Source of the DNA: Gongronella butleri
Taxonomy: Eukaryota; Mucoromycota; Mucoromycetes; Mucorales; Cunninghamellaceae
DNA length: 64,000 bases
Assembly (NCBI GenBank): GCA_025201375.1
Contig: JAIWZP010000006.1
Coordinates: 62,001-126,000 of the forward strand
Reading direction: 5' to 3'
The notes under the pieces are model-generated. The model was not told the DNA's origin and did no database searches. It saw only the letters and a program-made list of their open reading frames with translations. Below, piece by piece: positions 1 to 64,000 of the stretch (within the stretch, counting starts at the first letter, position 1; every line of letters starts with the position of its first letter). A program made the position numbers and the translations under genes.

Positions 1-758
1 TGGGCAGCGGTGTGGCGACATGATGGTGGTTTGTGGGCGGCGACACGGATGGCGACGGTGCGGCCAAGGATGCCTGCGCCGCTGCTGGTGCTGAAGGTGA
101 CATTGTTGTCGTCATTGCCTTGTTTGGCGGCTTGCCGAGCTTCTTGCGCCCCGCATTGGCGCGCGGCTCGTCATAACACATATTGCCAATGTTGCGTCGA
201 ATGCAGCGTTGACATGGCCGCCCTAAAGAAACCAAAAAAAAAAAAAAAAAGAATTCATTCGTTGTTTTCCGTCGCCTCCATTCACCGCTCCTTTTGTTTC
301 AAAAAAGATCAGACCCTCATTGTCACGCCGCTCTGCCCTCCCTCCCTCCTTTTTTTTGTTTGCATGTCTCGCTCGCCATTGAAGCCGCGCGAGGCAGAAT
401 GAGGAGAGAAAAAAAATCGCCCATTGTCCGCATCATCCCACTTTTTTTTCTTTTTTTTTTTTTTTTCTCTCGCTGGTGTGCGTGAGTGGGCGCGTGTGTG
501 TGAGTACATGGCTTTTTTTTTTTTTTTTTTACCTTCGTCACAGGTCATATGAGACCGACGGCAGTACACGCAGGCTATAAAAAAATGTTTGTAGTGTCGT
601 TAGTGATTTGGCGTGACGAATGCGCATCCCTTGGGTATTTTTTTCTTCATTTGCGTCGTTTGTAGCGCGACAATTTTTCTTTTCTTTGTACCCAATGACA
701 CCTTTTTGCGCTTCCTCTTCAAGTGTGGGTCGGTTGGCATCGGCGGTGATTCGGACAT
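1..758 (-). CDS. Zn(II)2Cys6 transcription factor, ERT1/AcuK-like (partial, 3' end beyond the left edge)
   Basis: Model: exons 758-692, 574-533 and 222-1, read on the minus strand; the gene continues off the window. Joining them gives a short basic N-terminus (KRKRKK, probable nuclear signal) followed at once by a complete binuclear zinc cluster with spacing C-x2-C-x6-C-x5-C-x2-C-x8-C. The first three Cys lie on the 42-nt middle exon (CVYCRRSHMTC) and the last three on exon 3 (CQRCIRRNIGNMC). The wording after the cluster (CYDEPR) matches the fungal ERT1/AcuK/RDS2 group, known activators of gluconeogenesis; that target pathway is family knowledge, not seen here. The sequence then becomes Ala/Ser/Pro-rich. 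Donors are G|GTACAA and G|GTAAAA; acceptors are TATAG and CTTTAG. Start ATG 758 is the first in frame before the basic stretch. Without the downstream half, assignment to one member of the group is open. Confidence 0.8.
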
Positions 759-2024
759 GCTGGCTGTAAATACTGGATGAAAGCGGGATCGAGGCGCGGC
801 TGGCAAGTGTCGAATGAAATAATAAAAAAAGAAGGACGCAAAAACGCAAAAGAAGGAAGGGGTGTTAAATCTAGACGATTTACAATGGTATGAATTGCAG
901 GGGGAAAAAACGAGAAGAAGAAAGGGAAAGAAAGAAAAAGGCAAAGATTTCCCAAAACTACACTTTTTGAGTGCCCACACACGGGCACACGCCCTTTTTT
1001 TTTAAAAAAAAAAAAGACTCACGCTCACACACCATCCTTTTTTGCCTATTTCTCTTTTTTTTTTTTCTGTGGTCCACGCACTGTGTTCCCCTCCCTTTGC
1101 TCTGGCCTCCCCCCTTTTTTTGTGCGTTTTTTCCCCCACACCACTGCGTCATCATCGCGCAACACACAACAAGCCTTGAAAATTTTGTTGCGGCGCATCA
1201 ATTGGGGGTTCTGGGAGACGAGAAGAGAGGGGGGACAAGGTTCAATTTGTGGAACCTGTTGGCCCAGTGAGGGAAATCAACGAGATGTGGGGAAAAAGTG
1301 GGCAGTGGGAGATCTTCTTTTGTGGGCGGCGCGCGTCTTTTTCGCGGCGGGCTTTGCGGACCGAGAAATTTCGCACATTGCCCCTGCTTTTCATGCCACT
1401 CTCCCCCTTTTTTTTGAACTCTTTATGCGTTGATGTCGGCATTGGTGGGAAGAAACGACGCGGCGGCCCATCTTTTTCGCAAAAAGGTAAGGAGGGGTGT
1501 CGTTTTTCATGGAAGAGCGGCGCGAGCCAGGGGGGAAAAGACTGGATCAACAGAGCTGCGTGTCCTAAAAAGGACACAACAGGGTGGAGACAGAGGCAAA
1601 AAGTGTGTGGGATGAAACAATGCCGGGCCAAACACGAACAAGAAGAAAGAAAAAACAGACGATCACGCATGCTCACGCACCCCCTTGCCCCCTTGTCCTC
1701 GTTCCTTACACACACACCAAGAAAAAAAAAAAAAAAAAAAACTTGGCTTCATCAAGAAGACCACCTGATTTGCAGGTCGGACCACGTTACACAATCACTT
1801 TTTGCGCTTGGACACATTTGGGGGGTGCGAGACCAAAAAAAAAAAAAAAAAGAACCCAAAGACCTGTTGCCCAATTTGCTGGTCAAATGAGAGCCCAAGT
1901 TGCCGGACCCCAAAGCCAAAAATAAAATAAAAAAGTGGAGAAAACGTGGTGTCATGTTTCTTTTTTTTTTGCAACATTAGATGAAAATAAGAAAAATTAA
2001 GGGGTGAGAGGTAGAGGGGATTGA
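759..2024. other. Intergenic, promoter side of the Zn2Cys6 gene
   Basis: This holds many homopolymeric A or T runs on both strands (for example near 1005-1015, 1723-1741 and 1835-1851). Reading frames on both strands are low-complexity Lys or Phe tracts. I recognise no protein, tRNA or repeat in it. It lies between the start of the Zn2Cys6 gene and the stop of the arrestin gene, so it should hold the promoter of the former and the 3' end of the latter. Confidence 0.5.
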
Positions 2025-5000
2025 CTAATGATAATACGAATTTCCTGTCTGCCTGCCGCGTGCGACAAGAAGCGACAATGGGTCATCGTTGTCGGACGAA
2101 TCGTCGTCCGAGTCGTCCGATTCTGGCATTTCATGGGGTTTGTCGACGATATTGTTATTCATGGGGGCGGAGTCGTTGTCTGCATCGTCGTCGGACGACG
2201 ATGGGTTGGCGCGCGCCAGTCTAATTCGCGGGGTTGGCTCGACCTTGGCTGGTGCTGCGGCTGCGAGCGCGTCCTGCGGCTGCAGCGTGGTTGGCGCCGC
2301 CTGAGGTGGCGATGGAACAACGGCTACGGCAGGTGGGGGCGTGGTGGGCGATTGCTGTTGCTGCTGCAATTGCTGTTGTTGCAATTGTTGCTGTTGTTGC
2401 TGTAATTGCAATTCCAATTCTCGTTGCTTTTGCTGCTGTAATTGCAATTCCAATTCTCGTTGCTTTTGCTGCTGTAATTGCAATTCCAATTGCCGTTGCT
2501 GTTGCTGCTGTAATTGCAATTCCAATTGTCGCTGCTGTTGCTGCTGTAATTGCAATTCCAATTCTCGTTGCTGTTGCTGCTGTAATTGTAATTGCAATTG
2601 CTGTTGCTGTTGCTGCTGCGGGTCTGGTCCTGGTACTGGCGCTGGTGATGCCAATGGCGTTGCATGGGATGCAGTTGTTGGCGATTCGGGTGGCACGTGG
2701 AGTTGCAATTGCACTTGCTGGTGCTCCTCATTGGCGACGGTGGATGCGGTGCCTGTGGTCGTGGCCGATGATGCTGAATCATTGGACCGTGTGGACACCG
2801 ACGGCATGGGCTGCGGTGGCGCAGCAACGACAAGTGCTGGTGCAGGCGCCGGTGCAGGCGATGGAGGCGCATGATTGACCACAGCTGGCGGCGGTGGGGG
2901 CGGCAAACTCTTGGATGACAAGGATGGTTGGTGGCGCAGCGTGGATACGGGCGCGGGGGTGACCACAGGCGACGTGTTTTGCACAATCTGTGTATTTTGC
3001 GTCATTTGCATCGTTTGCACATTTTGCGTATTTTGCGTTGTATGGCGCAATTGCAGGGTTGGTTGGCGTGTGGGTGCGGTGGACATGGGCGATGGCGATG
3101 CACTGCTGGCGGGTGCTGGTGACAATGGCGGGTCGGACGACAAATCTTGCATGCGCGATGGTGGCAAAGCTGTCGACTTTGTTGCCGTCGCCGTTTGAGG
3201 CGATGTTGCCGCCTTGACCGTGGACAATGGCGTTGAATCGGCTGTTTCCGACGATGCCGTGCTCACACTAGGTTGTGGCATCATGACCGGGCGGTATGTC
3301 TGCTGCTGCTGCTGCTGTTTGGTAAGAACAGGGCGATACGTCGATTGTCCGCGTGCGGTGGTTGCTGCCGATGATGAGGGCGGCGCCATTGGTTGTGGTG
3401 CTGGCGACGCGGCCATGGGCTGAGAAGCGTGCGGCTGTGGTTGTGATTGGCGTGGCGACGATGGAGGTTGCGTCTGTAAAGGTGGCGGAACGACAATTTC
3501 ATCCTCGACCATGTGTTTCTCGTTGTGGACCTGCGCGTTTTGCACGCTTTCTGGAATGTACTCGTCCCTGGTTGCAACGACAGGCTGGGTGGTGGCAATC
3601 GGCTGGCTCGGTGCGGCCAGCGGCGCGAGGGTATGCTCGGATTCCGACATATTGCTGCCACCCACGTGCTGCGGCAGTGGTGGCGGGGCATACGGCGCCA
3701 ATTGCGGCTGCGAGGACGCGGACATGGTCGATGCACCCGACTGGCCGAGCGGATGTGGCATGGAAGGCGGTGGTGGCTGCGTTGGGGGTGGAGGTGGTGT
3801 CCATTGCATGCCTTGCTGCTGTTGTTGCTGTTGATGCTGCATGTACAATTGCTGCTGCTGTTGATAGTACATTTGCTGTTGCTGCTGCTGCTGTTGTTGT
3901 TGTTGTTGTTGCTGGTGATCCTTGTTGCCACGAACGAAATTGTTGAAATTCTTGAAAATGGATGGTTTGCTTGACATGGCTGGAGCTGCCGGTGTGTACA
4001 CAGGCTGTTGCTGTTGCTGCTGGACATAGGCAGGTTGTTGTTGCTGGTTGTACATGGCGGGATTCGCGGTGCCATTCACAGGTTTTGCGAAATTCGAGGG
4101 TGATCCGGGCAACGTGATGAATTGCACGCCCTTTACAAACTTTGGGTCAAGGATATCGGGTGGCGATGATTGCAGCGGGAACGTACCAATGACAATGGGC
4201 AAATTGACACGCATATTGGACAATCGGTCGCCTGCGGCGTTGCCGACACCTGATGGAGGCGGCAAATGGTGCGGATTGGACGTCGCCGTCGGGCTGCCAC
4301 CCTGCCCCATCACCCCCACACCATGAGGATTGCCCGTGTACGCGCTCGCGCCTGGCAATGGCGCGCCAATTCCATTCGACGGCGTGCCAGACGGTGCCAT
4401 CGGGTTATCTTCGAGATTTGCACGCACCTCCAACCAATACTCGACGTGCACAAGCTGCGAATGCCAGCTGACTGTCGGCTGAAGCTGCGCAGGCACATGC
4501 ATCGCGTGCTGGATCGTCTGGCACCCCTCGCCCTGGAGATCAATGTCAAGCTTGCTGCTCACTACAGTCTCGGACGCTAGCTGGTAGTACCTAGAATTAA
4601 AAAAAAAACGTCAATAAAAAAAGAAAGACAGAAAAAAGAGCGAAAAAAATAGCTTACTTGTCTTTGCACAGCACCTTGCAATAGCGCATCAGGGCAATGG
4701 TCAGGGCGCGCTCGCGTTGGAAATGCCTCGCGAAATGACGGACTTCGATGGTCATGGGGATTTGCTGATCTAAAAAAAAAAAAAAAAATAGGGAGGCCAT
4801 TTTTTGGCTGCTCAGCAAGCTGCGAGTCATTTGCATTTTGGCCCTTTTTTGCCCGCACAAAACAACCAATGCAATGAAACTTACTTCGCGAGTAGCCCTT
4901 GTGCGGCAATGACACGGCGACAATGGCCTGCTCGGCGGTGTTTTGGTCGTCAAGATCAATGCTATTGCTGAAATCAACGGTGTTTGGCGCCCACATGGCC

Positions 5001-5549
5001 TTGTCACTCGTGGGCTCAGCGAGCTCGCCCTGGCTCACGTCCAGACGCTCCAAAAAGGGGATCCGCACCGCATTCGTTGCCGTGCGATCCAGACTCGCCT
5101 CAATGTAATAGTCGATGATCCCACCCATATTGCTGCTCGTCTAACAATTGACAGAAAAAAAAAGTGATAAGCGGCATGGCAATGAATTGTCCATCACTCA
5201 TGTCTGTTCCTTTTTTTTTCCCTACCTCCGTGCAGCTTGGGAGAGGCGGCTGCGTGGGGAGCTTGAATTCAAAGGTATAGTGATAGGGCACACCAGGCGG
5301 CAACACATTTGGCGCGAGGTCGAGCCGCATGTTTTCCTTGTAGATATATTGGCTGTCCTGTTTGCGCGACGTGATGTACGTGCGCGCGCGCGCGACAAGC
5401 GTCAGCAGAATACTCTTGGCCTTGAGCGACTTGGCCGGCACAAGCAAGATACGCCCGCGCAGCACGTCGCCGCCAAAATAATACTTGTGCTCGTCAAGCG
5501 CAATGTTGAATGCTGCCACCGGCTTTGACGTGGGTAATATCTTTCTCAT
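2025..5549 (-). CDS. Alpha-arrestin-like protein with long Gln/Pro-rich tail
   Basis: Exons 5549-5226, 5140-4885, 4769-4658 and 4590-2025 join in frame to 1085 aa. The first ~300 residues have the beta-sandwich arrestin pattern: AFNIALDEHKYYFGGDVLRG near the start, then a chain including IDYYIEASLDR and a second domain with ITIEVRHFAR-type strands and HVEYWLEVRA. Family role: adaptor proteins that steer membrane cargo to ubiquitination and endocytosis. The remaining ~750 residues are disordered: Pro-rich blocks, poly-Gln runs, a 12-residue Gln/Leu/Glu/Arg repeat (2395-2625) and an acidic Ser/Asp tail. I saw no PPxY motif, the usual Rsp5/NEDD4 docking site, so ubiquitin-ligase recruitment is unproved. 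The chosen ATG follows a probable 5'UTR intron (5657-5571, GTAAGA...GCAG); no ATG is in frame upstream. Introns carry T runs before AG. Only the tail length is unusual for the family. Confidence 0.8.
2395..2625 (-). repeat. 36-bp coding minisatellite in the arrestin tail
   Basis: About five imperfect copies of a 36-bp unit, encoding a 12-residue Gln/Leu-rich unit of the form RELELQLQQQQQ (variants RQLE.. and ..QQKQ). It sits in a longer Gln-rich run. The alternating Leu/Gln pattern could form a helix or coiled coil; this is inference. Confidence 0.85.
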
Positions 5550-6095
5550 AGTCGTGGTACTAATATCAAGCTGCACAGCATAAAAAAAAAAGGGGAAGGA
5601 AAAAGAAGAAGAAAAAAAAGCCCAAATCATCATTTGCTGGGTTTTCTTCCTTCTTACATTCGTGTACAACGCGCCACAATTTGGACACCAGGCAACCCAA
5701 AAGGGCAACCAGACCACGCTTGTCACACACCACCTTGCAGTGCAAAAACAGCCAAGCAGAACTCGGCTTTACCATACATGCGTGCCCTGGGCTGAGGTCA
5801 TTCACCCCCGAGGCACACACGCGCATTAAAATAAAAGGGTGTGGCTACACGAGTACTGTAGGAGGCAAAAGGGGGCGAACGGGCGACTCGATGGCAACCA
5901 ATTTGCCTGGCAAACTCATGCACGCAATGTTTTGCTGAATATGTCAAGGACTTTTTTGCCTTTTTGCATTTTTCATTGTCTCGCTTTCCGTGCATCCTCG
6001 CGCCGATCCGAGGTTGGCCCAATAAAGCGCATCCCGATGCTCCACACACACACACACACACTGATCCCCCCTCTTCCACGTGTCAGATCTCCGAT
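5550..6095. other. Intergenic: arrestin 5'UTR intron and promoter
   Basis: On the minus strand 5657-5571 looks like a spliced leader-exon intron (GTAAGA donor, T-rich body, GCAG acceptor). Further up there is a (CA)n run at 6043-6060. No other gene is recognised; the 47-codon frame on the plus strand that starts at 6096 is listed separately. Confidence 0.5.
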
Positions 6096-6239
6096 ATGGC
6101 CAAATTGGCTCAGACGGTCAAACCGCTTGTTACTTTAACCGCCCCTACGCGACAAAACAGACTTTTCTACCCAACAAGACGCGCTACTCTTCGCCACATC
6201 GTTCATGCATCGGAGTCCAAGCATAGTGCGCCACTGTAA
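6096..6239 (+). CDS. Possible 47-aa ORF, unknown
   Basis: ATG 6096 to TAA 6237-6239 encodes a basic 47-residue peptide starting MAKLAQTVKPLVTLTAPTRQ. Its base composition is coding-like and it stands out from the AT-rich DNA that follows. An Arg-rich, acid-poor N-terminus could suit a mitochondrial targeting sequence; that is only a guess. A GTAAAA right at the stop codon could instead be a splice donor, so the true product might be longer. It sits head to head with the arrestin gene. I do not recognise a family. Confidence 0.25.
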   Translation: MAKLAQTVKPLVTLTAPTRQNRLFYPTRRATLRHIVHASESKHSAPL

Positions 6240-6949
6240 AAAAAAAAAAAAAAATGCACATTATGAAATGAGAGTGGGCATTTAGACGCTGAGCTTTTTG
6301 AATTTTCGTGTGTCCGTGTGCGTCAGCATCATTTAATCAAGCATGCTCTCGGCTTTGCCTCATGAAACGTGCCCCAGCAATCGAGATCTCATTGCACTTT
6401 TTGTGATTTCCAGAGAAAAATCGATGGTTCCATCCTTCATTTCCAATCATTGGTCGATTCAAAACCACTTGCTATAGTGTGACATTTATATCTTTCAAAA
6501 TCTGTCAGAGTGCCTATGATATCATACAGTAGAAAAAAAATCCAGAAGCACCAGAGCATATCGTATTATGTTTTGATATACGTAACTTTTTTGGGTTTTG
6601 CTTGCGTTTCTTGTTACCATACTCTGGAGCATCGTGCCGGCTGTGCAATGCAAATAATGGATCGCACGTTTACATTCGAGTTTGAACCTGTAGGTATGAT
6701 ACGTCAATGCAGTGCAGTGCCTGAAATGACAAGTTTAGCAATGAGGAGCCTGATTTTTCTTTGTTTTATTGCTTACGTTTGCCTTTTACAGTACAGCTGG
6801 CGGGACAATCCTCTCAAATTCATTCCTATCATACTGTATTATCATACAGTATCATATCTATGATATCATAGATATACAGTACAATGCTACTGTATGATTG
6901 CTGTCACAGCAAGTTCCTGAGAAATGCACAATAGCACAATTTTCATCTG

Positions 6950-7520
6950 TTATTGGATTTTGCACACGAATAAAGTGATTGATCCTTCCATGTTTCAATC
7001 TCAGTTGACAGAAACTGACGCACGCTATCATATCATTCCACCAATGTCTGAAGCATCGCGCTACACTTCATACTGTAAAAGTTACGTACACATTTACAGT
7101 AGGTTCTGGATATATCGGCACCATCTATATCGGTTTTCCTCGCTATATCGACAGCTTTCAAAAAATGGTCTACATATACTGTAAAAGATGAAAAACCTAG
7201 AAAAATCCGCTCACTACGGTATATCGGCATTTGGCAGGCTTTTCGTATATCGGCAGCAAAAAATCGAAAATTTTTGAAACCGATATATCCAGAACCTACT
7301 GTATCTATTAAACACCAAAGAGCGTGTTTTTCAGACTTTGCCGGCTTGTTGTGCCTCCAGAAATTTTTTTACAGCCTACTGTATGATACTGTACTTGCCC
7401 GCCAATGAAAAATGCGTCACGGCTTAATCTGTGGTCCGGTGCTCAAGACGGACCCGCCCAATTTTTTTGAACAAGAAAATGCCAAAAACCTCCTATTTGT
7501 ACCATTTTGCAATCATCTCG
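6950..7520 (+). repeat. Dispersed repeat D, copy A (interrupted by the MITE)
   Basis: Similar to 11170-11510 over blocks such as GACAGAAACTGACGC, TTAAACACCAAA, GCGTGTTTTTCAGA and GCCTCCAG. Copy A also carries an extra TACTGTATGATACTGTA segment near 7377-7393 that copy B lacks. Function unknown. Confidence 0.75.
7097..7301. mobile_element. MITE of Tc1/mariner-pogo type, 205 bp
   Basis: The element has 22-bp perfect terminal inverted repeats. They begin CAGTAGGTTCTGGATATATC and end in the reverse complement, ...CCAGAACCTACTG. TA target duplications flank it (7095-7096 and 7302-7303). Inside are further ATATCGG motifs and no coding capacity. A related sequence at 11170-11510 aligns on both sides but lacks the 205 bp, giving a related empty site. 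CAG...CTG ends with TA duplication are typical of Tc1/mariner superfamily elements, and ATATCG-type subterminal repeats recall pogo/Tigger; the subfamily is inference. Confidence 0.85.
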
Positions 7521-8875
7521 CCACCTGCATGGTCGACCCCGCTCAAAAAGAACTCCATCGAATTCAGCGCAAAATTTGCAACAAGAAAACAAGCTTAAAC
7601 TCCCAAGAGGATCGGTCACGATCTACTAATAAACCCGTTATCCACAAATCCATTTGGACCTACTGTAAAAAGAATAATATCATCAATTTATAAGCTTAGT
7701 AGGCGATCGGTCAAAAATATTTGTAAATCCCAAATTTTTTTGTCCATTGCTTGTCCAAGTAGTGTCTATGATTTCTGTAGCCCCACCCACCCAGTTGACC
7801 TTATGATACCAAGAGTTTATTAAAAGTCTACCTGAAAATGCCACAAACATGGAATTCTGCTGTCCGTCCTCCTTAGGCATCATCAGACATACCGTATCAA
7901 ATTATTATGATAAGAGACCAGGCAAACTATTTTCAGATCGGCTCAATTTCAGATTTAATTAGTATATTTATTTTGTAAATGCTCACACTACAGTATCCAT
8001 TCGATCAATGAAGATCCATCAAATCCACCAAAATATCTAATATTCCAGACCGATCCTCCAAGGCGCTACGACCACTTTTGAAAAATTCAGGGGTCACTCA
8101 GGGGTCACACATTTCAATCTCAGAAAATGCCAAATTTGGATTTTTTCGAACTCCGGGTAATCAATGCATCCCAAACCGGTAATTCCGACCATTTGCTACT
8201 GGCAGACAAAATGGCACGTCGCCCGACCTTAAGAAAAAAGCCCAAGGAGTGACGCATGAAAGGCGATCGACTGAGAAAATTGCCTGCTTTGGGCAAGACT
8301 TTTTTGCAAAAATATAAGGTTTGACATCCACAAATTAAGGTGCGTGGATTGCATGGAATTTTTAATTTTTTTTACTTTTTTTATTTTTTTATTTTGCACA
8401 TTTCTGTGCGCTGAGTGGGCTACAGCCTGATGAAATGACCGATGCAAAAAGGCAAACCTCAAGCTAGCGCATTGCAAGTCACCCCATTAGATGCTTTGCT
8501 CCCTGTTTGTTACCAAAACTGCAATAAAAATTGGGGATCGACTGGGCCGTTCCCGAGCAAATCGCGCTCAAAAGTTATGACGAAAAAGTGAATTTTCTCT
8601 GCGAGCTTTAGCCATCCATCGGTGAAACTGGTCTCATTCGACAGAGATTCAACTGGAGCTTTCGACATGTTAAAAACACCGTGGGTTGTTGTTCCGGTAG
8701 CCGAGAAAAGTGAGGTTGAATATTAATCCAAAGTTTCATCATCGACTTTTGCAAGCGTGCAAAGTTTGTCCATCGGGCGAGCAAACAATCTGGAAATGAC
8801 ACCCATGAAGTGTGTCTCTTTATTGCTTGATAGATGCCATTTTCACGCGATCCACAAGATACTGTATCATATCTC

Positions 8876-8970
8876 GAGGCCCCGTGCCAAATTTGTGAAA
8901 ATAACGGCATTTTGGATTCATATGCAAAACAACCGAGCTGCTGACCTCTGATTTTTAAAAGTTTGCAGGA
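8876..8970 (+). repeat. Dispersed repeat E, copy 1
   Basis: Shares AATTTGTGAAAATAACGGC and the following GGATTCAT... and TTTGCAG blocks with 38028-38115. No coding potential. Confidence 0.7.
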
Positions 8971-9509
8971 AATTGATGCCCAAAACTAAAAAATGCGTAT
9001 GTTTAGAGAGACGACACAACCATATACCGGTACAGTAGTACAGTATATACAGTAATTTGTGTCCTTTAAGGCTAGATTGGTGAAAATCATGCCAAAATTG
9101 CCAACTTTTTAAAAAAATTGACAACAAAAAAATAATACAGTAATCACCCACCACGCACTGGTTTTGTTAACGTTTCTCGTGCCAAAATTACTTAATGGCT
9201 AGCTAATTTTGGATCCGGTCCAATCATGGGTTGTGGCAGTTAATATTGCAATTGTGAAAATTATTGAAATCAGTGCATGTCTCGACAACGGCCAGAGTGA
9301 CCTCTGGTTTTTATTTTTACATACGTACGATACGTACAGTATTCTGAAAAGAGGAAGCGTTAAAATACCGGTACATGATGATGCTACTGTAAGTTTGGCA
9401 GTGATGGAAGCAAGCACGATTTTATGATACGTACAGTACCGGGAAATGATTTTTTAAAAAACGCGCTGCAGCGCAGGGATGGCGACCCGAGGAGGATCAG
9501 ATTTTGTTT

Positions 9510-9850
9510 CAGGTCAAAAAGTTCAGGTCGAAAAAATATGATAACAAATCAGGTTTCAGCTTTCAGGTTCAAACCTGAATCGCAATCAAAAACCCGGGCA
9601 ACAGCCTCATACGTACAGTAGCCGCTTTGATGACCTGAAAAGCTCAGGTCCAACCTGAACATTACATTACATACAATATCAACCTGTTGCTGAATTTGGC
9701 CTGAAACCGACCGAAAATGCCTGAAATAAATTCAGTAAGTCTTCGGTTTTTTTTTCAGGTCATTTTTTCAGTTTATGATAATTCAGGTGCGATTCATTTC
9801 AGGTCGTCGGTTTTCAGGTCAATTCAGGTGCAATCCATTTCAGGTCGTCG
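9510..9850. repeat. TCAGGT/ACCTGA-rich block
   Basis: TTTCAGGTC-like words occur again and again in both orientations, with spacers of 5-30 bp. A smaller cluster, TTCAGGTCACCTCAGGTCAC, lies near 50742-50770. There is no reading frame. Confidence 0.7.
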
Positions 9851-11040
9851 ACACGAATCTCGAGATTTCTCGAGACTGATGAGTGTGTGAGTGATCCGAT
9901 TCACGAAAAAAATTAACGCCGTTGAAGAATTATTATTGGATTTATGATTGATGATGCCATCAAGCAACTGGTCCAAATTTTGGCTCAGATGAGCAAGTTT
10001 CTGATAAAGCGCTAGTTTCATACGCCATACGCGTAAAAAAAGGGGGCAAATTTACCACCAGTTGGTCTCGTACTGCGGCAACGACTGAGCGCCCCGACAC
10101 GTGAGACGCTTTAAATGAATCAGCGGCAAAATGCGGTAAAAGCGCTTGTGGTTTGAAGACATCGCGTCGAGTTCTCGGCGAGTTAGCCTGCAGGGATCGC
10201 TTTGACTCTGATTTACCGTAGCCCTGAATTCATGCAAAATGCATTTTCTCATAGCTGAGTGAACCGATTTGCGAAAAAACTTGGAATCATTGGATTATTG
10301 AGACGAGTCGCCACTGGTTTAAATTTGGAGCCAGGTGGTCTGGCTCATCGTGAGGAACGCGTAACTATTATTTGGCACTGGGGTTTTACTAGCAAACACG
10401 AATCTCGAGATTTCTCGAGACTGAGTGATCCGATTCACGAAAAAAAAATAACGCCGTTGAAGAATTGGATCTACCATCAGCTGGTCCAAATTTGGGACCA
10501 GATGAGCAAAAGTTTCTGATGAAGCGCCAACTTCGAACGCGTAAAGGGGGTAAATTTACTACAATTTGGTCTCGTACTGCGGCAACGGCTGAGCGCCCCG
10601 ACACGTGAGATGCTTTAAATGAATCAGCGGTTGAATGCGGTAAAAGCGCTTGTAGTTTGAGGACATCGCGTCGAGTTCTCGGCGAGTTAGCCTTCATGGA
10701 TCGTTTTGAGCCTTATTTGGCCCTGATTTTATTCAAAATACCAGTTATCAAGACTGAGTGATCCGGTTTCTGAAAAAACTTGACATCGCCCGTTTTTTGT
10801 GCTCAGCATCCTCTAGCTCAAATATAAGACCCGATGAACAAGATCCGGAGGACGCGCTCTGCAAAAAGGGGGTAAGGTCTTTTCCATTTTGGTAGCGTAA
10901 GCGACAACTGCCCAATGTATCGATGCGTGAGTCACCTCAAATGAATCTGTGATCAAAGACAGTGAAGACACTTGTGTTTTGGTGACATCAAGTTGAGATT
11001 TCGGCGGGTTGGGGTGCCATGGCTCTGAAACCCCACATTT
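9851..11040 (+). repeat. Diverged tandem repeats (three main units plus one partial)
   Basis: Units at about 9851-10235, 10398-10735 and 10748-11040, with a truncated piece at 10251-10360. Shared words: CTCGAGATTTCTCGAGACTG, GAGTGATCCGATTCACGAAA, ACGCCGTTGAAGAATT, CGTACTGCGGCAACG, CGCCCCGACACGTGAGA and CATCGCGTCGAGTTCTCGGC. Units 1 and 2 are close; unit 3 is much more diverged. Function unknown. Confidence 0.8.
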
Positions 11041-11169
11041 TCGATATTGGTTTGGCAGACAGAGACTGGCACGGCTCTGCCTGTCTGTCCATATTCACAA
11101 TTATGAGCTTCCGCAAGCGTCAAAAAAATCAGTCAGTATCTCGGTAAAAGTGCCCGAGAAAGTGAATAA

Positions 11170-11510
11170 AAGCACAAATGTCAACTGATTTGAATTTTGC
11201 ACCCAAATAAAAGTGTTTGTCCGTCCATGTTTCGATATCAGTAGACAGAAACTGACGCGTGCTATCATTTCAATGCCTGCAGCTTCTCGCTACACTGCAC
11301 AAAAACATACGTATTCCCCTTTTAAACACCAAACAGCGCGTTTTTCAGATTTTGCCGGCCTGCTGTGCCTCCAGTTTTTTTTTTTTTTTTTTTTTTTTTG
11401 CAGCCTTCTCTCGCCACCAACGAAAAAAGCGTCACGGTATAAACTACGGCCCAGTGCTCATGAAGACGGACTCGCCCGATTTTTTTTATGAGCAGATGAA
11501 TCGTGCTTAT
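11170..11510 (+). repeat. Dispersed repeat D, copy B (empty site for the MITE)
   Basis: Aligns with 6950-7520 minus the MITE. It also carries a run of about 23 T near 11375-11397. Confidence 0.75.
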
Positions 11511-12250
11511 TTGACCCTTTTTTCGCCGTTTTTCAATGCTGATTCTTGGGTGTACAGGTTTTACTGTATTAAATTTCTGGAGCCCTTGTTTTCGATATTT
11601 TGGCGCCATTTCAAGCTTATTTTTCAATGGCCACCATTTGCTAAGCGGGGCGACGACGAGTTGCACAAGGAGCGTGGCGAATTGCGTGGTGATCTCAAGG
11701 AGTGCCGCGGTAGATACGAAGAATCCGTGCGCAATGTGCACGACCGTGAAGCGACAAGGCGCTCAAAAAAAATCGTGTAGGCAATTGAGCCAACCCCCGG
11801 ATCTTTTTGTGCCCGCCCGTGTCCTCTTTTTTAATGGGTCCCAAGTAAGCGCTATATAAAAAAATGAACAGATGGCAGCGTGATGTAAATGAAAAATCCA
11901 CTTTTTGCGGAAGAAAAGGGCGAGGAATGCCCGTTTCCATTCAAGGGTGTGAAACAGGGGGGGGGATGCATGCATTTCATCTGATTATCGTCGCGCTGGC
12001 TTTCTAATCAGATTTTTTTTTCTCCTACTAATGGTTGGCCGAAAATGGCAAAAAGCAAGGCTTGCCGATCCCCACTCCAATCAGATAAAGCCCTGGGCCC
12101 GAAGTCCATCTAGTAAACAGATGTGACCCTCGCCTTTTTTTTATCACCTCCTTTTCTTTTTCTTTTCTTTTCACTTTTTGGCCTTGCATTCCAGCCTTTT
12201 TTTTTGTTTTTCTGTTTTTCTTCTTTTTCTTCCTTTTTTTCTTCCTCTCC
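11511..12250. other. Intergenic upstream of the LRR gene
   Basis: A frame at 11640-11780 looks locally coding (Arg/Glu-rich) but has no recognisable family and may be a fragment. From about 12130 to 12250 the plus strand is almost pure pyrimidine, ending directly at the LRR start codon; this is probably its core promoter and 5'UTR. Confidence 0.45.
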
Positions 12251-14771
12251 ATGTTACCCAACTTGCTGGGTGGTAGGCTCCTGACGGGTGTCTTGCCGCC
12301 GGAGCAACAGCAGGTGCCGGTGCATCCCTGGTTACCCTCGCACACGCCAATTCTCGATATTGAGGCCTGTATTGACGACCCGTCACTTGCACCACTGGGC
12401 ACGCATATTCGTGGGCTGCCGTCGACGACGCCGTCTGTGTCGGAAGGCAACAGCAGCAGTCGCAGCAGCAGCGTATCCAGCAAATCGCGGAAAAAGCGGC
12501 GCGAGCGCAGCAACAACGACAAGACCGGGCGGCCGATGCAAGTGGAGATCCAACGCAAGCAAGATTTGGTGCACGAGACGCCACCATCGCAGGGCGTGTT
12601 GATGTTGCGGCGTCGCAATCTGTCGACGCAGGATCTTGCGGACCAATTGCACAAGATGATCCCGTTTGCGCCTCTTTTGCAGCCTGGTGGCGGCGTGGCG
12701 CTGTCGGACCACCGATTTGACCACCTCGTGGAGCTGGACGTGTCGCGCAACAGGCTCACGGATCTTCCCGTGGAGGTGTCGATGCTCTCGCAGCTGCGCG
12801 TGCTCAATGCGTCGTCGAATCAGCTGACGGACGTGCCCGTGTCGCTTTTCAGGCATCTTGCAAGACTCGAAGTGCTGAATTTATCGCAAAACCAAGTGCA
12901 GACGATCCCGGACGAGCTGCCTGCCTTGTTGCCGCGGCTGGTGACGCTGAGTCTCGCTGGCAATCGCATTGATTACCTGACGCCGAATATGGACCGATGG
13001 CGGCGGCTCCGGCACTTGCAATTGGGCTCTGTATATGGCGGGAATCACTTGACGTGGGTGCCGGAGAGCCTGGCACACATGCCAAGGCTTGAGGAGCTGG
13101 ATCTCTCGAACAATTTGCTTGCGCGCCTGCCCACCAACATGGCGATGCCAACATTACTACATCTGAACGTCTCAAAGAACCAGCTGGAGGCTGTGCCATC
13201 CAGCGTGGGTCAGTGCCGCCGCTTGCGCACGCTCAATGTGTCCAAGAACCACCTGACGACGCTGCCTGTGGATCTCGTGCACCTTTCCAGCCTGGAATTG
13301 CTGGATATATCCGAGAATTTGCTTTGCATCGTGCCAGCTGACCTGCTCGAGTGTATGAAAACCACTTTGCTTATCACAGGCAACCCTGTCACGCGACCTG
13401 GTCACTGTGGTGACCCGCAACATCACCCAGCAGACGCCTATGGCCAAATCTTGCAACAAATGTCCATGCGTGCACTTCCCTCACGCTTCAACAACAGCAG
13501 CAACAGCAGCAACAGCAGCAACAATCATTACAGCGCACCCGCGTCGCCACACATACCTGCAACACCCCCGCAACATCATCAATTCGGCTTTTTGGATGCC
13601 TGCGGCCCTCAGGGCAAGGGTTGCCTGGCCAGCCAGTATCCATCACCATACCCCTCACCCTCCACATCCACCTCCAGAGATAATCCACTTGGTCAGGACG
13701 CGTATGTCTTTTTAAAACGAAGAAAGAAAAAATAGAAAAATAGAAAAAACGCGAAAAAAGTGGCTAATTCTTTGATTTTTTTTAAACAAAAGTGATTCTG
13801 ATCCAATCGCGTCTCCTTTGGTGTCGCCGCCAGCATCACCACTGTCGTCGCCAGCACGACTCCAGCATCAGCCGCAACCACTTGCCCTCCAAAGGCACCA
13901 TTCACACCATTTACGCCGACACGCGCCCAGTCCTCTGCACGATCTTTTGAGCGACGATGACGACGACGGCGACGCGCGCATTGATCGCGAATTGTCGATG
14001 TTAGCGCAGCAATTGAACGTGAATGGGTCGCGTCGTGGCGTTGTTGTGGGCAGTCCGCCGCTTTCACTTTCCAATTCGCCTGCACCATCTCTTTTGTTGC
14101 CCACGGCCATGCAACCAGCGACCAGCATATCGTCATCGACTTCATTGTCCATGGAATCGCGTGCGACGAGCCCATGGCCATTGCGCGAGATGGAGGGCAT
14201 TGTGATGTCACGGTCGCTTCTCATGGAGGAGCATGTCAAGGATATGGAAGACGAGATGCTTGCTGCGGCTGCGGCGGCTGCGCGTGGTGGTGGCGATGCG
14301 ACGCCGCTCCAGGACGATATGGACGTAGTGTGCGCGGTTGTTGGCAAGGATGCCGCCGAGCCGCCTGCCGTGACCAACATTTTGCATTCGTTGCGTGAAT
14401 TGGCGACGCGTGTGATTTTGCAGCATGACGTGCGTGTTCCCTTGCACATGATTCCGCCGCATTTGGCCAACGATTTGACGGCGCCACATCGTTATTGCAC
14501 AAAATGCGCATTACCTTTTGTCAATGAGTGGCTCACGTCCGTTCAGGTCAAAAGCTACCGCGGCCATCCGGCCGTCGTCCGCCGCGTGCGCTTTTGTTCC
14601 ACTCGCTGCTGGCACGACTACCTTCAATCACGGTCCTCATCCATGGTCTGCGTCCACAGACCAGAAACACAGTCCATCCTGCGCGCATCCGCCGACCAAG
14701 AAGAGGACGAGTGGCGCCAGGCATCCATGAGCGCATCTTCCTCTTCCACCACCAACAATTCCACCTCTTGA
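12251..14771 (+). CDS. Leucine-rich repeat protein with C-terminal Cys-pair motif
   Basis: Exons 12251-13701 and 13793-14771 (donor GTATGT, acceptor AAAAG) give 809 aa. Residues ~60-95 are Ser-rich and basic. Residues ~157-382 hold about nine LRRs of the type L..L.LS.N.L..LP, as in small-GTPase-linked or scaffold LRR proteins. A low-complexity linker (Asn/Ser repeats, Ser/Pro) follows, then an Asp-rich patch and, near residues 719-756, a Cys pattern C-x2-C ... C-x3-C (CTKC and CSTRC) around a hydrophobic stretch that probably binds zinc. Fungal LRR proteins with such a C-terminal pattern exist, but I know no established function. No transmembrane segment or kinase domain is visible. The start follows a long CT tract. 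The intron acceptor is less T-rich than usual, but the frame is kept. Confidence 0.8.
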
Positions 14772-15373
14772 TTTATGTTTTTTTTCTTTTCCCCACCAAA
14801 TACCCCCCCCCCATTATATATTTTTTTTTTTTCGCAATTTGTATTATAGTTCCTTCCCAGTAAATCAAGCACCCAGTGGGCCAGCATTTTCATTTTTTCA
14901 TTTTGTGATTGTGACGGTGGCCTTGCGCCAAAAAAGGCAAGCGGACGGCGGAAATGAAAAGAGCGACAGACAAAGCAAGGCAAATTGACTCAAAAGCAGA
15001 CTAGTAGCGTGCTCAATGGGCAGCAACAATGGCGCATATGCTTGTTCACAGGCCTCTTTCTATGTATCGTGATGAGAAAAAGAAAGAAAAAAAAAAGAAC
15101 GGTGGGTCATTCCCACCCTTTTTTTTTTTTATTCAATTGCATTGCGTGAGTAGGTGCCAAGCACCAAGTTTTGATGAAAAAGCGCAGAAACCTATTTTTG
15201 GATTAGGTGGGGGGCGGGCTTTGTTTTTTATGTACCTGTGTCACGACAATCCCAACCTGCAAAAAGAGCATCTGGTGTTCGCACGGCAGAGGACAAACAA
15301 CCTTGTTTCTTTCTTTTTTCTTTTTTCTTTTGCTTGCACTGCATTTTATTTTTTCCACGTCTTTTTTCACGTC
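14772..15373. other. Intergenic between the LRR and PhoD-like genes
   Basis: A C run (14807-14813) and T runs lie after the LRR stop. From about 15304 to 15372 the plus strand is pyrimidine-rich up to the PhoD-like start codon, the expected promoter position. No gene is recognised. Confidence 0.5.
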
Positions 15374-18277
15374 ATGAATCCTTATCCATCGTCGACACCG
15401 ACGCCTCAGTACCCTGCGGCGCAAGGTTATGGGTCGCCTGACCCGAACCGGCTGAATATGCACGGGTTGAGCCTCCATGGCCATGGGCACACGCTGCACC
15501 GCCCCCATCTGCACGACCTCAAGGAGCAGGTGTTGCACCCCCAGCAGGGTCCCACGGACGTTATCTGCGGCCCATTGTTGCGCTACATTGACACGAATTA
15601 CCACGCTCGCACGTGGCGCGGGTCGTGCCTTGTCGTGTCCAATGAAACGCACCCTCCAACGCTCAATGTCGAATTGTTCCCAGGCAATGCGACCGCGCCC
15701 GCGCAGGTCTTTAGCTTCCGCGCCGAGCGACTCGACTCCTACCGCCACCATTATCACTTTTGGCGCTACGAGCTTGTTTTGCCGTTGACCACGCAACAGC
15801 AGCGCGTCAAATACACCAGCCACAGCTTCGAGGGGCTCAATTATGAATTCTACCTGCCTGCCATCCAGGAGTCTATGCGCTTCATGTTTTACTCGTGCAA
15901 TGGCTTTTCCTTGATCCCCCAGGAAGTCAAGGACAAGTTTGGCGACAAGGATCATCCTTTGTGGCAAGATGTCATGGACCGCCATGAAGTCATGCCTTTC
16001 CACGTACTTATTGGTGGCGGCGATCAGCTGTACCAGGTAAAAAAAAGGACATGGAAAACGCGCGAACAAACGCGTCGTGACGCGATTTTCCTTATCGACC
16101 CCTCCGTGTTTTCTAGGACAAAATCATCAATGAGGACTTTATGAGACGCTGGAAGGATGAAAAGGACCCTGCCAAGCGCTTGTCCATGAAGATTGATCGT
16201 GAAATGGCCGATGGCATGGAGCAATTCTACTTTTACAACTATGTCGAGAACTTTGGGTAAGCTAGCTGCGCCTCTTTTATGATTTTTTTTTTTTTTTGCG
16301 TGTCCATTCGTGCTTGCTCATCCATCCTCTATAGCAAGCAGAACCCGTGGGTAGCAAAGGCCTATGCGACCATCCCGTCCGTCAATATGTGGGATGATCA
16401 TGATATCATTGATGGCTATGGCTCGTACCCCGCCGATATGCAGCGCGCCGACTGCTTTGTCCGTAAGTTCCCTTCCGTGTGCCCAGTTGGGGGCGTCACC
16501 AATTGGCTTGATCTCACTTTTTTTTTTTAGACATTTTCGCGAATGCGAGCCGTTTTTACTATTTGTTCCAGCACCACACGACGGTGGAGCGCGCCGAGGA
16601 GCACGGTATGATTCGCGGGTCACAGCCGACGTGCAACAGCATTGTGACGACGCTCGGGCCGGACATTGGTATTTTATCGCTCGACTGCCGCGGTGAGCGC
16701 ACAAAGCACGACATTGTCGACCCGCGCACGTACGACATCATGCTCAATGCTTTGTACCAGCGCCTGCCCACGACCGTCAAGCACCTGCTCGTGGTCACGG
16801 GCGTCCCGCTCATCTATCCGCGCTTGACGCTCTTTGAAAAGGCCATGGACGGCGCGGCAGGTTTCAATCTCGCGACCCTCGCCGGCAAAACAGGCGCTCT
16901 CGGCGACTTGATCAGCGGATCACTGAATGTGTGGAACGGTGACCCCGAATTGCTCGACGACATGAACGATCGTATGTTGCTTTTGGTCCATTTGTTTCCC
17001 TTTGGCAATGCCGAATTGACGTGGTTTTCTCCTTTTTTTTTTTTTTTTTCCCATTACAGATTGGACCGCTGGCAACCATTTGGACGAGCGCAAAAAGTTT
17101 ATCGAGAACTTACAATTGTACGCGCGCCGCACGTCGGTGCGTGTGTCCTTTTTGGGCGGTGACGTAAGTGTGAAATGCAAAACATTGCGTGTGTGACATG
17201 AGAACAGGGTCTTTTATGGTGTGTGGGGGGAACGCGGGGAGTGGAGCGCAAGGAGAAAGACGCGAGGAATAAAAAAAAAAAAAAAAGAGAGCCGATCGGA
17301 CTCATGTTTTCTCTCCCCCCAATTGCGGCGTGTCTCCTTTTTTTTTTTTTTTTTTTTTTTTTGGATAGGTGCACTGCTGCGCGGCTGGCAAGCTGTACTC
17401 CAAGGACATGAAGAACCGCGAGGAAGGTGACCCGAACCTTATGGTGCAAGTGGTGTCCAGCGCAATTGTCAATGTGTAAGCAAGATTGAAAAAAAAAGTG
17501 TGAAAATTTAGGCGTTGGAATCACGATGCTCTGCTTTTTTTTCATGCGGAAACTCGTGGTCCCCTCACTCCACCCCCCTTTTTTTTCTCATGATCCGGAA
17601 CTGACATTTTGGAATTCATCATAGGCCGCCTCCTCAGGCATTGTTGACGATTCTCAACCAAAACTCGTCGTTTGTCACGTTCAATGGCAACACAGAGGAA
17701 AAGATGTTCAATATCTTTAAGCAATCGCCCAATGGCAACACGGTGAGCATTAAAAAAAAAAAAGAGAAAAACAAAAACAAAAAAAAGAACGGGACCGTGA
17801 CACGCGCCCCGGACGGATGACTTGCACGCCGCTGCGCGTGAGAAATTGCGATCTTGTGCACTGACCTTTTTGATGATTTGCAGCGTCAAAACAAGAAGCT
17901 GATGGGATTCCGAAATTATTGCGCGGTAAGGGGGGGGAGAGCACAAAAAAGCCAAAAAAAAAGGGAGTCAAAAAAAAAAAACCAAGGCAAAACTGGGCTC
18001 ATTTTTTTTTTGTTTTTGTTTTTAATTCCACGTTCAGGGTTATTATGACGAGCAGAGTGGCAAGATGATGTTTTGGATCCAAGCAGAACAGGAGCCTGGT
18101 GTCAAGGGCACCAAGGGCTACCTGCTGGACGTGCCGCGATTGGTGTTTGGCCAGGGTGGCTATCACAAGCTCTCGCAAAACAAGGACCATTTGATCCAGC
18201 CGAGCGCGGGGATGCATCTTCACTCGCCTCAGCCGGGCGGCTATGGCATGCCCCCTGCCCCTGGCCAGCGTGCATGA
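15374..18277 (+). CDS. PhoD-like phosphatase family protein
   Basis: Nine exons: 15374-16036, 16117-16256, 16335-16462, 16531-16971, 17060-17163, 17369-17475, 17625-17742, 17884-17925 and 18038-18277; 660 aa in frame throughout. PhoD-type metal and active-site motifs are present: NMWDDHDIIDGYG (~284-296), HTTVERAEEHGMI, LDCRGER and TGVPLIYPR in exon 4, and GGDVHC spanning the exon 5/6 junction (~490-495). This is the fungal PhoD-like family, metal-dependent metallophosphoesterase fold; the substrate is unknown. The N-terminus is Pro/His/Tyr-rich and the C-terminus Gly/Pro-rich; there is no signal peptide, so it is probably intracellular. All donors are GT. The eight introns have T runs of up to ~23 before AG. 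A frame extending upstream of 15374 is low complexity. A poly(A) signal AATAAA lies at 18509-18514. Confidence 0.9.
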
Positions 18278-18662
18278 ATTGGGGGTGTACAAAAGGACAA
18301 TTGGCTTTGATTTGGGCCCTAGTTGGGGTGCAAATGATGACGCGCACAAAACTCGTGGCTCTCCCCTTTTTTTTTTCTTTTCTATTTTTTATATTTTATA
18401 TGGATTTTTTTTTTATTTACCAACCGGATGAGCACATGGCTCGCTCCAATTCTAGTTCATTGATTGTACACACAAATTTGGCACTTTGTCGAACCCATGG
18501 ATGCCTTCAATAAAAGGCAATTTTAGATTTTTATCCCTCTTTTTTTTTTTATTTTTATGCAGATGCCATTGTTTCCCCTCTCTTCTTTTTCTTTCTCTCT
18601 TTCATTCTTTTTTTCTCTCGCTTTTTCACTGATTTGATTCGGTTTTCTTTTATTTCTCTCGA
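18278..18662. other. Intergenic: PhoD 3' end and kinase promoter
   Basis: AATAAA at 18509-18514 probably ends the PhoD transcript. From 18538 to 18662 the plus strand is a near-continuous CT tract ending at the kinase ATG. Nothing else is seen. Confidence 0.5.
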
Positions 18663-19971
18663 ATGCGAGGCTCGACGTTAACCTCTTTTCCTGCGACATT
18701 GATTTCATCGCTCGATGTGGGCTCGGGACGGCCGAAACAAGCGGCAGCCGCGGTGGCGGGGCCCTTGGCATGGATGCTGGGACATGAAACAACAACAATG
18801 AAGCCATCTGCTTCACTGATGTGGAGTGCGCCGGCCGCACTGCTGAAACGATACATGCTTGGCGACGTGCTGGGCAAGGGTGGACACGGCTTTGTCGTCA
18901 GCTGTGTTGATCGGCTGACCGGCGCCGCTTGTGCCGTGAAATTCATCTACAAGGCCAAGATCCCCGCCACGGGCTGGGTGGCACTGCGCAGTGGCACTTC
19001 CAATGCCTGTGACGACGACAGGACGGCATCATTGGCGCCATTGACGCCTCTGCCGCTCTCTGCCGTGCCACCATGCCATTCACCATCATGCGACAACGCC
19101 GCCACCACCATGCATTTGCCCACGGAAATTCATGTGTTGCAGCAGACACAACACCCCAACATCATCCGCCTGCTCAATGTCTATCAGGATGACTACTTTT
19201 ATTACCTCGTGACCGAAACGCACGGGGCAAATTGGTCCTTGCCCACCTCATCTCATGCCAATGCACACCCTCCTCCTCTTTATACCCAAGCGCAGCAGCC
19301 AACGGTGCCGCGCAGCATCCAATTGCACACCCAGCCCCCTCAAAACGACACAAAACACCCAAAACCGGCGAAAAAGGAAGGCGCGCGTGATCTCTTTGAA
19401 TGCATTGAGCACTACGGCCACTTTTCTGAGCACGTTGCACGCCACATCTTTTCCCAACTTCTCGACGCGCTACTGTATCTCAAGAAAAAGGGCATTTACC
19501 ACCGCGACATCAAGGACGAAAACATTTTGATCGACGACAAATTCCACGTATGCCCTCTTTGAAAGGACCCATTCACGGCTCCATGCTGATTTTTACTATT
19601 TTTTATAGGTGAAACTCATTGATTTTGGGTCTGCAATCCGGTTCCAGGCGCAAAAGCAGACGTGGCTGGGCCAATTCCATGGAACATTGTCGTTTGCATC
19701 GCCCGAGATTCTCAAGGGATTGGCGTACGAGCCCGAGCCCGCCGAGGTGTGGAGTCTGGGTGTTTTACTCTATATTTTGCTGTACGGGCAGGTGCCTTTC
19801 TCCAACCCGCTGCAGGTCATCCAGGGCCAGTGCCACGCATCCACCATCCACGCATCCAAATCGTGCCTGCACCTCATCTACTCCATGTTCCGCAAGAATC
19901 CACGCCACAGACCCTCGTTTGAGCAAATCAAGAACCACCCGTGGTTCACGCTGGATTTAGACAATGAATAA
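18663..19971 (+). CDS. Ser/Thr protein kinase, PAS-kinase-like catalytic domain
   Basis: Exons 18663-19547 and 19609-19971 encode 415 aa. Kinase landmarks: Gly loop GKGGHGFV, Lys in CAVKFIYKAKIP, Glu in LPTEIHVLQQ, catalytic loop HRDIKDEN and DFGSA in place of the more usual DFGLA, then SPEIL. The DFGSA and GTLSFASPEI combination fits the PASK/Psk group of CAMK-like kinases, which control sugar flux and translation; no PAS domain is present in this protein. Two inserts are odd: about 50 residues after the VAIK lysine and about 54 Pro/Gln/His-rich residues before DLFECIEHYG. The second is not bounded by plausible splice sites of the local T-rich type, so I keep it as protein. The AATAAA at 19967-19972 overlaps the stop codon. 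Confidence 0.8.
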
Positions 19972-22297
19972 ACCCTTTTGTCGCGTCCTCTTCTCAACCA
20001 ACTAAAAAAAAAGGGGGGGCGAGCGAACGCCTTGGCAACCATCACTGGCATGACTCGATCACGCACACACACATTTTAAATGCGTATGTGCCAGTGTTTT
20101 CCCGCGGCCTCCTCCCCCCCTCCCCCCAACAAAGTCAGTGGTCCAGACCTTTCCCAAAAAAAATCAGGGACACGCGGAACCCTGCTCCGGGCGTCGGATG
20201 ACCATGTTTTATAGGCGTCTCAGGCACAATGCAGGTGCTGTGTATCGTGATTGGTGCACTTTTGGTCTCAGCCGCGGCACCACGTGCCTCAAAAAAAGAC
20301 GCCAACAGACGGGGACACGCCCGCACCTTTTGATAAAAAGAACGATAAAGCGAGGTACGTCCGCATGAATAGCCGAGGCTTCAATTGCGCGACAGCGCCT
20401 TTATTTCCTGTTTTCTACTTTAATCGCGTCCGCCGCGCTCCAAGCGTTGGTTCCCGCGCGTCAAAAGGTAGAGAGACGACGGGTGGACTTCGATTTGCCT
20501 TGCTGTGGAGGCCATTTAGTCTGGTTTTAGCGCGTAGAACACGCGTTTCAAACGTTAAATGCTGTTTTATACAAACATCTTGAAATCGAGGGTCTTTTGT
20601 TAAGGTCCAAATGGCTCAAATGATTACCAAGGACGTGTTTGACAGTAAAAATACCATAAAACATGGACGTCGACTTGCTCAATTCTGCGCAAACAGCAAT
20701 ATGAACTATATTTCTGTCATCGTGTATAATAAACTCAAAGGGAGCGCTCCGTGGCGCGCTGTCAAAGGACATGCCACGATGGTTTGTGTACCTGATTTCT
20801 AGCTGGAGCAAGTTTGAGAGAGAGATAGAATCGATGTAACGCCCGGAATATCGAATTAGTTTTGCATTTTGGCTTTTTCCATGCATTGCCCAACACGATT
20901 CGGCCCAATGAGTATCGACTTGTGCTACGAATATCTTGCTCCTGTCTTCATTGACCTGCACCGTGCAAAAAGCAAACGACGAAAAAGGCGTTGGGCGAGA
21001 AAATCGAGATTTGGTCGTTTTTGCTGTTTTTTTGCTCTTTGCCAAGGAAATACTCGACATACGAGGGCATTTGCTCATTGACTCAATGCTTTCTTGCTTC
21101 CTTGTTCAAATGAGCCCACAATGGCGGCATTGTGATCATTGGATGGCGCCCAAGCACCATTTTAAAAATCGCCAATTTTCCAAGGGATGCAGTCGAGGAT
21201 TTGAAAATTGCAAAATTTAAATCGTCGGATCGCCACGCCAATCAATGCTATGAAAGATCCTCCTGTTCACCGACCGAAAGGCAATTAAAACCCAGGGTGC
21301 ATCGACTGGTTGTCGCGCAAAATGCAAAATGCTGCTGTTTTTCAGTCCAAGGTAAACTCGACGAAAAATGACTGTATCTCCGAGAAATTTACACCAACAG
21401 AAAGAGCATGATTCGCTTCGTATGTGGACATTGGTGATCAGTGAAAAAGGTGATTTTTGGCCATCTTTGACGCGCTTTTAAAATCATAGTGAATTTTGGA
21501 CGCGCGAAAAACCCTGTCAGTCGTTGAGTTACACGTGTCTGTTCCTTATCAATTTTATGCACCCGGGTCGTATCTTTCTGATGAATGTGTTATCGCAGCT
21601 CTATAAGCGCGTTTTCCGGTGCAATTCTCTGTTGAAATTTATTCTAAAACTGCGAATTGCTCGCCAACGAGCAAGCTAAGCCGAGTTCGTTTTCGTTATT
21701 TTCTTGGTTTCTCGGCGCGCTCTATCATGTGTGTAAGTTTGGCACTGATCGGGAGACCCAATCTTCCATTTTTTGTTCGAGAGCTCGTCCGGGGTGAAAT
21801 TTTTGATTTGCTCTGGAGCTTGATGCCATGATTCGTTTGCGCCGAAACTTGGGCACAAGCTGTAGACCGCCCAGTCCCGTGGAATGAACCCCCGAGCAGA
21901 TGCAAAACACTGGAAGTGTTTTCGATTTTTAACGAATGTTCTTTTATTTTGTGTTTTTGCCTTTTGTGCGCGAATTCAACGGTGTCTCTTGGTTTTCTCG
22001 GGTACGATTATGAGCATCTATGCCCTGTGCCTCTTTTCGAGAACGACGACGGTGCTCGATTTGCGGTTAAAATGGTCAAGGTCAAAATCAGCCAATGAAA
22101 TGATGGCTCGACTTACGTTATGTCCAAAAAGGGACATAAGTTGCGCTAAATGTAGAATTGCCCTTTTTTCATGCACCTACGGCGGTGCCTTAAATCCCGC
22201 GTATAAAGTGGCTTTTGGGGGGACGGGTGTGCAGGAATGCGTCTCTTTCTTTCCCCTCTTTTTTTATTTTTGACGTGTTTTGCCCTCGTTTTTCGCC
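19972..22297. other. Intergenic with dispersed repeat
   Basis: No gene is recognised. 21080-21760 is a copy of dispersed repeat R (see separate entry). A 34-codon frame with a signal-like hydrophobic start (20229-20333) is too weak to call. A pyrimidine-rich stretch lies near 22238-22270, shortly before the RRN5-like start. Confidence 0.5.
21080..21760 (+). repeat. Dispersed repeat R, copy 1
   Basis: Aligns by eye with 44500-45200: TTCAAATGAGCCCAC, GATCATTGGATG/GATCATTAGATG, CAGTCG(A/T)GGATTTGAAA, CCGAGAAAT, AGAAAGAGCA, TTTTTGACGCG, GAGTTACACG and GAAATTTTAT blocks occur in the same order. No coding potential. Confidence 0.75.
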
Positions 22298-24845
22298 ATG
22301 GTCGTTTCTGGTGGACACGATTTCTTGTCCTCTGGGCGACGGGACAGCAGCAACAGCAACAACGGTGGCAACAGTATCAGCCATGGCGGTGATGTGAGCG
22401 ATGGCGATGTTTCAGGGGCGGCAGTCCGGAGCACGCAAGCGACGGTGTCGCTCGATCTGCTTGACGATATCCTGGAGGCGACGACGAGCAGCGCGAGCAC
22501 GAAACGGAGGCTGTCGTCAGACAGCTCTGTGGATTTCTATCCGGACAAGCGGCGTCGGCCGTCGTTTGTGCCTCAGAATGACGCGGATTCGTCTGAAAAC
22601 GACAATCTCTTCGCGTCCGACAGCAGCAGCAGGAGCAGCGAAGACGACGACAGCGACGCGGATGACGACAAAAGGAGCACGACGGCGGGTGTTCCGCTGT
22701 ATGATGCGCTTGCCAATGGCGATTCGAGCGACATGAGCAGCAGTAGCGACAGCGTGTCTGCGCATGATGGCACACTGGACGCGGCGCTCGCCATGCTGGC
22801 CGACAGCGACTCGGACGACAGCGAAACCCCGGATGAAAAAGAGGAAACAAAGGAAAACGAAGAAAATGACACAAATTTCGTGAATTTTATGAAAATGGAG
22901 ACATTGGCGAATACGCCTCCCTCGCGCCATCGCGACAGCGCGTGGCGCATGGACATGGACGACGACGACGCGACGATGGACATGGACAAGGAGGCGGACG
23001 AATCGAGCAGTAGCAGCAGCGACGAAAGTATCGACATTCCTGTTTCCAGCCGTGTGCGTGAGAACCAGGCGCCATCACCCATGTTGCACGACACGCTGTC
23101 GTCCCAAGGTGGCATCGCGACACAGGATCAGCAAATCCTCAGCCAATGGTCGTTGGGATCGCTGCTGGATGGCGTGTCCACCATGAGTGATCAAGAAACA
23201 CGCGAAATTGACGCGTCTTTACCCCAAGACGAGCCCGACCAGTCCAAGGATGCGGCAGAAGAACCCATGAAAGAGGCCACAGACTCGGAAGACGACGAAA
23301 ATGGCGACGAAAGCGGCGACAATGACGACAATGACGACGATTTGGCAGATGATGAGTGCGACGCGGCCGAGCTCAGGTCTAGGGAGAAGAAACGACGGCT
23401 GCGCAGGTGGGCCAAGTTGGTGCACCGCAACCTGAAACTCAAAGGGACAAAGTCGTCGCGTGCGTTTGCCCACGGCGAGCTCACTACCAGGCTGGTCCGC
23501 AGCTACAATCGCATTTTGCTCCAAGAATTCTACGAGCACGAGTTTTGCATGCAGCACGACAACGTCGACTATGAAGGCTCGTATATCAACAAGGTCTTTT
23601 GGAGCCCGATTGAGAAGCGCCGTTTCTTCAATGCCCTCGATCGCTGCGGAAAGGACTCAAGCGCCATACAAGCACGCATTGGACCGACAAAAACAGTCTA
23701 TCAGATCAACGACTATCTCCAGCTCCTAGACGATGCCGCCATCCATCACCCCAAAAAGCAAATACGACGCGGATCCAACGGTAAATACTCAAAAAATTGA
23801 AAAAAAAACGTCTTTTTTTAAATTTTTTTTTTTTTACCGTTTGTTTGTCAGGTCTCCCACTTGAGGACGAGCTCGACAGGACGCACGCCAAGGAGATGCC
23901 CGACATTTGGCTCGAATTGGAGGAGAAATTGTCGGCGCAGATTGCGCAAACGTTGGATTTGCATGCATTTGTGCGCGACCGCAATTATTGCCGCCCGCGC
24001 ACCCTAGACGCGCGCGCGTTTCCATCCATTGAAGGTGCACAGGAAGTCCGCATTGCCTGCGCCACGCTCGACGTAGACATTGTGTGCAACCTGGCCAACA
24101 TGTAATGCAAAATGATGTCACAAATACGCCTGTTTCTCACCTTTTCCCCCTTGTTTTTTTTCTCTCTCTCTTTCTCTCTAGGATGAGCAATGGCCAGTGC
24201 CACCCTACGATCGAAATCACGGTTCTATTATATCGCATCTTATACCAATTCATCAAACAGACAATTGCACGACTCTATTGGCTCCAATCGCTGAGTCCCG
24301 ACAAGGTACGCGTCGTTTTTTATTTTTTTATTTTTTTTTTTGTCGTGGCTCATCTTTTTTTTTTTTTTTTTTTTTTTTTGTAGCAAATCAGCCGCTCGCA
24401 CATTCGCGCCTTGATGCATGACGCCTATGGGATCGTTTTGTCTGAATTTCCGGGTCTTGACGTGCCGACGTCGGCCACCTCGGTGGATGCCACGCCCAGC
24501 ACAAGCGCGACCATCAGTGTGGCCCCCAGTGATGCTGAAGACCCTGACACGGACGCGACGCCGGCTACCAGTGACGACGGGGACGACGGGGACGCGTCTA
24601 TAGATGAAAATGACGATTCTGAAGCATCTGATGCATCCTCCGAGTCCGAGAGTGACCATGACGACGATGAGGATGACAATGAGAGCTCAAGTGACTCGGA
24701 GGAAGTCAATGACGACGGGGCCAATGTGGTCAGCGACGGTCCAACGCGCGCAAATCGATTGCAGCAACGAGCCGAGGCGCTACAGCTCGCATTGGAACAG
24801 CTCGACGAGTACGAGGTGCAAGAACTCATCCATCTTATTTTTTGA
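22298..24845 (+). CDS. RRN5: RRN5-like RNA polymerase I upstream activation factor subunit
   Basis: Exons 22298-23780, 23852-24101, 24182-24305 and 24384-24845 give 772 aa. The key part is a SANT/Myb-like region at ~430-480 (FWSPIEKRRFFNALDRCGKD, then IQARIGPTKTVYQINDYLQL) preceded by RLVRSYNRILLQEFYEHEF, the layout of RRN5, a subunit of the yeast UAF complex at rDNA promoters. This copy is about twice the length of the yeast protein: the first ~370 residues are an Asp/Glu/Ser-rich acidic tract, and a second acidic block sits near the C-terminus. Acidic tracts are common in nucleolar and chromatin factors. ATG 22298 follows a short pyrimidine-rich stretch; the upstream frame has no further ATG. 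The RRN5 assignment rests on the SANT region; another SANT protein is the alternative. Confidence 0.65.
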
Positions 24846-25120
24846 TTTGCTTCCCGCCCCCCCCCTCTTTTTTTATTCATCTTTTTCATCCATTTGTGCA
24901 ATATACCTTTCATTTTCTTCATCCATTAAAGCTGCCACACGCGCGATTGTGCCTTTGTGGTGCGTGACGTGCCGGTAATTCAATCCCCGACGCGCGCTGC
25001 CTTTTTTTTTTTTTTTTTTTTTACCCGCCTTGCTGGGTTTCATTGTCCTTTTTTTGCTTTTGCTTTTTCATTTTTGCTTTTTCTTTTCTTCCTTTCTCTA
25101 TTTCGTTGTCTTATGATCTT

Positions 25121-28100
25121 ATGAATAGTCCGCGAAGCAGCAGTCGAGCACCTCATGTTGTGTTTCTGATCGACACGGCGATGGTGGCAGGCGGCGCTTA
25201 CCAAGAAAAGAGCGTGGAGGCCATGATACTGCGGATCGTGCTGTTTTTCCTTGACTGCGTGGATGAGCGTATGACGTGGGGTTACTGCCTTGTGGACAGT
25301 GCTCACGACACGGGCACGAGCATTTGCAGCCGGCGATTCTTTGAAGCGACGCGTGCAGCTGTCAGCGAATGCATGGCGGCGGTCCGAGCAAGCATCACGG
25401 CTTCGTTGGAGTTGCCTGCGACTGCAAAGAAGGGGTGCCGGTTCCTGAGCCTGAAAAAGACGCTGATGCAGCTGCTGGGCGACTTTCAATGGAAGGATAT
25501 TGGTCATCTAGGCACTTCACCGCGAGCAAATCGTGTGCGTGCCACATTGGATAGACCATCCTTGCCTATTGTCAATTATTTGTACGTCTTGTCGCACCGC
25601 CCGACCACCGGCGACGATCTGTACACCTTTGTCCATGGCCACAGCCATCAACAGCATGGCAAATCGCGTAAAAATGCGCGTGTCAACCTCGTCGACATCC
25701 ACGACCATCTCCATCACGCCGCAGACGAGCTCAAGCGCCTGCTCTGGGAGGGCTGTGCCAACCAGAACTTGTCCATCAGCTGGATCGACATGCCAATCCA
25801 GCCATTGAACGCATCCGACCCATCAGTAAGATCCAATTGGGCCAATTGGGCCCATTTACCTCTGAAATGTTGGAACAAAGTGGGCTCATTATACTTTTAT
25901 TTTTTATCAATCTAGGACGCCGACATGCTGATCCAGAGCGGATTCAAGGCCCTGATGGCCATGTTTGGCGGCGATCTGGTGCCTGGCGCGCTCATGCACA
26001 TGGACGACGACGGGCATGGCTTATCCTTTGCCACACGCTTCCTTCCATATCGCCACACACTCATGTACGCCACGCCACAATTTCGATGGCATGTCCAGCG
26101 CGACCATCTCACAAAAACAAAGATCCTTGTCCATCCTATGCCCGACCGCCGCTCACAACCCCTCTGGCAAGGCCCACTCACACATCTTGACAAGAGTAAA
26201 AAAGGTTAGAAAGAACCAAAAAGAGAACAAAGGGACAAAAAAGTGAAAAAAGTAAAAAAAAAAAACCGAGAAAAAAGTGAGAAAAAAAACGGAAAAGCTC
26301 ATGAAGTTGATTAGATGGTTTGCACGTCGAGGTGCATGCATTGGACAAGGAGGTGCCATCGTGGCTTTTGGAACTGTTTTCGACGCTTGGGGGCCTGGAG
26401 GCGCAGCAGCAGGTCGCCCTGGCGCGTGCGTCTGCGATCATGGACGCGCCGGCCGCGTATGCGTGTGCGCTGCATTGCCAAGATACCCTGTTTGCCACCA
26501 TGATGGACAAACTTGAGCGCCATCGGCTCGTGCTCACCCTGACCATGCATTACAGCGCATCCGACCATCAAGAGAACCAATGGACTGGCGTGCTCGAACC
26601 ATTGGGCCCGTCGTGTGGCGCCCTCACACTCTTTCCAGGCGTGGCAAAGACGGCGCCAGATATGACCGCCGTGCCTGAAGAAGAAAAAGAGCCTGTCCTG
26701 GCCACCGAATGGCAGGATTGGCTGCCGCTGCAGTCCACCGCCCAAGCGATTCTCGATGACATTGCACACCATGACCCCAAGGACACCGAAATAGACAAAA
26801 ATGACGACACATTCTTTCTCTCCTTGGACATGACCATACCCGCCGCGCTCGAACATCTCCTGGTCAAGCAAAAGAACCCAGAGACAACGTATGAAGAAAA
26901 AAAAAAAAAAAAGAAAAAAAATAAGAGAAATGAGTGATTGACTTCATTTTTGCACATTTTTTTTTTAGTCCCGAGCCCAGCACAAAACCCCCCGCCATCG
27001 ACAACGCGGCTGTCAGCAAGCCGGCACGCCCCATGCCCGACACAGTCGATGCATTGAAACTGGCATTGACCGCGTTTTACCTCGATACAATGTACTCCCC
27101 CAATGTGCGTCACTCAAAAAGAATTAGGTTTTTTATCTTTGTGCGTGTGCTGACCCTCCCTTATTTTTTTTTACCAATAGTATACCTGGCGTGATGCCAT
27201 CATGTATATCCTGTCGGCTGTGGAGCATTTGATGAATGCGCTGCAGGCCGACAATGACACGTTTAGCGGCATTGCCGCGGCATTGCAAGCGATGCTCCTG
27301 TCATCTGACCAATTTGATGAAAAACACCGCACGGCCCTGCCGATGCTGCTTGCCCAGAAGCGCAAACCCGTCAAGCAATCACAAGAACAAGCTGCACTGC
27401 GCGCGTGGATCGATGACATGCGAAAACGCAATACACTAGATCGCCCCGAATTCGACGAAATGTGCTTCAAGGCGCTCAAAATCAAAGAGTAAGGCCCCAT
27501 TTGAGAAATGAAAAAGGAAAAAAAGAAAAAAAAGCGAGGCGAAATGCTCATCCATCTTTTTTTTTCTTTTTCTAGTGCCAAATTGCAGATTGTGTTGCAC
27601 TTGGTGCGGATGCACGTGCATGCGCGTGAGCGCAGCCTGGTTGAATCTCGCAAGCAAGTCACAGGCAGCAAACGCGACCGTGGCAAGGCAGACCCCGTGC
27701 ATGACGACCTTCTCGAGAAATTAGAGGAGTATTTTGATCGGATGGCCATCTGGGAATCGGTGAGCAGCATGGAAAGCTTCCTGCGCGACCTAGACGCCGA
27801 AGCGGCCGACAAGTCATTCCATCGAATTGATTCCGCCGACATTAACTTGCAAACCTATTGCACTCACCTGAACAAAGGGTAATAGTTTCTTCGTTTATTT
27901 TTTCAAAAGAAGAAAAAAAGAGACGTTAACCCCGTTTTTTTTTTAATCAGTTTTAACAAGCTGATGCCGAGCGTGATGCAGCGATTGAACGAAAAGGTGG
28001 ACCATTCCGAGGATACGGGCGACGACACAGACTCATTGGTGATTCCCAAGCGGCGCAAGACACTGCTCGAGAAGCGGCTGCGCGGTTCAAGCGGTGGCGA

Positions 28101-29227
28101 AGCAATCACAGTCGATTGGCACAAACTGCAGCCGCCACCGGCCGCTTCTCAGGAGACCCGTTCCTCGCAGGACCAGAGTGGCGCAGCAATGGATGCGAAA
28201 AAGGGCGGCGCGTCGCAGCGCAAGGCCGCCATGTTCCAGAGCTTGCCGTTCATGAAGCGGGAGATCGCTCTGACAAAAAAAGCCGGCAAGGCGCGAGCAA
28301 AGGCCAGCGACACCACCAAACAACAGGACAAGCAACCCAATGCCACACGTCCGACCATCGTGCGCGCAGGCAGCTTCACAAAGAGCGCCAATATCCCAAA
28401 GCGTGCGTGTTTTTTTTTTTTTTTGTCAAAAATGGGTCATCTCACCGCTTCTTTTCTCTTTTTTTTCTTTTTTTATCTTTTATCTTTTTTCTCTTTTTTT
28501 CTCTCATTTTACTTGATTAGGCGTTGTCAAGCGGAAGGACGTCTCCGACACGAACACGGTGGTGCTTCGCAAGCGTGTTATGGACTCGCCCACGACGCCA
28601 AGGACGCGCATGGCGCGCGAATTTGGCGTTTCGCTTACACCCAAGAGAAGCTCGTCATCCTCCAAGCTTGCCGTGCCCACAGACCCATCGCCGTACATGT
28701 CGCCCACGCGCAGCAGCAACGTCAATGCCACCAAAACCACCATTGCCATCGCCAGTACATCGTCAGCGGGCCCCTCAGCGCCGCCAGAGCCTCTTTTAAA
28801 GATGAACAGACGTCCTTTGACGCTCCTGGAGCCCAACGATGACGACAGTGACGACGACGACTATGACATGCTGCTCGATCCAATGCACGCCTTGCTCAAA
28901 TCGCCATCGCGCTTCAAAAGGACCTCGAAATCACCACCAATGGCACGCACACCCACGCGACACCCACGCGACCAATTGTTGCACTTGTCAAAATCGCCCA
29001 AGCGCTCGCCAGCACGAAAGGTCATTGGCTTAAAGTCCCCTTGCACGCATCGCATAGGCAGTGCACGCGACATGACCATCATCTCCCAGCCCGCTGTGTC
29101 AAAAGCATCCCGCGATCTCACAAGCGCGCTGCTCGCTGCAAAATCAGACGATGATGACGACGACGATGACCATCACACACGCGCCAACGTTCAAAGGACA
29201 TTTAGCAGTCTCTTTGATGATGAATAG
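25121..29227 (+). CDS. Sld3/Treslin (TICRR)-like DNA replication initiation protein
   Basis: Eight exons: 25121-25825, 25916-26195, 26315-26888, 26969-27104, 27181-27488, 27576-27878, 27951-28402 and 28521-29227; 1154 aa in frame. The first ~240 residues (APHVVFLIDTAM..., WGYCLVDSAHDTGTS) resemble the N-terminal fold of metazoan Treslin. Residues ~540-800 look like the Sld3/Treslin domain: AKLQIVLHLVRMHVHARE, then LLEKLEEYFDRMAIWESV. The C-terminal third is basic, Ser/Thr-Pro-rich (for example DSPTTPRTRMAREFGVSLTP), as expected for CDK sites that bind Dpb11/TopBP1 BRCT repeats. Known family role: loading Cdc45 on the MCM helicase. Function and partners here are inference from weak similarity. 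Exon 3 has an unusual acceptor (GATTAG after an A-rich stretch) but keeps the frame. The end is very acidic (Asp run). Confidence 0.6.
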
Positions 29228-30529
29228 GCTCAAAATAAAAAAAAAGGACCAATATTCTCTTTTCTAGTTTGACTTTTGTGCATTGAATTTGCTTTATAGG
29301 GGTTGAGCAGCTAGTCTGCTTGTGTGGTGCAATAAAAAAAAAATGGTGATCGGGAAGCTGAAGATAGAGAACATCGCGATTGAAGTTTTTTTTTTTTCAT
29401 TGTATTTTGGTTGTTTGTTGATGAAATCACAGTCAAGGCAAGGAGCCGCGAGTTTGTCGAGACGATACCGGGGCTTGCTCGTTCAAAAGGGTCCACTCTT
29501 GGCGTGCCGCAATCCATTGGACGACGCGCAATCACTATTTTTGAAAAGGATTGATTGAGGAATTGAAAAAAAAGAAATTTAGGATGTCAGATTGCTACAC
29601 ATTCAATCCACGTGATAAAACACATCCCATCCACCGACGAAATCGACTAACAAAAGGGGATCCCGTGGCTAGTTTTGGCTCAGAATGAGTCCATTTGAGA
29701 TTCTAATGTTGGTTCAAGGCCATCTCAACGAAAAACGCTTGCATCTCCGAGAAATGCCCATCATCAGAAAGAGCATGGCTTGCTGCGTTCTTGATCATTG
29801 GTGATCGATGAAAAAAAAGTGGTTTTTCGGTATTTTTGACGCGGTCACAGACTCATAGGCAAATTTTAGACGCGTGAAAAAGCGCGTCAAGCATCAAGTT
29901 ACACGCGCCTGTTTCAAATCAAATCCAAGCACATGGTACGTTTCTTGCCAGTGGACGCGTCAGTGCGGCTTCATGGACGCGTTTCCCTATGCAATTTACA
30001 TTTTAAATTCCATTAATCTATAATCGCTCAATGCTCGCCAACAAACTTATCAACCACGCTTTTTTTTTATACGTGTAGTAAATTCTCCACGCGTTTCATT
30101 CTTTTGAATGACTTTGGGATGATTCTGGAGACCCATTTTCTCGAGGTTAGTTTCATCTTGCCGTTGCTAACTTTTTATTTGTGTGTACCCCATCCCAAGA
30201 CATTTTTAGCAACTAAAAGCCAAGCGCACCCGGTTTTCCAGCTTGCCATTTCACAATGGGGTTGTGTTACGGGGACGTCTCAAGGCTCTGATGGCGATTT
30301 TATGCTGATTAAACCTCCTCTTGAAAAAGAGTGATTTTTTACTGTGCTCCACCTGCCGCGCCAGAAAAGGGCGACCTGTTGACGCCCATCGCGGATTTCC
30401 AGGGGATAACGCGGGAGAAAAGGACGTGCCGACCAAGCTGGACCTCCCTTTAATTACCTCAAACGACGTTTTTTTCGCTTTCGTTTTCTTTTCTTTTCTA
30501 TTCTTTTCTACATATTAAAAATTCCAGCT
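29228..30529. other. Intergenic with partial dispersed repeat R
   Basis: 29690-30060 aligns with the 3' two-thirds of repeat R (CATCTCCGAGAAAT, CAGAAAGAGCATG, TTTTTGACGCG, AAGTTACACGCG, GGACGCGT). No gene is recognised elsewhere in it. Confidence 0.6.
29690..30060 (+). repeat. Dispersed repeat R, copy 2 (partial)
   Basis: Same word order as 21330-21670 and 44770-45090. The 5' part of the repeat is missing. Confidence 0.7.
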
Positions 30530-30646
30530 CTTGATGCGACACGCACAATAAGCCATAGACATGCACGACAAAAACCCGCAACACGCAAACACCATACGAT
30601 TGCAACATGTTTTTGGACGAAAATTCTCTTTTGCCGTCCTGATTTG
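30530..30646 (+). pseudogene. Decayed 3' end of a sixth multi-HTH gene
   Basis: The sequence ending TTTTTGGACGAAAATTC...GTCCTGATTTGA at 30610-30646 matches the last codons of the intact copies (..FL-EIPFVVLI stop) with a one-base frameshift. The upstream bases correspond to the basic Thr/Ala/Asn tail. The following ~250 bp (GACACGATGCTAAGCGCAATTG..., TTGAGCAGCCATTCAA..., GCAAAAATAAAATAAAATCGC) is the same 3' flank seen after each intact copy. Nothing upstream of 30530 matches, so only the 3' tip survives. Confidence 0.8.
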
Positions 30647-30844
30647 ACACGATGCTAAGCGCAATTGAATTGTTTTGTGCCCAATTGCATCATCCACTGA
30701 CTTGAGCAGCCATTCAAGTTTTGATTGATGCGTCAGGAACGCGGTATTGACACTACACGAAGCAAAAATAAAATAAAATCGCATACTTTCCAGATTTTAC
30801 AGAAGTGACTCGGAAAAGGAACCATTCAAAGTCCATGTGGGATC

Positions 30845-30960
30845 AACGCGGTTCAGGGGCCAAGAAGGAGCGGCGATTTGATCGGCGTGCCAATCGCGGA
30901 TTGTCCCTTTTTTTTTTTTTTTTTTTTGCCTGTTTTTCTCTTTTTTCTTTTTTTTTTTCT
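30845..30960 (+). promoter_or_regulatory. Promoter block of HTH copy 1 (diverged) plus pyrimidine tract
   Basis: Corresponds to the conserved block before copies 2-5, but the ACGCGT core reads AACGCG (30845-30850). A CT/T tract runs from 30905 to just before the ATG. Confidence 0.5.
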
Positions 30961-30971
30961 TTCTTGTCGCC

Positions 30972-32042
30972 ATGCGTCCCAACAAACGTTGCCGTCTCAC
31001 ACCCGGCGATCGAGCTCGCGTAAAGAAGTTGCTCCTTAGCGGCATGCCACGCAAGGAGGTCGCGGCCAATTGCGGTGTTTCGATTGATACCGTGAATCTT
31101 ATCTACCACCAGCCCGAAAATTTTGTGCATACTGCTCGCATAAGTCGTATCGAAGGTGAAACCGAGAAGCAGATGGTGCAGATGCTTCAAAATGGCGAAT
31201 CCTCCGCCAAAATTAGCCTTGCGCTTGGCATTAGCTGCAAGCGGGTCCGTGAGGTGCGCAAAAAGCACAAAATCCCTGTCCCTAAGGCTTTTTCCAACCA
31301 TCGACTAACAGAGCAGCAAAAACAAGACATTAAACGTCAGCTTGAATCTGGAAAACACACGATTACACACATTGCTAAAGTATGCAATGTGGGTGTTGCC
31401 ACCGTCACCAAATTAAGAAGGGAATTCAAAATCCCGGGCCCGCCATGCTCCAGACGTCTTAGCGAAAGCACCAGGGAGGAAATCATCAAGCTTCTGTTAG
31501 CAGGCGCGCAGTCGTCGACCGTCTTGAAGCAATTTGGCATCTGTGCGGCGACATTGCACGAGATTCGCAAGCAAAACAACATCCCCGTCACCGGGCCAGG
31601 CAGACCAATCAGCGACGCGCTCGGCCAAACGATCACGCGCCTTCTTGAGCGAGGCAAAACCATAAGCGAGGTTGCCACCATCACGGGAGTCATGACGGAA
31701 ACTGTCGCCAGGAGAAGGCGATGGCGTTTTGGCGACCGTCCCAGCCAATTGTACCCACCAGAAAAGGTTGAAAGGATCAAGCGACTCATTGCTCAGGGTC
31801 TGTACCCTCGTACAGTGGCAGAAATGGTCGGCATCAGCGATTCCAGCATCTATGGATTCATCAAAGCGCATAATCTGAAAGCCAATTATATGGCTCCTCG
31901 AGCTTCCAGGAAGCACGGTCCTCGGCGCAACACATATAAAAAAAACCTAGCGGCACAAGCAACGACACATGCGGCAAACGCGCAAAATTCATGCAGTGGC
32001 ATCAAGTTTTTGGAGGAAATCCCTTTTGTCGTCCTGATTTGA
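30972..32042 (+). CDS. Multi-HTH protein, copy 1 (six HTH modules)
   Basis: Intronless, 356 aa. Six consecutive ~45-50-residue helix-turn-helix modules fill residues ~8-303: HTH1 ~8-48 (LTPGDRARVKKLLLSGMPRK), HTH2 ~62-104, HTH3 ~112-157, HTH4 ~163-208 (SSTVLKQFGICAATLHEIRK), HTH5 ~213-257 (followed by RRRRWRFG) and HTH6 ~261-303. Each has the pattern long basic helix, short turn, I/V-A..GVS..TV recognition helix, as in homeodomain-like HTHs of Tc1/pogo-type transposases and resolvases. A basic Ala/Thr/Asn linker follows and the end is ..FLEEIPFVVLI. No DDE catalytic residues, zinc cluster or other domain are visible. It is probably a nuclear DNA-binding protein; target unknown. First of five tandem paralogs. 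Start ATG directly follows a poly-T/CT tract, as in the other copies. Confidence 0.85.
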   Translation: MRPNKRCRLTPGDRARVKKLLLSGMPRKEVAANCGVSIDTVNLIYHQPENFVHTARISRIEGETEKQMVQMLQNGESSAKISLALGISCKRVREVRKKHKIPVPKAFSNHRLTEQQKQDIKRQLESGKHTITHIAKVCNVGVATVTKLRREFKIPGPPCSRRLSESTREEIIKLLLAGAQSSTVLKQFGICAATLHEIRKQNNIPVTGPGRPISDALGQTITRLLERGKTISEVATITGVMTETVARRRRWRFGDRPSQLYPPEKVERIKRLIAQGLYPRTVAEMVGISDSSIYGFIKAHNLKANYMAPRASRKHGPRRNTYKKNLAAQATTHAANAQNSCSGIKFLEEIPFVVLI

Positions 32043-32343
32043 CACGACGCTGCGCGCAATTGGTTTACTTTGTGTTCCATTTCATCCATCGAATCGAGCA
32101 GCCATTCAATGTTTGTTTGGTGCGTCAGAGGCGCGGCATTGACTTGCAAGAAGCGAAAAATAAATAAATAAAATCGCCTACAGCCGTGGCTTTTACAGAT
32201 TTTGACCCAGAAAAGGGCATATGTTTGGACTCGAGTGGCATTGACGCGTTTCAGGCACTTGAGATGAAAGCGGCGATGTGATCGGTGCGCCAATTCCCCC
32301 GCCCCCTCCCTTTTTTTTTTACTCTTTTTTCTTCGTTGTCGCT
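32043..32343 (+). promoter_or_regulatory. Shared 3' flank and promoter, copy 1 to copy 2
   Basis: First half: the 3' flank (CTTGCAAGAAGCGAAAAATAAATAAATAAAATCGCC) with poly(A) signals. Second half: a block conserved before each copy, TTTTACAGATTTT..., GGCATTGACGCGTTTCAGGC with a perfect MluI box ACGCGT at 32244-32249, and GATGAAAGCGGCGAT. Then comes a pyrimidine tract up to the ATG at 32344. Binding by an MBF-like cell-cycle factor is inference. Confidence 0.6.
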
Positions 32344-33414
32344 ATGCGTCTCAATAAACGCTGCCACCTCACAAGAGGCGATCGGGCAAAAGTGAAGAAG
32401 CTTCTCCAAAGGGGTATGCTACCACGCGAGGTGGCCGCCCAGTGTGACATTTCTGTCGACACTGTTCGCCGCGTCCAACTCGAGCCCGAGAATTATATGC
32501 CTTCCCGAGCACCTCTCGACACTGAAACCGAGAAGCGGATTGTGCAAATGCTTCAAAATGGCGATACTGCAAATAAAATTAGTCTTGAGCTTGGCGTCAG
32601 CGACAAAAGGATCTGGGCGGTGCGCAAAAGGTACAAAATCCCCGTTCCACAGGCATATGCTCGGATTCCAATACCAGACGAGAAAAAACAAGCAATCAGG
32701 CGCCTGCTCGAAGCCAACCACACCAACACGTACGCTGCAAAAGAACACAATGTCACTCTCCGAGCTGTTGCCAAAATAAGAAAAGAATTCAACATTCCGG
32801 GTCTGCCATGTCACCGACGCCTTGACGAAAGCACCAGGGAAGAAATCATCAAGCTTCTTTTGGACGGCGCGCAATCGTCGACCGTGTTGAAGCAATTTGG
32901 CATCTGTGCGGCGACATTGCACGAGATTCGCAAGCAAAACAACATTCCTGTCACCGGTCCAGGCAGGCCAATCAGCGATGCATTGGGCAAAAAGATCACG
33001 CGACTTCTTGAGCAAGGCCTGACGGACAATGCGATCGCGGCCATCACGGGTGTTGTGAAAATGACTGTTGCCAGAAGAAGGCGATGGCGTTTTGGTGAAC
33101 GTCCAAGCCCATTTTACCCACCAGAAAAGATAGAAACAATCAAAAAACTCCTTGCTGACGGTCTCTATCCGCGCAAAGTCGCAGAAAAGGTCGGCATCAA
33201 CTGTTCCAACATCTATAGACTCATCAACAGACACAATCTAAAAGTCAATTATGAAGTTCCTAAAAAAGCCAAAATCTACGGTGCTCGCTTCAATCCACAT
33301 ATGAAAAAGATAGCGGCGCATGCGACGATGCGTGCGACAAACGCCCAAGATACGCAAAATTCATGCAATGGCATCACATTTTTGGACGAAATTCCCTTTG
33401 TCGTTATGATTTGA
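32344..33414 (+). CDS. Multi-HTH protein, copy 2 (six HTH modules)
   Basis: Intronless, 356 aa, same six-module layout as copy 1. I chose ATG 32344 because it aligns with the start of every other copy; an in-frame extension to 32278 encodes only a Pro/Phe run from the pyrimidine tract. HTH1 recognition segment ISVDTVRRVQLEP differs from copy 1 (VSIDTVNLIYHQP). HTH3 is of the NHTNTYAAKEHNVTLRAVAK type shared with copies 3-5 and unlike copy 1. HTH4 is nearly identical to all copies. The C-terminal tail ends FLDEIPFVVMI. The function is as for copy 1, a predicted DNA-binding protein. Confidence 0.85.
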   Translation: MRLNKRCHLTRGDRAKVKKLLQRGMLPREVAAQCDISVDTVRRVQLEPENYMPSRAPLDTETEKRIVQMLQNGDTANKISLELGVSDKRIWAVRKRYKIPVPQAYARIPIPDEKKQAIRRLLEANHTNTYAAKEHNVTLRAVAKIRKEFNIPGLPCHRRLDESTREEIIKLLLDGAQSSTVLKQFGICAATLHEIRKQNNIPVTGPGRPISDALGKKITRLLEQGLTDNAIAAITGVVKMTVARRRRWRFGERPSPFYPPEKIETIKKLLADGLYPRKVAEKVGINCSNIYRLINRHNLKVNYEVPKKAKIYGARFNPHMKKIAAHATMRATNAQDTQNSCNGITFLDEIPFVVMI

Positions 33415-33734
33415 CACGGTGTTGTGCGCATTTGATTTGCTCTGTGCCCCTTTACATCGTCAATCGACTTGAGCAGCCATTCGAGGTTGATCGGTGCGTC
33501 AAGGGCGCAGTATTGACACTGCCAAAAACAAAAAAAATAAATAAAATTGCCTACATTCGTGACCTTTTACAGATATTTACGCAGAAAAGGGCGTCTTGTC
33601 GGGCGCCAATGGCATTGACGCGTTTCAGGCAACTGAGATGAAGCAGCGATTTGATCTGTGTGAGAATTCCCGCCCCTGTCCCCCCCCCTTTTTTTTTTTT
33701 TTTGCTTTTTTCTCTCTTTTTCTTTATTGAGCTT
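33415..33734 (+). promoter_or_regulatory. Shared 3' flank and promoter, copy 2 to copy 3
   Basis: Same order of blocks as between copies 1 and 2: GACACGGTGTTGTGCGCA, TTGAGCAGCCATTCGAGG, AATAAATAAAATTGCC, TTTTACAGATATTTACGCAG, then GGCATTGACGCGTTTCAGGC with ACGCGT at 33618-33623, then a C/T tract to the ATG at 33735. Confidence 0.6.
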
Positions 33735-34988
33735 ATGCGTCCCCATAAAAACTGCAACCTGACAAGAGGCGATCGGATAAAAGTGAAGCAACTGCTTCAA
33801 AGGGGTCTGCTGCCACGCGAGGTGGCCGCCCAGTGTGGTGTTTCAGCCGAGACTGTTCGCCGCGTCCAAAAACAGCCAGTGACTTTTGTGCCTTCCCGAG
33901 CACCTCCCGATGCTGAAACCGAGAAGCGAATGGTGCAAATGCTTCAAAATGGCGATTCTGCAAACAAAATCGGTCTTGAGCTTGGCGTGAGCTACAACAG
34001 GATCCGTGCGGCGCGCGAAACGCATAAAATTCCCATTCCACGGGCATATGCTGGGATTCCAATGCCAGACGAACAAAAACAAGCAATTAGACGCCTGCTC
34101 GAAGCCAACCACACCAACACGTACGCTGCAAAAGCACACAACGTCAGTCTTTACATGGTTGCAAAAATAAGAAAAGAATTCAACATTCCGGGTCTGCCAT
34201 GTCACCGACGCCTTGACGAAAGCACCCGTGAAGAAATCATCAAGCTTCTTTTGGCTGGCGCGCAATCGTCGACCGTGTTGAAGCAGTTTGGCATCTGCGG
34301 GGCGACATTGCACGAGATTCGCAAGCAAAATAACATCCCTGTCACCGGTCCAGGCAGACCAATCAGCGAAGCGCTGGGCAAAAAGATCACGCGCCTTCTT
34401 GAGCAAGGCTTGACCGACAATGAGGTCGTGCGCATCACGGGTGTCGTGAAATCAACTGTTGCCAGAAGAAGGAGATGGCGTTTTGGCGAGCGTCCAAGTC
34501 CATTTTACTCCGCAGCCAAGATTGAAAGGATCAAGCGACTCCTTGCTAAGGGTCTGTACCCTCGTATAGTGGCAGAAAAGGTCGGCATCAGCTGTTCGAG
34601 CTTGTATACGTTCATCAACAGACACAATCTAAAAGTCAATTATGCAGCTCCTAAAAAGGCCATATCGCGCGGTCCAGGTCCAGTGTACCCACCAGAAAAG
34701 GCTGGAATGATCAAAAAACTTCTTGCTGATGGTCTGTACCCGCGCAGAGTGGCAGAAAAGGTCGGCATCAGTTATGCGAGCATCTATGGATTCATCAAAA
34801 CGCGCAATTTACAAGACATCAACTGGGAGGGTTCTCGAGGGGCCAAGAAGTGCAGTCCTCAGCGCAAGCCACGTACAAGAAGGCTGGCGTCGCAAGTGAC
34901 GACGCGTGCGACAAACGCCCAAGATACGCAAAATTCATGCAATGGCATCACATTTTTGGACGAAATCCCCTTTGTCGTCCTGATTTGA
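33735..34988 (+). CDS. Multi-HTH protein, copy 3 (seven HTH modules)
   Basis: Intronless, 417 aa; start chosen by alignment with the other copies. Modules 1-6 match the family. After HTH6 (YSAAKIERIKRLLAKGLYPR) there is a further copy of that module (PVYPPEKAGMIKKLLADGLY) so that HTH6 occurs twice, adding 61 residues (183 bp). The second copy is closer to the YPPEK-type of copies 1, 2 and 5 than to its neighbour, which suggests unequal exchange between paralogs rather than simple local slippage. The basic tail and FLDEIPFVVLI end are kept. The module count is therefore evolvable in this locus. Confidence 0.85.
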   Translation: MRPHKNCNLTRGDRIKVKQLLQRGLLPREVAAQCGVSAETVRRVQKQPVTFVPSRAPPDAETEKRMVQMLQNGDSANKIGLELGVSYNRIRAARETHKIPIPRAYAGIPMPDEQKQAIRRLLEANHTNTYAAKAHNVSLYMVAKIRKEFNIPGLPCHRRLDESTREEIIKLLLAGAQSSTVLKQFGICGATLHEIRKQNNIPVTGPGRPISEALGKKITRLLEQGLTDNEVVRITGVVKSTVARRRRWRFGERPSPFYSAAKIERIKRLLAKGLYPRIVAEKVGISCSSLYTFINRHNLKVNYAAPKKAISRGPGPVYPPEKAGMIKKLLADGLYPRRVAEKVGISYASIYGFIKTRNLQDINWEGSRGAKKCSPQRKPRTRRLASQVTTRATNAQDTQNSCNGITFLDEIPFVVLI

Positions 34989-35259
34989 CACGGCGCTGTG
35001 TGCAATTGATTTGTTTTGTGCCCCTTTACATCGTCAATCGACTTGAGCAGCCATTCGACGTTGATTAGTGGCGTCAGGGGCGCAGCGATGACACTGCAAA
35101 AACAAAAAAATAAACAAAATCGCTTACATTCGTGACCTTTTACAGATTTTTACGCAGAAAAAGGTATCGACTTGCCGGGCTCCGAGGGCATTGACGCGTT
35201 TCAGGCAATTGAGATGAAGCGGTGATTTGATCGGTGTGAGAATTCCCGTCCCTGTCCAC

Positions 35260-35309
<50 letters not shown>

Positions 35310-35335
35310 TTATCTCTCTTTTTCTTTATTGAGCT
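34989..35335 (+). promoter_or_regulatory. Shared 3' flank and promoter, copy 3 to copy 4
   Basis: Blocks as in the other spacers: AATAAACAAAATCGCTTACATTCGTGACC, TTTTACAGATTTTTACGCAG and GGCATTGACGCGTTTCAGGC with ACGCGT at 35194-35199. A run of 44 T (35263-35306) is the longest in the array and lies shortly before the ATG at 35336. Confidence 0.6.
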
Positions 35336-36406
35336 ATGCGTCCGAATAAACACTGCAACCTCACAAGAGGCGATCGGATAAAAGTGAAGCAACTGCTCCA
35401 AAGGGGTCTACTGCCACGCGAGGTGGCCGCCCAGTGTGGTGTTACGGCCAACACTGTTCGCCGCGTCCAACAGCAGCCCGTGACTTTTGTGCCTCCCCGA
35501 GGGCCTCCCGACGCTGAAACCGAGAAGCGAATGGTGCAAATGCTTCGAAATGGCGATTCTGCGATAAAAATCGGTCTTGAGCTTGGCGTGGGCTACAAAA
35601 GGATCCGTGCGGCGCGCGAAACGTACAATATCCCCCTCCCACGGGCATATGCCGGGATTCCAATGCCAGACGAGCAAAAACAAGCAATTAGGCACCTGCT
35701 CGAAACCAACCACACCAACAGATACGCTGCAAAAGCACACAACGTCAGTCTTTACATGGTTGCAAAAATAAGAAAAGAATTCAATTTGCCTTTTCAACCA
35801 TATGCTCGACGCCTTGACGAAAGCACCAGGGAAGAAATCATCAAGCTTCTTTTGGCCGGCGCGCAATCGTCGACTGTGTTGAAGCAGTTTGGCATCTGTG
35901 GGGCGACATTGCACGAGATTCGCAAGCAAAACAACATCCCTGTCACCGGTCCAGGCAGACCAATCAGCGACGCGCTGGGCAAAAAGATCACGCGCCTTCT
36001 TGAGCAAGGTTTGACCGACAATGAGATTGTGCGCATCACGGGCGTCGTGAAAGAAACAGTTGCCAGAAGAAGAAGATGGCGTTTTGGTGAGCGTCCAAGT
36101 CCATTTTACTCCGCAGCCAAGATTGAAAGGATCAAGCGACTCCTTGCTGACGGTCTGTACCCTCGTGCAGTGGCAGAAAAGGTCGGCATCAGCTATTCCA
36201 GTATCTATGGATTCATCAAATCGCACAATCTAAAAGTCAACTGGGAGTCTCCTCAGTCGGCCAAGAAGCGCGGCCCTCAACGCAATCCATACAGGAAAAA
36301 GCTAGCGGATCAAGCAACGACGCGTGCGACAAACGCTCACGACACGCAAAAACCGCACAATGGCATCAATTTTTTGGATGCAATCCCCTTTGTCGTGCTG
36401 ATTTGA
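35336..36406 (+). CDS. Multi-HTH protein, copy 4 (six HTH modules)
   Basis: Intronless, 356 aa. It is closest to copy 3 in the first half (HTH1 LTRGDRIKVKQLLQRGLLPR; HTH1 recognition VTANTVRRVQQQP). HTH4 is nearly invariant (CGATLHEIRK variant shared with copy 3). HTH6 is the YSAAKIERIKRLLADGLYPR form, followed by a Gly/Lys-rich stretch shared with copy 5 (KKRGPQRNPYRKK). It ends FLDAIPFVVLI. Predicted DNA-binding protein without catalytic domain. Confidence 0.85.
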   Translation: MRPNKHCNLTRGDRIKVKQLLQRGLLPREVAAQCGVTANTVRRVQQQPVTFVPPRGPPDAETEKRMVQMLRNGDSAIKIGLELGVGYKRIRAARETYNIPLPRAYAGIPMPDEQKQAIRHLLETNHTNRYAAKAHNVSLYMVAKIRKEFNLPFQPYARRLDESTREEIIKLLLAGAQSSTVLKQFGICGATLHEIRKQNNIPVTGPGRPISDALGKKITRLLEQGLTDNEIVRITGVVKETVARRRRWRFGERPSPFYSAAKIERIKRLLADGLYPRAVAEKVGISYSSIYGFIKSHNLKVNWESPQSAKKRGPQRNPYRKKLADQATTRATNAHDTQKPHNGINFLDAIPFVVLI

Positions 36407-36753
36407 CACGGCGCTGCGAGTAATTGATTTATTTTGTGCCCCATTGCATCATCATCCATCGAGTTGAGCAGCTATTCAATGTTTGCATGGTGCACCAGGG
36501 ACGCGGTATTGGGCTTGCTATAAGCAAAAAAAAAGAAATGAATAAAATAAAATCGCCTACTGTATATCCGTGAATTTTTACAGATTTTTACCCAGAGAAA
36601 GGGCGTCTCGTCGGACTCGAATGGCATTGACGCGTTCAGGCTGCTGAGATGAAGCGGCGATCGGCGTACCAATCGCGGATTACGCCCCCGCCCCTCTTTT
36701 TTTTTTTTTGTTTTTTTTCTCCCTTTCTTTTTCTTTGGTATCGCCAACTCGCT
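36407..36753 (+). promoter_or_regulatory. Shared 3' flank and promoter, copy 4 to copy 5
   Basis: As in the other spacers: AATAAAATAAAATCGCC, then the ATTGACGCGTTCAGG block with ACGCGT at 36630-36635, then a CT tract to the ATG at 36754. This spacer differs by TACTGTA (36558-36564) where the other spacers have only TA, the form expected of a transposon excision scar. Confidence 0.6.
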
Positions 36754-37824
36754 ATGCGTCCCAATAAACATTGCAACTTCACACCGGGCGATCGGAAAAA
36801 GGTGAAGCAGCTTCTCGAAAGTGGTATGCTGCCACGCGAGGTGGCCGCCCAATGTGGTGCTACTGTCAGCACAATTTACCGCGTCCAAAAGCAGCCCCTG
36901 ACTTTTGTGTCTTCCCGAGCGCCTCCCGACGCTGAAACTGAGAAGCGAATGGTGCAAATGCTTCAAAATGGCGAATCCGGGTCCAAAGTTAGCCTTGAGC
37001 TTGGCGTGAGCCTCAACAGAATCCGGGCGGCGCGCGAAACGTACAAAATCCCCATCCCAGAGGCATTTAATTGCCCTCCCGTGACGGAGCAGCAAAAACA
37101 AGAAATTAAGCGCCTGCTCGAAACCAACCACACCAACACGTACGCCGCGAAAGCATGCAACGTCAGTCTCCAAGTTGTTGCCAAGATAAGAAAAGAAAAC
37201 AACATTCCAGGCCAGCCATGTTCCAGACGCCTTGATGAAAGCACCAAGGAAGAAATTATCAAGCTTCTTTTAACCCGCACGCCGTCGTCGACCATCATGA
37301 AGCAATTTGGCATCTGCGCGGCAACATTGCACGAGATTCGCAAGCAAAACAACATCCCCGTCACTGGTCCAGGCAGACCAATCAGCGACGAAATGGGCAA
37401 AGCGATCACGCGACTCCTTGAGCAAGGCAAAACCATCAGGGAAATCGTGGCAATCACGGGTGTCACAGACGCAACAGTAACCAGAAGAAGGCGATGGCGG
37501 TTTGGCGATCCTCCTAGCAAGTTTTATCCACCAGACAAGGTTGAAAAAATCAAACGACTCCTTGCTGACGGTTTGTACCCTCGTGCAGTGGCAGAAAAGG
37601 TCGGCATCAGTTATTCCGGCATCTATGGATTCATCAAATCGCACAATCTAAAAGTCAACTGGGAGTCTCCTCTGGCGGCCAAGAAGCGCGGCCCTCAACG
37701 CAATCCATACAGGAAAAAGCTAGCGGCGCAAGAAACGACGCGTGCGACAAACGCTCACGACACGCAAAAATCGCACAACGACATCAATTTTTTGGATGCA
37801 ATCCCCTTTGTCGTGCTGATTTGA
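36754..37824 (+). CDS. Multi-HTH protein, copy 5 (six HTH modules)
   Basis: Intronless, 356 aa; ATG 36754 aligns with the other copies, and the in-frame extension upstream is Phe-rich translation of the T tract. HTH1 is distinct (LESGMLPREVAAQCGATVST), HTH2 is EAFNCPPV-linked like copy 1 in its linker, and HTH4 has the variant TPSSTIMKQFGICAATLHEI. HTH5 matches copy 1 more closely (EQGKTIREIVAITGV) than copies 2-4, suggesting exchange of segments between array ends. It ends FLDAIPFVVLI. Predicted DNA-binding protein, last of the array. Confidence 0.85.
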   Translation: MRPNKHCNFTPGDRKKVKQLLESGMLPREVAAQCGATVSTIYRVQKQPLTFVSSRAPPDAETEKRMVQMLQNGESGSKVSLELGVSLNRIRAARETYKIPIPEAFNCPPVTEQQKQEIKRLLETNHTNTYAAKACNVSLQVVAKIRKENNIPGQPCSRRLDESTKEEIIKLLLTRTPSSTIMKQFGICAATLHEIRKQNNIPVTGPGRPISDEMGKAITRLLEQGKTIREIVAITGVTDATVTRRRRWRFGDPPSKFYPPDKVEKIKRLLADGLYPRAVAEKVGISYSGIYGFIKSHNLKVNWESPLAAKKRGPQRNPYRKKLAAQETTRATNAHDTQKSHNDINFLDAIPFVVLI

Positions 37825-38391
37825 CACGGCGCTGCGAGCAATTGGTATTTATTTTGTGCCCCGTTGCATCATCATCCATCGACTTGAGCAGCCATTCAAG
37901 GTTTATTTGTTTGGTGCGCCAGGAACGCTATGATACATTGGCTTGCTACTGTAGAAGCAAAAAAAAATATATATATATCATACTGTAAATAAAATTGCGT
38001 ATATCCGTGGCTTTTATTTCAAGAGCCAGTGCTGAATTTGTGAAAATAACGGCGTTTGGATTCATCTGGGCAACGGTCTAATAAACCTCAAGTCTTTAAT
38101 GATTTGCAGTGTTGTAAAGAGGCGTATGGAAACAGCCTACAGTATCATAATGAAAAGTTTTGCATGAACCCAATCATGGCTTTATGGTGTTGACTGAAAA
38201 TCAAGCATGTAAAATGGTCAGTGTCAGGCACGTTTTTTTTTTCTTTTTGGCAGCCGTCAAACGGCCCCACGTTGCTCAGATTTGAGTCCCCGCTCGCACT
38301 GCATGGAAATGCTGAAAAGGCGGTGCCTTTAATTTCTCGTTTCTTCGTTGCTTCCGCTCTTTTTCATCTTCATTTTACCTTTTTCATTGCA
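37825..38391. other. End of the HTH array and promoter of the golgin gene
   Basis: 37825-38015 is the array 3' flank with TACTGTA insertions at 37947-37953 and 37981-37987 relative to other spacers. 38028-38115 is dispersed repeat E, copy 2. TACAGTA occurs at 38138-38144. From about 38337 the DNA is pyrimidine-rich up to the golgin ATG. Confidence 0.6.
38028..38115 (+). repeat. Dispersed repeat E, copy 2
   Basis: Matches 8876-8970 (AATTTGTGAAAATAACGGC, GGATTCAT, TTTGCAG). It starts directly after the HTH array flank. Confidence 0.65.
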
Positions 38392-41300
38392 ATGGAGGCT
38401 GACGCTATGGCTGATAGCGCGCGCCAAGCCAAGCTGTTGGCGGCACGCAAGAAGGTAAAGCGGTTGCAGACGCGATGGTGCTTGAGCGCTGGCTCATCAT
38501 GCCCTGTTTTTTTTTTTGATGCGTCATTAGCTGAAAAAGTTCCAAAGCAAGCGACACGACCACCAGGTTGTTCCTGGGCATGTGGATCACGCGCCGCCGT
38601 CCAGTGTCAATGGCGAATCGGCGAGCAGCACATTGACGAGCCCGGCACAAAGGTAAGACGCGAAAAAAAAGACACGAAACGATGGGCATTGGGCGCATAC
38701 TTACGTTTTTTTTGTCATGTTTGCATCGTTGTCAGTGTGCATTCGTTCCCGCCACCTTCGCCATTGGTGCTCCCTGCGTCGCACTCGCGTCCGGCAGCTC
38801 CACCAACAGTCGCCGCAGCCACAGCCGTGTTGTCGCCGCCTATGGTGCCTGTTGGGTCTCAGACGTATGTGGCGTCGCCACCGGCGCCCTTTGCTCCGCC
38901 ACGCTCGATGGTGTCGCCGCCTGCGCCGCCGCATCATAGCATGGCTACGCCGTCAGCACCCCCACAGCACACCATGTCGCCACAAATGCCACAAATGCCT
39001 CAAAAAGCCGAATCGCCTGCAACGCTCCCAGCGGACGCACCTCCGTCCGCGCCACCGCGCAACGCGTTGCCTCCCTCGGCATTCCCGCGCAACCCCATGT
39101 CCCCGCGATCGGCGCATCGTCATGTCTCCATGTCACCGCCCACACAAAGACATGCGCCGCCCATGTCACCCTCGGCGCCTCCACGCAATGCGGCCATCGT
39201 GTCGCCCTCGGCACCGCCAATGGTCGCGTCACCGCCTGCGCAGCCGCGATACGCGGTCCCCACCATGTTTGCCCAAACGTACGCGACAAATCGCAAAAAA
39301 TATACAAAAAAGCGCGTTTTTTCCAAGATCTCACGTTTTATTTGATGTTGTAGACAAGACAATGGTGCGCCGTCGTCGCCGCCACCACCATCGTCGTCGT
39401 TGTACTCGACATTTGGTGCAGCATCGATTGACGGACGACTGCATTTGCATGAACCCACTGCGCTAGAGCAGCCGCCTTCTATGTTTTCTCCAATGTAGGA
39501 CAAAAATAATACGGATCAGACCTCCCCGCACTTCGACACATTACTTACTTTTTTTCCCATTTTGCTTTGTTGTAGCCAAGAGGCATTGGTGCCCGAGCAG
39601 CCACGTTCTGTGCTTGAAGCCTTTGGTATGGGGTCGCAAGATGCCGTACACGACCATGCACCTACGCAGGCTCAACAACAGGAGCCGCGCGACAAGCCAC
39701 CAGCACACATTGAGCATGTCTCCTCGCCTGAACAACCTACACCACTTGAACAACATGCAAAAAAGGCGCAGGCAGATGCACCTCATCAGCAACAAGAATT
39801 GTTGGACATGAAGCAGCAGCTGGATGCGGCGGTCAAGGCCAGCCAGCAGCTTCAGGCGGCCAACGAGGCGTTGCAATTGCGCCTGGAAAGCATGCAGCAG
39901 GCGGAAAAGGCAATGCAGGAGAAATTGATCGCGGCCGAGACGCAAAATGCGGAAATTGCGGCCTCTGCGCAATCGTCGCATGAGCAGGCGTTGGAAGCGC
40001 TGCGTCTGCAGTGTGCGTCGGACAAGGAGCAATTGGCTATGTTGCAGAGCACCAACGACGAGTACCAGGAGGAGATGTCGCGACTGATTGACTCTGTGAG
40101 CGAGATGGAGGAGGCACAGGCGCGAATGCAGGCGGACATTTATACCAAGGACAGGCACATCCACACGTTGTCGCAGCAGTCTGGCCAGCAGGAAGAACTG
40201 GTGCGTCTGATTGACGAACAGCGCACACTCAAGCAGCAGCACGACCGATTGCTCGACGACCACCACGAATTGGAGCGTGCACACTCGCGCATCACCGACG
40301 CCCTGGACAAAAACACCGCGCAAATAGCCGATTTACAAAATCAAGGCCGTGACAATGAACAGACGATTCAGACGCTACGCGACACGATCGACGACAAGAC
40401 GAATGCATTGTCGTCATTGCAACAAGCGCTTGCCGCCAAGGAAAACGACGCGCAAGAGCTCAAGGCCGCGGCCGACGCCGCCACGCAATTGCTGGCGGAG
40501 AAAGAGGTGGAAATCGAGGCGCTGCAAGCCAAGGAAGTTGAATGGACGACGTTGAAAGCAGCGATCAAGGCCAAGGAGACTGAAATCGACGATTTGCGTG
40601 CATCTTCTGAAGCCAATGTCGCGCAAGCGTCTGCACAGATGCAGGCCAAGACGGATGAGGTGGTGGCACTGCAGGCGACGCTGGATGCCAAGGACCGCGA
40701 GATGGATGCGCTGCAACAGGCATTGGATGCCAAGGTTCAGGCGTCGCAAGGCGAATTGGACGCGGCGGCCGACAATCACGCGCGTGCCCAAGAAGAATGG
40801 CGTGCGACGATCGACAAACACATCCACGAGAGGCAGCTGCTCGAAGCAGCGCTTGCCGCGGCCAAGAATGACGGGTCGATGCAACAGGACGCGCTTTTGG
40901 CGCGCGTGGATGCTCTTCAGAAAGAGGTGGACGCGTCCCGCGTGTCGCGTGACGAGCGCCAACGCGCCTGGGACACACTTGAGCAACAGCACCGCGATGT
41001 GGCCCAGCAACATCAAGCATTGATGGAGACAAATCGTGATTTGACGCAGCAGTATCAAGTGTTGACGCAACAATACCAAGCATTGACCCAGGAAAACCAG
41101 ACCTTGACGGAGCAAAACGAGCAACTCAAGCAGCAGCACGATCAGGCGCATGCCGTGTCACGTGATCGGACATCGACAGAGCTTGAAGCGCTGAACGGGA
41201 CGATCCAGCGTCTGGAGCAAGAGCGGACGAACCTGCAGACGCAGTTAATTGACAAGAACACGCAGCTGGACCGCGCGCTGGACGATTTGGGCCATCTGGA

Positions 41301-42843
41301 GCAGCAGTACACGGCGATCCAGGCGACACTACGCGACAAGGACGCCGTTTACGCCGATCTGCTTGCGTCCAAGGACCACATCGAGCACCAATTGCTCGCG
41401 CACACCGACAGGGACGCCGCCGTCAACACACGCATCCACCAACTCACCGATCGCGTCTCACATGCCGCCAATCGCCTGGCCGCCATGGAAGAAAAGACGG
41501 ACCGTATTGCCAAACACGTTTCTGGTGTGTCCGTTCACAAAGACCAGCAAGCCCAGGATTGGAAGCTCAAGCGGCGGCAACTGGCAGCGGAGTTGGAAAT
41601 GGCACGCGACGCGTCAGTATCTGCGCAGCTTGAATTTGAAGCGCAGCTCGCGAGCAAACAAGACGAAATCGATGAAAAGCAGGAATTGGTCGAGCTCCTG
41701 GAAGAGGCGCGTGCCAGTCTGCTTGCCGAGGTGTCGACGCTCAAGACACGCGTGCAAGAAATGGGTGCACAACCGCGCGAGCAAGACCATCTCGCGGCAG
41801 CCAACTCACAAAAAGGGTCTCCGCAAGGTAGCGATTTCTCGCAACAACAAGATGAGCTCATTGCGGCACTGAGGCAGCAGTGCGATCAACTGCAGCACAC
41901 GGTGGACGAGCTAAAGCAAGACAAAGAGGCCGCTGAGGCGCATTCGGACGAAGTGCGGCACGAGTGGCTGGCGGAGCAGACGCGTGCCACGGCGCTGACC
42001 GAGGACCTGAGCCAATTGCAACGCCAGATGCAGCAGCAGGTCGGTATCAGCCAGCGACTCCAAAAGAGCCTGGACGAGACCAAGCAATTGCTTGCGAATC
42101 GCGACCAAAACGCCGAAGCGCTCCAATGGCAAGTCTCCGACATGGAAACCAGTGCCCAGCAGCAAGTCGAGGACCTGACGGCTCAATTGCATCAATTGAA
42201 CGAGCAATTGGACGACAAGACGCGGCAAATTGACAAGCTGATGCGAGCCAATCAGGATGGCGGCGTCCATTCCTCTTTGAATAATCAAAACAACGACGAG
42301 GAAGAGAAAACCGCGCTAAAGAACGAGAACCGCGAGCTGCAGATGCGGCTGGACCGGCAATTCGACGCGTTCAACACGATCCGCAGCGAGCTGACCACGG
42401 TGCGCGACCGACAGCTGGCCGCCGAGGAGCGGCTTGTCAAGGAAAAGGAAGAGCTTGAGGCAGAGAACGCGCGCATCATGTCCATGCTCGAACGCGTGCG
42501 CCAAGAGTACCAGGACCATCTCGCGCAGGTCTGGCAGCAGCACGACGCCATGCGCGAACATCACGAGTCCGACCTGTCCCTCGGCCGCTCCGCTCTCGAC
42601 TCGGCCCAAGTCAAACTCATGCAAAACGGCCTTAGTCCCGTCAGCGAAAATGGATTTGAATGGGCAAACACCGAAGACGAAGACGAAGACGAAGACGACC
42701 AACAACAACAACCCAATCATAATCACATCCACGCAAAGAGTCCACATGTCGGCCGCCTCCCGCCACTGCAAAAACCCGATTTCAGTGAATTTGCACAGGC
42801 ACCACGATGCAGCGGCTGCCTCAGTGAAGTCATAGATGTGTAA
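38392..42843 (+). CDS. Golgin-like coiled-coil protein (GM130-type ends)
   Basis: Exons 38392-38454, 38531-38652, 38736-39278, 39354-39494 and 39576-42843 give 1378 aa. Splicing joins the N-terminus to read ...AKLLAARKK|LKKFQSKR, the short Lys-rich motif found at the N-terminus of GM130-type golgins. Then come ~250 residues of Pro/Ser-rich repeats (SPPAPP, SPSAPP) and, from about residue 350 to 1290, an almost unbroken coiled coil rich in Gln, Glu, Ala and Lys. Family role: vesicle tethering at the Golgi. The protein ends CSGCLSEVIDV; a hydrophobic C-terminus of this kind could dock a GRASP PDZ domain, as GM130 does. No GRIP or transmembrane segment is visible. Another long coiled-coil protein (for example a centrosomal one) is possible, but the N-terminal motif favours a golgin. 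Confidence 0.65.
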
Positions 42844-43076
42844 AATCCCCAAGTTAGAAATGCAGATTCTTTTTTTTTTTTTTTCATTTTCCAGCGTCTT
42901 GGATGTTGGGGCGCCCTTTTTTTTTCGAGAGAGAGAGAGAGTTTGAAAGCATCCGACCTCCCCATTCCTGGTACTTGATCATGCCATGGTGAGACAAATG
43001 GAGGGACTTTCTGCGAGGAGAGGGATTTCCCCCCCCCTCAGTCAAGAATGTAAATCGGCCAGCATTCTTTGGCACT

Positions 43077-43113
<37 letters not shown>

Positions 43114-43334
43114 TAAATGACATGTGTGTGGAGCGGTCCAACAAGGTGGAAAATTAATTTCCGTGGCTTACCCCTGGATGAACTTGAGTGATCCAAGCAG
43201 CCGGAGACAACGCGTCGACGCGCGCATACCCTATAAATCAGGCAAAAAAAAAATTGGCCATTATCATATATTGCGTGCGGCCCACATATATCCCTTTCTT
43301 CTTCTTTTTCTTTCTGTTGTCCCCCTAATTGATC
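42844..43334. other. Intergenic with 35-T run
   Basis: Holds a GA repeat (42926-42941), a run of 35 T (43078-43112) and a CT tract (43290-43325) before the next start codon. Nothing else is recognised. Confidence 0.5.
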
Positions 43335-43727
43335 ATGCGTCCCTCTCTTTTGACCTTTCTTTTGATTTTCACACTGGTGATTGTCCTTGTCCAAGCCAAG
43401 GAAGGCAAGGGCAAGAAGAAGCTCCATGATGGCAAGCACAAGAACAAGCACGAGAAGCACGACGATGATGACGGAGACGATGATGATGATAAGCATGATA
43501 AGAATGATAAGGATGGCGGTGATGGCGAACATTGCTGCTGCACAGAGGCAAGTCATCATCAAAAAAAAAAAAAGATACAAAAAATACAGCTAACACTTGT
43601 TTTTGGTGTGGGCCGTGTAATATAGGACGCCGAGGACAAGATTGACGAGCGATTTGAGCAAATGATGTTGATTGCAGAGGCCAAGATCAAAAAGGCGATC
43701 GAAGGTCATACATCAACTTCATCTTAA
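43335..43727 (+). CDS. Small secreted Asp/Lys/His-rich protein
   Basis: Exons 43335-43547 and 43626-43727 give 104 aa. The start is a clear signal peptide (MRPSLLTFLLIFTLVIVLVQ, probable cleavage after the following Ala). The mature part is extremely polar: Gly/Lys tract, then mixed His/Lys/Asp runs, a CCC triplet, and an amphipathic Glu/Lys/Ile helix at the end. The intron has a GC donor (GAG|GCAAGT) and TATAG acceptor; the only GT option one codon later leads to a stop. AATAAA at 43734-43739. Metal or nucleic-acid binding would suit the composition, but no family is recognised. It could be an effector-like or cell-wall protein; that is inference. Confidence 0.6.
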
Positions 43728-46101
43728 GCTTTTAATAAATCGTCTTGAAGCTCAGTGTCTCTAATCCAAGCAAGCCATTTGGATAGACTTTGTGTTTTAT
43801 TTTTAATTTTTGTTTCTGTGTCCCAAGCGTGCTTTGCATTATCAAAGACGAACCAGCATGGTAGATCACGAATATTCTTCTTTTAGTTTGGTCTTGAGTG
43901 CGTCATGCATTGCCGAATAAGCGGGTCATGCAGGCGCCCAAATGCTCAAAAGACGCCTGCTAGTGTAATGGTACGTTGGTTTGCCAAAAACAACCAAAAT
44001 CCCTTCTGAGTACCGATTTTAAGGATAATTCGCGTCAAATCCATTGCCCTGCATTGCTAGTTCGGGGATATATTGTCAGTCAGATGGCGCGCATATTGTA
44101 AAAAGAAAAAGCCAGATTTTATAAAATAATGTTCAGATTTGGATCACACATTGGGGAATCTGATGTCTTTCGACAGATTTTTTTTTCCATAATGATAGCT
44201 AGTGATGGCGAGTCGCATATTGCTTTGTTTATCACGGCAGAGCGCAATGGTAGGTTGTCCATTGCCCAAGCCATTCGGGATTAAAACCTTTAATCGCGGT
44301 TTTGCCAGTGGGCATGTCCTTTTATCGCGACAGCCAGGCGCTTGACAAATGATGCGCAAGCATGTCTCTTTCCAACGAAACAAGTTTCACGAGACCAAGA
44401 AGCAATCTAAAACCTAGAAACCCGCGTTTAAAGCATTTTTAGTGTATTTTGGTCACTTATCAGCAAGCGTATGCCAAAACTATGTAATCAGCTGTTTGAT
44501 TGACGCTTCTAGCCTTTGTCGTTCAAATGAGCCCACCCTGACAACACTGGGATCATTAGATGACGCGCAATGCCAATTTTCAAAACCACGGATTTTCCTA
44601 GGGGTACAGTCGTGGATTTGAAACGGGTGAAATTTTGGTTCTCAGATCGCTGCGCCATTCATCCCCATGGTGGACGGCCTTCCTTTCACCGATAGAGACG
44701 CCATAAAACCCTGGGACCCGTTGACTGGTTATCGCGTAAAACGCGAAATGCTGTAAATTTTCACTCCAAGGCCAACTCAACGAGAATTGACCACAGTGCC
44801 ATAAAAGTCATCTCATCAAAAAGAGCACGACGAGGACCATGCTTGGACATGGGTGATCTTAGAAAAAAGCATTTTTTTGGCATTTTTGACGCGATCACAA
44901 AACCGTAGACAATTTTCAACGCGTGAAAAAGCGCGTCAAGCATCGAGTTACACGCACATGTTCTTAATCAAATCCATGCTTCTAGCATCTCTCTAGTTAT
45001 TGAACGCGTCAGTGCGGCCACATCAACGCGTTCTTTTCGTGCAAATCGCGGTTGAAATTTTATCCAAAATTGCCCATTGCTCGAGAACCGGCCATTGGAT
45101 CGCCCTCTTTTTTGGCATTTTCGTGGTTTCTACATGGCTATCCACTTATGTATGCAAGTTTGACGTAGATCCGCGAACCTAATTTTTCAATTTTGGGTTG
45201 GGCACCTGGCCACGACAAAAATTTGATTTTCATGTGACGCGCTTCAAACGCGTGTGACGACTGCAAATGGCGTCCCACCCGATATTTCATGCTTGCCAAT
45301 TTACGTCTGGCTACGTTTTCGAGTTTCACGGCTGGCTTGCTGGCATGTAAAAGTTGATTTACCGCTAAAATCAAGTTTTTTTTTGTGAATTCTCTCGAAC
45401 TCGTTGTCTAAATGGTGCGCAAACTGGGAACAGCTGCAGAACAAGGTAATGAATCAATGATGCCAGGCTTTTTTTTGTATTCGGCCATTAACGAGCAGAT
45501 GCCCAAAGCCATGGTACCGAGCGAAATTGACCCTCAATAAGCAAACTCACCAAGATTGTTCGAATCACCTCACTCTTGCAACCGTTTTTTACAATGTCAT
45601 CTTTTTCATTTCTTTGGCGTCTCGCTTGCTTTGATTGATTGTGAGTTTTGCTCAGTAAATGGTCAAAATATGCGTTACTTTGCCAATTTTCACTCTTTTG
45701 ATCAGAATCTCGTAGACTAGCGCTTCAAACAATTGTTCGAATTCTGTCAATCATCCGTCGAGGTAGCACTTGATCCAAGTTTGACAGAGATCTGGTCGAT
45801 ACAGTGCTAGCAATTCATTGATTTGGTGCATTTTGGTTTTCTTGGTGCCTAATCAAGCGTTTGTTTGAGCCTGATGCGTATTAAACTCGTTGTGGCATCT
45901 CCGCACACAACAAGTTTTGATGTAAATCGGCTCGATGCATCATGGTCATACAGTACTCGCAAAACCGAAAAAAAACAGCGAAATGAAGTCCAGTGGACCC
46001 GATTTTATTATGCTAATGGTAAAATGCATTATCTATGGTAAGTGTGGAATAGAAAAAAAATATACATGCAAAAGATGAAAAGAAAAATAAAGACGTTGGG
46101 A
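43728..46101. other. Intergenic with dispersed repeat R
   Basis: 44500-45200 is repeat R (full-length copy). The rest has no recognisable gene, tRNA or domain. One TACAGTA lies at 45949-45955. The right end holds the 3' end of the minus-strand ATPase. Confidence 0.5.
44500..45200 (+). repeat. Dispersed repeat R, copy 3
   Basis: The same ordered blocks as 21080-21760, from TTCAAATGAGCCCACC to TATGCAAGTTTGACG, including the ACGCGT-rich centre (AACGCGTGAAAAAGCGCGTC). Confidence 0.75.
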
Positions 46102-49100
46102 TTACACTTGAGAGGCGCCGGGAAGCACGGGCTGGGCGTGCAATGGCTTCATGAACTTTCGCTTGCACGCCTTGTAAACCTCGCCATAGAAAATATAAAA
46201 GATGACGAGGCCGACGGTCAAGCCCCATTCCCAGGTGATGCCGAGCATGCGGAAGCCCAAGATGGCCACGGATGGGATGTACATGAACAGACATAGGAGC
46301 ACAAGGTCGCACAAAATGGTGATCATCAATGTCTTGGATTTGAGCGTTTGGATGATGCCCTCACGGTTCCACTCGACATTGCGGAAGCTGCGGCAGTGCA
46401 CCATGACAAACAGGTAGCCAAGACTGGCCGTCGCAAGCAGCGAGCCGCGCGCACGGTAAAAATTAGTGCATACGTCCGCCTGGAAGTTGGAGTCGCAGTC
46501 CACGCCCTCCACACCATTGCCCAACGTGTACAGAGGCACAAAGAACGAGATCAAACAGATGCTAAATGAGACGAAAAAAGAAAAAAAAAACAGAAAAAAG
46601 GGCGCATTGTCAGTCAATTGGTCTTTTTTTTTTACGCTTGCATGACGCGTCGCCCTCTTTTTTTCGTGCTGTGTGCGACTTACATAGTGAGCATGAGACC
46701 ATAGGCCACGGTGTCCATGATGATTTCCTTGTTAAAGATGCTCTCGGTGGGTGGACGAGGGGGTTCAATCATCACAGTCTTGGATGCAGGTTGGACACTG
46801 AGCGCACCGGCTGGCGGCGTGACCACTATGAGCAAGTATCAGGTGAGTTGCGTGCTCCAATTGCTTAAAAACTCAAAAAACTCAAAAAATAAAAAGCTTA
46901 CCAATATAAAGGAGCAGGATTTGCAGAGTGGACAGGGGTGCGGCCGTCTTTCCAGAGGGATCGCGCACAGCGAGACACACCAGAATCAAGAGAGCAATGC
47001 CAAACAGGGTGATCCAGTAGTACAAGAGGAAGCGCTGCATATTTTGGTAGATGCGTCGTCCCTCGGCAATGGCACGGATGATTGTTGCGAAATTGTCGTC
47101 TGTCAAGATAATGTCGGATGCTTGCTTGGCGACGTCGCTGCCATTCTTGCCCATGGCAATGCCAACGTCGGCAATGCGCAGCGACGGGGAGTCATTGACA
47201 CCATCGCCGGTCATGGCACTGATGTTGTTTCGGCGCTTGGAGGCATTGATCATCTTGACCTTGGTTTCCGGCGAGCAGCGCGCCACCACGAGCGGCAATT
47301 CCTCGAGGGCGTCGATTTCGTCATCGGTCATCGCATCGAATTGGGTGCCGGTCATGACCAAACGGCGCAATGTCTCGGCAGACATGGTAGTTTCGTCCAA
47401 AATCTTGATTTCCTTGGCAATCGCCGTGGCCGTGATCTCGTGGTCGCCCGTGAGCATGTGCACCGAGATGCCCGCACGATGCGCTTCCTCGACGGCCTGC
47501 TTGGACTCGGGTCGGGGCGGGTCGTAGATGCCCGTCAGGCCCAAAAACACGAGATCTTGCTCCAATTGGTCACGCGACATGTTTTCGGCACCTTTGGCGG
47601 TGACACCGTCCATGACGCGGTACGCCATGGCCATGACACGCAGGCCCTTGGCACCCAATTGGTCGACGGTGGCCAAGATTTCCTTGAGCTGCGTGTTTTC
47701 CAGGTTGGTGCACAGTGGCGCGATGCGCTCGGCGGCGCCCTTTGTGAATAGAATCGGGGATGCATTGTCCTTGGTGCACAGGGTGGACATGCGCTTGATG
47801 GACGAGTCGAATGGCAGCTCCACGGCCACTTGCCAGCCTTGTTCTTCGAGCGCGGGCTTGCCCAATTGGAACTTGTGGGCAAACACCTGGAGGGCGACCT
47901 CGGTGGGCGCGCCATTGGCCACCCAATCGTCGCTGATGGTCGCGTCATTGTCGTCCTTCTTCAATTCGCCGTTGGCATTCGCGTCCTTCTTTTCGTCCAT
48001 GGGCATGGTGAGGGACGATGCATTGTCTTGTTGGCTGTTGGTTTCCGAGTTTGGCAAGTCTTGCTGGCGATAGATGCTGGACATGTTGCACAAGGCTGCG
48101 CACTGTACGAGGCGCAGCAAATCGCCGTCAATCGCGTCCTTTTCGATCAATTGGCCGTTTGTGTTCTCGTCGTCGCCCTTTAACACTTGCGATTGGTACA
48201 CGTTGCCGGTCGGTGCGAGGCCATTGGGCTCCACATAAAAGAAGCCGCGGTCCAGCATCCAAAAGCGCACAACCACCATCTTGGCCAGGGTCAATGTGCC
48301 GGTCTTGTCGCTGAAAATGTCGGTGACGGAGCCAAGGGTCTCGAGGGATTTGAGTTTGCGCACAATGGCCTTTTGGTTGGTCATTTCCTTGCCGCCCAGA
48401 ACGAGCGTCACGGTCATGACCGTTGTCAGACCAGCAGGCAGCACCGATAGTGCCGCTGTCATCGCATACATGCCAACGTCATAATTGGCCTGGAATTTCA
48501 CAGACGCGAGAACGATAATCACACACAAGACAGATGCAATGAGCAACACCGTGTACATCTTGTTCAAGCTCTTTTGCAACCGCGTCATGTCGCCATCCTT
48601 GTTTTCATCCAGTTTGGTGGCAATGCTGCCAATTTCCGTGTGCATGCCGCATGCCGTCACAATGGCCTGGCCGCGACCCTTTGGCACAATCGTCGAGCTG
48701 TACACCATATTGATGCGATCACCCAATGGCTCGTCTGACCACAAAAAAAAAAAAAAAATGTGTGAGCAAACCTGGCCAATGATCGTCTTTTTTCTTTTTT
48801 TCTGTTTTTTTTTTCTGATGCTTTACCCTCACGCTCCAAATTGACCAATTGCTTGACAACAGGAACGGATTCGCCGGTGAGGAGGGCCTCGTCAATTTCG
48901 AGGTTGGAGACAAAGAACAAGCGGCCGTCTGCGGGGACCGAGTTGCCGGATTCGACGACGAGGACGTCGCCGGGGACCAATTCACGGCTGGCGATGGTTT
49001 GCGTGGTACCGTCGCGGATAACAGTGGCCATGGGCGACGACAGGCTGCGCAGCGCCGCCAGTGTCTGCTCGGCGGCGTATTCTTGCGAAAACGACAGGTA

Positions 49101-49421
49101 CAGGTTGCCAATGGACAGGGCCATGAGCACGGAGCCCGTCACATAGTCCGCGAGCGCGTACGAGGCGACGGCCAGGGCGACAAAAATCCAATTCATCAGA
49201 TCGAGCAATTGGCGGCCAAGGACGCGGATCCACTGCGGGCCGCCGTCCGCAGACAGCTCATTGAAGCCATAGATCGCCTGGCGTCGTGTCGCCTCGTCGC
49301 TTGTGAGACCCTGGCGCATGGATGTGTCCCATTCCTTTTCAACCTCTTCCAGGGACCGCGTGTGCCACGCCTGACGCTGCTTGTCAGACATGCTTGATTC
49401 CGTAGGCTTGGTATCGTGCAT
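46102..49421 (-). CDS. ENA-type P-type cation (Na+/K+) ATPase
   Basis: Exons 49421-48827, 48734-46902, 46825-46684 and 46561-46102 give 1009 aa, the usual size. P-type landmarks: N-terminal cation ATPase domain (RSLEEVEKEWDTSMRQGLTS), PGDVLVVESGNSVPADGRL, TGES at ~182-185, VLPAGLTTVMTVTL in M4, phosphorylation site SDKTGTLT with Asp ~342, nucleotide-binding region, and TGDGVNDSPSL at ~705. The M4 wording and IVRKLKSLETLGSV before DKTGT place it in subfamily IID (ENA), fungal pumps that export Na+ or K+ at high salt or high pH. The C-terminal transmembrane block is complete. All introns are GT-AG. Ion specificity cannot be read from sequence. Start ATG 49421 gives the N-terminus MHDTKPTESSMSD; a second ATG lies ten codons on. 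Confidence 0.88.
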
Positions 49422-51354
49422 GAGGGGCCAATGGAATAAATATAAACAAAGTTTTGTAAAAATAAAAGAATGATCTGAAAAAAAAAGAAAAAGAAGACGA
49501 AAAAAAAATTCAAGGCACCCCGATTTTCTACCTTGGGGGGCGGGCGGCGCATTGCGCCGTCTGAACGGGACGTGCAACGATGGAAATGGAATTCATGGAC
49601 AAGGTCGGGCGGCTGGTGCGCCGTCGGGCCACTCTGCCAATCAGATCTATCCATTGGACGAGTTTGAGCTACCATCGTCATCTGTCCGACCCATCTTTCC
49701 ACTGTTCTCGTTGCCTTTGCCCCCTTTTAATTTAAAAAAGCTGCTAAAAAATAAATAAAAGATGCTGATGGAGCGTGTTTGAACGTTGCACGGCCCTTGA
49801 CATGAACAGCTTTGCACATAAACGAGAGAGGTGCCCTTGCATGAGAGAAATCACCCCGGCGGCGTTTTTCCCAAAAAAGACAACTTGCTTGGTCATGAAT
49901 GCAGTGGGTGAGATTTGATCCGCTCGCAAAGGGAATCATGGCCATTGGCTGCGACGGATCGGGCTCTCAATGCTTAGGTTCCAGGGGAAACTAGACCCCA
50001 TGTGGGTCACCTTGCCTCGTTTTGTCAAAAGGCAAGTGCGCCGTAAAACTTTTTTTTGTGCAAGTCCGCGGCCATTGACACCGTGGGCGCCTCGTTTCCC
50101 AAAAGAGGCATCACGCGTGGTTTCCAATCGAAACATCGTCACCTTCCTTTGAATCTCATCTTGGTCCTACGCCGTGACAAAGCGCGCGTCTGACCTCTCT
50201 GGTCGTCATCGTGCATCCACGCACCCGTCCCGCTTAGCAATCAATGTCTCCTTAGCAATCAATCCACGTCGCGCCATGACGACAGGGGGCCCGAAATGAT
50301 GAAGAGACAGTAAAAATTTACAAAAAAGAGGAGCGCACGTGATGCGCAGCGCAGCTTCCGTTGCTTCTTGTCATCCGCCTTGCTGCCTTCTTTTTTTTTT
50401 TTTTTTTTATGTACGTGACAGATCCGTGAAATTGGGCGTGCCGGTGGCAACAAGCAAGGCACCAGACACATTGACAAAGTGAAATTGTGTGAATTTGGGA
50501 TGATGGCCCAAATGGCTGGAACCATGGCCAGAATGGCGTGCCGTGAAGTCAGGAGCACGAAAACATGCCGAAAAGAACGGGTGTCCTTCAAAACGGGTTG
50601 CAGGCCGACTCTCGGGCGTCTTATTTCTCGTCGCACGCGTGTTTGTCAGGCATCCAGGCGGGTCAGGCCTTCACAAATCGACTTAGCTTTTGCCCAATCA
50701 CGAAACCCAATGGCAAGCGGTGTTTAATATTTCGGGTCACTTCAGGTCACCTCAGGTCACCTCAGGTCACAGACGAATTCGGTCATTTTGCGTGACACAG
50801 CGGCTGTTGCCCGTAGAAAAATACAAAACGGCAAAATTTCCTGAATTTGCCTCACGATATCTTTTTGAAACAACAGGCCCGCTGGGACCAAGAAGGCGTC
50901 TCATGATTGGCTAGGTTTGCAAGGACCACAAAGGCATTGGTGGTGCTCGTATCCTATCGACTTCGCTTGTTTTGCAATTCAGTCCATGACAGCTGCCCAT
51001 CCTGTTTTGCGTGCACTTTGTGGCCTTCACGCTTCTCAATGACCCCTCAGTAGCCACTGTGCGATATCCGGACGAGATAGCATGAGCAGGAATGCTACAG
51101 TAGAAAAGCAATTTTCGCGAAAGTGATACAAACGTATCACTTTTACCAGAGCCAAACGTTTCTCAGTGGACGCAGACCGCTCGTCCGGTTCGAATGAGCT
51201 CCTTGTCAAGTCACTGGGATGAATTAATTGCGTGCAATGATGCACAGCGTAAATCGCAAAACCAAGGTGCTCCAATCGCCCGCTCGCAAGGATAAATAGC
51301 ATGACAGGTCATTTTGACCGTGAAAAATCAAAAAGACCAAGGTTGACGAGCGCG
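49422..51354. other. Intergenic upstream of the ATPase
   Basis: Likely ATPase promoter next to 49421. Contains a run of about 19 T near 50391-50409, a small TCAGGTCACC cluster (50742-50770) and TACAGTA at 51096-51102. No gene is recognised. Confidence 0.45.
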
Positions 51355-51549
51355 TTTTGGAGAAACAAGACAAACTATGCCACGCACGTTCCCGGTGACT
51401 TTGCCGCCGGTGATTGGTGCCGCAGTCAAAGCTTGATCGTCTGGGGCATCCGTGAGGGCCGCGAATGTGCCATTGTAGTCGATGTCCATCTCGCCGGCTC
51501 CTCCGCGCTCCCCATCTCCAGCGGCATCTGGAAACGCAGCGTCGCATAG
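51355..51549 (+). pseudogene. Fossil C-terminal fragment of glutamate synthase (GLT1/GltD-like)
   Basis: The frame reading [20 protein letters not shown] then [20 protein letters not shown], ending [13 protein letters not shown] and TAG (51547-51549), matches the extreme C-terminus of NAD(P)H-glutamate synthase (canonical wording FAAGDCRRGQSLVVWAI, then the Gly-Gly end). One codon is inserted in the AAGD-C region. A matching upstream piece (DERG) is only in another frame, which implies a frameshift. I found none of the large upstream FAD, NAD(P)H or glutamine-amidotransferase domains, so this is a relic; it could also be the last exon of a rearranged gene. Confidence 0.7.
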
Positions 51550-51849
51550 CCCATCAAGTCAAAATAGATCACCTTTTTTTCTCGCACATTCCTTTTTTTT
51601 TTTCTCTCTTTTTACCCCTCATCCCACTCGCCGTGTATCAATGCCATTATATGCTTTAGAACAGTCTCTTTGTATATATAAAAAAAATCAGTCGTTTAAT
51701 TTGTTCGCGTCACAATGGCTGCGAAAGTGCGTATTTTCTTTATTTTTACGTGTGAATCGCGTAGAGACACTCTGTCAAATACGTATTAGATCTAGACATT
51801 GCCTGGCGCGTCCAAGGAGCCTATAATGGTCTTCCGAGGCCTTCTTATT

Positions 51850-53130
51850 GGACAAAAACGCGCTGAAATAGGTGATTTACGCGTAAAAACACATTTTTGG
51901 ATGTACAGCATCATGTTTCTGCTTTACATAGATGCTCGAGAGCTACATTTGTGCACAACGCTGGAGACCAACTGATGTATGAATTTCACAAGCACTTGCA
52001 TTGGACCAACGCGGCCAAATCACGCTTTGCAAAAAAGCACATTCTGTGAATGCCTTTTAAGCGGGGACTTTTTGAAACCTGGTGAAATTTTGACATGGAC
52101 ATGTTCGTCAGCATCACAGCGTCCGAATGCACTCTATTTTTTTCTGGGCGCGTGTACCGTTGGTGAGCATTCGCTGATTATAGCGATTTTCACTAAAATG
52201 CGTTCGTTCTGGACATTTCTCTTATTTGATCGGCTTGAAACTTTGTGAGTCACACGGGAACGATTCACGCTTCAACTTTGCTACCTGGAGCAAGGGGGCT
52301 CTAATACAGAAATAGCTAGATGATCCCTGAAAAGCAAAATAATCCCAGCTCTTTGGATTTCGTGTATCCACTACGTCCATTGACCCATTCGAAACCTGGT
52401 GAGCTGGATTGTACGCGTCGCCAGCTACAACTTGGGCATTTCCAGCGAAGAGGTAGAAAGGTGTGAAAAATAGTTTTGCTTGTGAAAACGAATAAAATAA
52501 CAAAATACTGTGTTTTCGTAAGGATTCTGCTCTCCAAAACATTTGAAACACGCTGCTAGTCTTAGCTGGCGCCGCCTGCCGCGTAATGCACCTGATTTCG
52601 AACGGAAATGCCAGCGCAAAAGAGCACAAAAGGCAAAGACCTGAAATTAATTTGCTTTTTTGGGATTATCAAGGTCTCCCTGCATTAGAGACTCTTGCTC
52701 CAGGTAGCAAAGTTGAAGCGTGAATCGTTCCCGTGTGACTCACAAAGTTTCAAGCCGATCAAATAAGAGAAATGTCCAGAACGAACGCGTTTTAGTGAAA
52801 ATCGCGATAATCAGCGATTGCTCACCAACGGTATGCGCGCCCAGAAAAAAATAGAGTGGATTCGGACGCTCTGATGTTGACGAACACGTCCATGTCAAAA
52901 TTTCACCAGGTTTCAAAAAGTCCCCGCTTAAAAGGCATTCACAGAATGTGCTTTTTTACAAAGCGTGATTTGGCCGCGTTGGTCCAATGCAAGTGCTTGT
53001 GAAATTCATTCAGCAGGTGGTCCCCATCAATGCGCACATTTGAAGACCTCGAGCGCCTCTGTAAACCGGAAACACGGTGTTTTGTGCCGAAAAGAACGCT
53101 ATCGCTTGACTTTTGGTCTTTTGTCCATGA
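51850..53130. repeat. Large inverted repeat (fold-back element)
   Basis: Left arm ~51850-52313 and right arm ~52678-53130 are reverse complements with scattered mismatches, clearest over 51963-52312 and 52683-53024 (ATGAATTTCACAAGCACTTG against CAAGTGCTTGTGAAATTCAT). The ~365-bp spacer holds no recognisable gene. Transcription through it would give a long hairpin. Arm similarity falls off gradually outwards, so the outer limits are approximate. Confidence 0.85.
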
Positions 53131-53184
53131 CAATACTAGTTAAGGCGGCATTTCCACATTATTAACAATATTTCACGTCTTCTC

Positions 53185-53275
53185 GTTCGATTGAGCCCAC
53201 CCATGGAGCGCTGCAGTCGCTGGATGGCGCGCAATGCCGATTTTAAAATACCACGGCCTGTATAAATGTGGTCAT
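53185..53275 (+). repeat. Dispersed repeat R, copy 4 (5' fragment)
   Basis: GATTGAGCCCACCCATGG, CTGGATGGCGCGCAATGCCGATTTTAAAATACCACGG matches the first ~90 bp of copies 1 and 3. The rest of the repeat is absent. Confidence 0.6.
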
Positions 53276-53446
53276 GCCCAATGCTCCGTGAAATGGTGCT
53301 TGTCAGCTTGTTGTTGTTCTGGCTGCAAGCGCTGTTTTAGCCTCAGCTCCTTTGTACTCTGATTTATGTGTTTATTTTTTCATGATTATAAAGTAAAAGG
53401 ATACATGCAGTAGGTAAAATAATATAAAATAAAATTCATGCAATGT
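53276..53446. other. Short intergenic, 3' side of the UNC93-like gene
   Basis: No gene is recognised. It is AT-rich before the UNC93-like stop codon. Confidence 0.4.
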
Positions 53447-54921
53447 CTAGGCAATCTTTTCAACACTCTTTTCTTCCTCAGGGAGGGCCACAGTGGCGGC
53501 AGAAGAAGTAGGTTCGTCTTGCCCTATTTCTTCTTCTTCTTGAGGGGTTTCTGTCACAGGCTCGTGCTCATGCACCACTATCCACGTGGGTATCACTGCA
53601 AGGCCAAGTAGAATGGTATTGACGGCCAAGGGCACACGGCCACCGTACCATTCACGAGTGTTGAGGCCAAACGAGACGGCCTGCGCAAGAGATTCTTGGC
53701 CACGCAGAATACCAGTCAGGCGATTGATGTCAGTGATATTGTCAGACATGGTGCTAACCAAGTAATACATCCAGTTGGCCAGCGCTTGGAAGGAAATGTT
53801 CCACAACAGAATGACGAAAAAGCCTTCCACGAAACCTTCAGATTCCCAATCCAACATGGGAGGATTAGCCGTGTATTTTTCTTGGATGACCCAGCCATAT
53901 ACCCAGCCAATGACGTGCAGCACGACGCACACGTAAAAACCGATTTTGAGACGTGTCTTGACGGTGAAGCGGTTCCAGTCCAGCAGCAGACTCATGGCGG
54001 TGGATGCGGCAATGTTGGAAAAGTTGCCGACAAAGCCCATGAGCGCGCGTGCACGCACGCCAAAGTAGTACACCTGGAAATTGCCCGAGTATTGATTAAA
54101 GTAGGCCGACCAGAACAAGGGGAGCAGGAGCAAAATGTGGCGACGTGCCGACACTCGGAACACGCCCTTGATTTCTTCCCAAAACGTGCCCGGCGCGAGC
54201 ACCTTGACGCGGCTGCCGTCAGCGCGCTCAACTTTGGCAGGAGGCGTCAGAAACAAGGCCAATGGCGTGCCCAGGCATTGCAGCGCAACAAAGATCAAGT
54301 ACGTCTGATAACCAATCTTGCCACTCGCCTTTTGTGAATCTGAGCTGTTGAGCGCAAGCACAATGGCGCCACCCACCAGAGGGCCCAAGGTACGGAAGAT
54401 CAGCCACACGTTCAAGTACTTGCCGCGCTTTTCCGGGCGTGAATAACCAAGCGCAATGGCGCCTTCGATGCTCCAGAATAAACCGGCGCTGATGCCACAC
54501 GTGGCCGCGCCGAACAAGACCAGCCATTCCACACCGTAGCGATTGTTCAGATACAAGCCTGCTGAATACACTGGAAAGCCCACGGTGCCCAACGCCAGCG
54601 TGGCTGTATACCCAATCTTGGACGCCACCACTGAGCCAAACACACAAAAGATCCCCATCAACGCAAACACAAGCGAGCTGGCCGCATTCACCAGGAATGG
54701 CGACTGTTGACCACCAGCACCCAAGCTATAAAAAAGAAAATAAAACATAGTTCAGGTAAATATGAATATGAATAACCCATACTTTTTTTTTCCATCACTT
54801 GCCTGGACATGGCATTCCATAAACCTGGGGCACAAAAGCCAACAAGACCAATGACCAATGAATTAAAAGGCACAGACCGGTACCAATGGGGTTTTCTGTG
54901 TATAGATGCAGGAGACGACAT
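53447..54921 (-). CDS. UNC93-like (DUF895-type) membrane protein
   Basis: Exons 54921-54803 and 54725-53447 give 465 aa. The splice uses a GC donor (TCCAG|GCAAGT) and joins ...GLWNAMS|SLGAGGQQ, the conserved start of the second helix in this family. About 11 hydrophobic segments follow; motifs include YNRY-like loops, GISAGLFWSIEGAIALGYSR, PEKRGKYLNVWLIFRTLG and the acidic tail rich in Glu. UNC93-like proteins belong to the MFS fold; fungal members have no settled substrate. Start ATG 54921 gives MSSPASIHRKPHWYRSVPFN before the first helix, the usual layout. The GT alternatives near the junction break the frame. Confidence 0.85.
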
Positions 54922-55863
54922 GATCAAAGTAAAAAGAAAAATAAAAAGTGGGAATCTGATATTGTTTTTTAACTTTCCCAGGGTTGTCACTTGTTTAAAT
55001 ACACCCGCCGATCGATCCGCGTCTTTGCGCGTTTTAATTTTCGTCCGCTTTTTGACGCCCGCTTAAACGGAGTCAACTTCAATTCAATTGAATCAGGGGC
55101 AACACCGATGGCGTGCTTTTTCTTTTTTTTTTTTTTTGTTTTTTTTTTATGCTTCAAGCCCATCAGGAACTATCCCCTCTTATATCATTTATAGATGGCA
55201 TTTCTTGCTCGACATGGCTGTTAAAATAAATTTAATGATATGCTATCTCATATGGCCAACAACTGTGTTTTGGAGAGCCACTTGTAACGATAAACATCTA
55301 TGCGACAACATGCCGCTTCTTAACATACCAAATACTGGGCGCAGCTTGTCAATCACGCCATTTCACAAAGTAATGCAATGTGATTTGCTCATCGCCAATG
55401 GTGTCATGGCATAAAGCATGGTGTGGTTGAATCCCCATCAATATTGGACCCCAAAAAATTGACGTATGATAGTTCCGGTCATACGGACCATTAGGGTGTG
55501 TGGTGCTTTAAAAGGTGTTCTGACATGACCACATGTAGCAAGAAGCTCCATCTGTCCTTGGTGGTTGATGATCATCCACGTTCATAAAATACAGTATAGC
55601 AAAAGGGTCCGCGAACTATGGTTGTCAGGGCCCAATGTTTCAGAAAACCTAATCTGGATATTTGAGAGCCAATCTCACTTTATTTGTTTGGAAACCGGGT
55701 CACAGAATTCTGGGACAGACTGAGTGATGCCATAAATGATTTTGATTGGGAAATGGCATATTTTATACATCTAAGATCGGAAAATGGGTAGCTGACTTTT
55801 TTTTTTTCTTTTTATAATTTCCAGCAAGATCCTATTCACATTTTGGGCACGCAAATAGTTTGG

Positions 55864-55914
<51 letters not shown>

Positions 55915-56113
55915 TTTTGATGCTGCCATTTGCAATGCCACTGGGCTAATCACTTTCTCCCTCGCTGTCAGACGAAATCAGTTTATTTGCCAATGCCTTC
56001 TTAAGGATCATGGCGTGTGTATCGCATCTTTTTCTTGTGAAAAATGCTACATATCAGTCGTTTTTCAGTAATTTATTTAGGTGGAAAGAGTAAGAGGGAA
56101 TGCCAGTTTTAAT
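54922..56113. other. Intergenic with 47-T run
   Basis: Holds the UNC93-like promoter and the 3' end of the ABC transporter. A run of 47 T lies at 55865-55911, the longest in the window. TACAGTA occurs at 55590-55596. No gene is recognised. Confidence 0.5.
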
Positions 56114-59100
56114 TTATTCGACATCCACCAATTGATGCTTTTCTTTGGCAGCAGCGTACAAGGTATCAAATTCACCCGACTTGCGGCACATTTTGTAAAA
56201 CACGGATTGAGGATCATTGATCAAAGTAAAAGGGCTATTATAAAAAAAATGCATGAGTGAAAAAGTTATTTGAAGGAACAAAAAGGAAAAAAATACTTAC
56301 TTTTCATATTCAGCAATGGTGCCTTGATCAAGGACCAGGATACGATCATAGTCGATGACAGTATGCAAGCGGTGAGCAATGGTCAAGATGGTGCATTGCG
56401 AAAACTCAGTGGCAATGGTCTTTTGAATCTTGCGATCCGTCTCAAAGTCGACACTGGACGTGGCTTCATCCATGATCACCACCTTGTTGCGGCGCAGCAA
56501 AGCACGTGCCATGCAGAGCAATTGGCGCTGTCCATGAGACAGGTTGTGACCGTCTTCCGACACGGGTGATTCGAGGTTGTCAAAAACATTGTGCTGCTGC
56601 AGCTCAGCATTGAGTGTGGGCGTGATGGACGAATCAGTCGATGCATTGCTGCCGCTGGGTGTGCCAGTGATCAAATTCACGCGTTGCAATGCGTCCCATA
56701 AATCGATGTCTTCGTGCTCGTCGAACGGATCCAAATTGGTTCGAATAGTTCCGGAAAACAACACGGCGTCTTGAGGAATAATTGTAATCTTGGATCGCAA
56801 ATCTTCCAATCCAATGTTGGCAATGTCAATGCCATCAATGGTGATAGATCCATTGCTAGCTTCCAGCAAACGTAAAAAGGCCAATGCCAATGTCGACTTG
56901 CCGCTACCAGTTCTATAGTCAAAAAGTAAAATAAATACCATGAAATGGGAGATTTTTTTTTCTTTGTTTACCTCCCACAAACAGCCACCTTTTCGTGTGC
57001 CTTGACGGAGAACGAGATGCGCTTGATGACGGCATCCAGGTCGGGAGCATAACGAATTTCCAGATCTTTGACGTCAATGGTGCCTTCCGACGAGGGCCAA
57101 GACGCAGGTGGTCGTCGGCCTTGGACAATGGCAGGCGCTTCCTGAGCAATCTCCAAGTATTCTTGCACGCGTTCGACGCTGTTCAGATTCATTTCCACCT
57201 CGGTGTATTCGCGGATGAACCAATACACGTTTACCAAAAAGCTGAATGCGTAAAACATCGAGATGCCGGCCATGCCTGCATCGATGGAGTCAAAGTTGAG
57301 CAAGATGAACAGACTAGCCGATAACGTGACAAACGCGCCCGTGAATTCCATGCGACAGTACAGCCAACGATTGGTCATCCAGAGCAAGTAAAAGGGCGAA
57401 ATATAGCTGTCAATTTTGTTGTACATCGAGCACATAAAGCTGGTTTCCTGACCATATGCACGGATGGTGGCGACACCAAAGATGGTTTCAACAAAGTGCG
57501 TGTAAATGGGAGAGCGGCTGACTGAATTGAGGCGCTTGAGACTGCGCGATGTGCGCATGTAGTAAGTGCCAATCAAAAAGTATATGCCACTGACCAAAAA
57601 TGCAACCACAGCAAATTGTGGCGTGATGAATGTAATGACAACGATAGACTGAATCAGGCCCATGGTGAATTCCATCAACCAACTGACGGAACGTGCCAGG
57701 CGGAGATCAATCACAGTAATGTCCTTGCCAAAGCGATTGAGGATACGGCCAACCTACAATTTTTAATTTTTTTTTTCTGGGTGTCAGCCATCGAAACCAA
57801 CAAGAAATTCGACCACTTACGGGCGTTGTATCAAAGAAGCGCATGGGCGCGTGCAAGACGCGCGCAAACAGCTGTTTGAACAGGAGACGTGCACCACGAA
57901 TTGAACCGGAATACAACACAACCCAGCGCAAGGTCTCGAACAAGATGGTGCCAGCGCAAAGTAGCATGTAGACCCCAATATAGTAATTGACGTCAACTTG
58001 ATGGGCCGTTGTGCGCAACGTTTGTACCATAGATAGACCCGAGTTGATCGTATCAGATTCGGTCAGCATATGCAATTGTGGCGATTCCTCCGTATAAGCG
58101 ACGGCCCAGAGTCGTAGCCACCACGTTTCACCAAAGTTAAATACGCGCCCCATGATGTAGCAGCCCGTGAGAAGCAACCAAAAGCCGATACCGCCGCATG
58201 CTTCAAAGTACGTGCGATACACGTGTAGCTTGACACTGCCTTTTGCCGATTCTTCTTCAGCCACAAGGTTGTTGGCGGCAGAGAGATCATCCTCGATCAC
58301 ATACGAGTCCCAGTCTTCCGTGGACAGGCCATTGACATCTTGGGCATCCTTGTGGTCGCCATCGTCGTCATCAGAATTGCTGGCACTCTGCGAGATTTCA
58401 TCGCCCACCAATGAGTACAAATCACCAGAGCTGCGCAATTGTTCAATGGCACCATGGCCTGCAATGCGACCTTGATCCACCTTGACCAGATAGTGTGCCA
58501 CAGGCAAGCACAAACGCACGTGATGTGTCACCAACACGACTGTTCGGTGCTTGAACAAATCGCCCTGGATGCATTGAGTAACAAGATGTTTGGCAGTGTG
58601 ACTATCAACAGCGCTCAGGCAGTCGTCGAGCAGGACCGTCTTGGCACGTGAATACACGGCGCGCGCAAGCGACACGCGCTGCTTTTGGCCACCACTAAGC
58701 GAGATGCCCTTTTCCCCAATTTCAGTGCAATCGCCATTGGTAAATGTCTTGAGATCAGGAATCAGGGCACACGCATGCAGCACCTTTTTGTAGCGCACCG
58801 CGTCAAAAGGCTCACCAAACAAGATATTGTCGCGAATCGATGCTTGCTGCAAATAGGCCGTTTGCGCAACAAAGGCCACGCTGTTCAGGCGCAGGTCCGT
58901 CTCCTCATCGACCGTAGAGTAAACGTCATTCGTGGCCAACTTGTTCTTTGAGGGCAAAAAAGCGCGACCCGATAGAGTATCCATTTCACCCAGGAGTGCA
59001 AACAGCAGCGACGTCTTGCCGGCACCCGTCGGGCCACACACCAGTGTCAATTGGCCGGTGGGGAAGCGCAACGCAGGTGTATTCAGCGTAAATGGAATAG

Positions 59101-60489
59101 CTGTTCTTTCTTCTGCTTCGACCACATCGTCCGCGACCTTGGTTTCCTTGCCATTGGTGGATGTGGGCGTGGCGTACCATTGGAACGTGGATTGGTCAAA
59201 GCCAGTGCGCGTCAGAGCAACTTGAGGTGACTCATCTTGGACCTCGATTACCACACCTTGCTTGTCAACTTCCGGTTCGTCCAAATAGTCGCTAATCCGC
59301 TTCAAACTGATGTATGCTTCGGCAAATGTCGTCAATGAATCGGGAATCAGAATGATCGGGTGGCGTAGCATATTAAACAGGGTGATGCTGACAAACACCA
59401 CACTGGCTGTCATTTCTTCGTGGGCCACCTTGGTGTAGTAGATGAATGAGCACGCCGTCACCAACACTGGCATGCCCATGAACAAAATTTCCATCAAAAG
59501 GTCATACGCAATCTTCTTGATCAGCGTCTTGACTTCATACGAACGGGCATCTTTCACGCGCTTGGTCCAATTGGATTCCCAAGAAAAGAACTTGATCATG
59601 CGGATGCCCTGCAGCAGTTCATTCAGCAAATTGTTGCGCTTGTCGCGAGCCTTTGTGAGTTGCCCGTAATTGGCCGTCACGCGCTTTGTCACTAATGCAG
59701 TTGGCAAAAAGCCCATGAGCATCACACCGAGACCCACAAATGCCGCCACGCCCAACAAGTTGTACAGATAAAAGATGGCCACGAACACTTCCAGTGGTGC
59801 ATTGTAAAACATCTATCATATAATACACTTTTGTAAGCCACAGCGCTTGGTAAATGCACTCATTTCTTTTTTATCATATCTCTTGGTACTTGCAAAGATG
59901 TTGGTAGGGAGACTTGCCAATCGATCAGCATCCAAGCTCATCAAGTTGGTAATCTTGCCAGTGCCACTAGTCTTTTTGGAATTGTCCGCGCCCTTTTCAT
60001 CCGTGACCTTGCCTGACATGTCTTTGCGGCGCAGCGTCTTTTCGTAAATTTCAGAATCAAGCATAGCCAAGGTGCGCACGTTCCATCGACGACCATAGTA
60101 CGTCTGCACGTTGCTGAAGGACAATTTCAGCAGACTTACACCAAACATGCCAAAAGCATACGCGTACGCGACTTGGATAGGGCGGCCCGCGGGATCTTCA
60201 ATATATTGCAAAAACAATTGTTGCAAATATGGAGACAAGTAGCCAACCAGCACAGCTGCAGTGGAGAAGACGAATTGAAGCCAAATAGCCGTTTTGTTGC
60301 TGGAATACAGACGACGCAGCAACATGTTGGGGGCATACCGCTGCTTTGTGGCATTAAACTCGCCATAAACAAAGCGAGCCAAGTGATGATGCGACATGGA
60401 ATACGTTTCCTTTCGACCAATGACATGACGATAGCCAAAGGACACCAAGGGTTGCATCTACATCAAATAGTGATTAGACCACAATGTTT

Positions 60490-60520
<31 letters not shown>

Positions 60521-61417
60521 TTTTTTTACCCAATAGAAACTGGCCCATGATAAGATGCTGGCGGTGGATTCTGGACACAATGCGAGATCCTGATCATCGT
60601 TATAAAAAAATGTGCTTAGCGTTTTAAATTTTTTTTTTGTCGCACTTTACATTTCGGTATACTGTGCCATAATTGATCTCGACCTTTTCTTGAGCAGTCT
60701 TTTCCAAGTTGACGGGATTCATGGGCTGCGCAATGGTTCCCACAGTTATCCATAGAGTTAGTTGGAGGACTGTATTTGCTATATACCACTCGTAGACCGT
60801 CGAGGATGTGGGTTCGAATAGCAAGTCGTAAATGCCCCCAATCAATGCCCAAGAGTAGAGCAAAAACAGGAGATGCACGTAATGTCGGTCATTGTATGTC
60901 AAACGTTTAGGGGCCAGTAGCACCACTACCAAGACGACCAACTGGAGACAGAATAAAAAAAAAAGTGAGTGACCTTTTTGTTGTTTTTTTTTCCTTTTTT
61001 CCCTTACATGATACAGAGTATAGATTGTGGGCCGAAGACCACAGCCATCCAACGTGTCGGTATGCTGAACAAACCACCAAATCAAAACATTGAACGGAAG
61101 CAAGCCAAGCTGAGCCCATTTACGACGTGTCAACGACACCTCGAATCCTTCGGAGCGAAATTCCGGTTTGGATTTCAGCAATTGGATCAAGAACCATGTC
61201 AATGTGACGCCTAGCGCCATCAGTGGTATGGATTCGCATAGTATACTAAAGAAAAAAAATAAAAAAATAAAAAAATAAAAAACTTAGAGATAACAATCAT
61301 CCAAAAGTCACACTCTCCCCCAATAACTTCTATTTTCCCGTTTCCTACCCTTCCCAAGTACACAAACGTATTGAATCCTATGATAAAGATGGAATTGAGG
61401 AACGGTGAGAGAGGCAT
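56114..61417 (-). CDS. ABCC/MRP-type full ABC transporter (Ycf1/Bpt1-like)
   Basis: Nine exons: 61417-61368, 61245-61008, 60941-60651, 60589-60530, 60457-59894, 59812-57821, 57753-56972, 56912-56301 and 56234-56114; 1569 aa. The layout is an N-terminal extra membrane domain (TMD0), linker with [19 protein letters not shown]1, NBD1 (Walker [11 protein letters not shown] ~660, [18 protein letters not shown]), TMD2 ([18 protein letters not shown]) and NBD2 (Walker [10 protein letters not shown] ~1325, signature [17 protein letters not shown]), ending [14 protein letters not shown]. These are vacuolar or plasma-membrane pumps for glutathione or other anionic conjugates. NBD1 has Asp in place of the catalytic Glu, normal for ABCC. 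The intron 59893-59813 has a GC donor (TTT|GCAAGT); the first donor (GTTTGT at 61367) is the weakest call. Start ATG 61417 is the first in frame; a longer N-terminus is possible. Confidence 0.85.
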
Positions 61418-61808
61418 TCTATTGTCACCGATAAAACGATCATTTCCAAAATTCGACAAGTCAAAGCAATTTGCTAGCTCGAAAAAGACAAGAGGTATAT
61501 ATCGCGTTTACCATGCGTGCTAGAAGGAAGAGACAAAACAAGAAAGAAAGAAAAACGCAAAGGAGAAAACAAAATCCAATGGGTTATAATTCTGCAAAAA
61601 AAAAAAAAAAAAAAAGTCTCCCGAACAAGAAATCGCGATTGCGCGTCTGTCCCTGAATTTTATCCCCACTTGTCCCTTGAACTTTATCCTAAAATGGTGA
61701 AATATTCCCCAAAAGCAATCGAGTGGCACAGTTATCTTCTATTGAGTGGCACAGTTTTCTTTTTCTTTTTCTTTTTCTTTTTTTTTGTCACCTTCAAATG
61801 GAGAAATT
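61418..61808. other. Intergenic upstream of the ABC transporter
   Basis: On the minus strand a T run ending in GCAG near 61597-61616 could be the end of a 5'UTR intron of the ABC gene. A pyrimidine-rich stretch follows. No other gene is recognised. Confidence 0.4.
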
Positions 61809-62028
61809 CTATTCACTCCAACCTTGCTCGGTGATGTAGCGATTGGCGCGCGTCCATGCGTATTGGCCACCGACTGTCAGGAGACCGTAAATGATCTTTT
61901 GTGTCTTTGTGAGCGGCAAGCCCTTTGCAATCGACTCCATTGCAATGGCAAACACAAAAAAAAAAAAAGATGAATCAGCATGGTGCCATTGCATTTTATT
62001 AAACACTTACAGTGGGCACAGCAAGCAT
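61809..62028 (-). CDS. Very small protein, possibly related to peroxin (PEX2-type) fragment
   Basis: Model: exons 62028-62011 and 61934-61809, donor CCCACT|GTAAGT, acceptor ATGGAG after a T run; 47 aa. An ATG at 61940 would give 43 aa if the intron lies in the 5'UTR. The peptide contains LTKTQKIIYGLLTVGGQYAW followed by TRANRYITEQGWSE. The KIIYGLLTVGGQYAW wording recalls the Pex2/Pex12 N-terminal region, but such proteins are several hundred residues long and I find no continuation, so this may be a fragment, or a small mitochondrial or membrane subunit of unknown type. It has one possible membrane helix. Confidence 0.35.
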
Positions 62029-62316
62029 TCCTGGTTCAAGCGCTCTCAAATTTGAAACCATCCGGCTAGGTCAAAAAGCAACTATTCTTGCAATTGCGCG
62101 GTCTAATTGCTGTTTCACAATGAAGCTCGACGACATATAGCCCTGTTTTGACTAGACAGCTACGATTCGACAGCGAACGTCATTTTTTATTTGATAATGT
62201 TGATGGTCACCGAGAAATTGGGACGGAGCGGGAGCGAAAAATACAAAAAAAAAAAAAAAAAGTATCTTTTTGTGCTCGTCGGTGACTGTGTTTGCAATCT
62301 CACTAACAAAAGTTAG
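62029..62316. other. Intergenic between the small gene and the helicase
   Basis: A run of 17 A (62246-62262). Nothing recognised. Confidence 0.35.
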
Positions 62317-64000
62317 TCAAGCATCTCCAGGGATCGTAACGCCGACTTGCCGTAAACATTTTTTCACGGGATATTCGATTTTGTCGCGGTAGCGCTGCAG
62401 CGCGTCTTGAAAACGTGGACAATTGTTGAGCATTTCGGCGGTGATGGCCGTGCACCTGGCAATTTTTCTGGAATTTGTGACCTCCAAGCATTCGTCGTAC
62501 ATGAGCAAATCTGGAGGATCTCTTTCTATGTCGAACAGCCGAAATTTGTTGCACAAATGCACCGTTGCACCGGAAAAAACGAGATAAAAATGCGCTGAGC
62601 GTTTGGTACTCGGCGTGTCGTCCATGCATATCACCGCGATCTGCTCTGCATAAGCAGCTAACAGCGTACGTTTCAGGTCGAGCTCGTAATTTCTGTCAAA
62701 ATCGCGGCTATCAATAAAGCATTTTTTCAGTATCCCATTCACCGCACGCAAAAGCTGGTCATAGATGAGAACGGCCTCCTGGAGACTATGGAAGTTGACA
62801 AAATTTTCCCTGCACCAGTCTTGCAATGCATCAGGGTCGCCATATGTCACGACCATTTGCTTTTGGAACGCTATGAAAACTTGCAGCAGCGATATATGCT
62901 CGCTATTGGGATACCCAAAAGAATGCTTGATCGCCAATTGTGTGCGTGAATAGGTGTTTCGGCCGCCGACCGGAAAAAAAAACACCTTTAACGACAAGGA
63001 GAGCATGGCAAGTATTTTTAAAAGCGGGATCATGGTGTCGTCCTTCTTCCTGTTGACGAGTACAGCATGCGCATATATTGGGGCTACGGGCAGACGGTTC
63101 ATTTTTTGCCCGTGCTTCGTGATTCTAAAGCGTGTCGGGTCGAACTCCTCGCCTGGCAACACTTGTGAGGGACCGTCTAAGCGTTCGATTGCGTTCAACG
63201 CCGCAAGCAGCTGAATAGCACGACGTTCTGCCTCTGGATTAGGTTTGTCGAGCAATTGCTGCGGATCAAAATCAAAGTGCTTGCCAAGACACGCGTACAG
63301 ATTGAGAAACGTGTCGTCTACATTGAGACGCGATATGGCAGGCGTGTCGAAATGCGGTCTCACGTTTGTGTCCTCGTCGACTTTGTACAAGCAAATTGCT
63401 TTTCCTGGTCGTGTGCGACCTGCACGGCCCAAGCGCTGCTGAATCGACGCCTTGGACGCGTATTCTTCGACGAGCACATAGCAATTGTGACGTGGATCGT
63501 AATTTTTGAATTTTTGTCGGCCAAGATCGACCACCATGTTGACACCGTTGATAGTCAACGAGGATTCAGCAATGTTCGTGGCAACAATGACCTTTCGTCC
63601 AAAAATGATTGGTTCAAAGACTTGTTGAACATTCTCCTCAGGCAGCGCGGCATAAAAAGGAATCACATGCAAAGGGCCTTTGGCCGGCTCGGGATAGGAT
63701 TGCTCTTCATGGATCAGTTCGAAGTAGAGATTGTTGATGTCGGCTTCCCCTGGGACAAAAACAAGAAAATCACCGCTCTCTTCGGGGTTGATGTGATGTT
63801 TGAGAATGATATTGACAGCTTGGTTGATGCGCGCATTGTCGGCAGGTTTCTCCATATGCGTCGTTTCGACATTAGGTGGCTCGCCGTCGATCCTCTTTGC
63901 AAAAAAAAAAAAAAAAAATCCTTTGTCATGAAATTTACTGAAATAATTAATTTTAATTGGTTTACCATGGTCTCCGGGTCATACTCCTTAAAATACTCCA
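62317..64000 (-). CDS. DEAH-box RNA helicase (partial, 5' end beyond the right edge)
   Basis: Exons 64000-63966 (partial) and 63894-62317; the visible part is about 536 aa. It begins just after helicase domain 1: EYFKEYDPETM, then FLVFVPGEADINNLYFELIH (motif IV region), ATNIAESSLTI (motif V) and QQRLGRAGRTRPGKA (motif VI, with a Leu where QRSGRAGR is usual). Winged-helix, ratchet and OB-fold regions follow, ending at TIPGDA. DEAH helicases of this shape act in splicing, ribosome assembly or RNA decay. Sequence is clearly more diverged than Prp43/Prp22-type proteins, so orthology is open. Walker A and DEAH motifs should lie to the right of the window. The intron (GTAAAC ... GCAAAG) has a T run. 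Confidence 0.8.

What the first reader, a model, noticed from the sequence alone, without database searches (positions are those of the whole stretch)
30530..38015. Tandem array of five proteins built only of helix-turn-helix modules
Five intronless paralogs stand head to tail at about 1.4-1.6 kb intervals. Each consists of six (once seven) successive HTH modules of Tc1/pogo/resolvase type plus a basic tail that ends FL(D/E)(E/A)IPFVV(L/M)I, with no catalytic, kinase or zinc domain. Seen: module count, tandem order, shared flanks. Known: single or paired HTHs are common in transposases and regulators; I know of no described family of six or more in series without another domain. Inferred: a sequence-specific DNA-binding family in which each module could read several bases, perhaps a domesticated transposase-derived regulator or genome-defence factor.
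Basis: partly seen in the sequence, partly recalled or inferred. Interest (0 to 1): 0.92.

Follow-up and report, generated by a model that had tools for sequence, protein, structure and literature searches.

The report
Fungal proteins made of HTH arrays
A soil fungus carries an apparently undescribed family of genes whose proteins are strings of about five to eleven small DNA-gripping units ending in one shared tail, and the units vary most where they should touch DNA, as if the family were evolving to read many different DNA sequences.

Summary
Five intact, intronless, head-to-tail genes (30972-37824) encode proteins of six (once seven) helix-turn-helix (HTH) modules and a shared C-terminal tail; a decayed sixth copy lies upstream. 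The host is Gongronella butleri (Mucorales). The cluster belongs to a genome-wide family: 23 intact array genes with the tail, 12 broken or partial copies and one tailless relative, in two subfamilies. Pfam finds HTH domains in 23 of 23 and no catalytic domain among the families shown. AlphaFold gives beads on a string: six modules in one member, eight in another. The window genes are under purifying selection (dN/dS 0.33-0.51). Change concentrates at recognition-helix positions 30, 31, 34, 35: in subfamily B dN/dS is 1.2 there against 0.4 at other exposed sites (disjoint set 1.05 against 0.39; closest trio 2.3; window 0.65 against 0.28). This fits a repertoire of DNA readers with changing specificities and one constant recruiter tail, a design like animal KRAB-zinc-finger repressors but built of HTHs. 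The nearest natural relative by profile is archaeal Cbp1 (three HTHs). Targets, expression and the tail's partner are unknown; silencing of mobile DNA is only inferred.

The parts
30566..30790 (+). decayed sixth copy: remnant of tail and 3' spacer
   Evidence: repeat families D13, D14, D18; 69-74% identity of 30530-30971 to the five downstream tail-spacer stretches; stops in three frames, tail region read as MFLDENSLLPS
30972..32042 (+). copy w1, 356 aa, six HTH modules plus tail (FLEEIPFVVLI)
32344..33414 (+). copy w2, 356 aa, six HTH modules plus tail (FLDEIPFVVMI)
33735..34988 (+). copy w3, 417 aa, seven HTH modules plus tail (FLDEIPFVVLI)
   Evidence: the alignment shows one extra module next to module 6
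34686..34811 (+). seventh module of w3, residues 318-359
35336..36406 (+). copy w4, 356 aa, six HTH modules plus tail (FLDAIPFVVLI)
35366..35473 (+). w4 module 1 (residues 11-46, three helices)
   Evidence: AlphaFold2
35513..35623 (+). w4 module 2 (residues 60-96)
35669..35779 (+). w4 module 3 (residues 112-148)
35819..35932 (+). w4 module 4 (residues 162-199), the most constrained module of the cluster
   Evidence: dN/dS 0.09-0.36 in the 10 pairs
35969..36085 (+). w4 module 5 (residues 212-250)
36113..36223 (+). w4 module 6 (residues 260-296)
36371..36403 (+). w4 C-terminal tail motif FLDAIPFVVLI, predicted disordered in the monomer
   Evidence: related tails in the family
36754..37824 (+). 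copy w5, 356 aa from the paralogue-like ATG (391 aa from the upstream ATG at 36649), six HTH modules plus tail
32244..32249 (.). ACGCGT box 100 bases upstream of w2; like boxes at 33618 (w3), 35194 (w4), 36630 (w5); function not tested

Best explanation
This is a lineage-restricted family of nuclear DNA-reading proteins. Each protein is a flexible string of about five to eleven Tc1/resolvase-type HTH modules; successive modules are expected to dock along consecutive subsites of one DNA target, as the three HTHs of archaeal Cbp1 do. The conserved C-terminal tail recruits one shared partner, most likely a chromatin or transcription factor. The repertoire grows by tandem and dispersed gene duplication and by duplication of single modules, and specificities change by substitutions in the recognition helices. 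The most likely use is sequence-directed repression of repeated or mobile DNA, by analogy with KRAB- and FiNZ-zinc-finger proteins. Shown here: architecture, intactness, purifying selection on the scaffold, focused variation on the predicted reading surface, conserved tail, family size and decay. Inferred: nuclear location, DNA binding itself, module-by-module reading, tail recruitment, and the nature of the targets.
For: HTH_23 in 23 of 23 members at E 0.001; of the 17 families at E 1e-7, 14 are HTH-type and 3 (DUF3071 in 2 members, FlgM and FAZ1_cons in 1 each) I take as spurious. AlphaFold2: six modules with a disordered tail in w4, eight modules in L056. Net positive charge in 23 of 23, +11 to +57. 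Nearest natural profile match is the tandem-HTH CRISPR-repeat-binding structure 2lvs, E 1.2e-7, and NCBIfam Cbp1, E 6e-13 to 2e-17 in 3 of 3 given but under its cut-off. Window copies dN/dS 0.33-0.51 in 10 of 10 pairs. In six subfamily-B proteins dN/dS is 1.20 (bootstrap 1.00-1.45) at positions 30, 31, 34, 35 against 0.38 at other exposed positions; in the closest trio 2.29 (1.46-3.76) against 0.46; in the window 0.65 (0.43-0.94) against 0.28. In a disjoint set of five B proteins it is 1.05 against 0.39, and positions 31, 30, 34, 20, 35 lead. The tail ends 22 of the 25 single ORFs in which the module model finds five or more modules at 5 bits. Module gain: w3 and L023, where modules 6 and 7 are identical.
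Against: No binding, expression or localisation data. A dN/dS near 1 can also mean relaxed constraint; a clear excess over 1 appears only in one trio (L055, L045, L044), where dS at the four positions is itself low (0.30 against 0.49 at other exposed positions), which raises the ratio. In the window it is below 1. The contact positions were settled after I had seen the entropy table and rest on recalled Hin contacts; with the two recalled contacts alone (31, 35) the window test is not significant (p 0.19; B p 0.019) and dN/dS is 1.09 and 0.94 in the two B sets. Positions 19-21, not in the recognition helix, are nearly as variable in B (1.02). Six or more DNA-bound HTHs per protein would be a very long site, so some modules may not touch DNA. 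No target sequence was identified.
Confidence: 0.55

Rival explanations
1. Ordinary transcription factors: a duplicated family of regulators of host genes, whose reading helices drift after duplication as paralogues take over different promoters. No conflict with mobile DNA is involved.
For: Purifying selection; conserved tail; 12 of 23 promoters hold an ACGCGT box at -90 to -175 where 1.4 would be expected at the window's density (6.0% of positions), so the genes may be regulated together; dN/dS at reading positions is near or below 1 in most comparisons.
Against: Turnover (12 broken or partial copies beside 23 intact), G. butleri proteins only in the one search that saw the family, and dN/dS 2.3 at reading positions in the closest trio would be unusual for regulators of fixed host genes.
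Confidence: 0.25
2. The genes are cargo or parts of mobile elements: the HTH array is an element-encoded DNA-binding protein, and copies spread with flanking repeats such as X.
For: Repeat X lies in the fetched flanks (about 1.5 kb a side) of 11 of 13 intact subfamily-B genes against 1 of 15 non-family loci; X and Y are dispersed repeats (839 and 458 first-look places, 40 scored each); long shared flanks between dispersed B copies, for example L021 and L025 at 75% over 3113 columns.
Against: X and Y are far more numerous than the genes; the open frames in the stretches read are at most 148 codons. The window cluster multiplies as a 1.4-1.6 kb tandem unit without X inside it. No DDE, integrase, reverse transcriptase or recombinase domain among the Pfam families shown for the 23 members; the neighbourhood beyond 1.5 kb was not read except in the window. 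Several X-bearing loci are tandem or recent duplicates, so the counts are not independent.
Confidence: 0.12
3. Chromosome-structure proteins that bind tandem satellite, centromere or subtelomere repeats; repeated near-identical modules match repeated DNA.
For: L023/L011 (612 aa) has a run of alike modules: 5-10 are 75-100% identical to their best partner, 6 and 7 identical, suited to a periodic target; Cbp1 also binds repeats (PMC10883916, passages).
Against: In most of the other members listed the modules of one protein differ strongly from each other, and the family is too diverse for one satellite; no satellite was looked for or identified.
Confidence: 0.08

Closest known systems
Cbp1, crenarchaeal CRISPR-repeat-binding protein (NF040595; structure 2lvs)
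   Same: Made of tandem HTHs that arose by domain duplication; the HTHs align in order along one DNA repeat, and the third recruits a chromatin protein; also found at transposon-associated sites (PMC10883916, abstract and passages). Best natural match by profile.
   Different: Three HTHs against about 5-11; archaeal; matches here lie below the curated family cut-off (48.9-63.4 against 140 bits); Cbp1 is not known to me to have a diversified paralogue repertoire or this tail (recalled).
KRAB- and FiNZ-zinc-finger repressors of transposable elements in vertebrates
   Same: A variable array of DNA-reading modules plus one constant short domain; lineage-specific gene families; dN/dS above 1 enriched at base-contacting residues in two of seven zebrafish clades tested (PMC10547256, passages).
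   Different: HTH modules, not C2H2 fingers; a C-terminal 11-residue tail, not an N-terminal KRAB or FiNZ domain; about two dozen intact genes; silencing untested.
Bipartite DNA-binding domains of Tc3 transposase, Sleeping Beauty and the Pax paired domain
   Different: Two HTHs (recalled); the transposases carry a catalytic domain, not found here.
Phage multi-HTH proteins phrog_664 and phrog_12058, and viral models in BFVD
   Same: Several HTH modules in series; phrog_12058 aligns with w4 residues 20-330 (E 9e-9).
   Different: phrog_12058 has no known function and phrog_664 is only 'DNA binding protein'; their tails were not examined; no phage genome matched by tblastn with one member, L009.
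TAL effectors and related repeat code readers
   Same: Idea of a modular protein with near-identical repeats reading successive DNA positions (recalled).
   Different: TAL repeats are short two-helix units of about 34 residues (recalled); here three-helix HTH modules about 50 residues apart.

Membership tests
Tc1/mariner/IS630 transposase | catalytic DDE/DDD domain | tested here: not met
   No DDE family in any of 23 members in the full list at E 1e-7 (17 families) nor among the 25 of 44 families shown at E 0.001
Tc1/mariner/IS630 transposase | N-terminal HTH of HTH_23 type | tested here: met
   HTH_23 in 23 of 23; the module model matches 4 of 6 Tc1 proteins of the same genome above the inclusion threshold
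Cbp1 (NF040595) | score above the curated cut-off of 140 bits | tested here: not met
   48.9, 53.4 and 63.4 bits for the 3 proteins given
Cbp1 (NF040595) | protein made of tandem HTHs only | tested here: met
   the short tail has no recognised domain
Cbp1 (NF040595) | binds CRISPR repeats | not testable with these tools
   needs a binding assay; no CRISPR search was made in this genome
KRAB/FiNZ-type array repressors (works like) | C2H2 zinc fingers | tested here: not met
   no zinc-finger family in the full Pfam list at E 1e-7 for 23 members
KRAB/FiNZ-type array repressors (works like) | variable DNA-reading array plus one constant short domain | tested here: met
   about 5-11 diverse modules and the common tail in 22 of 25 single ORFs with five or more modules; tail function unknown
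KRAB/FiNZ-type array repressors (works like) | dN/dS above 1 at base-contacting residues | tested here: inconclusive
   2.29 in one trio, 1.20 in six B, 1.05 in a disjoint set, 0.65 in the window; no site-model likelihood test available
KRAB/FiNZ-type array repressors (works like) | represses transposable elements | not testable with these tools
   needs deletion and RNA-seq
Pipsqueak (tandem psq HTHs) | psq-type HTH by profile | tested here: inconclusive
   not in the full Pfam list at E 1e-7 nor among 25 of 44 shown at E 0.001; one BFVD viral hit is annotated psq-type

The most novel reading that the evidence does not exclude
A fungus has independently evolved the equivalent of the vertebrate KRAB-zinc-finger system out of helix-turn-helix modules: a repertoire of HTH-array readers, enlarged by gene and module duplication and tuned at the recognition helices in a race with its own mobile repeats (X being a candidate target), all delivering one silencing partner through a constant tail, in subfamily B possibly by way of SUMO. 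The modules would form a further natural modular DNA-reading code beside zinc fingers and TAL repeats.
Probability: 0.25. Interest if true: 0.95.

Novelty: new variant of a known kind. Interest (0 to 1): 0.74.

Why it matters
If the reading is right, fungi have a protein-based, expandable DNA-recognition repertoire made of HTH modules, parallel to animal zinc-finger repressors. That would be a new natural source of modular DNA readers (one protein already holds a run of near-identical modules) and a tractable test of how array-type repressors arise. Even in the modest reading it is a gene family in a sequenced fungus, named only as hypothetical proteins where a name was seen (8 proteins), with an architecture for which the six literature searches aimed at it showed no description.

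Tried and rejected
Transposase remnant: rejected as the main reading (no DDE found, purifying selection, intact ORFs). Decay products: rejected for the five window genes; true of about a third of the family. Viral origin: two scans of viral contigs, driven by a few conserved peptides such as the tail, and one tblastn of phage genomes with L009 gave no relative; BFVD gave 23 fold hits at E 0.001 or better, many without a name, which show that HTH arrays exist in viruses but not descent. Bacterial origin: one scan of GTDB contigs with L023 gave none; it finds close relatives only. Foldseek against the PDB gave no match at E 0.001 or better; the best sequence-profile match is 8vd6 (E 3e-10), traced by its code to a protein-design paper (PMC12339374, search listing only), and the best natural one is 2lvs. 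Single-sequence PDB hits to HIV integrase are at chance level. FlgM and FAZ1_cons hits are in single members and are taken as artefacts; the NCBIfam FlgM hit in L023 covers 25 residues.

Literature: six searches were aimed at the family or its kind. They list at most 20 papers each, two of them out of thousands that match loosely, in an open-access library, so the absence of a description is weak evidence. Four more were for comparisons. Papers opened, passages only: PMC10883916, PMC10386755, PMC10547256.

Homologue searches in 5.8 billion proteins: w4 alone and A1 (only 7995 candidates scored) returned only the window's own proteins although other family members are in the collection, so they are weak evidence of absence. 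A2 (only 7994 candidates scored) returned eight G. butleri proteins at 35-49% identity and no other species: better evidence for restriction of subfamily B, still not proof.

Selection tests: the classes 'buried' and 'contact' were set by eye and from recall after I had seen column entropies. The disjoint set was run afterwards as a check and includes two broken copies (L022, L030). The window without w1 gives 0.89 (0.32-3.11) at the contact positions.
Full report
WHAT IS THERE. The window holds five intact head-to-tail ORFs on the + strand (30972-32042, 32344-33414, 33735-34988, 35336-36406, 36754-37824). They encode 356, 356, 417, 356 and 356 residues, and 5 of 5 end FL(D/E)(E/A)IPFVV(L/M)I. 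A module HMM trained on the family finds 6, 6, 7, 6 and 6 modules. The AlphaFold2 model of copy 4 (23-sequence alignment) has six three-helix units at residues 11-46, 60-96, 112-148, 162-199, 212-250 and 260-296, with block means of about 80-93 pLDDT, a disordered tail and pTM 0.32, that is, beads on a string with no fixed overall shape. A second member, L056 (eight sequences, mean pLDDT 70), gives eight such units. Upstream, 30566-30790 is a decayed remnant of a sixth copy.

HOST AND FAMILY. Database names of family members (BC940DRAFT proteins of Gongronella butleri), whose contig lengths equal those of contigs of this genome (for example 239125 and 93577 bases, C52 and C94), identify the genome as G. 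butleri, order Mucorales. Searches of the whole 33.0 Mb genome with a window protein, two other members and a tail pattern, with ORFs read, give 23 intact array genes with the tail (the rows of alignment A1), one intact divergent relative with five modules and another C-terminus (C45:617363), and 12 broken or partial copies: C34:710817, C44:108529, C45:693169 (possibly split by introns), C45:968335, C46:130781, C52:225437, C78:710961, C93:55925, C93:74282, C99:20635, C100:538252 and the window remnant. These counts are lower bounds. The tail pattern gave 26 places against 2 for the reversed control; I read 22 as family and 4 as chance. A1 was chosen by requiring the tail, so 'all of A1 have it' says nothing; counted without that choice, 22 of 25 single ORFs with five or more modules at 5 bits carry it. 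The other three are C78 and C93, whose frames break before it, and C45:617363. A maximum-likelihood tree separates subfamily A (10 rows, window included) from B (13 rows) at 100/99. The 23 members have 5-11 modules at a 0-bit threshold, one of them (L013) only 4 at 5 bits. Both gene duplication and module duplication are visible: w3 has an extra module, and in L023 modules 5-10 are 75-100% identical to their best partner, 6 and 7 being identical.

SELECTION. The window copies differ with dN/dS 0.33-0.51 in 10 of 10 pairs; module 4 is most constrained (0.09-0.36). Comparing modules of the same rank between paralogues, amino-acid differences peak at module positions 30, 31, 34, 35 and, in B, at 19-21 (permutation p 0.0008 in six B proteins and 0.022 in the window for 30, 31, 34, 35; for 31, 35 alone p 0.019 and 0.19; for 19-21 p 0.019 and 0.31). 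By alignment with Hin (shown), 31 and 35 correspond to the recognition-helix residues that I recall as base-contacting; this is recall, not a call. Codon counts give dN/dS 1.20 (1.00-1.45) at 30, 31, 34, 35 against 0.38 at other exposed positions in six B proteins; 2.29 (1.46-3.76) against 0.46 in the closest trio, where dS at the four positions is low (0.30 against 0.49) and raises the ratio; and 0.65 (0.43-0.94) against 0.28 in the window. A disjoint set of five B proteins (63 module pairs, two of the proteins broken copies) gives 1.05 against 0.39, with positions 31, 30, 34, 20 and 35 in the lead; 31 and 35 alone give 1.09 and 0.94 in the two B sets. So the scaffold is conserved and the predicted reading surface is free or driven to change. 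Relaxed constraint is not excluded except, tentatively, in the trio.

TAIL. The 11-residue tail is kept while overall identity to w4 falls to 19-33% in 18 of the 22 other members. It is acidic then hydrophobic. In subfamily B, 9 of 13 have a psi-K-x-E sequence in the 60 residues before the last 15 (shuffles 1.2; some matches may lie in the last module); 0 of 10 in A, where shuffles expect only 0.3. That psi-K-x-E is a SUMO consensus, and that a hydrophobic run beside acidic residues resembles a SUMO-interaction motif, is recalled and speculative.

SURROUNDINGS. A roughly 670-base dispersed repeat, X (839 first-look places, 40 scored), lies in the fetched flanks of 11 of 13 intact B genes, 2 of 6 A places (the window cluster counted once) and 1 of 15 non-family loci (family stretches are somewhat longer, and several B loci share descent). 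A second repeat, Y, has 458 first-look places (40 scored). The B genes thus sit beside X far more often than the few control loci; whether X is a target, a vehicle of duplication or a bystander is unknown. An ACGCGT box lies at -90 to -175 in 12 of 23 promoters examined; at the density of the window 6.0% of positions, or 1.4 of 23, would have one. Two of the 23 start positions are approximate, one upstream stretch is shorter than 175 bases, and the genes share descent. In fungi this hexamer is known as the MluI cell-cycle box (recalled).

HOW IT PROBABLY WORKS. Cbp1 is the best guide: its three HTHs, made by duplication, align along a CRISPR repeat in order; HTH3 recruits the chromatin protein Cren7, spurious transcription is suppressed, and further sites lie at transposons (PMC10883916, abstract and passages). 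By analogy each array here should read a composite site, and the tail should bring a shared partner. The combination of variable reader, constant short domain, lineage-specific growth and focused change at reading positions is what is described for KRAB and FiNZ zinc-finger repressors (PMC10547256, passages).

NOVELTY. Six literature searches aimed at such a family listed no description of it; they show short listings from an open-access library, so this is weak. The passages read in three papers do not mention it. The profile of subfamily B found only G. butleri proteins at E up to 1 (8 hits among 7994 scored candidates). Arrays of HTHs as such are not new: Cbp1 has three, and phage families have several. 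A diversified eukaryotic repertoire of about 5-11-module arrays with a common tail is new to me, hence 'new variant of a known kind'.

Noticed in passing
window 29666-30142, 21140-21810, 44559-45229; L025:2377-3046: Dispersed repeat X of about 670 bases, open frames at most 148 codons in the six stretches read, 839 first-look places in the genome; near 11 of 13 intact subfamily-B genes.
   Followed up: partly
window 10579-11385 (also 6904-7377, 10075-10293); L040:727-1217: Second dispersed repeat Y, 458 first-look places.
   Followed up: partly
window 32244, 33618, 35194, 36630 and promoters of other members: ACGCGT box at -90 to -175 in 12 of 23 family promoters, in the window copies before a long pyrimidine tract; possible cell-cycle box (recalled).
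   Followed up: partly
L023:1126-2961 (G000:C1:580544-582367): 612-residue member with eleven modules, several nearly identical: a natural candidate for reading a periodic DNA target.
   Followed up: partly
L077/L081/L082 (G000:C45:617363): Divergent relative, 463 aa, with five HTH modules, a Pro/Tyr-rich C-terminal half and no tail; may be nearer to the ancestral form.
   Followed up: partly
C-terminal 75 residues of 9 of 13 subfamily-B proteins: psi-K-x-E (SUMO-like) motif, absent in 10 of 10 subfamily-A proteins.
   Followed up: partly
L070, L071, L065, L057: Tc1-type transposases with open frames of 357-361 codons in the same genome, two of them nearly identical.
   Followed up: no
window 57710-59812, 53450-54751, 46885-48822, 12089-13732, 24968-25912: Ordinary neighbours: ABCC-type transporter, MFS protein, P-type ATPase, LRR protein, Treslin_N-like protein.
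   Followed up: no
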